A stretch of 32,424 nt of DNA from a virus, in the IMG/VR virus record IMGVR_UViG_3300030107_003706, positions 7,939 to 40,362 of that record; one strand, 5' to 3'. The notes below the pieces were generated by a model. It saw nothing but the letters and a program-made list of their open reading frames with translations. It was not told the origin of the DNA and ran no database searches. Below, piece after piece: positions 1 through 32,424 of this stretch; within the stretch, counting starts at the first letter, position 1, and the number at the start of each line of letters is the position of its first letter. Both the position numbers and the translations under genes were made by a program.

Positions 1-1
1 A

Positions 2-1891
2 GCCGTTGAACTAGCAGAAGAACAAGCTTTAAACGTTTTAATGGAAGGAAATAATTATGAGTTAATTAGAAAACGTTTTTATTACGATTTGACCGTGCTA
101 GGCATTGGAGCTGTAAAAACTAATTTTAATACTTCAGAAGGTGTTACTATAGATTATGTTGATCCTGCTAATCTTGTTTATTCTTATACAGATTCTCCTT
201 ATTTTGATGATATATATTATGTTGGTGAAGTAAAATCTATTCCAGTTAATGAATTAGCAAAACAATTTCCTCATTTAACTGAAAGTGATCTTGAAGATAT
301 AATGAAGAACAAATCTTTCGCTAGAAATAATAATCATAATAGATATTTTACAGACAAGGAAGATAATAATAAAATACAAGTTTTATATTTTAATTATAAA
401 ACCTATATGAATGAGGTTTATAAAATGAAAGAAACTGGTACCGGCGCGGACAAAGTAATACCTAAAGACGATACTTTTAATCCGCCAGAAGATATGGAGG
501 GTGGATATTCTAGATTATTAAGATCAATAGAATGTTTGTATGAAGGAGCTATGATATTAGGTACTGATAAATTACTTAAATGGGAAATGTCAAAAAACAT
601 GATGCGACCTAAAAGTGATTTTACTAAAGTTAAAATGAATTATGCTATTGTAGCTCCGCGGATGTATAATGGTAAAATAGAATCTTTAGTAAAACGTATA
701 ACAGGTTTTGCAGATATGATTCAATTAACACATTTAAAACTCCAACAAGTTATGGCTAGATTAGTGCCAGATGGAGTTTATTTAGATGCAGATGGTTTAG
801 CTGAAATAGATTTAGGTAATGGAACGAATTACAGTCCACAAGAAGCTTTAAATATGTTTTTCCAAACAGGTTCTGTTATAGGTAGGTCTTTTACAAGTGA
901 AGGTGATTTAAATCCTGGTAAAGTACCTATTCAAGAAATACAATCTAGTAATGGTGGTGCTAAGATGCAAAGTTTAATTGGTACGTATAATTATTATTTA
1001 CAAATGATAAGAGATACAACGGGATTAAATGAAGCTAGAGATGGTAGTATGCCAGATAAAAACGCTTTAGTAGGTATACAAAAAATAGCAGCAGCTAATA
1101 GTAATACCGCAACTAGACATATATTACAAGCTGGTCTTTATTTAACAGCAGAAACAGCAGAATGTTTGTCGCTTAGAATATCTGATATATTAGAATACTC
1201 ACCAACTGCGGACGCTTTTATACAAGCTATCGGAGCTCACAACGTTGCTACTTTAGATGAAATGAAAGAATTACATTTATATGATTTTGGTATATTTATA
1301 CAATTACAACCTGACGAAGAAGAGAGAGCAATGCTTGAGAATAATATTCAAATGGCTTTACAACAACAAAGTATAGAATTAGAAGATGCTATAGATCTTA
1401 GAGAAATAAAAAATATTAAATTAGCAAACCAATTGTTAAAAATACGTAGAAGAAAGAAACAAGAAAGAGATAGACAGTTACAGATGGAGAATATTCAAGC
1501 ACAAACACAATCTAATGCACAATCTGCTCAAGCTGCTGCTCAAGCAGAGGTTCAAAAAAATCAAGCTTTAAATGCTGGTAAAGCAGAATTAATGCAAATG
1601 GAAGCTCAAATATCTGCACAAAGCATGAGTCAAGAGGTTAATCATAAAAAAGAACTAATGGCTTTAGAGTTTCAATACAATATGCAGCTTAAAGGAATTG
1701 AAGTTGATGGCATGAAAGAAAGAGAAAAACAAAAGGAAGATAGAAAAGATGAAAGAACAAAAATTCAAGCATCTCAACAAAGTGAGATGATTGATCAGAG
1801 AAAAACAGGTAAACCGCCTAAAAACTTTGAGTCTTCAGGTAATGATATACTAGGAGGCGGGTTTGATTTAGGTATGTTTGAACCTAAATAA
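2..1891 (+). CDS. Portal protein, 5' end outside the window
   Basis: Dodecameric portal at the capsid vertex through which DNA is packaged and ejected. The frame is open from base 2, upstream of the first Met at base 41, so the gene starts left of the window and that Met is probably internal. Visible features: a segment reading YVDPANLVYS, typical of large portals from crAss-like and related Bacteroidota phages; a middle region with a TGLNEARDGS motif, which in portal families lies near the tunnel and crown; then a long charged Gln/Ala/Lys-rich helical C-terminus (about the last 150 residues, from base 1440) that probably forms the portal barrel or a coiled coil. It is followed by a scaffold-like gene and the major capsid gene, the usual order. 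Family assignment rests on these motifs and context; no search was run. Confidence 0.85.
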   Translation, partial: AVELAEEQALNVLMEGNNYELIRKRFYYDLTVLGIGAVKTNFNTSEGVTIDYVDPANLVYSYTDSPYFDDIYYVGEVKSIPVNELAKQFPHLTESDLEDIMKNKSFARNNNHNRYFTDKEDNNKIQVLYFNYKTYMNEVYKMKETGTGADKVIPKDDTFNPPEDMEGGYSRLLRSIECLYEGAMILGTDKLLKWEMSKNMMRPKSDFTKVKMNYAIVAPRMYNGKIESLVKRITGFADMIQLTHLKLQQVMARLVPDGVYLDADGLAEIDLGNGTNYSPQEALNMFFQTGSVIGRSFTSEGDLNPGKVPIQEIQSSNGGAKMQSLIGTYNYYLQMIRDTTGLNEARDGSMPDKNALVGIQKIAAANSNTATRHILQAGLYLTAETAECLSLRISDILEYSPTADAFIQAIGAHNVATLDEMKELHLYDFGIFIQLQPDEEERAMLENNIQMALQQQSIELEDAIDLREIKNIKLANQLLKIRRRKKQERDRQLQMENIQAQTQSNAQSAQAAAQAEVQKNQALNAGKAELMQMEAQISAQSMSQEVNHKKELMALEFQYNMQLKGIEVDGMKEREKQKEDRKDERTKIQASQQSEMIDQRKTGKPPKNFESSGNDILGGGFDLGMFEPK

Positions 1892-1919
1892 AAATTATTA
1901 ATTATTATTATATTATATT

Positions 1920-3128
1920 ATGGAAGAAAAAGATGAACAAGTAGTTGAAGAAACTACACAAGAGCAGGTAGAACAAACACCTGTAGAGGAAACACCTCAA
2001 GTTGATGAAAGTAAATTTGAATCCGCTGGAGATGACAGTGTTATAAAGGTAGATTTAAGTAAACCACCAAAACCGGTAGAAGAAAATGAAACTAAAGAAG
2101 ATAACGCTAACGACAGTGGAGTGGTTACAGAGTCTAAAGATGCCGAGTCCACAGAAAAACAAGAAGAAGTACAACCGGAAGCAGAAACACAAGAAACTCC
2201 AGTATTAGAAGAAATTACTGAAGATTCAACAGAAGAAGAAGTTGCAGAAGTAGAAGAAAAAGTTGAAGAAGCTATAGCTAAAGCAGAGGCTACCGGAAAA
2301 CCATTACCAGAAAATATCCAAAAATTAGTAGACTTTATGGAAGAAACTGGTGGGGATTTAAGTGACTATGTTAAACTTAACCAAGATTATTCAAAATTAG
2401 ACGATCAAAATCTATTATATGAATACTATAAGCAAACAAAACCTCATTTAAATAACGAAGAAATTAACTTCCTTATGGAAGATTCGTTCTCTTATGATGA
2501 AGATGCGGATGATGAAAGAGATGTGCGAAGAAAAAAATTAGCGTTAAAAGAGCAAGTTGCCAACGCTAGAGCCCACTTGGACGGGCAAAAGTCCAAATAC
2601 TATGAAGAAATTAAAGCTGGGTCAAAGTTGACTCAAGAACAACAAAAAGCTATAGATTTCTTTAATAGATATAACAAAGAGTCAGAAGCAAATCAAAAAA
2701 CAGTTAAAAAGAATTCTGAAATTTTTACACAAAAAACTAATCAAGTTTTTAACGATAAATTCAAAGGTTTTGAATACAACGTCGGTGATAAAAAATATAG
2801 ATTTAACGTAAACAATGCTGAAGAGATTAAAAATACTCAAAGTGATATAAGCAATTTTACCAAAAAGTTTTTGGATAAAAATTCTGCTTTAACAGATGCT
2901 AAGGGTTATCATAAATCTCTATTTACAGCGATGAACGCAGATGCTGTTGCAAAACACTTTTACGAGCAAGGAAAAGCTGATGCTATGAAAAATAGTGTCG
3001 CCAAATCTAAAAATGTAGATATGAATCCAAGACAAAGTCATGGAAAAATTGAAGCAGGTGGCGTGAAGTTTAAAGTGTTAGGTGATAATGCTAATGATTT
3101 TAAGTTTAAAATAAACAAAAATAAATAA
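1920..3128 (+). CDS. Probable capsid scaffolding protein
   Basis: A 402-residue protein between portal and major capsid genes, the standard place for a scaffold. The first 120 or so residues are extremely acidic and low in complexity (runs of Glu, Thr, Val, Gln) and probably disordered. The middle is helical and charged. The C-terminus is basic and ends KINKNK, consistent with the short basic tail by which scaffolds such as that of P22 bind the coat protein. No protease motif is visible, so whether the scaffold is cleaved cannot be told. The start is the ATG after a purely A/T leader, which resembles the leader before the gene at 4665. Function is inferred from position and composition, as scaffolds conserve little sequence. 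Confidence 0.7.
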   Translation: MEEKDEQVVEETTQEQVEQTPVEETPQVDESKFESAGDDSVIKVDLSKPPKPVEENETKEDNANDSGVVTESKDAESTEKQEEVQPEAETQETPVLEEITEDSTEEEVAEVEEKVEEAIAKAEATGKPLPENIQKLVDFMEETGGDLSDYVKLNQDYSKLDDQNLLYEYYKQTKPHLNNEEINFLMEDSFSYDEDADDERDVRRKKLALKEQVANARAHLDGQKSKYYEEIKAGSKLTQEQQKAIDFFNRYNKESEANQKTVKKNSEIFTQKTNQVFNDKFKGFEYNVGDKKYRFNVNNAEEIKNTQSDISNFTKKFLDKNSALTDAKGYHKSLFTAMNADAVAKHFYEQGKADAMKNSVAKSKNVDMNPRQSHGKIEAGGVKFKVLGDNANDFKFKINKNK

Positions 3129-3149
3129 CAATTTAAAAAAAATTATAAA

Positions 3150-4589
3150 ATGGCAATTACAAGTGCGAGTGGTATAGATGCTGCTCCAAGAAAACACACG
3201 TTGGCCCAAAACTATGTAGACTTTACATCGTCTGCAACTGAAGGATGGGCGCAACAATACTTACCAGATCTTATAGAAAAAGAAGCTGAGATCTATGGTA
3301 AGAGAACAATTTCAGGTTTCTTAGCTCAAGTTGGAGCTGAAGAGGCTTCTGCTGCTGATCGAGTTATTTGGTCAGAGCAAGGTAGATTACACCTAGCTTA
3401 TACAGCGACTTATAATGACAATAATACTGACTATACTATCGTAAATGATATCGACGGAAATTCTGTTGGTGCTGATCACGGTATTAGAGCTGGTGATATG
3501 GTTCTTATGTCTGTTGCTGATAAAACGGCTAGAGGTTATGTTTCTGCTATCGATCCAGATGGTGATGATACTGACCAAATTAGAGTTATCGCTTATGCTG
3601 CTGCTAATATGACTACAGCTTTAGGATCTACTGCTACTACAGCTGGTGCTGTAAGAATCTTAGTTATTGGTTCTGAATTTGAAAAAGGATCTAGCGCGCG
3701 TAGTTCTGCGAACTCTCCTAAATTCAAATCTCACTCTAACAAACACCTTATCATGAGAGACTTCTACCAAGTAAATGGTTCAGATGCTTCTGCTATCGGT
3801 TGGGTTGAAGTTAGTGGTGAAGACGGTCAAAATGGTTACTTATGGTATTTAAAAGCTGAAGGTGATACTAGAGCTCGTTTTACTGATTACTTAGAAATGG
3901 CAATGTTAGAAGCTGAAGCAGCTGTAGATGGTGCTGGTGCAATTGGTGGTACTGACCAATCTACTAGTGATGGTACAGAAGGTTTATTCCAAGCTATTAC
4001 AAATAGAGGTCACCAAACTACTGGTATAACTGGTGTTAACGCTGCCACTGATTTGGCTGAATTCGACGCTATCTTAGCTGTATTTGATCAAAATGGTGCT
4101 ATTGAAGAAAACATGATGTTTGTTGATAGATCTACTTCGTTAGCTATTGATGACATGCTTGCTTCAATGAATTCTTATGGAGCTGGTGGTACTTCTTACG
4201 GAGTATTTGACAATTCAGAAGATATGGCATTAAATTTAGGTTTCTCTGGATTCCGAAGAGGTTCTTATGACTTTTACAAATCAGACATGAAATATCTGAA
4301 TGACAAAGGTGCTAGAGGCGCTTTGAATGATACTGTTACTAACATTAGAGGTGTTGTTATACCAGCTGGTGTATCTTCAGTTTATGATGAGCAATTAGGT
4401 AAAAATATGAAGCGACCATTCTTACACGTACGTTACAGAGCTTCAGAAACTGAGTCTAGAAAAATGAAGACTTGGGTTACTGGTTCTGTTGGTGCTGCTA
4501 CAGATGGTGTTGACGCAATGAAAGTACACTACTTATCTGAAAGATGTTTAGTTACTCAAGGTGCTAATAACTTTATGTTAATGAACTAA
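3150..4589 (+). CDS. Major capsid protein (HK97-fold type)
   Basis: A 479-residue protein expected to form the icosahedral shell. Between about residues 190 and 270 it has the run KHLIMRDFYQVNGSDASAI, then GWVEV, GYLWYLKAEGDTRARF and a helical, Ala/Glu-rich stretch. This arrangement is characteristic of major capsid proteins of crAss-like and marine short-tailed phages. The Gly/Asp-rich stretch near residues 100-170 may be a surface-exposed inserted domain. Codon use differs from neighbouring genes: more GCT and GGT and more C-ending codons such as TTC and AAC, as expected for the most abundant virion protein. A strong terminator follows directly, so this gene may end a transcript. The leader before the ATG is A/T only. 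Position after portal and scaffold supports the call. Confidence 0.88.
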   Translation: MAITSASGIDAAPRKHTLAQNYVDFTSSATEGWAQQYLPDLIEKEAEIYGKRTISGFLAQVGAEEASAADRVIWSEQGRLHLAYTATYNDNNTDYTIVNDIDGNSVGADHGIRAGDMVLMSVADKTARGYVSAIDPDGDDTDQIRVIAYAAANMTTALGSTATTAGAVRILVIGSEFEKGSSARSSANSPKFKSHSNKHLIMRDFYQVNGSDASAIGWVEVSGEDGQNGYLWYLKAEGDTRARFTDYLEMAMLEAEAAVDGAGAIGGTDQSTSDGTEGLFQAITNRGHQTTGITGVNAATDLAEFDAILAVFDQNGAIEENMMFVDRSTSLAIDDMLASMNSYGAGGTSYGVFDNSEDMALNLGFSGFRRGSYDFYKSDMKYLNDKGARGALNDTVTNIRGVVIPAGVSSVYDEQLGKNMKRPFLHVRYRASETESRKMKTWVTGSVGAATDGVDAMKVHYLSERCLVTQGANNFMLMN

Positions 4590-4601
4590 GCACGATTATT
4601 T

Positions 4602-4640
4602 TAAAGAGACTGGGATTAATTTCCCAGTCCCTTTATTTTT
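4602..4640 (+). terminator. Rho-independent terminator after the capsid gene
   Basis: An 8-bp perfect stem (GACTGGGA with TCCCAGTC) encloses the loop TTAATT. One A/C mismatch below it separates a further 5 paired bases (TAAAG with CTTTA). The T-rich stretch CTTTATTTTTATTAATTTT follows. It begins 13 bases after the capsid stop codon. It is the only classical terminator I see in the window, and probably raises capsid output relative to genes further down. Confidence 0.9.
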
Positions 4641-4664
4641 ATTAATTTTATTATATATTATATT

Positions 4665-5525
4665 ATGGCAAAAAAAACAAAAAAAGACTCTTACCAAGGA
4701 GATCCTGGAGATGAGCACGTAGAAAAAGTGGTAGTTGAAACTCCACCAGTTGTAGAACAACCAAAACAAAAAACAAGGAAAGAACCTTCAAAAAAAATAA
4801 TTGATGGTTGGGAGATAAAAGATAGAATGTATTTTTTAACAGATAATAAATCACCATTAACCTATTTAATAAGAGGTAGTAGTATATTTTATTTTGACGA
4901 AGAAAAAGGGTATGAAAGAGAATTGAAATATACTTCTAATCAAAGAACTTGTTTTGTAGACGAAATGGTTGGTGATCAAAGATTAGAACATATTATTTTT
5001 GAAAACGGTCAATTATATGTTCCAAAAAACAAAACTGTTTTACAAAAATTATTGTCTTTATATCACCCACACAGAGATAAAGTATTTTTCGAGCACAAGC
5101 CGAAAGAAATTGCTAGAAACGAAGTTGAAATATTAGAATTAGAAGTAGATGCTTTAATGGCTGCTAGAAATCTCGATATAGATACAGCTGAAGCTGTTAT
5201 GAGAGTAGAACTAGGTTCTAAAGTATCAGAGATGAGTTCTAAGGAGCTTAAAAGAGATTTATTAGTATATGCTAAGAAAAATCCTGAATTGTTCTTAGAG
5301 TTAGTTGCTGATGAAAATGTAATGCTTAGAAATTTTGGTATTAAAGCGGTAGAAGCAGGTTTACTAAAATTATCTTCAGATAGAAGAAATTTTTTATGGG
5401 CGTCTAATGATAGAAAGCTTATGACAATTCCTTTTGAAGAGCATCCTTACTCAGCGTTAGCTCAATGGTTTAAAACTGATGAAGGAATGGAGATTTACTC
5501 CAATATTGAAAAAAGATTAAAATAA
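4665..5525 (+). CDS. Conserved phage structural protein, function unknown
   Basis: A 286-residue protein just after the capsid terminator. I do not recognise a named family. Residues 1-45 are highly charged, rich in Lys, Glu and Pro, and probably disordered. Residues about 50-125 look beta-rich with aromatic residues (IRGSSIFYFDEEKGYE). The rest is mostly helical, with the stretch DIDTAEAVMRVELGSKVSEM and a C-terminal part ending FKTDEGMEIYSNIEKRLK. There is no signal peptide or membrane segment. Its place between major capsid and connector genes suggests a head protein, for example a head-completion, minor capsid or capsid-decorating protein. The Lys-rich start contains two runs of A (8 and 7 bases), but the frame continues cleanly and I see no evidence of programmed slippage. 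Confidence 0.55.
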   Translation: MAKKTKKDSYQGDPGDEHVEKVVVETPPVVEQPKQKTRKEPSKKIIDGWEIKDRMYFLTDNKSPLTYLIRGSSIFYFDEEKGYERELKYTSNQRTCFVDEMVGDQRLEHIIFENGQLYVPKNKTVLQKLLSLYHPHRDKVFFEHKPKEIARNEVEILELEVDALMAARNLDIDTAEAVMRVELGSKVSEMSSKELKRDLLVYAKKNPELFLELVADENVMLRNFGIKAVEAGLLKLSSDRRNFLWASNDRKLMTIPFEEHPYSALAQWFKTDEGMEIYSNIEKRLK

Positions 5526-5531
5526 TCTAAC

Positions 5532-5570
5532 TGTAGATGCAGTCGCTCTACGGGGCGATTGCAAACTACA
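5532..5570 (+). promoter_or_regulatory. Stable RNA hairpin between two head genes
   Basis: TGCAGTCGC pairs with GCGATTGCA (9 pairs including one G-T) around the 8-base loop TCTACGGG. A small internal bulge separates this from an outer stem TGTAG/CTACA, giving 14 pairs in all. It is markedly GC-rich for this genome. It is not followed by a T run (AATTAAAAAAAAAT follows), so it is not a normal terminator. It may be an RNA-processing or mRNA-stabilising site. It covers the ATG at 5537, which argues for the downstream start at 5585. Confidence 0.6.
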
Positions 5571-5584
5571 AATTAAAAAAAAAT

Positions 5585-6334
5585 ATGATAAGTGTAGATA
5601 CAATATATCAAAGAGTTTTAGCGTTAGCAAATAAAGAACAAAGAGGTTATATAACGCCTCAAGAGTTCAACCTATACGCTAATCATGCTCAAAAAGAAAT
5701 TTATGAACAATATTTTTTTGATTTAGAGCAATATAAAAGAACTGCTAGTAATAATAGCGATTACAGTGATAGAGAAAGTATAATACACGAAAAATTAGCT
5801 GCATTTAGAAACAGTGGTAATAGTATAAGTCACGGTGATGCTATAGTTAATAATAGAAGAATTGCTGATGTTATTCTACTTTTGCCTCTTGAAGAAGTTA
5901 ATGATGAAGGCGATAGATATAGAACCGTAGAAAGAATGACGGTAGAAGATCGATATAAAATTGTAAGTTCACTTTTATTAAGACCAAACAAGAGTAGGCC
6001 TGTGTATTGGCTTACAAGAACTGGAGGTAGTGCTACTTTTAGAATTAATTTTCAACCAGAAGTTGGTTCAACAAGTTTAAGTGCTGGATCTCAATATAAA
6101 ATTTCTTATTACGAAGAACCAGAAAAAGTAAACTGGACATACGTGGTTGTTAACGAAAAACCTCTTTATAATCCAAGCGCTGCAGATTTTGCTGATTTTC
6201 AATTACATTCTTCAGAAGAAACTAAACTAGTTAATAAAATATTACAATTAGCTGGTATTGGTATAAAAGACTATAATATAACTCAAGTAGCTGCGCAAAA
6301 AGAAGCTATTACAACGCAACAAGAAAAACAATAA
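5585..6334 (+). CDS. Probable head-tail connector (ring/adaptor) protein
   Basis: Expected to sit under the portal as part of the connector. I chose the ATG at 5585 (249 residues, MISVDTIYQ) because it has the A-rich leader AAATTAAAAAAAAAT like other starts here. The in-frame ATG at 5537 lies inside a stable hairpin and would add 16 residues encoded by that stem. The N-terminus IYQRVLALANKEQRGYITPQ followed by EFNLYANHAQKEIYEQYFF is a pattern I associate with small connector proteins of crAss-like and marine Bacteroidota phages. A helical N-terminal half gives way to a beta-containing C-terminal half (YKISYYEEPEKVNW) and a Gln-rich tail. The stop lies 4 bases before the next ATG, so translation is probably coupled. 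The exact ring position is inferred from context. Confidence 0.6.
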   Translation: MISVDTIYQRVLALANKEQRGYITPQEFNLYANHAQKEIYEQYFFDLEQYKRTASNNSDYSDRESIIHEKLAAFRNSGNSISHGDAIVNNRRIADVILLLPLEEVNDEGDRYRTVERMTVEDRYKIVSSLLLRPNKSRPVYWLTRTGGSATFRINFQPEVGSTSLSAGSQYKISYYEEPEKVNWTYVVVNEKPLYNPSAADFADFQLHSSEETKLVNKILQLAGIGIKDYNITQVAAQKEAITTQQEKQ

Positions 6335-6338
6335 TTAA

Positions 6339-7694
6339 ATGGCATTATTACAAAACACTACTCCACAAGATTATTACCAAAATGAAGATTATGGTAACTA
6401 TCAATTTGTATCTTTAGAAGATATAATAAATCAATTTATGTTTATTTACACTGGGAATGAAAAAATAATACGTAATTGTAGTAGAGTTGATGTTGCTTTT
6501 CATGCTCAAAGAGCTTTAGCAGAACTATCTTTCGATACACTTAAATCTGTTAAATCTCAAGAAATAGAAATACCATCGTCCTTAACAATGGTATTACCAC
6601 AAGATTATGTTAATTATACAAAGTTATCATGGGTTGATGATGCTGGTATAAAACATCCTATATATCCAACAAAACACACTTCTAATCCTCAAAAATATCA
6701 AAAAGATACTAATGATGAATTTTTATTTAATGAAGAAGGAGATTTTATACCATTAGGAGAATTAATAAAAAATGGTAATTTCCATGGCGGAAGTGATAAT
6801 TGGAAATTAAACGAAGCTGCTTTAAATGGTAACGCACAAACCGTAACAACTGTAGCTACTGGAACAGCGCAGGGTGATCCAGAGTCAGGTTGGTTTTATG
6901 AAAAAAATAGTATAAGAGGTTATGCTTTACCACAATTTCAAGCTGTTAGACAAGAAAATATTAACATACGTAGTGGCGAGCAGTACACTATAACTTATAC
7001 TATAAGTAATTATGTTACTGGACAATATCGATTTGGTATAGTAGATGAAAATGGAGATCATACTTTTACAACAGCAAGAAACGCAAATGGAACTTATACA
7101 GAAACAATAACAGCTAGCGCAACCACTGCTAGTTCTATTTCCAATCATATTTTCTTTCAAACAACAACAGATAATTCTGCAACAAGCGGTTTAAATGTTG
7201 TTATAGATGACATATCTATAGTTAGAGTTGGTGATGAAGAAACTTCTACCGCTTGGTCAAATTACAAGTCAACTACTCCATCTGAAAATAACAATGACAA
7301 TTATGAGGACGATGTTTATTGGCCTTACGAAGGAGAGAGATATGGTTTAGAACCTTCTCATGCTCAGGTTAATGGATCTTTTTATATAGATGAATTAAAA
7401 GGATTAATACATTTTAGCTCTAATATTTCAGGACAAACTGTGATATTAGATTATATAAGTGATAGTTTAGGAACTGAATCAGAAATGAAAGTTCATAAGT
7501 TTGCAGAAGAAGCCATGTATAAGTCAATTTTATACGCAGTAGCTTCTGGTTATATGTATACGCAGCAGATAGTACCTAGACTTAAGCGAGAAAAATTTGC
7601 CGCTATTAGACAAGCAAAATTAAGATTATCAAATTTAAAATTAGAAGAATTAACTCAAATACTTAGAGGTAAATCTAAACATATAAAACACTAG
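6339..7694 (+). CDS. Head-tail connector/ring protein with inserted jelly-roll domain
   Basis: A 451-residue protein built from two parts of an adaptor-like core. The N-terminal core (about 20-130) includes DVAFHAQRALAELSFDTLKS and LPQDYVNYTKLSWVDDAG. The C-terminal core (about 320-451) includes YGLEPSHAQVNGSFYIDE, IHFSSNISGQTVILDYISDS and a basic helical end. These are typical of ring/tail-tubular-like connector proteins. Between them, residues about 140-300 form a separate beta-sandwich: it opens LIKNGNFHGGSDNWKL, has YTITYTISNYVTGQYRFGI at 216-234 and closes VVIDDISIVRVGD, the layout of carbohydrate-binding (CBM4/9-like) jelly rolls. A similar pattern recurs in the giant hub encoded next. 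The insert probably projects from the connector as a decoration or glycan-binding domain; this is inference. Confidence 0.65.
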   Translation: MALLQNTTPQDYYQNEDYGNYQFVSLEDIINQFMFIYTGNEKIIRNCSRVDVAFHAQRALAELSFDTLKSVKSQEIEIPSSLTMVLPQDYVNYTKLSWVDDAGIKHPIYPTKHTSNPQKYQKDTNDEFLFNEEGDFIPLGELIKNGNFHGGSDNWKLNEAALNGNAQTVTTVATGTAQGDPESGWFYEKNSIRGYALPQFQAVRQENINIRSGEQYTITYTISNYVTGQYRFGIVDENGDHTFTTARNANGTYTETITASATTASSISNHIFFQTTTDNSATSGLNVVIDDISIVRVGDEETSTAWSNYKSTTPSENNNDNYEDDVYWPYEGERYGLEPSHAQVNGSFYIDELKGLIHFSSNISGQTVILDYISDSLGTESEMKVHKFAEEAMYKSILYAVASGYMYTQQIVPRLKREKFAAIRQAKLRLSNLKLEELTQILRGKSKHIKH

Positions 7695-7700
7695 TATAAT

Positions 7701-10700
7701 ATGCCAGAAATTAAGAATAATTTTCTAAAAGGTCGAATGAATAAAGATCTTGACGAGAGACTTGTTCCAAATGGAGAGTATAGAGATGCGATGAATATAC
7801 AAATCTCTACTTCTGAAGGATCTGATGTTGGGACTGTACAGAATATATTGGGAAGCATAAAACATGATTATAGTCCAGCAGGCACGGAAGTTATACCACC
7901 TAATTGTAAGTGTGTTGGGGCTATATCTGATGAGAAAAATAATAAATTATATTGGTTTATTAAAAAAGAATTTAATCCATTAGAAGATAATTTTGAAGCT
8001 ATAATAGAATTTACTCCACAAGGTCAAGATGTTCCAGCGCAAGTAACACCGGTTATAATTGATACTAAAGTTAACACTGAAGACGCTGTGTTAAAATTTC
8101 CAGAAAAAATTATAACTGGTATAAATATTATAGATAATTTAATATTTTGGACAGATGGTGTTAACGAACCTAGAAAAATAAATATAGATACTTGTAAAGC
8201 TGGTAGTGTTATAGATCCAACTACTTTAAAGTGGAAACACACACAATTAATATTTGATAAAGGTGGTTTTAATGGTTGCTATGTTTTTGACGTAGCTTTA
8301 GCGGGTGGTGGTAATACGTTTGGTAATCAAAAAATGTTTAGTCAATATACCGCAAACAGTCCGAATTCAACACAAGCAAATGGTGGTTTTGGAAGATATG
8401 CTTATTTTCAAAGAGAACACTTAAGCAGTCTTGTGGCTCCATTTGATCTTCCCAATCATTACAACGATATTGCACTTAGACATTATAGGGATGGTAAGTA
8501 TTTAAGAACTGATAGTTTTAAATTTTTTGAAGACGGAAACAATATAATGATTAGATATAATCCTTATACTGGTACTGATGTATTTGATGAAAATCATCCA
8601 AGAGCAATACGAGTAGGTGATGTATTTTTTGCTGATAGAAATGTTTACAGTGATACTAGCGAAAGAGATATAAGAGAAGAACACATAACAGTTATAAAAA
8701 GAAAACCTACAAACAAATTAAACTTTAAAATAAACACGTCAATAAAGACGCGTGGAATAGGTGGTCATACAGGAAGTTTACGACTTTCTAGAGAACATAA
8801 TTCAAATAAAAAACCTCTATTTGAAAATATATTTCCTAGATTTTCTTATAGATATAAATACGCTGACAACGAATACTCAGCGTTTGCTCCATTTACAGAT
8901 GTAGTTTTTAATCCAGAACATAAAAAAGGTTATGATTTAGAATCTTTTTATAATCCAGAAGATTCTATAAACACATCTATGGTTAACACTATAGATTCTA
9001 TCGAATTAACTGATTTTATATCCGCATCAACACCTGAAGATGTTATTCAAGTAGATATACTTTATAAAAGAGAGGATTCTCCAATAATATATTCAATTGC
9101 AAGTGTAACGCATGATGATAACGAATGGCATGATATAGGTTCTAATTTATATTCAGATATTGGATATAATTCTGGTACAAATAAAGCACATATAGTATAT
9201 GGTGACAATTTTAAAGGTAGATTTGTAGTTGATTCAGAAAATATTAGTAATGCTTTACCAGAAAATCAATTATTACGACCATGGGATACTGTTCCTAGAA
9301 AAGCATTAGCCCAAGAGTTAACAGGTAATAGAATAATATATGGTAATTATGTTCAAGGATATACACCAACAACAAAAATACCAAAAGTTGTAGCTGATTA
9401 TAATCCAAGAGCAAACTACGATCTTTTTTACTATAAAGAACAATCTTCATTCGGAAAAGGAAGAAATGCTATAACATCAAATTCATTTGATAAAAAAGGT
9501 TTACCATCTATAAAGTCGCAAAGAAACTACCAATTAGGTGTATCATTCATAGACAAATATGGTAGAGAAACCCCTGTTTTTAGTTCTAGTAAAAGTGCTA
9601 TAAAAATTCCTTGGAGAGATAAATATGGTTCTATATCCTCCACTCAATCCCATCAATTAAACGTAGAATTAAGTGAAGATCCACCAAGCTTCGCTAAGTA
9701 TATTAAATATTTTGTAAAAGAAACTACTACAGAATATTATAATTTACTAATGGATGATATATATGTTCCTGCTGATTATTCTACATTACAAGATAAAAGA
9801 TTTGTTTGGGCATCATTTGCCTCTTCTGATAGAAATAAAATTAGCGAAGAAGATTACATTGTATTAAAAAAGAAAATAGGTGATGCTGGAAAAAATGTTG
9901 TAAAAAATAGTAGATTTAAAGTTCTAGATATTCAAGATAACGCCCCTGACTTTGTTAAATATGAATATATTTCTTATGGTAAAATAAGTCAAACAGGTGG
10001 TTTTCAAGTTGATGGTACAGGGGAAACAGATTTTTTAAATAATAAATTAATGACAAATAGTCATTTAAGACCATCTTCTACGCCGTCAGGTAATCGCGGG
10101 ACAGATATGATAATGATACATCGTGGTCAATGGCAAGGACAAAGAGGTATGCATTTTGCTTTTGGTGATGATGATGATATAAGTCATTTAGAAAAAGATT
10201 TATATTTTTCATTTTTTAGAGATAATGAAACTTTAAGCGGTGGAAGAAGAAGATCAAAAAAATACAAAATCTCAAGCGTAAGAACTGGTACTAATTACAT
10301 GATAAAATTAGCTGAACCAATATCACACGATGATATGAATTTAGCTAAAGCCACTTTTCAGTCTTCATCTTCAACCATGCATGATGATTTAGTTGTAGAG
10401 ATTGAACAAAGAAGATTGCGAAAAGGAGAGGATTTTTCTGGTAAGTTTTTTGTTAAAATAAAAGCTGATGATCTAACAACAGGGGAAAGTGCTGCGTTTG
10501 GATGGATGCCAGGTGGTATAGGTGGATCTTTAACAGAATATTCTACAACAGGTTCTCATGATACTTTTATGTTATTTGATCACCACGGGAGCATGGCTGA
10601 TCTTTCTTATTATCGAGGTATACATAATTCTAATACAGTATATACTGGTAGTAGCAATTCTGGTCGTAACTATAGTTATAGAAAGCAGCATTGGGGTGAT

Positions 10701-13700
10701 CTTCTAGATGATATAGATGCTAATAGCAATAGTAATAGTAGATTTTTTGTTGATGGTATGCACATGATATCTGGACAAATATCTAGTAATAATTATGCAA
10801 AAAATTCTGGACAAATATGGAACGGTATTCACACAAGTTATCCAGAAAATCCTAGATGGGTTGGTACTAAAAATAATGTAGACGATCAAAATCAAAGTGT
10901 ATTAAAACCTAAAGCACCTACATTTATTGGTAACACTGATTTTCCTTTTGGCACTACAAATAATGGTCTTCAAAAAGTAGATGATTCTATAATATTAAAT
11001 AGAGGTTGGGAGCACGCTGCATCAATGTCTGCAAGGTATCCTAGTGGTATAAATAATGATAGAATAGTTAATGGTTTAGAAGGTTATATAAATGGTGTAC
11101 ATAAAATGCATCAAGGGCCAATGGGTGCTAGAAGATGGAAAAAAGAAAATAAAACAGGACAAGGTTTGTATAAAGCAGATTTTTCTTTTGATGATACTTA
11201 CGGTAACACGGATGAGCAAGGTAAAAGTAGTAGTAATACTGCTAGAAATTTTTTATATTTATCTTACTTAGCTCCTGGTAAAGACTTATGTCCACACGAC
11301 GTATATGGAAATACTATTTCTCCTACTTCTACTAATTTTATAGGTAGATGGTTACAAGGTATTTGGGGTGGTGGTTGTTTTACTACTTATGATGGTTCTC
11401 CTTTTGGTGTAAATTTAGATTTATATTCTTTTCCAATGGAAGGAAAAAGTAGAGTAACAAATCTTGATAAGGGCCAAGAACCACCTGGACCAGGAGTTCC
11501 ATATTCAATTGGTTATGATGAGGCGTATAGAGAATATCATGAAAACCAGTGGAATCCATGTTGGCCAGAAAAAGAAAAAGATCCAGATGGAAAAACACAA
11601 GAGTTTATTAATAATCTAAAAGTAGGTCACCAATTTAGATTTCAAGGTAAGGGAAGAATTTACACAATATTAGGTGTATCAGTAAAAAAACTATATAATC
11701 ACACTAATTGGAAAGCTACAAGATATCCTTCAGGAACAAATAATTATAGACAATGGGGTAATGAATGGACGCCATTAGCAAACGATGGTAATGATTCGCC
11801 TGGATCTGGTTATGATGGTAGTTTAACTAGCGTTGAAGAAGCCGCTTTAAATTATGGCCAATATCTTATTACTGAGGGTAGTGATGATGGTAGTGATGCA
11901 GCTGGCTATGCTTTAACTGCTTTAAAAGATATAATAAAATTATTTGGTAGAGCTAATAATAGAAGAATTTGTTATATTTTGGAATTAGACACATGTCCAC
12001 ATAATAGTGATGATGTTTTTAATGACGGTAATATGGATAATGATACCGCTCGTAATATAGAATTCATCAAACCTGTTACTGGTGGTTTAAAAATACAAAA
12101 TAAAAAACCTATTGTATGGGAAACAGAACCTAAAGAAAATACTGATTTAGAAATATACCATGAAGCAAGTGACGCTATACCAACTATTATAGATGAAACA
12201 ACTAAAGATTTTTTTGCTCCAGCTGGTTCAATCGTAGAATTTTTAGAACATGATAATAGCGTCTTATTGCTGCAAAACGATATAGATGGACAGGTTTTTG
12301 AATCACCTAATATACTAAAAAGATGGCATAGTGAAAATGAAATAGAATTATATCCTGGGTTTATATATGAAGACGAAAGTGATACTGAAATAGATTATTC
12401 TGGCACAAAATTAAGGTTTTATAAAAAAGACGGTAGTTATAATACTGTTTTGCTTGCTGCTCAGGAATCTGATCCTGGAAATACTAAAGGTTATTCTTTA
12501 AAAGGTAGAGAGTATAGAACTAGATTTTTAATTAATAGAAATATTAAAAAAGATTTAAAAGTTGGATTAAGCTGGCATAATTGTTTTTCTTTTGGAAATG
12601 GTATTGAATCAAATAGAGTTAAAGATGGTTTTAATGAAATGGTAATTACTAATGGTCCTATTGTTTCCACTACTATAGACACCGATTATCAAGAAGAAAA
12701 TAGGACTAGTGGTTTAATATATTCTGGTATATATAACGCTGATGTTAGTGTTAATAATTTAAATCAATTTATTCAAGCTGAAAAAATAACAAAAGATTTA
12801 AATCCTACTTACGGTAGTATTCAAAAACTATTCCAAAGAAGAGTTGGGTTGGTTGCTTTTTGTGAAGATAGAATTATAAATATAATAGCAGGTAAAGATA
12901 CTTTATTTAATGCAGATGGAACCCCACAACTTATATCCTCTACAAACGTATTAGGTGATGCAACTCCATTTGTAGGTGATTTTGGAATTTCTAAAAATCC
13001 AGAATCTTTTTCTTCAGAAAGTTATAGAGCTTATTTTTCAGATAAACAACGAGGTGCTATCTTAAGATTATCTATGGATGGATTAACGCCAATATCAGAT
13101 GTTGGAATGCGTGATTGGTTTAGAGATAATATTGGTAGTTGGGATGGTAGTATTTTAGGAACTTATGATGAGTATAAAAAAGAATATAATGTAAGTTTAT
13201 TAAACGCAAATCTTTTCTCTACAAATATATTAAGAAATCCTAATATTAACGAAGGTATTGCAACTGGAGACCTTAGTTTGCCACCTACAAATTATATATA
13301 TAATGGACAAATTAATTCTGGTGTTGGACTAATATTGCCTGGGGCTGCAAACGGTGGTGGATATAGTGATACCTATAATACTATTATAAATGGTGGTATT
13401 GATAGTAGAGCTCTTAAAAGTGAAGTTGAAATAACTAATTATGCAACTATTCCGCAAGGACATTTTTATCCTGGTTATACTGGTGGTAGTATGAACTCTG
13501 TGTTTAGTGGAGCTAGTGGTTGGAATACGGTTCTCGCGAGTTTTACAGTACATACAAAACCAGATTCAGCAGCTGATAATCATGGTGTAGAACTATTTAA
13601 TTTTGATTTTGTTTCAGGTGGTGGCTATATAAACTACCTTGGGGCAGGATCTATTAACTTTTTAACTGATATGAAAGCCCAAACTAGTTACGCTATTGGT

Positions 13701-16700
13701 TGGGGAGTACAAAATTTCCAAGGCTGGCAATCTAATAGTGGTTCTATTTGCTATCAAGGAGCTAATTCAGCGTTCGCAACCGTAAATAGCTCAAACAAAG
13801 GTATTCAAAAAACTTTGTACAAAGGTACTTCTCTTTCTCAGCTAGAGGCAGATGCCAACTATTTTCCGATGACAAGTCCTAACTACCCTGAACATCAAAT
13901 GGGAGTTTATGCCATTGGGTTTAATGGTGGGTTTTCTTCATACAGCGGTAGTGGTACCATGCCACCAGCTGGAATGCTAGTGACCGGGCCTCATGTGCAT
14001 ATGGATCTTGGTCCTATGTATAATATGCATGATATATATGGAGGTTTAGTTTTTCCAGGTATTTATAATGGTGGAACTACCACTCCTTGGACCCAAACTA
14101 ACACATCTGGTGGGAATAGACCTAATAATTTAGTTTCTACAAGTGTAACTGGTTGGCCAAGTAATACTCATAATATATCGGTTGGATCTTCTGGTGGAGA
14201 AAATTATCATAATAACACAACTTCTCTTCCTAGTACAAGCCAAACTTTTACTCCTTATGGTAACGGTAGTGGATCTGGTGGTGATTTTAGTACCGCTAAC
14301 AACACAACTATTTTTGCGGGTGAAGAAATAAGGATTACTTTTAAAATAGTTAGGTTAGTACAAAGAAAACATGGTAATACTGGTGCTCATCCATTAACTT
14401 CATATTTTCCCAGTGCATTCCCTTCAACACAATTTGATTGGGGTAACAACCATACTTTTACACCTAGTAGTCCAGATTTAAAAATTCAACTTCTTTTTAT
14501 GGATGGTAGTATTAACAGTATAATTAGTGATGATATTATTTGTAATAGTACAAACGCTGATCAAACTGATATTACACAATATCCTTATAATACATTCCAA
14601 TTCCAAAGCGGTGGTACTGGAACGCAAGGGTCTGACCCAACTAATACGACAGGTTTAGATGAGGATAAAAAAGTTGGTTATATTACAAATTTAAGCCAAG
14701 GTAAGTATACATTCCCGTCGTCAAGAGGTCAAATGAAATATGCGGCAGCGACATTTGTTCCAGGACCAGGAGGAGCTGGTGGTAACGCTCCATACCAAGG
14801 AATTAATTATGTAACACAACCGTTTAATATAGATACTAATAATGTGTTTGCTACAGATACATACTCTAATGGTGAAACTTGGGCTTTAGTAGAATTTGAA
14901 TACGAATGTTATGTGAAGTTTAAACCTACATCAGTAATTGGATATACAGGTTCAACATCTCCTTATAATGGCTCAACTGGTAGTGGTATTTTAAGTTTTA
15001 ATAATGGTAGTGATTATCATGATCAAATAGTTATTAACGACTTAAATATAAGGCTTGGTGTGGATAACGCACTTACTAATAATAGCCCTTTCTTTTTACA
15101 AAATTTTAAAGTTGAAAAAACAGTTGAACTTCAATCACCTGTAGATAAAGGGCAACTTTCTTTTCCTGCAGAAGTACCTATTCCAGCTCAAGAGATACCA
15201 GGGTTTACTACAATTGCAAGAAAAATGTGGAATGACAAATGGACAACATGGTGTAGCCCATCAGCGTCATATGACGCGATAATAATGGCGCATAATGCTA
15301 AAGATACTTTTGGTCCAAATACGCATAATATTGGCAATAATATGGAATATGGTCATCCAAATGGTGGTGTAATAGGACAATTAGCTGAACAAGAACAAAC
15401 TTTAGTAAACTCTGGTATTAATTTACCTGGACCTTCACAAGAAACATTTAAATGGCATAGACTACAGAGTTTAAGTCCAACAGGAAATTTAGGCTCATAT
15501 ATTGGTGGTAACGGTATAACTTATCCTAATTCTACACATAATCCTCTTAATCCTGTAACACAAAGCACTGCTTCTGGAACTGGAAATCTTCACGACCACC
15601 AAGTTCTTAGTCCAGATGAATTTTGGGGTAATGATATTATAAAAATTAACAATCCTAATGATTCAGCAACATTGAACCAAACTCTTCCTTCAGGAACTTT
15701 TGTTGTAGATAACTGGTATTTAGTTGATGTAATGGTAAAAAATTACGTGCAAGGTGAAGTTGCTATAGCAAAAGCTATTGATCCAGATGGATATGGAGCT
15801 CCAGGAGGTAAAGTTTATTTTGACGATCCATCTAATTCATATAATAATATTGATATGCGAGATCCAGGACAACCTGTATTTGGACACTTTGGTGATATTG
15901 ATTACAAAGGAAGTAGTTATAGCAATGGAGATAGTAGAAATATTATAGCTTTAGAAATTCAACCTGGATCAGTGTTTCATAACGAGCCTGCTAGTGGAAG
16001 AGATTTAACAGGTGCTTTAAAACAACCTCTATCAGGAACAACTCTTGTTAATAATCAAAGTGTTACTGGAATGAAAGTTTTTAGAGCTGTATTTAAAGTG
16101 CATTCTAATAGTTGGTATAATTTTAATACTAGTGATCAACTTCAAATATGGTTTGATGATTTTGTAGGTGATGTTGATTGGGTTAATATAGCAAATATAA
16201 CAGGTGCAATTTCAGGTGGTACAGCACCTGGTTGGGATACTACTAGATATAGTTCGCACGACGCATACCAACCAAGTATTATGTATAATCAGTTTTCAAG
16301 AAGAACTAGTTATTGGGATGGGGGTAAATTTAATTTTAGAAATGCATATGCATCAGACGCTTTTGAGCAAGATTTTAGCGCTAACCCTAATCCTTTTGAT
16401 TTTATAGCGTCACCAAGTCCTGATGGTTATACTTTTAGATTTACTGTTAGTAATTATCAACAAGGGAAACTTAGGGTTCAACTACGAACTGCTAATCATG
16501 ATGGAAGCGGTAATACATTGAACTATAATGGACTTCATTGTACAGCTATGAGTAACGGTGATTTTGAAATTAGCAATATCGTTCTTAGTGACGACGGTAC
16601 TAACTATGGCATTACTTATTCAGAATCAGGAGATGATCTTGAGAGTGTCACACCATACGATTCTCTTTCTGGTTGGACATTATATTCTAGTGCTATTGAT

Positions 16701-17813
16701 TCTAATCGCCTTATAATTAATGGGGTTGGTACTTACGCAGATTATATAGCTGGTAGTTCAAACTCTCATTTTACTGGAGACGTAAGTAATATAAGTCTTG
16801 TAGACGCTACAAGTATAGTTTCAGGTGGTGTTATAGGTGCTTGGGATATCACAGGTTTTGATCCTGCAGTAGATACTTTTATAACATATGATGCTGGAAC
16901 TATTAATTTAGATGGAGCTTCGCCAGCACATAGTATACAGCAAAATATAGTTGACGATCTTCTTGTGGGTCAAGCGTTTAGAATCAATATATATTATGAT
17001 TTAACATTTGGATCTTTTAGAATTTATTATTTTAATAAAGATGGAAATGGTTTTAGAACAAATATCATGTCAGCCGCTGATGGAGTAAGTTATTATGATG
17101 ATGTCCATGTTATTGGTGACGATGCTATAAGCGTGGATGATATAAGAAACACTTTTGTAATAGAATTTATGGAGGCTAATGTTGTAGGATCATTAGATAA
17201 TATTTCTATGAAAAGAGAATATATTGTTTTAGAAGAAAATACATTATCTTTTAGTGAAGAAACAAAAGGTTGGATTAGTTTTAAATCTTTTATACCAGAA
17301 AATGGTGTTAGTTTAGCTAAACAATATTATACTTTTAAAGATGGCTATTTACATCAACACCATGCTAATGAAACTAGAAATCAATTTTACGATCAAGATG
17401 CGACTACTATAACAGAATCTTTAGTTAGTTTTGTTTTTAATCAAGAAGCTTCTTTAGTAAAAATATTTAACACTTTAAATTATGAAGGATCACAATCGCA
17501 AATACATCAATATGATACAAATTATATAGATGAAACTATAAGACCTGATAATATTACAGCGAAAGATGGTTGGTATGTTAATTCAATAACAACAGATAAA
17601 CAAACTGGTAGTATTAAAGAATTTATAGAAAAAGAAGGTAAATGGTTTAACTATATAAGAGGTAATAATAATGCATCGATAGAAACAAGTGAGTTTAGTT
17701 TGCAAGGTATAGGTATTGTTAGTGGTAATGTTACTACAATCTCTAGTAGTAATGGTGGTAATGGGGGAGGAGCAACTAATGGTGGCGGCGGAGCAACTGG
17801 TGGTACTTATTAA
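7701..17813 (+). CDS. Giant tail hub / muzzle-like protein with large lectin-like insertions
   Basis: A 3370-residue protein with no signal peptide. The first 50 residues (FLKGRMNKDLDERLVPNGEY, RDAMNIQISTSEGSDVG) and segments near 612-760 (LGVSFIDKYGRETPVFSSSK; RFVWASFASSDRNKISEED; FKVLDIQDNAPDFVKYEY) resemble the stabilisation or 'muzzle' protein of crAss-like phages, related to P22 gp10, which closes the tail tip. Core resumes near 1600-1835 (VGLSWHNCFSFGNGIESNRV, VGLVAFCEDRIINIIAG). The last core segment, about 3172-3345 (LSFSEETKGWISFKSFIPEN), would normally follow soon after. Instead residues about 1836-3172 hold Gly/Ser/Asn/Tyr-rich beta sequence with at least three jelly-roll-like motifs. 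Residues about 935-1550 may be a second insertion. The end is a Gly-rich tail (GGNGGGATNGGGGATGG). Likely role: tail hub plus receptor binding. The frame is unbroken. Confidence 0.72.
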   Translation: MPEIKNNFLKGRMNKDLDERLVPNGEYRDAMNIQISTSEGSDVGTVQNILGSIKHDYSPAGTEVIPPNCKCVGAISDEKNNKLYWFIKKEFNPLEDNFEAIIEFTPQGQDVPAQVTPVIIDTKVNTEDAVLKFPEKIITGINIIDNLIFWTDGVNEPRKINIDTCKAGSVIDPTTLKWKHTQLIFDKGGFNGCYVFDVALAGGGNTFGNQKMFSQYTANSPNSTQANGGFGRYAYFQREHLSSLVAPFDLPNHYNDIALRHYRDGKYLRTDSFKFFEDGNNIMIRYNPYTGTDVFDENHPRAIRVGDVFFADRNVYSDTSERDIREEHITVIKRKPTNKLNFKINTSIKTRGIGGHTGSLRLSREHNSNKKPLFENIFPRFSYRYKYADNEYSAFAPFTDVVFNPEHKKGYDLESFYNPEDSINTSMVNTIDSIELTDFISASTPEDVIQVDILYKREDSPIIYSIASVTHDDNEWHDIGSNLYSDIGYNSGTNKAHIVYGDNFKGRFVVDSENISNALPENQLLRPWDTVPRKALAQELTGNRIIYGNYVQGYTPTTKIPKVVADYNPRANYDLFYYKEQSSFGKGRNAITSNSFDKKGLPSIKSQRNYQLGVSFIDKYGRETPVFSSSKSAIKIPWRDKYGSISSTQSHQLNVELSEDPPSFAKYIKYFVKETTTEYYNLLMDDIYVPADYSTLQDKRFVWASFASSDRNKISEEDYIVLKKKIGDAGKNVVKNSRFKVLDIQDNAPDFVKYEYISYGKISQTGGFQVDGTGETDFLNNKLMTNSHLRPSSTPSGNRGTDMIMIHRGQWQGQRGMHFAFGDDDDISHLEKDLYFSFFRDNETLSGGRRRSKKYKISSVRTGTNYMIKLAEPISHDDMNLAKATFQSSSSTMHDDLVVEIEQRRLRKGEDFSGKFFVKIKADDLTTGESAAFGWMPGGIGGSLTEYSTTGSHDTFMLFDHHGSMADLSYYRGIHNSNTVYTGSSNSGRNYSYRKQHWGDLLDDIDANSNSNSRFFVDGMHMISGQISSNNYAKNSGQIWNGIHTSYPENPRWVGTKNNVDDQNQSVLKPKAPTFIGNTDFPFGTTNNGLQKVDDSIILNRGWEHAASMSARYPSGINNDRIVNGLEGYINGVHKMHQGPMGARRWKKENKTGQGLYKADFSFDDTYGNTDEQGKSSSNTARNFLYLSYLAPGKDLCPHDVYGNTISPTSTNFIGRWLQGIWGGGCFTTYDGSPFGVNLDLYSFPMEGKSRVTNLDKGQEPPGPGVPYSIGYDEAYREYHENQWNPCWPEKEKDPDGKTQEFINNLKVGHQFRFQGKGRIYTILGVSVKKLYNHTNWKATRYPSGTNNYRQWGNEWTPLANDGNDSPGSGYDGSLTSVEEAALNYGQYLITEGSDDGSDAAGYALTALKDIIKLFGRANNRRICYILELDTCPHNSDDVFNDGNMDNDTARNIEFIKPVTGGLKIQNKKPIVWETEPKENTDLEIYHEASDAIPTIIDETTKDFFAPAGSIVEFLEHDNSVLLLQNDIDGQVFESPNILKRWHSENEIELYPGFIYEDESDTEIDYSGTKLRFYKKDGSYNTVLLAAQESDPGNTKGYSLKGREYRTRFLINRNIKKDLKVGLSWHNCFSFGNGIESNRVKDGFNEMVITNGPIVSTTIDTDYQEENRTSGLIYSGIYNADVSVNNLNQFIQAEKITKDLNPTYGSIQKLFQRRVGLVAFCEDRIINIIAGKDTLFNADGTPQLISSTNVLGDATPFVGDFGISKNPESFSSESYRAYFSDKQRGAILRLSMDGLTPISDVGMRDWFRDNIGSWDGSILGTYDEYKKEYNVSLLNANLFSTNILRNPNINEGIATGDLSLPPTNYIYNGQINSGVGLILPGAANGGGYSDTYNTIINGGIDSRALKSEVEITNYATIPQGHFYPGYTGGSMNSVFSGASGWNTVLASFTVHTKPDSAADNHGVELFNFDFVSGGGYINYLGAGSINFLTDMKAQTSYAIGWGVQNFQGWQSNSGSICYQGANSAFATVNSSNKGIQKTLYKGTSLSQLEADANYFPMTSPNYPEHQMGVYAIGFNGGFSSYSGSGTMPPAGMLVTGPHVHMDLGPMYNMHDIYGGLVFPGIYNGGTTTPWTQTNTSGGNRPNNLVSTSVTGWPSNTHNISVGSSGGENYHNNTTSLPSTSQTFTPYGNGSGSGGDFSTANNTTIFAGEEIRITFKIVRLVQRKHGNTGAHPLTSYFPSAFPSTQFDWGNNHTFTPSSPDLKIQLLFMDGSINSIISDDIICNSTNADQTDITQYPYNTFQFQSGGTGTQGSDPTNTTGLDEDKKVGYITNLSQGKYTFPSSRGQMKYAAATFVPGPGGAGGNAPYQGINYVTQPFNIDTNNVFATDTYSNGETWALVEFEYECYVKFKPTSVIGYTGSTSPYNGSTGSGILSFNNGSDYHDQIVINDLNIRLGVDNALTNNSPFFLQNFKVEKTVELQSPVDKGQLSFPAEVPIPAQEIPGFTTIARKMWNDKWTTWCSPSASYDAIIMAHNAKDTFGPNTHNIGNNMEYGHPNGGVIGQLAEQEQTLVNSGINLPGPSQETFKWHRLQSLSPTGNLGSYIGGNGITYPNSTHNPLNPVTQSTASGTGNLHDHQVLSPDEFWGNDIIKINNPNDSATLNQTLPSGTFVVDNWYLVDVMVKNYVQGEVAIAKAIDPDGYGAPGGKVYFDDPSNSYNNIDMRDPGQPVFGHFGDIDYKGSSYSNGDSRNIIALEIQPGSVFHNEPASGRDLTGALKQPLSGTTLVNNQSVTGMKVFRAVFKVHSNSWYNFNTSDQLQIWFDDFVGDVDWVNIANITGAISGGTAPGWDTTRYSSHDAYQPSIMYNQFSRRTSYWDGGKFNFRNAYASDAFEQDFSANPNPFDFIASPSPDGYTFRFTVSNYQQGKLRVQLRTANHDGSGNTLNYNGLHCTAMSNGDFEISNIVLSDDGTNYGITYSESGDDLESVTPYDSLSGWTLYSSAIDSNRLIINGVGTYADYIAGSSNSHFTGDVSNISLVDATSIVSGGVIGAWDITGFDPAVDTFITYDAGTINLDGASPAHSIQQNIVDDLLVGQAFRINIYYDLTFGSFRIYYFNKDGNGFRTNIMSAADGVSYYDDVHVIGDDAISVDDIRNTFVIEFMEANVVGSLDNISMKREYIVLEENTLSFSEETKGWISFKSFIPENGVSLAKQYYTFKDGYLHQHHANETRNQFYDQDATTITESLVSFVFNQEASLVKIFNTLNYEGSQSQIHQYDTNYIDETIRPDNITAKDGWYVNSITTDKQTGSIKEFIEKEGKWFNYIRGNNNASIETSEFSLQGIGIVSGNVTTISSSNGGNGGGATNGGGGATGGTY
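13206..17214 (+). other. Inserted lectin-like region within the hub gene (residues ~1836-3172)
   Basis: This part of the gene separates two conserved hub segments, one ending around EYNVSLL and the other beginning around NTLSFSEETKGW. It is rich in Gly, Ser, Asn, Thr and aromatic residues. The pattern of a Tyr/Phe beta strand, then Asn-Tyr or Asp-x, Gly and a second strand recurs at residues 2672-2690, 2910-2925 and 3091-3108. Strand-ending motifs such as SLDNISM occur as in carbohydrate-binding jelly rolls. It probably contains several beta-sandwich domains on the outside of the tail. Boundaries are approximate, set by where recognisable core sequence stops. Confidence 0.55.
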
Positions 17814-17832
17814 TAAATTATAAAAATAAACT

Positions 17833-19047
17833 ATGTTAATAATAGATGAAATAGTATTTAATACGAATGATGTAATTGCTGCTGGTGAAACTAGAACATT
17901 ATCTTTTTCAGGTGATGAACAATTAGAAGCTACAGAAGGTAGTAAATTAATTAACGTGCAACTTTTTGATAATAGTTCACCAACAAAATTTTATGATTTT
18001 TCTACTAATACTTTTACCGCTGGAGATAATGAAACAACTAAAAATAGAAGAACTAAAGTTGATGAAAGTATTAATATTGTATTCCCCGCTTCTACTAGCG
18101 CTACGTATACTGTTTATGCTTATACTACTCCTAGTTCAGCGGTAGAATTTAATACTTCAATAGCTAGTAGTAAAAATATTTTTAAAGATACTGTTACTCA
18201 AACAGGAAACACTGTTTTAACATTTGCTCCAGCAACAACTACAGGTTCTAGTACATATAAAACTTTACCGACTACAACTAGAACCGCTAGTATTGATGCT
18301 GAAGAAGAAACAATATCATTTTCTTTTACCATTGAAAATGTTGATACAGATGGTAATGGATTTGGTCTTGTTACAAGTACGGGTACTAGTGATCCATATA
18401 GATTTAATAATAAATCACTTTACTTTGAATCAACAGATACTGTTAATGGTGCTATTAGTAGTACTGATGAGGTTGTTGTAGATGACTTAACAGATATAAG
18501 TGTTGGTATGGTTATAGCTAAAGTTAGTAGTGGTAGTTTAAGCGGAACACCAAGTATAACAGCAATAGATGTAAATAAAAAAACATTAACATTAAGTTCG
18601 GATCAAACTTTTGCTGATGGAATAACTCTAACGTTTAGAGCTATTGGTGTTGGAATGATAGAAGATGTTATTGGAGCTAAGGTAGAAGTATCTAATTTAA
18701 CAGTTACACCAACCGTATTAACTAAAACAGTTAGAAGTGCTGTTAGTAGTAGCACTACAGTAACTTTAAATGGAACTTATGGTGTTGCTAAAGGAGCGAC
18801 AATTAGAGGTTTAGACGTTGACAATAGTAGCGCCAACGCTGTTCAAAGCGTTAGTGCTAGTTCTTCAGCTGGTAGTATGGTTGTACAAGTTAATCAAAAT
18901 CTTGGCGCTGGTACTGTTTTAACTTTTGAAGGTTGTAATAAAATAGTAAAATTAACTGGTGATATCGCAATATTAAAACAACCTAACGCTAATAGAACTG
19001 TTAATATAAATTTAGATGATTTATTAACATCAGGCGTTGGATCTTAA
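17833..19047 (+). CDS. Beta-rich virion appendage protein
   Basis: A 404-residue protein rich in Thr, Ser, Val and Asp with few Cys or Trp, as expected for a fibrous or baseplate-like structural protein. Two related beta modules are visible in the C-terminal half: residues about 210-277 (TDISVGMVIAKVSSGSLSGT, ending LTFRAIG) and about 300-370 (YGVAKGATIRGLDVDNSSAN, ending VLTFEG). Each has the pattern strand, 'v-G-x-x-I', loop, strand, 'G-x-x-L-T-F', seen in repeated modules of marine phage structural proteins. The N-terminal 130 residues look like a separate beta domain. The gene sits between the giant hub and a 114-residue gene with 12-18 base gaps, suggesting joint translation. It probably attaches to the tail hub; no enzymatic motif is visible. 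Confidence 0.5.
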   Translation: MLIIDEIVFNTNDVIAAGETRTLSFSGDEQLEATEGSKLINVQLFDNSSPTKFYDFSTNTFTAGDNETTKNRRTKVDESINIVFPASTSATYTVYAYTTPSSAVEFNTSIASSKNIFKDTVTQTGNTVLTFAPATTTGSSTYKTLPTTTRTASIDAEEETISFSFTIENVDTDGNGFGLVTSTGTSDPYRFNNKSLYFESTDTVNGAISSTDEVVVDDLTDISVGMVIAKVSSGSLSGTPSITAIDVNKKTLTLSSDQTFADGITLTFRAIGVGMIEDVIGAKVEVSNLTVTPTVLTKTVRSAVSSSTTVTLNGTYGVAKGATIRGLDVDNSSANAVQSVSASSSAGSMVVQVNQNLGAGTVLTFEGCNKIVKLTGDIAILKQPNANRTVNINLDDLLTSGVGS

Positions 19048-19059
19048 AAAATAATAATT

Positions 19060-19404
19060 ATGGCAATAGATATACCTTATTCAGTAAATAACCAAAACAC
19101 ATCGATGCAAATTGGTGATGTTCTTTATTATATAGCAACTAGTAGTTTATCAAACACGACTTATGGTTCTGATCCTATAAGAATTGGTGTGATTACTAAT
19201 ATAGATCAAACATTAGGTTTAATACGTGTTGAAAATGAAGAAAACACTCCTTCTCAAGGTGACTTTTTAATGTTTCAAAAAAATAAATCAGCTAATAACA
19301 CAAGTTTAATAGGTTATTATGCTGAAATTGAATTAAAAAACAATTCATTAGACCATGCTGAATTATTTGCTGTAAGTTCTGAAGTTGCTCCTAGTAGTAA
19401 ATAA
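19060..19404 (+). CDS. Small structural protein, probable tail or fibre accessory
   Basis: A 114-residue protein with no signal peptide or membrane segment. It has a beta-rich middle (IRIGVITNIDQTLGLIRVEN) and a conserved-looking C-terminal stretch (GYYAEIELKNNSLDHAELFA) ending near SSK. Similar short proteins, whose last segment predicts a 'strand with matching polar or hydrophobic residues', are common beside fibre and hub genes in marine phages, but I cannot name a family. It starts 12 bases after the preceding appendage gene and precedes the putative promoter element at 19417, so it is probably the last gene of the hub and appendage block. Confidence 0.45.
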   Translation: MAIDIPYSVNNQNTSMQIGDVLYYIATSSLSNTTYGSDPIRIGVITNIDQTLGLIRVENEENTPSQGDFLMFQKNKSANNTSLIGYYAEIELKNNSLDHAELFAVSSEVAPSSK

Positions 19405-19412
19405 AGCATAAA

Positions 19413-19436
19413 AAGTGTGACTATATAAGTACACTT
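19413..19436 (+). promoter_or_regulatory. Putative phage promoter GTGACTATATAA within a short hairpin
   Basis: The gap before the gene at 19449 contains GTGACTATATAA (19417-19428). It matches 11 of 12 bases of GTGATTATATAA at 30741-30752, the only other comparable gap element. It resembles the GTGAC and CTATA parts of T7/SP6-type promoters and does not match the Bacteroidota -33 TTTG / -7 TANNTTTG pattern. AAGTGT and ACACTT flank it and, with inner AC/GT, can form an 8-bp stem with a bulged G. No T run follows, so a terminator is less likely. Promoter function is inferred. Confidence 0.4.
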
Positions 19437-19448
19437 AAATTAAATTAA

Positions 19449-19889
19449 ATGAATGATAACATAAACTTTAGATCCTTTAAGGAAGGGGATTATGAAATAT
19501 GTTGTGAATGGTGGAAATGGTGGTGGAAAAAAGTAGGGTTAGGCCCTGTACAAAGAGTTTTTTTACCAAAAGATGAAAGATGTTTTGTTCTAGAAAAAGA
19601 TGGAATACCAATTGCAGCTACATTTTTATTTTTAACAGAAATACCTATAGTAGCATGGACAACATATTTAGTTTCTAATCCTGAATATAAAGAAAAAGAT
19701 AGAAGAGACTTAATAAAACTTTTAATAAAAAATGTAGAAAAAGAAGCTGAAAAATATGGTATAATACAAATATTTACAGTTTGTGGCGATACACACATGT
19801 CAAATATACATAATAGTTTAGATTGGATTATGGTACCAGTAAAACATGAAGGTTTTAAATATTTAACAAATAATTTTACAAAAAAATAA
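19449..19889 (+). CDS. GNAT-like protein, T7 gp13-type internal virion protein candidate
   Basis: A 146-residue protein with a GNAT-like (N-acetyltransferase fold) layout: a helix with the Trp cluster EWWKWWWKKVG, strands around CFVLEKDGIPIAATFLFLTE, strand AWTTYLVSNPEY, a long amphipathic helix (about 80-103), then strand IQIFTVCGD. The acetyl-CoA pyrophosphate loop, normally Gln/Arg-x-x-Gly-x-Gly/Ala, reads YKEKDRRD and has no Gly, so catalysis looks doubtful. T7 gp13 (138 residues, same fold type) is an internal virion protein encoded just before gp14-16. This gene has the same place before a coiled-coil protein, a mid-size protein and a giant protein. I therefore favour a structural or assembly role in the ejection machinery over acetylation. 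The leader is AATTAAATTAA with no Shine-Dalgarno. Confidence 0.6.
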   Translation: MNDNINFRSFKEGDYEICCEWWKWWWKKVGLGPVQRVFLPKDERCFVLEKDGIPIAATFLFLTEIPIVAWTTYLVSNPEYKEKDRRDLIKLLIKNVEKEAEKYGIIQIFTVCGDTHMSNIHNSLDWIMVPVKHEGFKYLTNNFTKK

Positions 19890-19891
19890 TT

Positions 19892-21013
19892 ATGGGTAAA
19901 AGAGCAGCAAGAAATCAAGCAGCAGCTATGAAAGAAATGAATCGAATGGCTCAACAGCAATTTGATTATCATAAAGCAGAGCAAGAAGCTCAAAAAGGTA
20001 TTGTAGCGGAACAAAGAGAACAGTATGAAGCTTTTGATTTTGAAAATCCATACGGTGGAATACAAAATCCTTATAGAGGTCTACAAACAGAATTTGAAAA
20101 TTTAGCCTCTGGAGCAAGAAACGTATATGCTGGCATGGAAAATCCTTATGAGGATTTAACTGTTGACATGCGGGCTGCTGAGTTTCAAGCACAACAAGGG
20201 GCACAACAAAGAGCAAATATATTATCTGGATTAAGAAGCGCTGCTGGATCTAGTGGTGTTGCTGGTTTAGCCCAAGCTTTAGCAAACCAAGGAACAATAC
20301 AAGCTCAACAAATATCAGCAAATATAGGGCAGCAAGAAAGAGCGAATCAAAGATTAGCTGCTCAAGGCCAAATGCAAATTGAACAAATGGAAAGAGCTGG
20401 TGAAGCTGATTTACAAAAAATGAGAATAGCAGGAGCGCAACAAGCTCAAGCGCTAGGTATTTCAAGACAAAACATGGTGGCGCAAGGTGGTTTTCAAGCA
20501 GAGCAATTAAGAACACAAGGGGATGCTATGGTACAAGCAGCAGAATTTGGTAGAGAATCTAGCTTAATGGGTATGGAATATGGTTTATTAGCTGGCGCTA
20601 ATCAAGCTTTATCAGGAGCTATGGCGAATCAAATGTCAGGCATGGGTATGACAGCGAATATGTATGGCCAACAAGCTCAACAACAAGCAGGTATGTGGGC
20701 GCAAGGTATAGGTTTAGCTGCTTCAATAGCTTTGGCACCAGTAACTACAGTTGCAGCGGGCGGGGCAACCACGACGGCTCCTTTTATATCTACTTGGGGA
20801 TCTGATAGAAGATTAAAGAAAAATATAAACTTAATAGGTCAATCACCTAGTGGATTAAACATATATAGCTTTGAATATATAGATTCAAAATATGGAGATG
20901 GATTGTTCCAAGGTGTAATATCTGACGAAATACCTTCTAATGCTGTGTATAGCATAAATGGATATGATCATGTTGATTACAGCGTGTTAGACGTAGAATT
21001 TAAACAAATATAA
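19892..21013 (+). CDS. Coiled-coil internal/ejection protein with C-terminal S74 chaperone-like domain
   Basis: A 373-residue protein starting 2 bases after the previous stop. Residues 1-260 are Ala/Gln/Met-rich and helical, with a hydrophobic Ala/Gly segment near 268-295 (GLAASIALAPVTTVAAGG) that could insert in a membrane. This composition fits T7 gp14-like internal proteins that form part of an ejection channel. The last 70 residues begin with S304-D-R-R-L-K-K-N-I, the signature start of peptidase S74 intramolecular chaperone domains, in which that Ser takes part in self-cleavage. It continues with YSFEYID, GVISDEIP, and ends VDYSVLDVEFKQI. The long C-terminal coiled coil of endosialidase-type S74 domains is absent, so this is a minimal version. 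It could alternatively be a tail fibre; Ala/Gln richness and neighbours favour an internal protein. Confidence 0.6.
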   Translation: MGKRAARNQAAAMKEMNRMAQQQFDYHKAEQEAQKGIVAEQREQYEAFDFENPYGGIQNPYRGLQTEFENLASGARNVYAGMENPYEDLTVDMRAAEFQAQQGAQQRANILSGLRSAAGSSGVAGLAQALANQGTIQAQQISANIGQQERANQRLAAQGQMQIEQMERAGEADLQKMRIAGAQQAQALGISRQNMVAQGGFQAEQLRTQGDAMVQAAEFGRESSLMGMEYGLLAGANQALSGAMANQMSGMGMTANMYGQQAQQQAGMWAQGIGLAASIALAPVTTVAAGGATTTAPFISTWGSDRRLKKNINLIGQSPSGLNIYSFEYIDSKYGDGLFQGVISDEIPSNAVYSINGYDHVDYSVLDVEFKQI

Positions 21014-21015
21014 AT

Positions 21016-22782
21016 ATGGCAACAAAATTAAACCCAGGTGCGGATCCTACTTTAGTATCAGTAGCATATAGAGCTGGTATGGCTACAGCTCCACCGGATT
21101 ATAGTGATACGTTTGAAAACGTGGTTGAACACTATGGAGATACAATGGATAGTGTTAATGATATGTGGAAAGAAGTTATGAAGCTTGGCTCGGGAGTAGC
21201 TGTTGAAGCTATTGAAAACGCCCAATATCACATGAAGATGATGGATGCTGGTGAGGCTATGATAAATCCAGCAACACAAAATTTTATAGTTGACGAAATT
21301 AATATTATTAGAGATAAAATAAAAAATACTTCTTGGCACACGTCAGATGGAAGAAAAGAAAGAAGAAAACTTAAAAAAGAATTAGATAGAGTTTATGCTG
21401 AAATTGATGGTCATGCTATTAGTTTACAAAAAGTTGCTGGGTTTTTAACAAGTGGGAATGTTGATGAAAAAGCTATCGGAGCTTGGAATATGGAGATTTT
21501 AAATGCAGCTATGGCTAGTAATACGCCTAATAAAATTACTAGTCAAGGAAATTATTTAATGCCTGGTCGTCATAAAACAACTGGTGAATTAATTTATACA
21601 TTATACAAAGCACCTCCAGGAGTATCTGGATTAAATCTACAACCAAGTTTAGACCATCAAGTAGTTGTTAATGATAAAACTGGTCAAGAAATAACAATTA
21701 AAGCTGGTGATTTAGACAAATTAATGATTGCTAAAAATCCAGAAATAGCAAATAGTCTTACAAAAATTTGGAATAATACAGAAAAAAATGGTAAAACTTT
21801 TGGTGGTGAATTTACCGACTACCACAAAAATAAAAAGAAAAAAGAAATAGAACCAGTTGTTGAGACAAGAACAGGTTTAAAGCAGGCGATGTTATCAACG
21901 TATGGTAGTTTAGACGTATCTTTCTTTGAAGATTTAAAAACTAAAAGTTCTTTATCAGAAACTCTTTATAATGTTTTAGGAGAAATGTTAACAAAAGAAG
22001 ATGGTTTTTTTAAAAAAGAAGGGGTTTTAACTGGTATAGATGAAATGACTGATGGTCAAGCGGGTATAAGCATGAAAGATATTCAGAATGAAAAAAATTA
22101 CATGGCTTTATCTGGTGCTATAATGAATTTAGATGATGAAAATGTAAGTAGAAAATTATTTATAAACTGGGCTGCAGATAAATATGAAGATGCGTGGGGT
22201 TTTGGATCAAGTCAAAGAAAAAGCGATCGAAAAGATGGTAAGGGTGGATTTGTGTTTTTAAAGAAAAATAAATCTTCAGACATTGGTGGTTCAAATAATC
22301 CTGGATTATGGAAACCAAATAATGCTTTAAATACTATTGGAGAGCATGCGTATAATAGACAAGATATTAAAATGACAGATAAAGACGATGTGTTTATTTG
22401 GGATAAAGACAAACAAACATATATGTATGGTGATGAAGTTGTAGCAAATAAAGCTGAATTATTTTCAAGTATACTTGGTGAAAATTTTGATGCTGCAAAC
22501 ATAATAGATATGTATAATAGTATTCCAGATTGGGATGGAAGTGAATATAGAAAAGAAACTAATCCCGACGAGAAAAACAAAGGAGCTGTTGAACTTAAAA
22601 ATAACACAGTAGTAGAAGCTCCAGTTGGTAAAGGTCTTTTTGGTGTTGGTACAAAAAAGAAAAATATTAAGAAAATAGATGGAGTGTTTTATGTGCAAAA
22701 AGATTACCAATATGGAGACGATGCGGAGTTTAGAAAAGCAACCGCTAAAGAACTTGAATTTATAAAAACCGAATACAAATAG
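21016..22782 (+). CDS. Probable internal virion (ejection) protein, family not recognised
   Basis: A 588-residue soluble protein with no signal peptide. It is charged and mostly helical, with DEINIIRDKIKNTSWHTSDG and a following Lys/Arg/Glu-rich helix near 105-130, and no catalytic motif that I can identify. The N-terminal segment NPGADPTLVSVAYRAGMATA, about 10-25 residues in, resembles the starts of structural proteins that pack inside heads, but this is a weak cue. It begins 2 bases after the S74-containing gene and ends 1 base before the giant gene, so the three are almost certainly translated together. By position and size it corresponds to T7 gp15, a core and ejection protein. The assignment is by gene order only. 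Confidence 0.5.
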   Translation: MATKLNPGADPTLVSVAYRAGMATAPPDYSDTFENVVEHYGDTMDSVNDMWKEVMKLGSGVAVEAIENAQYHMKMMDAGEAMINPATQNFIVDEINIIRDKIKNTSWHTSDGRKERRKLKKELDRVYAEIDGHAISLQKVAGFLTSGNVDEKAIGAWNMEILNAAMASNTPNKITSQGNYLMPGRHKTTGELIYTLYKAPPGVSGLNLQPSLDHQVVVNDKTGQEITIKAGDLDKLMIAKNPEIANSLTKIWNNTEKNGKTFGGEFTDYHKNKKKKEIEPVVETRTGLKQAMLSTYGSLDVSFFEDLKTKSSLSETLYNVLGEMLTKEDGFFKKEGVLTGIDEMTDGQAGISMKDIQNEKNYMALSGAIMNLDDENVSRKLFINWAADKYEDAWGFGSSQRKSDRKDGKGGFVFLKKNKSSDIGGSNNPGLWKPNNALNTIGEHAYNRQDIKMTDKDDVFIWDKDKQTYMYGDEVVANKAELFSSILGENFDAANIIDMYNSIPDWDGSEYRKETNPDEKNKGAVELKNNTVVEAPVGKGLFGVGTKKKNIKKIDGVFYVQKDYQYGDDAEFRKATAKELEFIKTEYK

Positions 22783-22783
22783 T

Positions 22784-25700
22784 ATGCCAAAGTATTTTTA
22801 TAACAATCAACCTATAACTGAAGCGAAGGTATTAGAATTAGCTAAAGCTGAAAACATGACTTTTGATGATTTTTTAAATTCCTCAAAAGATATAGAGGTT
22901 AGAGAGGATGATAGTGAAACTAATGGTTCAACAATAGTAGAGATAGATATATCATCTGCTCCTATCGATCAAACTATTGACTTACCACAAGTAACTAAAC
23001 AAGACGTAAGAAAAACAGAAGAAGACGCGATAAAAATTCTTAAGAAAAAGTACGGTGGATTAGGTTTTGAATTTGAAGAATCAGGTTGGTATGGTGATTA
23101 TATCACTATAAAAGCGCCAGATACTTATGATAATCAAGGTAATTTAATAGAAGGTGAAAGTAAAAGGTTTGATTTTGACGTATTTTGGAGTAGTTCAAAA
23201 AAAGAAGCAAACGAAATAAATGAATTTATAGCTAAACATGCTAACAACGCTAATGTATCGGAAGGTATTAATACTAACCAATATGCTAATGCTTGGGGTT
23301 TTATAGATAGTAAAGCACAACAAGTAGATATTAACGACATGAGCTCTAAAGAACTTGTTGATTTTTCAAATAGTATTTTAAAAGAATTAGATAAATCAAA
23401 AGATATTACAGGTATTTCTGAAAGAATACAAGCTAACATGGGTGATTTTCAAAGAAAAATTATATCAGATTTAAGAAAAAAATATGATGTAAACACTATA
23501 GATGGTTCAAACTCCGCATTAGAAGAATATAATAAATTATTAAACGAAGAGTTTTACAAAAGAATATTAGCTGACGAAGAGTATCAAAAATTAAAAAAAT
23601 CTAACACAATGGCTGTTAGAAGTTATTTTGGTCAAGATATAGAAAAAATAATTCGTGATGAAGGTGAATTAGAGGTAATGCCTAATTGGGTTAATAAAAA
23701 TCCAGTAATGAATAATTTAGTTAAAGGTGTTTGGGGAACTGCAAATATAAAATTACCAAAATCTTATTATGAGTTTTCAGGTTTAAATCAAGCTAAAAAA
23801 TTAGAAAATATTTATAGCGAAATACAAAAATACGAAGCTATGGATCCTAATGAAAAAGTGAGATACTCTGATTATTCTAGTGATCCAAATTTAAATATTG
23901 CAAATAAAGAGTATACAGCTGGAGAACTTGTTGAGTTGTTAAAAAGAAATAAAGGAGTTTATGAAGAAGGAATAGCTCATAATATAATAAAGTCCAACGA
24001 ATATCAAGAAAAATTATCAAAAATAAAACTACCAAAAATATTTGAAGATGATGGTGTTGGACTTAGCGGTGAAGAATTTTGGAGAATAATTGGTGATCAA
24101 AGTGTACAGATGATTGGTGCTGCTTTATCGCTTGGTGGTACAACACTCATGCAGGAAGGTGGTGGTGCTTATGCTGAAATAACCACAGCTAAAGCAGCTA
24201 TGAAAATGTTTCCAGGTTTAGATAAAAACCAAGCAATACAAGCTTTTAAAGAGCTTGATATGGAAAAACAAACAGCTGCTATATTAGATTTAATTGAAAA
24301 AGGAGAAGGTGATTTAAACACTGCTTTTAACATTGGTGTTAAAAACGCTGGTTTAGATCTTATAGGTAATTTTGTAGTTATAGGTAAAGCTGCTAAGTTT
24401 TTACCAAAAAGTTTAGGTAGAGATTTTTTAGGAGAAAGATATAAAGACTTTTTAAAAGGAGGTTGGAGAACAGTTGGTAAAGATGTTACTATAGGTTCGT
24501 TTGCTGAGGTTGCAACAGAAATAGCACAAGAAGGTATTAACATATTTGGTGTTGGCAAAAGTACAGGTGAAAACATCAAAGACATGTGGACCACAGAAAA
24601 TGGTACTAGATTACTAGAAGCTGGTGCACAAGCGCTTATAGCAACGGGTCCTATAATTGTTGGTGGACAAGCAGTAAGTACTGTTACAAAAGAGATAGCA
24701 ACTCAAATATCTGCTATAAAAAATCCGGATCATCAAAGAAACTATATTAATCTTAAAAAGAAAGAAATTGATAAACAGTTTAAAAACGGTAGATGGACTA
24801 GAGAAGAAAGAGATAATCTTTTTACAAAACTAGAAGGTTACGAGCAAAGTTTTAATTTCGAAAATTTGGATGGTGACGGAAGAAAAGACGTGGTAAATAA
24901 ACTTACTGAAAAAGCTAAAAACGACATAAAGATAAACAAGCTTGAAGAAAAAATTAAAAAACAAAATAAAGAGTTTGCGGACGCAGGTTTAGATCAAACT
25001 ACAAACGTTATAGACGAGATAGAAATAAAAGATCTTAAAAGAAGTAATAAGTCTATAAATGATGGTATTATAAAAGAAGTTTTAGCTAGCAATTATAGAA
25101 GTAGCGGTAAAACTTTAGCACAATGGGTTAATGAGCAAAAAGAAGGGTTGTTTAAAGATAAGCAAGTTATTACTTTTGATAATCTTGAACAAGCAACTGA
25201 GTACGTTGTTAAAAATAATATAAAATTTAACAGTAAAAAACAAAAACAAAAATTTTTAAATGGTGAGGTTAATGGTGTAAACTTAGGTGATACAGCACTT
25301 ATAGTAGATAAAGTTGTAAATAAAAACATTAAAAATAACAAATGGAATTCTTCAAATACTATTCATCATGAAGTATTACATTTTATATTAGATACTATAG
25401 ACACTAAGAAATTACAAGGTATGATAAAAAGTACCATGAGTAAACTAAAAAACTCCACAGATCCAACGATGTCAAAAGTATACGAGTTAACAATGGAGCA
25501 GTTTAGTCAATATTATTTCGATAAAAATGTTAGCGACGATGTTTTAGCGGAAGAGTTTTTTACAGCTTTGTCTGACGCTATGCAATTTATGAAACTAGCT
25601 GATTTAAACGTTGAAAATGGTTCTGTTTTAAATGATATTGGTAAAACTTTACAAAATATATTTTCTAAAAACACAAATGCAAGTATTGATTTTAGCGGAT

Positions 25701-28700
25701 TAAACGCTGAAAACATGATAGAGTTTATAAAGAAATATAATGATTTTAACGGTAAAGGCCAAAAATACGATCCTATAAAAATAAAAGGTGCTACAGATGT
25801 TAAAGAGCCTGAGGTTAAAGAATCTATACCTACCTTATCTCGTGAGGAAGTAAAACAGATACAAGAAAGAGTTACTGAGATAGGTTTAACATATAACATG
25901 GAAGGTGGTAAAAAGCTTTGGGATGAAGGAGGTTCTAAAGCAGCTATTGAAGAAATAAAAAAAGATGGCTTATTAGATAATTTAATAGCATCTAAATATA
26001 AAGTTAGACCTGTGCCTGAAACTTTTGTTAGTGATGTTATAGCACAATTACTACCAGATATAAGAGGATTTAATCCTGAAATAAATAATGATCTTGGTGG
26101 TTATTTAGGTTCTAGAGTAAATTTTAGAGCTGGTGATGTATATAATAAATTATACAAAGATAAAGGTCCAAAGAAAACAGTACGTACAGAAGAAAAAACT
26201 AAAGAAGGTGAAGTAAGAGTACAAGTTGCAGCAGAAAAAGATCCTACATTAGAAGCTTTTGAAACAGAAGACTTATCTTTTGCTGGAAGAGCTAAAAGAA
26301 GAGCTGAAAGTAACAAGAAAAACCAAGTGCAATATTCTAAGTTAAGAAAAGCTATGGGTGTTGAACTTGGAAGTGATTTGTATAATAGAGTCTTAGATGG
26401 TTCTAAAAAAGCTTTAATAAGAGCTTATGAAACTGGTAAACCAGTTAGACAAATACAAAGAGATTTAAAAGACGCTGCTAATACGTATATATTTAAAACA
26501 GTAAAAAACTTTTTAGGTACAAAAACATATATAAGTAATTTAAGAAAACTTAGAGAACCTATTATAAATTCTATGTTTACAGCTGATTTAGTACAAATGG
26601 AAAGAGAAGTTGCAGATGATAAAAAAGTATTTACTAAGTTTGTAAAACAATTAACTAGTAAAGAACAAGTGCAAAGTGCAGTTAATCAAAACTTACTTCC
26701 ACCATCTGCTCTTAATACTATAGATAGAGGACAAGCTGTTAATTTATACGAAAAAGTAATGCCTACAGAAGAACAGTTTGTAGCATTTTTTGATCAACCA
26801 GCTATAAACCCTGTAACAGGTAGAAGATCTGGTTTAAAAGGCACTAGAAAAGATCAACTTGCTAAATACATGGCTAACTCTCTATCATTAGACGCAATGT
26901 TGCAAGTAGCAAAAGATCCTGATGTTGCACAAAAAAGACAAGGTTTTGCAGAATTAAGAGGTGAAAGTCTAGCTGAAAATGATTTACAAGTTTTAGCAGC
27001 AAACATAGGTAGAGATATAAATGTTAAGTTTAGCGAAGTGTCTAATACGATAGATTATAATCTCATAGATAATACTATAAAACTTTTAAAATTAACAAAA
27101 CCACAAGCAAAAAAGTTTTTAAGCGTTTTAGATACAAAAATAGATAAAACAAAAGACGAGTATACTAAATCTATACTACAAGAATTAAGAAATAATTTTG
27201 ATTTAAACGTAGAATTAAGAGATACTAAAATAGCTGATATACCTTTTACAAATATAATAGATACAGATGCTATCGTAACTGATGTAAAAAAGACATACAT
27301 GTCTGAAATAAGACAAATTGGTCATGATGCTTTTGTTGAGCTATTACAAGACGCAGATCTTGCTACTGTAACTGAGTTTGTAAAAAACGTATTTAGATCT
27401 AGTAGATCAGCACCTGGCGTAATGACTGGTTTTACTAACGAAATATTAAAAACTGAAGTTTTAGATAAAATACAAGATGGTAGATTTGTTGATGATTTTG
27501 TATTAGTAACTGTTCCTAATGGAAAGGCTATTGCTAATAAAAAAGGCGAAATAATAGAATTATACGAAAGTATTGAAAATATAAAAGATAATGTTAGAAA
27601 TAATGCTAAACTAGTTGATAAAGTTAATAAACAAGCAGAAGAAGCTCAAAAGTTTATTTTCAAAATATTAGATTCTAATTTAACAAGAGGTAAAAAAATA
27701 GCAATGATACAGCTGATCGCTTATGATCAAAGAGGCGCTGTTAGAAAAGCCTCTAAAATGGGTATAACTTTAAATAAGCAATCTAATCTAACCTTTAAAA
27801 GTCTAACGTTAGATCATGAAGTAACTATTAACGACACTGTAGATACTTTAATAGATTATATAAATGGTAAAGTGGAAAGAACAGACGTAGAAAATATGTT
27901 TGATAAATCTTTTGTACATGTTATACCCAATAATATAGATAAAGCTTTAACCGATAGAGGTTATAAAAGTAAAGGTGGTCTTAATAGATACGATAATATT
28001 TTAGATTTATTATTAGAAGCTGAAAAACAAGGTGTTTTAACTTTAACAGATGAGTTGGCTGCTAGAGCTAAAGATGATAGCACTGTCGGTAATATTGTAA
28101 AAGAGTCTAGAACTTCTAGTAAAACAAGTAAAGGAATTACTATATTAGACTTTGATGACACGTTAGCTACTACTAAATCCATGATAAGATTTACTAGGCC
28201 TGATGGAACTGAAGGTAAGCTAAATGCAGAACAATATGCTAGTACGTATGAAGATTTGTTAGGCAAGGGATATATATTTAATTTTTCTGAGTTCAGTGAA
28301 GTTGTAGGTGGTAAGCCAGCACCGCTTTTAAACAAAGCTAAAAAACTTGCTGGAAAGTTTGGTACTAAAGATATGTTTATATTAACTGCTAGACCTGCTG
28401 ATTCAGCACCAGCTATACAAAGATTTTTAAAAGCCAATGGTTTAAACATACCTTTAAAAAATATAACTGGTTTAGGTAATAGCACATCAGAAGCAAAAGC
28501 ACTTTGGGTTTTAGATAAAGCACAAGAAGGTTATAATGATTTTTATTTTGCAGATGATGCCTTACAAAACGTACAAGCTGTGCAAAACATGCTAAATCAA
28601 GTAGATGTTAAATCAAAAATACAACAAGCTAAAGTTAAATTTAGCAAAGCAATGAGTATTGATTTTAACAAAATATTAGAAGAAATAACTGGTATCGAAT

Positions 28701-30721
28701 CAAAGAAAAGATTTTCAGCTATTAAAGCTAGAAAACGTGGAGAAAATAAAGGTAAGTTTAGATTCTTTATACCACCATCGCACGAAGATTTTGTAGGTTT
28801 ATTATATAACTTTATGGGTAAAGGTAGAAGAGGTGATGCACATAGAGATTTCTTTGAAAAAGCTTTAATACGACCATTAAATAGAGCTTATAGAGAATTA
28901 AACATTACTAAACAAGCTATAGCTAATGATTATAAATCATTAAATAAACGATTTAAAGATGTTAAAGATAAATTAACAAAGAAAACTCCAGATGGTGATT
29001 TTACTTATAATGACGCTATAAGAGTTTATTTGTGGGATAAACATGGTCATAAAATTCCTGGGTTAAGCGAAACAGATCAAAAGAATTTAGTAGATATAGT
29101 TAATAATGATCCGCAATTAAGATCTTATTCTAGGCTTTTAAACGTAATATCTAAACAAGAAAAATATATCGCACCTACAGAAAGCTGGGAAGGTGGAGAT
29201 ATAAGAACAGATTTAGATGATGCGACTGGTAGAGTTGGTAGAGAACAATTTTTTGTTGAGTTTTTTGAAAACGCTGACATAATATTTTCGCCAGAAAATT
29301 TAAATAAAATAGAAGCTGCTTATGGAGCTGACATGGTTAGTGCTTTAAAAGATATATTATATAGAACTAAAACAGGTAGAAATAGACCTAGTGGACAAAA
29401 TAAACTTGTAAATCAATTTTTAAACTATTTAAATGGTTCTGTAGCTTCAACTATGTTTTTTAATATACGTTCTGCTGTACTACAGCAAATGTCTATGGTT
29501 AATTTTATTAATTTTTCTGATAATAATATATTTACCGCAGCTAAAGCTTTTGCAAATCAAAAACAATATTGGACTGATTGGGCTACTATATTTAATTCTG
29601 ACTTCATGAAACAAAGACGTGGTGGGATTAAAACAGATGTTAATGGTGCTGAACTAGCAGCAACTGTTAAAGATGCTAAAAACCCAGTTCAAGCGACAAT
29701 AAAAAAATTATTAGAATTAGGTTTCTTGCCAACACAAATTGGGGATAATATAGCAATTGCTAGTGGTGGTGCTACTTTTTATAGAAACAGAATAAACACA
29801 TACTTAAAACAAGGATTAAGTAAAAAAGAAGCAGAAGCTAAAGCTTGGACTGATTTTGAAATATTAGCAGAAGCTACGCAGCAATCAGCAAGACCTGACA
29901 TGGTTTCTCAACAACAAGCCTCACCGCTTGGTAAAGTTATATTAGCTTTCCAAAATGTAACTTCACAGTTTAATAGACTTGGTAAAAAAGCATTTTTAGA
30001 TCTTAAAAATAGAAGAATAACACCTGGCAATCAAACTCAACTACAAAGCGACATGTCTAACTTATCAAGAATAGCTTATTATCTTGCAATACAAAACTTA
30101 ATATTCTACTCTTTACAATCAGCTTTATTTATGGCGATGTTTGATGACGATGAAGAAGACGAAAGATGGTTAAAGAAGAAGGAAAGAATGGTTAATGGTA
30201 GTATTGATTCTGTATTAAGAGGTACTGGTGTTTGGGGAGCAGCTGTAGCAACACTAAAAAATATGGCGATAAAATGGCATGAACAAAGAGATAAAGGATA
30301 TAACGCGGATGAAAGCGCTGTGTTAATGGAAATGTTAAATGTATCACCTCCACTTGGTATTAAAGCTAGAAAAATAGTAAACGCTGAAAAAACTCTTAAT
30401 TATAATAAGAAAACTATAGAAGAAATGGAAACGTTTGATATTGATAATCCTCAATGGTCAGCTGTAACAAATTATATAGAAGCAACTACAAACGTACCAC
30501 TCAATAGATTATATAATAAAACCCAAAATGTTAGAGAATCTTTAGATAATCAACATAATGCTTTAGAAAGAGTTTTAATGTTTAGTGGTTGGAGCAAATG
30601 GAATCTTGGTATTGAAGATGTTAAAAAATCAAAAAAGAAACAAGATTTTAGCATTAAAGTTAAAAGTAAAAGAATTATTGTTCCTAGAGAAACTAAAAAA
30701 AGAACTATTATTAGAAGATAG
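22784..30721 (+). CDS. Giant internal virion protein with zincin-like and HAD phosphatase domains
   Basis: A 2645-residue polyprotein-like virion protein. Order: N-terminal module (YNNQPITEAKVLELAKAENM) common in large marine phage internal proteins; Gly/Ala-rich hydrophobic helices near 440-460 and 610-650 that may insert in membrane; H862-E-V-L-H866, a zinc-protease HExxH motif, with E923/E924 (AEEFFTALSD) as possible third ligand; conserved helical module near 1096 (FNPEINNDLGGYL); a HAD phosphatase domain about 1780-1940 with motif I D1789-F-D1791-D-T, motif II T1868 (LTARP), motif III K1905 and motif IV D1924-D1925; then a long helical C-terminal region with hydrophobic AYYLAIQNLIFYSLQSALF near 2430-2455. 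Position matches T7 gp16, which enters the cell with the DNA. No lysozyme or transglycosylase motif is evident. Substrates are unknown. Confidence 0.72.
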   Translation: MPKYFYNNQPITEAKVLELAKAENMTFDDFLNSSKDIEVREDDSETNGSTIVEIDISSAPIDQTIDLPQVTKQDVRKTEEDAIKILKKKYGGLGFEFEESGWYGDYITIKAPDTYDNQGNLIEGESKRFDFDVFWSSSKKEANEINEFIAKHANNANVSEGINTNQYANAWGFIDSKAQQVDINDMSSKELVDFSNSILKELDKSKDITGISERIQANMGDFQRKIISDLRKKYDVNTIDGSNSALEEYNKLLNEEFYKRILADEEYQKLKKSNTMAVRSYFGQDIEKIIRDEGELEVMPNWVNKNPVMNNLVKGVWGTANIKLPKSYYEFSGLNQAKKLENIYSEIQKYEAMDPNEKVRYSDYSSDPNLNIANKEYTAGELVELLKRNKGVYEEGIAHNIIKSNEYQEKLSKIKLPKIFEDDGVGLSGEEFWRIIGDQSVQMIGAALSLGGTTLMQEGGGAYAEITTAKAAMKMFPGLDKNQAIQAFKELDMEKQTAAILDLIEKGEGDLNTAFNIGVKNAGLDLIGNFVVIGKAAKFLPKSLGRDFLGERYKDFLKGGWRTVGKDVTIGSFAEVATEIAQEGINIFGVGKSTGENIKDMWTTENGTRLLEAGAQALIATGPIIVGGQAVSTVTKEIATQISAIKNPDHQRNYINLKKKEIDKQFKNGRWTREERDNLFTKLEGYEQSFNFENLDGDGRKDVVNKLTEKAKNDIKINKLEEKIKKQNKEFADAGLDQTTNVIDEIEIKDLKRSNKSINDGIIKEVLASNYRSSGKTLAQWVNEQKEGLFKDKQVITFDNLEQATEYVVKNNIKFNSKKQKQKFLNGEVNGVNLGDTALIVDKVVNKNIKNNKWNSSNTIHHEVLHFILDTIDTKKLQGMIKSTMSKLKNSTDPTMSKVYELTMEQFSQYYFDKNVSDDVLAEEFFTALSDAMQFMKLADLNVENGSVLNDIGKTLQNIFSKNTNASIDFSGLNAENMIEFIKKYNDFNGKGQKYDPIKIKGATDVKEPEVKESIPTLSREEVKQIQERVTEIGLTYNMEGGKKLWDEGGSKAAIEEIKKDGLLDNLIASKYKVRPVPETFVSDVIAQLLPDIRGFNPEINNDLGGYLGSRVNFRAGDVYNKLYKDKGPKKTVRTEEKTKEGEVRVQVAAEKDPTLEAFETEDLSFAGRAKRRAESNKKNQVQYSKLRKAMGVELGSDLYNRVLDGSKKALIRAYETGKPVRQIQRDLKDAANTYIFKTVKNFLGTKTYISNLRKLREPIINSMFTADLVQMEREVADDKKVFTKFVKQLTSKEQVQSAVNQNLLPPSALNTIDRGQAVNLYEKVMPTEEQFVAFFDQPAINPVTGRRSGLKGTRKDQLAKYMANSLSLDAMLQVAKDPDVAQKRQGFAELRGESLAENDLQVLAANIGRDINVKFSEVSNTIDYNLIDNTIKLLKLTKPQAKKFLSVLDTKIDKTKDEYTKSILQELRNNFDLNVELRDTKIADIPFTNIIDTDAIVTDVKKTYMSEIRQIGHDAFVELLQDADLATVTEFVKNVFRSSRSAPGVMTGFTNEILKTEVLDKIQDGRFVDDFVLVTVPNGKAIANKKGEIIELYESIENIKDNVRNNAKLVDKVNKQAEEAQKFIFKILDSNLTRGKKIAMIQLIAYDQRGAVRKASKMGITLNKQSNLTFKSLTLDHEVTINDTVDTLIDYINGKVERTDVENMFDKSFVHVIPNNIDKALTDRGYKSKGGLNRYDNILDLLLEAEKQGVLTLTDELAARAKDDSTVGNIVKESRTSSKTSKGITILDFDDTLATTKSMIRFTRPDGTEGKLNAEQYASTYEDLLGKGYIFNFSEFSEVVGGKPAPLLNKAKKLAGKFGTKDMFILTARPADSAPAIQRFLKANGLNIPLKNITGLGNSTSEAKALWVLDKAQEGYNDFYFADDALQNVQAVQNMLNQVDVKSKIQQAKVKFSKAMSIDFNKILEEITGIESKKRFSAIKARKRGENKGKFRFFIPPSHEDFVGLLYNFMGKGRRGDAHRDFFEKALIRPLNRAYRELNITKQAIANDYKSLNKRFKDVKDKLTKKTPDGDFTYNDAIRVYLWDKHGHKIPGLSETDQKNLVDIVNNDPQLRSYSRLLNVISKQEKYIAPTESWEGGDIRTDLDDATGRVGREQFFVEFFENADIIFSPENLNKIEAAYGADMVSALKDILYRTKTGRNRPSGQNKLVNQFLNYLNGSVASTMFFNIRSAVLQQMSMVNFINFSDNNIFTAAKAFANQKQYWTDWATIFNSDFMKQRRGGIKTDVNGAELAATVKDAKNPVQATIKKLLELGFLPTQIGDNIAIASGGATFYRNRINTYLKQGLSKKEAEAKAWTDFEILAEATQQSARPDMVSQQQASPLGKVILAFQNVTSQFNRLGKKAFLDLKNRRITPGNQTQLQSDMSNLSRIAYYLAIQNLIFYSLQSALFMAMFDDDEEDERWLKKKERMVNGSIDSVLRGTGVWGAAVATLKNMAIKWHEQRDKGYNADESAVLMEMLNVSPPLGIKARKIVNAEKTLNYNKKTIEEMETFDIDNPQWSAVTNYIEATTNVPLNRLYNKTQNVRESLDNQHNALERVLMFSGWSKWNLGIEDVKKSKKKQDFSIKVKSKRIIVPRETKKRTIIRR

Positions 30722-30740
30722 TAAACAATTTAAAAAACAA

Positions 30741-30752
30741 GTGATTATATAA
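30741..30752 (+). promoter_or_regulatory. Putative phage promoter GTGATTATATAA
   Basis: It lies in the 43-base gap between the giant virion gene and the exported-protein gene, 12 bases before the ATG. It differs at one base from the element at 19417-19428. The gap also carries AACAATTTAAAAAA (30724-30737), identical to the leader of the capsid gene at 3127-3140. No hairpin is seen here, which suggests that the shared 12 bases, rather than structure, are the conserved feature. Confidence 0.4.
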
Positions 30753-30764
30753 CAAAATAATGAT

Positions 30765-31856
30765 ATGAAGAAAATAATAATTTTATTATTATTTATATCT
30801 AACTTAGTTAATGCTCAAGTAGACACTAAGATTGATATTGAAGAAATAATAAAAGATAACTTAAAATTCTCTACATTTTACGCGGCGGTCAATGGTGGGA
30901 CATCGTTATCTGATGTTAAAGTATTTTCTGTAAACAATGGGCTGTCAACACAAACCATTTCTACACCATATGATTATAATTTTACAATAGGACTTCGTAA
31001 AATAGCTAGATTTGGCTATGAAAACAAAGCACAAACTTTTTACGATGGTACAGAATCTAACTATAGTGATGCGGCTACGGTTGGTAAAGTAAGAGGTATT
31101 GAATATATGTTCGAAGTAAATATGAAACGTCAAGAGGGTATTGACTACATGGATCAACATCACTTTATACGTTATAGTTCTGATGATGACTGTGAAGATC
31201 CATTATGTGTAAATTATTTTGCTATTAAAGTAGAATATTTACAAGATGGTTTTGCAGATGTAGAATATTTTGAGGCATCACAAAGATATAGATATAAGAA
31301 AACTAGAGACTTATCTTTTAATATTGGAGCTGTGCAAAGACTGTCAGAACCATATGGATATGATCCTTTAGCTGAATGGATGCTACCAAACAACAACTTA
31401 CACTATACTTATCTAGCAATTCAAGAAGGATACACTATAGACGTTCAGAACAGTGAATACTTTGCTCCAGATGGAACTTTAGTAGCAACTAGTCCAGAGG
31501 TTTGGGAAGCAGTTGCAGTTCCAGAGATGTTATCTAATTACGTTACTAAAAAAAGAGATGAATTAGAAAAACTAATACAACATTCGTTAGTTATTGGATT
31601 TGATTACTATAAATATAATAAAAAAACTTGGTTGCACGTTTGGGGTAATTTAATGCCTTGGCATTATAATGATGGTAGTGAATTTTCTTATCATAACTTT
31701 ATAACAGAAGAACAATGGTATGATTACTCGGGAGGATTGATATACGGAATAAAACAAAATAGAAACTTAGGGTATTTTGTTGAAGGAAAATATAATAAAT
31801 ACTGGAATAGAGAATGGTATGATTTCAAATTTGGAGTTAATTACACAATATTTTAA
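30765..31856 (+). CDS. Exported probable outer-membrane beta-barrel protein
   Basis: A 363-residue protein with a clear Sec signal peptide: K2-K3, hydrophobic residues 4-15, probable cleavage between A17 and Q18. The mature part is rich in Tyr, Asp and alternating hydrophobic residues in short strands (YNFTIGLRKIARFGYE, GFADVEYFEASQRYRYKK, LSFNIGAVQRL), with 10-14 residue strands near the C-terminus (LGYFVEGKYNKYW, YDFKFGVNYTIF). It ends in Phe, the usual terminal residue of outer-membrane barrels recognised by BamA. It has one CEDPLC pair. I do not recognise a family. A phage product made late and placed in the host outer membrane could block superinfection by masking a receptor, or aid lysis. 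A periplasmic or surface location other than the membrane cannot be excluded. The start at 30765 follows an A/T-rich leader. Confidence 0.62.
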   Translation: MKKIIILLLFISNLVNAQVDTKIDIEEIIKDNLKFSTFYAAVNGGTSLSDVKVFSVNNGLSTQTISTPYDYNFTIGLRKIARFGYENKAQTFYDGTESNYSDAATVGKVRGIEYMFEVNMKRQEGIDYMDQHHFIRYSSDDDCEDPLCVNYFAIKVEYLQDGFADVEYFEASQRYRYKKTRDLSFNIGAVQRLSEPYGYDPLAEWMLPNNNLHYTYLAIQEGYTIDVQNSEYFAPDGTLVATSPEVWEAVAVPEMLSNYVTKKRDELEKLIQHSLVIGFDYYKYNKKTWLHVWGNLMPWHYNDGSEFSYHNFITEEQWYDYSGGLIYGIKQNRNLGYFVEGKYNKYWNREWYDFKFGVNYTIF

Positions 31857-31860
31857 ATAA

Positions 31861-32139
31861 ATGGCAAAAGAATTAAATGAAGATACAGGTTTTAATATAA
31901 GCATTAAAACTTTATTAGGAATAGGGGCAGCAATGGCAACAGTAATTAGTATGTGGTTTATGTTACAAGCAGACATAGCAGACGCTAAAGAATTACCAGC
32001 GCCACCCGATCCAGAGGTTACAAGAATGGAGTTTGATATGAAAGATCAAATGATTAGACAAACTATCATGACAACTCAAGAAGATGTAAAAGAAATAAAA
32101 AAATCTATTGAAAAAATAGAAGATAAACTTTACGAATAA
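31861..32139 (+). CDS. Small one-helix membrane protein, holin- or spanin-like
   Basis: A 92-residue protein starting 4 bases after the previous stop. A charged N-terminal stretch (1-12) precedes one hydrophobic helix (about 17-36, TLLGIGAAMATVISMWFMLQ). A short linker with a Pro-rich piece (LPAPPDPEVTR) leads to a charged amphipathic helix or coiled coil (about 58-90, ending IEKIEDKLYE). One transmembrane segment with a soluble coiled coil fits either a type-II/III holin or an inner-membrane spanin subunit. No lysozyme or amidase gene lies in the window to confirm a lysis cassette. It is flanked by two exported proteins, suggesting a module acting on the envelope. The lysis call is from topology and context. 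Confidence 0.5.
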   Translation: MAKELNEDTGFNISIKTLLGIGAAMATVISMWFMLQADIADAKELPAPPDPEVTRMEFDMKDQMIRQTIMTTQEDVKEIKKSIEKIEDKLYE

Positions 32140-32149
32140 ATTTAATAAA

Positions 32150-32424
32150 ATGAAAAATCCAATATGGAAAATATTTGCAACCTATTTGTTTGTGCTGCTT
32201 TTATTGTTGGTTTATGGCACTGCATATTCTCAAATAGAGATCAAACAATTTAACGCTGGTTGGAATAGCGCTAATGACGTTTCTTGGGTGCAAAATCTAT
32301 CTGACTGTGAAACTATTAGTTATACTGATATAGGGACAGATAAAGAAGCACAGAAAAAATATAAAATAGCAGTTGTACCCACTATTATTATATTTAAAGA
32401 TGGTGAAGAAGTTAGTAGATTTCA
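32150..32424 (+). CDS. Exported thioredoxin-fold protein lacking CXXC, 3' end outside the window
   Basis: The gene begins at the ATG at 32150, 10 bases after the previous stop, and is open to the window edge (91 codons seen). Residues 1-27 form a Sec signal peptide with a long Leu/Val core and probable cleavage between S27 and Q28. The mature sequence has a thioredoxin-like layout: strand IEIKQFNAGW, a helix, strand ISYTDIGTD, helix EAQKKYKIA, then V75-V-P77-T with strand IIIFKDG, where P77 fits the cis-Pro. After W38, where active thioredoxins have C-G-P-C, it has N-S-A-N, and the only Cys is C53. It is therefore unlikely to be a redox enzyme and may be a binding protein. The C-terminus is unseen. 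Confidence 0.65.
   Translation, partial: MKNPIWKIFATYLFVLLLLLVYGTAYSQIEIKQFNAGWNSANDVSWVQNLSDCETISYTDIGTDKEAQKKYKIAVVPTIIIFKDGEEVSRF

Follow-up and report, generated by a model that had tools for sequence, protein, structure and literature searches.

A crAss-type tail muzzle of 3,370 residues carries, within a hairpin of its conserved core, a long insert that is predicted to fold into carbohydrate-binding module (CBM)-like beta-sandwiches. The explanation that we favor overall, with a probability of about 0.7, is that a CBM-like array located in the muzzle hairpin likely mediates adhesion to host polysaccharide alongside separate tail fibers; this fast-evolving insert probably helps the virus to grip its bacterial host. 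The window, i.e., the whole stretch of DNA analyzed here (32,424 nucleotides), covers bases 7939-40362 of a 40,362-base IMG/VR record (IMGVR_UViG_3300030107_003706).

The muzzle gene and its neighborhood

The muzzle ORF consists of 3,370 codons in a single frame without a stop (Table 1), in agreement with the earlier note, which had claimed an unbroken frame across core and insert. The encoded protein is a crAss-type muzzle, or nozzle, as indicated by matches to phrog_14478 (4e-122) and to the Pfam family PF25729 (crAss_MUZ_C; residues 3225-3322, 32.0 bits with a cut-off of 27). By position and family, the gene directly upstream encodes the ring/tail tubular protein; portal and virion structural proteins are also encoded upstream of the muzzle in the window, and the terminase lies within the upstream 8 kb of the record. 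The phage records matching the muzzle belong to Flavobacterium, Cellulophaga, Tenacibaculum and Maribacter phages and to MW202828, and those that we opened are classed as Pervagoviridae, Pachyviridae, Elemovirus or unclassified Caudoviricetes. The viruses of the insert-bearing lineage are relatives of crAss-like phages; bacterial genomes, searched to assign a host, gave no relative.

Several features of the neighboring genes deserve mention. The ring protein contains an extra stretch (approximately residues 139-300) with CBM-like motifs, which is located between its conserved halves and differs in occupancy across homologs; no homology was detected between this stretch and the insert domains of the muzzle. 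The two halves of the family phrog_18548 match different regions, the first the muzzle C region (17232-17720) and the second a small ORF (19060-19404), which points to a fused version elsewhere. The product of the ORF at 19892-21013 is rich in Gln and Ala and is perhaps a cargo protein; its C-terminus is similar to the Peptidase_S74 chaperone, at a score below the cut-off (15.1 of 22 bits).

Table 1 Parts of the muzzle protein and the adjacent ring gene, in window coordinates
Feature	Position	Strand	Basis
Ring/tail tubular gene	6339-7694	+	phrog_13977, 4e-47; directly upstream of muzzle
Muzzle (tail nozzle) gene including insert	7701-17813	+	3,370 aa; phrog_14478, PF25729, family hhalign to gp44
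Core A1, residues 1-190	7701-8270	+	Profile; family aligned to gp44 1-152
Core A2, residues 370-760	8808-9980	+	Profile
Variable stretch A2-B, residues 761-1611	9981-12533	+	Spacing of 207-1,154 aa across homologs
Core B, residues 1621-1833	12561-13199	+	Profile; final strand YNVSL; aligned to gp44 from ~1055
Insert, residues 1834-3177 (1,344 aa)	13200-17231	+	Profile limits and homolog spacing
NILRNPNINEG, inferred first strand of d4	13224-13256	+	CBM matches of L094 start at the motif
NYIYNGQINSGVG, inferred first strand of d3	13290-13328	+	CBM match ranges in the window's model
d1 (approximate)	13467-15164	+	Most divergent insert part in close pairs; absent in L094, L095, L093
d2 (approximate)	15165-16154	+	Insert alignment; matching L094 region mostly of high pLDDT
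d3, predicted CBM-like beta-sandwich	16152-16784	+	Homologous to d4; VIA match to CBM16 2zex
d4, predicted CBM-like beta-sandwich adjoining hub	16785-17231	+	VIA matches of the L094 model
Core C, residues 3178-3340	17232-17720	+	First strand TLSFSE; contains PF25729 match

A long insert at one site of the core

The limits of the four core segments (A1, A2, B and C) were set by profiles. These were first run on 80 related loci from IMG/VR together with three annotated phages and afterwards on a larger set of 219 loci, of which 134 are distinct in segment B; the B-C spacing could be measured in 120. The spacing is bimodal, 0-177 residues in 73 of the 120 distinct homologs and 658-1,412 residues in the other 47, with none in between. 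What the earlier note had stated, namely, that the segments are close together in most homologs, is now documented, and the insert that it had placed at 13206-17214 agrees to within a few residues with the limits given by the profiles. The insert is rich in Gly (11.2%), Ser (9.7%), Asn (9.4%), Thr (8.3%) and Tyr (5.1%), with Lys and Glu at 2.5% each. Besides it, the muzzle contains a second long non-core stretch that the earlier note did not name (residues 761-1611), which, judging by its position, is probably the IG2/crass-domain region.

The insertion site is common to the homologous family of insert-bearing muzzles, where the insert separates the strand YNLTL from the strand TLSFSE (YNLTL^TLSFSE); in the muzzles that lack the insert, a short loop links both strands, e.g., YNITLTKHSEGGTTGETLSFSE in L015. 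The insert of the window aligns lengthwise with the inserts of many relatives at this one site and therefore is not a chance occurrence. None of the annotated muzzles that we examined has room for such an insert, including those of phi38:1 (1,324 aa), elemoF (1,493 aa), phi46:3 (1,612 aa) and Gundel_1 (1,386 aa) as well as gp44 and five relatives (1,340-1,503 aa).

A 727-residue insert in a muzzle of a distant clade (L190:5961-8141) occupies the same hairpin and does not match the insert profile. Sister clades without the insert (L043, L039, L056, L069, L062, L066 and others) often have 100-1,500 residues after segment C; when 15 of these tails were aligned together with the L190 insert, GCTDPxAxNYNxxAxxDDGSC repeats became apparent, and two of the aligned members match Fn3. 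A BLAST comparison of the inserts with the C-terminal tails of the sister clades showed no similarity. We also considered the insert as a mobile module that occurs in separate genes and rejected this possibility: when all ORFs of the loci were searched, the insert profile matched only insert-bearing muzzle-type ORFs.

Position of the insert in the tail hub

The muzzle of phage phiCrAss001, gp44, is a hexamer that comprises ring-joining, seven-bladed propeller, IG1 (residues 163-292) and IG2 domains, the latter with the crass fold (318-1021), and the varying length of muzzles has been attributed to insertions in the crass domain and in IG2 (PMC10172136). An alignment to gp44 had been proposed in the earlier note, and an hhalign comparison of the family with six Crassvirales muzzles demonstrated homology over both ends of the core: gp44 1054-1280 was matched by the C-terminal core (probability 99.0, E 6e-18) and gp44 1-152 by the N-terminus (probability 96.6, E 7e-10). 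The IG2/crass region yielded a weak partial family match at gp44 364-409 (probability 0.2). A separate comparison with the B-C alignment alone agrees on this placement. In the profile alignment, the B-C junction falls at approximately gp44 residue 1198, in a strand-strand hairpin, VYFTY-KDH-CLCYSE. The insertion site thus lies outside the published IG2/crass insertion regions, most likely in a propeller blade.

Predicted fold and proposed nested architecture

Two AlphaFold2 models were obtained, one for L094 (segment B, a 658-residue insert and segment C) and the other for residues 1837-3036 of the window's muzzle, with d4 cut off. The L094 insert was predicted mostly at pLDDT 80-95, with the B and C parts mostly poorly folded; the mean pLDDT of the window's insert was 58.6. 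VIA-align matched the L094 model to a hyaluronan-binding module (4d0q; Z 13.2, 146 residues, 3.3 A), CBM16 (Z 12.9) and CBM4-2 (Z 12.6), and the window's insert to CBM16 (2zex; Z 11.9, 134 residues, 2.9 A). Collectively, the top rows consist of CBM16, CBM4 and hyaluronan- and porphyran-binding modules, suggesting that the insert domains are CBM-like beta-sandwiches, and the 'lectin-like' character ascribed to the insert in the earlier note stands as a predicted fold (Z 11.9-13.2). A shared CBM fold alone is no proof of sugar binding. Searches of Pfam and PHROGs with the inserts gave no confident family match, and 17 inserts compared with Pfam matched no CBM family; accordingly, we refer to the insert as CBM-like rather than as a CBM family member. 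A direct sequence search of the PDB with the insert or the B-C profile gave no match, and the gp44 chain is absent among the VIA matches listed, an absence that is uninformative.

The distribution of the matches along the models points to a nested arrangement. The L094 model is matched to CBMs over residues 246-900, a range that opens at the NILRNPNINEG motif and closes at the end of the insert although only ~125-146 residues are aligned; since it takes in both the beginning of the insert and its final strand, the first strand apparently belongs to the last domain. For the window's model, the matches run from model residue 23-28 to residue 1200, and in the absence of the last domain the next one is predicted to use the second motif (NYIYNG). 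Furthermore, d3 is homologous to d4 (hhalign probability 96.7, E 3e-10). On the basis of strand ownership in the models and of this homology, we propose a nested order in which d4 would hold d3, which in turn would hold d2 and d1; within this predicted order, the positions of d1 and d2 are the most tentative. Not only are the first and last strands of the insert predicted to belong to one domain, but the flanking core strands are contiguous in insert-less homologs, which agrees with the earlier suggestion of an insert looped out of the hub. The structure prediction proposed at the same time succeeded in part: the insert of L094 folded for the most part, and an intact propeller with the insert looped out was not recovered, B and C having folded poorly in L094.

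Divergence and evolutionary history

Across 1,035 pairs in the insert clade, the insert diverges faster than every other region of the muzzle compared, with median identities of 72% for B, 50% for A2, 48% for C, 32% for A2-B and 21% for the insert. When B is near-identical, the differences between the paired muzzles fall mainly within the insert; in the pair L024/L026, identity is 45-66% in the N-terminal 400 residues of the insert and 74-90% in the rest. Part of d1 is missing from L094 and L095 (insert-profile positions 81-440) and from the partial muzzle L093 (positions 83-439). The dN/dS values of the inserts are below one (0.20-0.49); those of B are 0.01-0.07. A diversity-generating retroelement was considered as a source of the variability and rejected, no reverse transcriptase (PF00078) being found in 32 records, which are possibly fragments.

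A core tree with 118 rows groups 46 of the 47 insert-bearing muzzles into a single clade of 49 (SH-aLRT 99), whose other three members are the insert-less L010 and the pair L015/L019; the muzzle of the window and L002-L006 form a fully supported group of six. The insert label changes four times on this tree, and its best reading is one old gain, at least two losses and a separate, unrelated gain in L190. A second tree, built with a mixture model, requires three changes inside the clade and its sisters and rejects a forced separation of insert-bearing from insert-less rows (p-AU 1.6e-5). A similar pattern could also arise if homologous inserts had been gained independently at one site or if the core had recombined. 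For the three insert-less members of the insert clade (L010, L015 and L019), inspection of the same cluster revealed no gene that would replace the insert. As for the earlier statement that 'the phage' has put its receptor-binding apparatus inside the hub, the insertion itself is confirmed but is not private to one phage: the insert is old and clade-wide, occurring in 46 distinct muzzles.

Role of the insert

The gene order around the muzzle is identical with and without the insert. Tail-fiber genes are present in records of insert-bearing relatives: a phrog_6722 gene (E 9e-66) in the 69.7 kb record of L207 and a weak phrog_972 match in the 66.9 kb record of L003, which belongs to the same six-member subclade as the window, both beyond a large gene homologous to window positions 22784-30721. 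The L003 record also encodes a protein with a MAM domain (1.9e-22) and a signal-peptide-like start (L230:10354-12936, minus strand). The view that receptor binding resides in the hub rather than on separate fibers is therefore not supported, and the lack of a separate tailspike gene in the window says nothing about the phage because the record ends at 40,362, before the fiber region of its relatives. As the relatives' genomes encode fibers elsewhere, these fibers may account for most of the binding.

Adhesion at the tail tip appears to be the likeliest role of the insert. We envisage that, in an ancestor of the lineage, a CBM-like beta-sandwich entered a short hairpin of the core of the muzzle, which would close the tail tip, probably in a propeller blade. 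The insert would then have grown from inside, with d4 on the hairpin, d3 placed after the first strand of d4, and d2 and d1 after the first strand of d3. Because the insert would start and end in one domain, the hub should still be able to fold, with the array projecting. If the muzzle is hexameric like gp44, six arms would be arranged around the tail tip, d1 being their outermost part; most likely, they would bind host surface polysaccharide, adding avidity to the separate tail fibers, and such binding would draw the muzzle up to the membrane so that its gate can open.

A structural decoration, which would thicken or protect the tail tip or hold it at a distance from the cell surface but would not itself bind a ligand, is an unlikely alternative. 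Tandem jelly-roll domains can act as spacers, and the insert is kept across the clade under purifying selection and has been lost in some relatives. However, its divergence is the fastest in the muzzle and, in close pairs, is greatest in the N-terminal half, a pattern that fits host-facing parts better than spacers. It is quite improbable that the insert serves separate tail-fiber proteins as a docking platform instead of binding host glycans: insert-bearing relatives do have fiber genes, but such a surface should be conserved whereas the presumed outer part is the least conserved, and in phiCrAss001 the fibers attach to the collar, namely to THA/THB at R1-R2, rather than to the muzzle (PMC10172136). 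Very improbable, too, is an enzyme hidden in d1, such as a polysaccharide-cleaving domain. This part is large, variable and poorly predicted, and agarase and glucanase structures occur among the VIA rows of the window's insert, but these score only around Z 8, with binding modules occupying the top of the list, and no enzyme family was found in Pfam or PHROGs. Finally, although the C part is in a separate ORF in five loci (L072, L073, L083, L148 and L202), a joining of two genes by assembly chimera or frameshift artefact is refuted by the 47 distinct muzzles with a long in-frame insert on many independent contigs, 46 of them in one clade. In L083 (MW202828), an ORF on the 184-aa scale annotated as a putative glycosidase is located between the muzzle and the separate C ORF.

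Given one homologous insert family and the unrelated insert of L190 at the same hairpin, we tentatively entertain, at less than even odds, a broader idea: the propeller hairpin may be a reusable port at which nested receptor-binding modules are added, lost and re-added, coupling binding to the gate, with sister lineages using C-terminal adhesin-like modules. If adhesion by the insert is real, a glycan-binding-like array in the gate-bearing protein would provide a direct physical link from binding to ejection, and the natural losses (L010 and L015/L019) offer insert-less relatives for comparison. Moreover, a modular site outside IG2/crass should help to annotate relatives with odd-looking muzzles of 3,000 residues.

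Comparison with known systems

The muzzle of the window resembles phiCrAss001 gp44 in that the N- and C-terminal cores align (1-152 and 1054-1280) and the gene adjoins that of the ring protein, but the published insertions are in the crass/IG2 region (318-1021) whereas here ~1,300 residues are accommodated in a hairpin near position ~1198. With CBM16, CBM4 and the hyaluronan-binding module 4d0q, the insert shares a predicted beta-sandwich fold, but it has no sequence match to any Pfam CBM family. Crassvirus tail spikes carry BACON and lectin-type domains (PMC10136315); the likeness extends to carbohydrate-binding-like domains on tail proteins and to rapid evolution, but in the spikes these domains are on separate proteins and here they are inside the muzzle.

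The closest analog appears to be the CBM-carrying 'evolved Dit' of siphophages. In 936 lactococcal phages, as summarized in PMC6669499 (citing Hayes et al. 2018), the evolved Dit has a CBM insertion additional to the receptor-binding protein, and for some such phage CBMs host binding is reported there as shown. The common feature is a carbohydrate-binding module, here a predicted CBM-like one, within a conserved tail hub protein. The differences are the other hub protein and host group and, in the present case, a putative nested multi-domain array in a crAss-type nozzle, for which binding is our inference. Because the protein described here is a muzzle by family tests, the comparison is limited to the working principle: a crAss-type muzzle seems to follow the evolved-Dit principle, with the insert at a position that the published insertion regions do not include and in an apparently nested arrangement.

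Follow-up and report, generated by a model that had tools for sequence, protein, structure and literature searches.

A four-gene module of marine Bacteroidota phages that may display a large, exchangeable-headed protein on the infected cell through the host type IX secretion system

Three small genes close the 32,424-nucleotide stretch analysed here (the window; bases 7939-40362 of the 40,362-base virus record IMGVR_UViG_3300030107_003706), and they appear to be part of a module of four genes that is carried by otherwise unrelated viruses of marine Bacteroidota. On balance, we favour the reading that this module makes the infected Bacteroidota cell display a large protein on its surface, with the trio in the window as the envelope part of the module. 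Because the window extends to the last base of the record, the virus record stops there as well, and the fourth gene lies just past the window end in relatives, where it encodes a large, exported Cys-repeat protein, hereafter the cargo. The portal protein of the window has its kin in Flavobacterium elemo phages, Cellulophaga phages and Maribacter phage Panino.

An earlier note on this DNA had described three adjacent open reading frames no more than 10 bases apart, all with envelope-directed products, and both observations were confirmed. The genes for a barrel protein (30765-31856), a one-helix membrane protein (31861-32139) and a thioredoxin-like (Trx-like) protein (32150-32424) follow one another on the + strand with gaps of 4 and 10 bases, and each product bears an export or membrane signal. 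The barrel frame starts 43 bases past the end of a giant virion gene (2645 aa) of the virion region. Ka is far below Ks for the barrel gene (0.095-0.158 vs 1.04-2.3) and for the helix gene (0.081-0.224 vs 0.67-1.98) in six comparisons with the window, and the same is true of the barrel, helix and Trx genes in four pairs of relatives; the three window genes are real and are under purifying selection. The promoter formerly placed upstream of the barrel gene was not substantiated, since sigma-70-like sites are not clearly more frequent than in shuffled sequences (16 vs 10.8 +/- 3.5) and the Bacteroidota-type pattern, TTTG/TAnnTTTG, has no matching pair in 30601-30765. Two overlapping sigma-70-like sites at 30749-30789 straddle the barrel start codon.

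The 363-aa product of the first gene is supported as an outer-membrane barrel by its signal peptide and by a model with an even number of strands and a barrel fold. The signal peptide (30765-30815, + strand) is predicted to be cut before Gln18, that is, after MKKIIILLLFISNLVNA and before Q, which follows the Q-rule of Bacteroidetes signal peptides as given in the accessible part of PMC5837995. The protein ends in ...NYTIF, and its earlier description as exported, barrel-like and Phe-ended holds; the signal-peptide and barrel predictions that the earlier note had proposed both came out positive. An AlphaFold2 model built with 24 diverse relatives has 12 long strands (pLDDT 68.6). Strands 7 and 8 are separated by a conserved insert of 75 residues, which, if the strand count is right, would lie on the outer face or plug the pore. 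The solved structures that match the model best are outer-membrane barrels, namely Tsx (Z 13.8, rmsd 4.3, 205 residues aligned), KdgM (Z 13.7), NanC (13.1) and NalP (13.1).

Among 212 distinct relatives, simple patterns assign the barrel signal to SPI with Q in 110 cases, to a lipoprotein type in which a Cys-rich stretch precedes Q in 74, and to other types in 24, which by eye are mostly SPI signals before Q, while 4 are open. The last residue of the 208 complete barrels is usually aromatic (173 F, 4 Y), the others ending in R (19), L (7) or I (5). Similarly, the C-ends in a 24-member alignment are mostly NY.IF/R/L, and mean column identity there is 66%. Pfam gave no match to the barrel at E ≤ 1 and PHROGs gave none, and an IMG/VR scan returned 411 relatives. 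A viral BFVD entry of 342 aa, A0A516LKJ4, matches the barrel model (E 2e-19, 21% identity), so the family is probably wider than the loci studied here. No barrel or helix-protein relative from an isolate phage was found among 50,697 phage records, and elemoE, Panino and ctfjg026 have no profile match to the module proteins. One pattern-limited scan of bacterial genome contigs revealed no cellular source of the barrel, its 3 matches being what we take to be phage contigs in MAGs.

The second product is a 92-aa protein with a predicted topology in which one membrane helix is joined by a Pro-rich linker to a charged C-terminal helix. It is the best conserved of the three, with a mean column identity of 72% over 27 members, and at least 551 relatives were found in the IMG/VR scan. 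Pfam has nothing for this protein and its PHROGs matches are weak (E ≥ 0.034). Of its former description as a single-helix, holin- or spanin-like protein, the single hydrophobic segment stands. For the likeness, the best Rz-like PHROG match has an E of 0.11, in at most 3 of the 27 members, and the best holin match one of 0.12.

The third product, open at 91 aa because it is cut by the contig end, had been called an exported thioredoxin-fold protein. Export is upheld by an N-terminal segment ending ...AYS before Q. The truncated window copy has a weak PF00085 match (E 0.0016), so that the fold may be that of thioredoxin; the redox motif is replaced, N-S-A-N (32264-32275, + strand) standing where thioredoxin has CxxC. 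PF00085 recognises each of the 36 proteins in the family alignment at E ≤ 0.1, the lowest E being 4.1e-7, and the match centres on the cis-Pro half; most relatives are 100-125 aa long. By pattern, NxxN replaces CxxC in 165 of 179 distinct copies, and an active-site CxxC is found in none of 184; five CxxC pattern matches, all of which were read, fall within the signal peptide. A role as a redox enzyme was therefore rejected. The protein thus resembles thioredoxin in the sequence of its cis-Pro half and differs from it in being exported and in carrying NxxN for CxxC. Its structure model, like that of the barrel, is of middling confidence (pLDDT 71.6). The Foldseek matches shown for it are nearly all thioredoxins, but with E ≥ 0.014 and TM about 0.3, and VIA-align gave a Z of 3.4 at best. 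Mean column identity in its alignment is 54%, below that of the two other proteins, and a scan with a divergent Trx query yielded 5 loci.

To survey the neighbourhood of these genes, the best 80 of the 411 barrel relatives and the best 80 of the at least 551 helix-protein relatives were kept, and 349 loci were pooled into 212 distinct barrels, those whose barrel-frame DNA is identical over its final 900 bases being counted once; loci L160-L163 and L246-L267 stand outside this survey. Loci were called well flanked if they had at least 5-6 kb on each side, which for the barrel loci means at least 5 kb upstream and at least 6 kb downstream. The four genes share one strand at every distinct barrel locus that is well flanked (69 of 69), and the other three accompany the helix gene at 91 of 91 distinct well-flanked loci, in a sample that leans to closer relatives because the loci were fetched by barrel or helix-gene similarity. 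Conservation of the three genes together, the survey of related phages that the earlier note had called for, was thus observed. With contig ends included, the 212 barrels are accompanied by the helix gene in 202 cases, by Trx in 195, by the cargo in 166 and by all of them in 160.

Only three gene orders occur at these 160 loci: barrel-helix-Trx-cargo (96), cargo-barrel-helix-Trx (45) and helix-Trx-cargo-barrel (19), all of them cyclic permutations of a single circular arrangement. The closest relative of the window (L001, barrel 98% identical) has the order barrel, a 159-aa open reading frame, helix, Trx, a 102-aa open reading frame and then the start of a cargo that is cut by the contig end. 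PHROGs offered nothing useful on seven module proteins.

The module sits on unrelated virion backbones, since portals differ between its carriers and a homolog of the giant virion gene of the window is present at only 39 of the 69 well-flanked barrel loci. A T4-type portal is present in 5 (134-231 kb) of 25 contigs tested and the phrog_6547 portal of the window type in 9; no contig has both, and 11 have neither. Several other genes were noticed on the module-bearing contigs. A small open reading frame that by eye resembles a staphylococcal-type nuclease (VxDGDTIDAxIDLGF) occurs inside or beside the module (L092 10107-10475, L158 5638-5997, G010 39403-39771), and one module-bearing phage encodes a tail ring protein that matches the crAss-phage ring model PF25702 (L065 14831-15529, E 1.4e-34). 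Outside the window, at G000:201-1215 (L387), its contig encodes part of a GroEL-like protein (PF00118, E 1.5e-24) and, after it, a GroES-like one (PF00166, E 6.5e-8); by eye a fuller pair is present at G010 67779-69588.

The cargo has the features of a protein secreted by the host. Complete cargos (n=138) have open frames of 530-1584 aa, and most of those listed begin with a Sec signal of the form MKK..LLLLLP..FAQ/FGQ/FSQ. They contain 5-33 pattern matches (median 11.5) to the repeat GC(T/M)D...NYxPxA...C; later counts rely on this pattern, three or four rows of a first crude listing (L142, L150, L158, L018) having been a capsid or fibre gene. The N-termini of three cargos (L017, L090, L131) carry a lipoprotein cassette, ..SC(A/S)xxKKCC(S/A)Q, which is the same as that on the barrels of many loci, as if signal peptides had been exchanged between module genes. 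At the C-terminus, the type A sorting domain of the type IX secretion system (T9SS) was found above cut-off in 7 of 9 cargos tested with TIGR04183 and in 6 of 9 with PF18962; the type B tail TIGR04131 was absent from the tested cargos. The remaining two (L023 and L065) match neither model and end in a second tail, 'TDLLGRP...LLFYIYxDGTVERKLIK', which in these two cargos has no match to a Pfam sorting domain or an NCBIfam model.

Both tails look like host secretion tails, because Flavobacteriales genomes carry both many times. Of 31 genomes that are relatives of a Flavobacteriales MAG, 21 carry the second tail, at 7-51 copies each, and at 4 of 6 loci read it forms the C-terminus of host open reading frames (5 in all), some with clear signal peptides. 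Furthermore, all 21 genomes searched around one second-tail genome have TIGR04183 matches (29-142 each). In the 131 sets in which all four genes are complete, the two tails split 64/67 with none unassigned, a count for which the tail models were partly built from the same loci. As the sorting tail is of the type found on host-secreted proteins, the host T9SS should carry the cargo across the outer membrane, and the PorV and PorP/SprF families are present in both MAGs that hold module contigs. About 30% of the pairs whose barrels are 85-95% identical differ in tail type, and since tails swap between such close barrels, the idea that the barrel strictly reads the cargo tail is unsupported. Tail types of nearest neighbours agree at 0.86 for the barrel, 0.86 for Trx and 0.82 for the helix protein vs 0.50 when shuffled, a concordance that relatedness alone can give. 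The barrel may instead bind the conserved stalk of the cargo.

At the other end of the cargo, close relatives differ by a swapped head while sharing the remainder. Across the 511 pairs of complete sets whose barrels are 85-100% identical, median identities are 89.4 for the barrel, 78.9 for the helix protein, 75.0 for Trx and 70.4 for the last 230 residues of the cargo, vs 25.5 for its first 220 residues. These first 220 residues are less than 50% identical in 67% of the pairs, and neither the helix protein nor Trx is in any (0% each). A MAM domain characterises one of the head families (PF00629; L007, E 2.4e-23). The pattern is that of a putative recognition domain exchanged on a fixed apparatus.

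From these features the following course of events can be proposed. The cargo, consisting of a Sec signal, a variable head, a repeat stalk and a host sorting tail, would cross the outer membrane via the host type IX system, as its sequence strongly suggests, and the 363-aa outer-membrane barrel would go with it, to which both model and signals point. The inner-membrane helix protein, the periplasmic redox-dead Trx and the barrel would together form a complex across the envelope and serve to fold, carry or anchor the cargo, by analogy with SprF/PorP-type barrels, which serve their own cargo. Synthesis would be late, with the virion proteins, and the displayed head would bind something outside the cell; blocking the adsorption of competing or progeny phage seems the likeliest use and adhesion to other cells the next. 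Points against display include the barrel signal type, which varies between SPI and lipoprotein, the lack of a cargo in the window, the swapping of tails between close barrels and the differences from known carriers given below. A narrower version is possible, though we hold it only tentatively: the module would be a phage-borne T9SS accessory apparatus, a new-family carrier or anchor (12-strand barrel, inner-membrane helix, redox-dead periplasmic Trx) that is passed on as a single unit among unrelated Bacteroidota phages and, via the host translocon, displays a protein with an exchangeable head resembling a tail-fibre tip, most likely keeping competing phages off.

PorV, a larger barrel of the FadL kind, is a host gene product from which the module barrel is set apart by description. 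It would be the expected host carrier for type A cargo, and in F. johnsoniae such cargo uses PorV with no private barrel, according to the available part of PMC12618676. The same portion of that paper describes a T9SS type B cargo whose carrier barrel is encoded directly downstream and on which it relies, and the reliance of cargo on a cognate carrier is also reported in the accessible text of PMC9143113. The module resembles this SprB-SprF arrangement in combining a large surface adhesin that bears a C-terminal T9SS signal with a barrel directly downstream; here no more than 40 nt separate the cargo stop from the beginning of the barrel open frame at 52 of 212 loci, and the two overlap by 4 bases at L157, L158 and L138. 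In contrast to PorP/SprF systems, it has type A or second host tails rather than TIGR04131, two extra conserved envelope genes, and a barrel without detectable homology to that family (PF11751), which was rejected at an hhalign probability of 8% against 8 PorP/SprF proteins. The C-terminal Cys-X-Cys that ties SprF to GldK in the accessible part of PMC12635249 is absent from the 24-member barrel alignment. The barrel may thus work like a carrier or anchor without belonging to the PorP/SprF family.

Superinfection exclusion is compatible with a surface protein, and the barrel itself could account for it by inserting late in the outer membrane and blocking or replacing the phage receptor, with the helix protein and Trx helping barrel assembly and the cargo as a separate coat. 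An outer-membrane barrel with an export signal would suit this task, and the variation of the cargo head looks like a fit to different partners, but a lone barrel would need no strict four-gene linkage, and the module lies among late structural genes in G010 and the window lineage, whereas exclusion genes are often early. We regard this account as unlikely. It would be in line with Cryophage, for whose phage-encoded T9SS cargo, 'a unique occurrence', superinfection exclusion is among the roles suggested in the available part of PMC7468147.

The cargo might also be set free as a secreted enzyme or binding protein related to nutrients or polysaccharides, the trio being its chaperones. T9SS clients can be released and some heads belong to a MAM domain family, but none of 10 cargos scanned with Pfam or NCBIfam has a catalytic domain, and we consider release rather improbable. 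Still less probable is that the module proteins are structural parts of the virion; their late-operon position between the giant gene and fibre-like genes would fit such a role, whereas Sec or lipoprotein signals, the barrel model and the occurrence of the module away from that context in other phages argue against it.

The earlier note had further considered a lysis system, remarking that the window has no endolysin. The remark is true, but the window lacks one simply because the contig stops there, and related contigs have one 3-11 kb downstream. An M15 peptidase is present in 24 of 40 related contigs, and M15 endolysins were located at this distance from the barrel in L065, L007 and G010. 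In addition, a GTA-type holin-like gene with three transmembrane segments is present in 20 of the 40, only 3 of which are above the family cut-off, and the window's own contig has a holin-like gene upstream (G000:2613-2999, PF11351, E 4.7e-4, below cut-off). With these genes elsewhere, the lysis reading is unsupported, and the broader view of the trio as an envelope-directed set of undescribed function is sustained. A spanin-like complex, in which the two membranes would be joined by the helix protein and an outer-membrane (lipo)protein once the endolysin has acted, is highly improbable, for although an inner-membrane protein with one helix and a charged helical C-end stands beside an outer-membrane partner, as in Rz/Rz1, and 74 of 212 barrels score by pattern as lipoproteins, that partner is a large 363-aa barrel that is not beside the endolysin, the Rz-like matches are poor, and the link to a T9SS cargo is obligatory. 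Just past the endolysin, on the opposite strand and by eye beside ribonucleotide-reductase-like genes, lies a second, small exported protein (132-138 aa where complete) that by eye resembles a small outer-membrane barrel (L246-L249, that is, G010 50724-51140, minus strand); similar small exported open reading frames are found at L006 16861-17070 and L039 15408-15806, and the G010 and L006 copies end in ...SYKF.

Single phage T9SS cargo genes are already in print, and the four-gene module was not found in the literature searched. Besides that of Cryophage, T9SS sorting domains have been noted near BACON proteins in a cluster of BACON-repeat phages (available part of PMC6949934). These phages resemble the carriers of the module in having genes with a T9SS sorting domain, which in Cryophage vary between close phages, and differ from them in that the genes are single cargo genes (an endoglucanase, GH39 and a PA14 domain in Cryophage), with no barrel, helix or Trx partner mentioned in the accessible parts of the two papers. 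A search for a phage module with a barrel, a helix protein and a redox-dead Trx gave no hit in literature whose coverage excludes most subscription papers and preprints.

To conclude, if the display reading is true, marine Bacteroidota phages would, besides lysing their hosts, dress the cell surface with a viral protein late in infection by means of the phylum's own secretion system and dedicated helpers. The barrel could then represent a third kind of T9SS carrier, and the module would be a testable means by which, in the ocean, superinfection is excluded or cells are made to adhere. A function would also be gained for families that have no confident match in Pfam or PHROGs although they are present in hundreds of viral contigs, with 411 relatives of the barrel and at least 551 of the helix protein.
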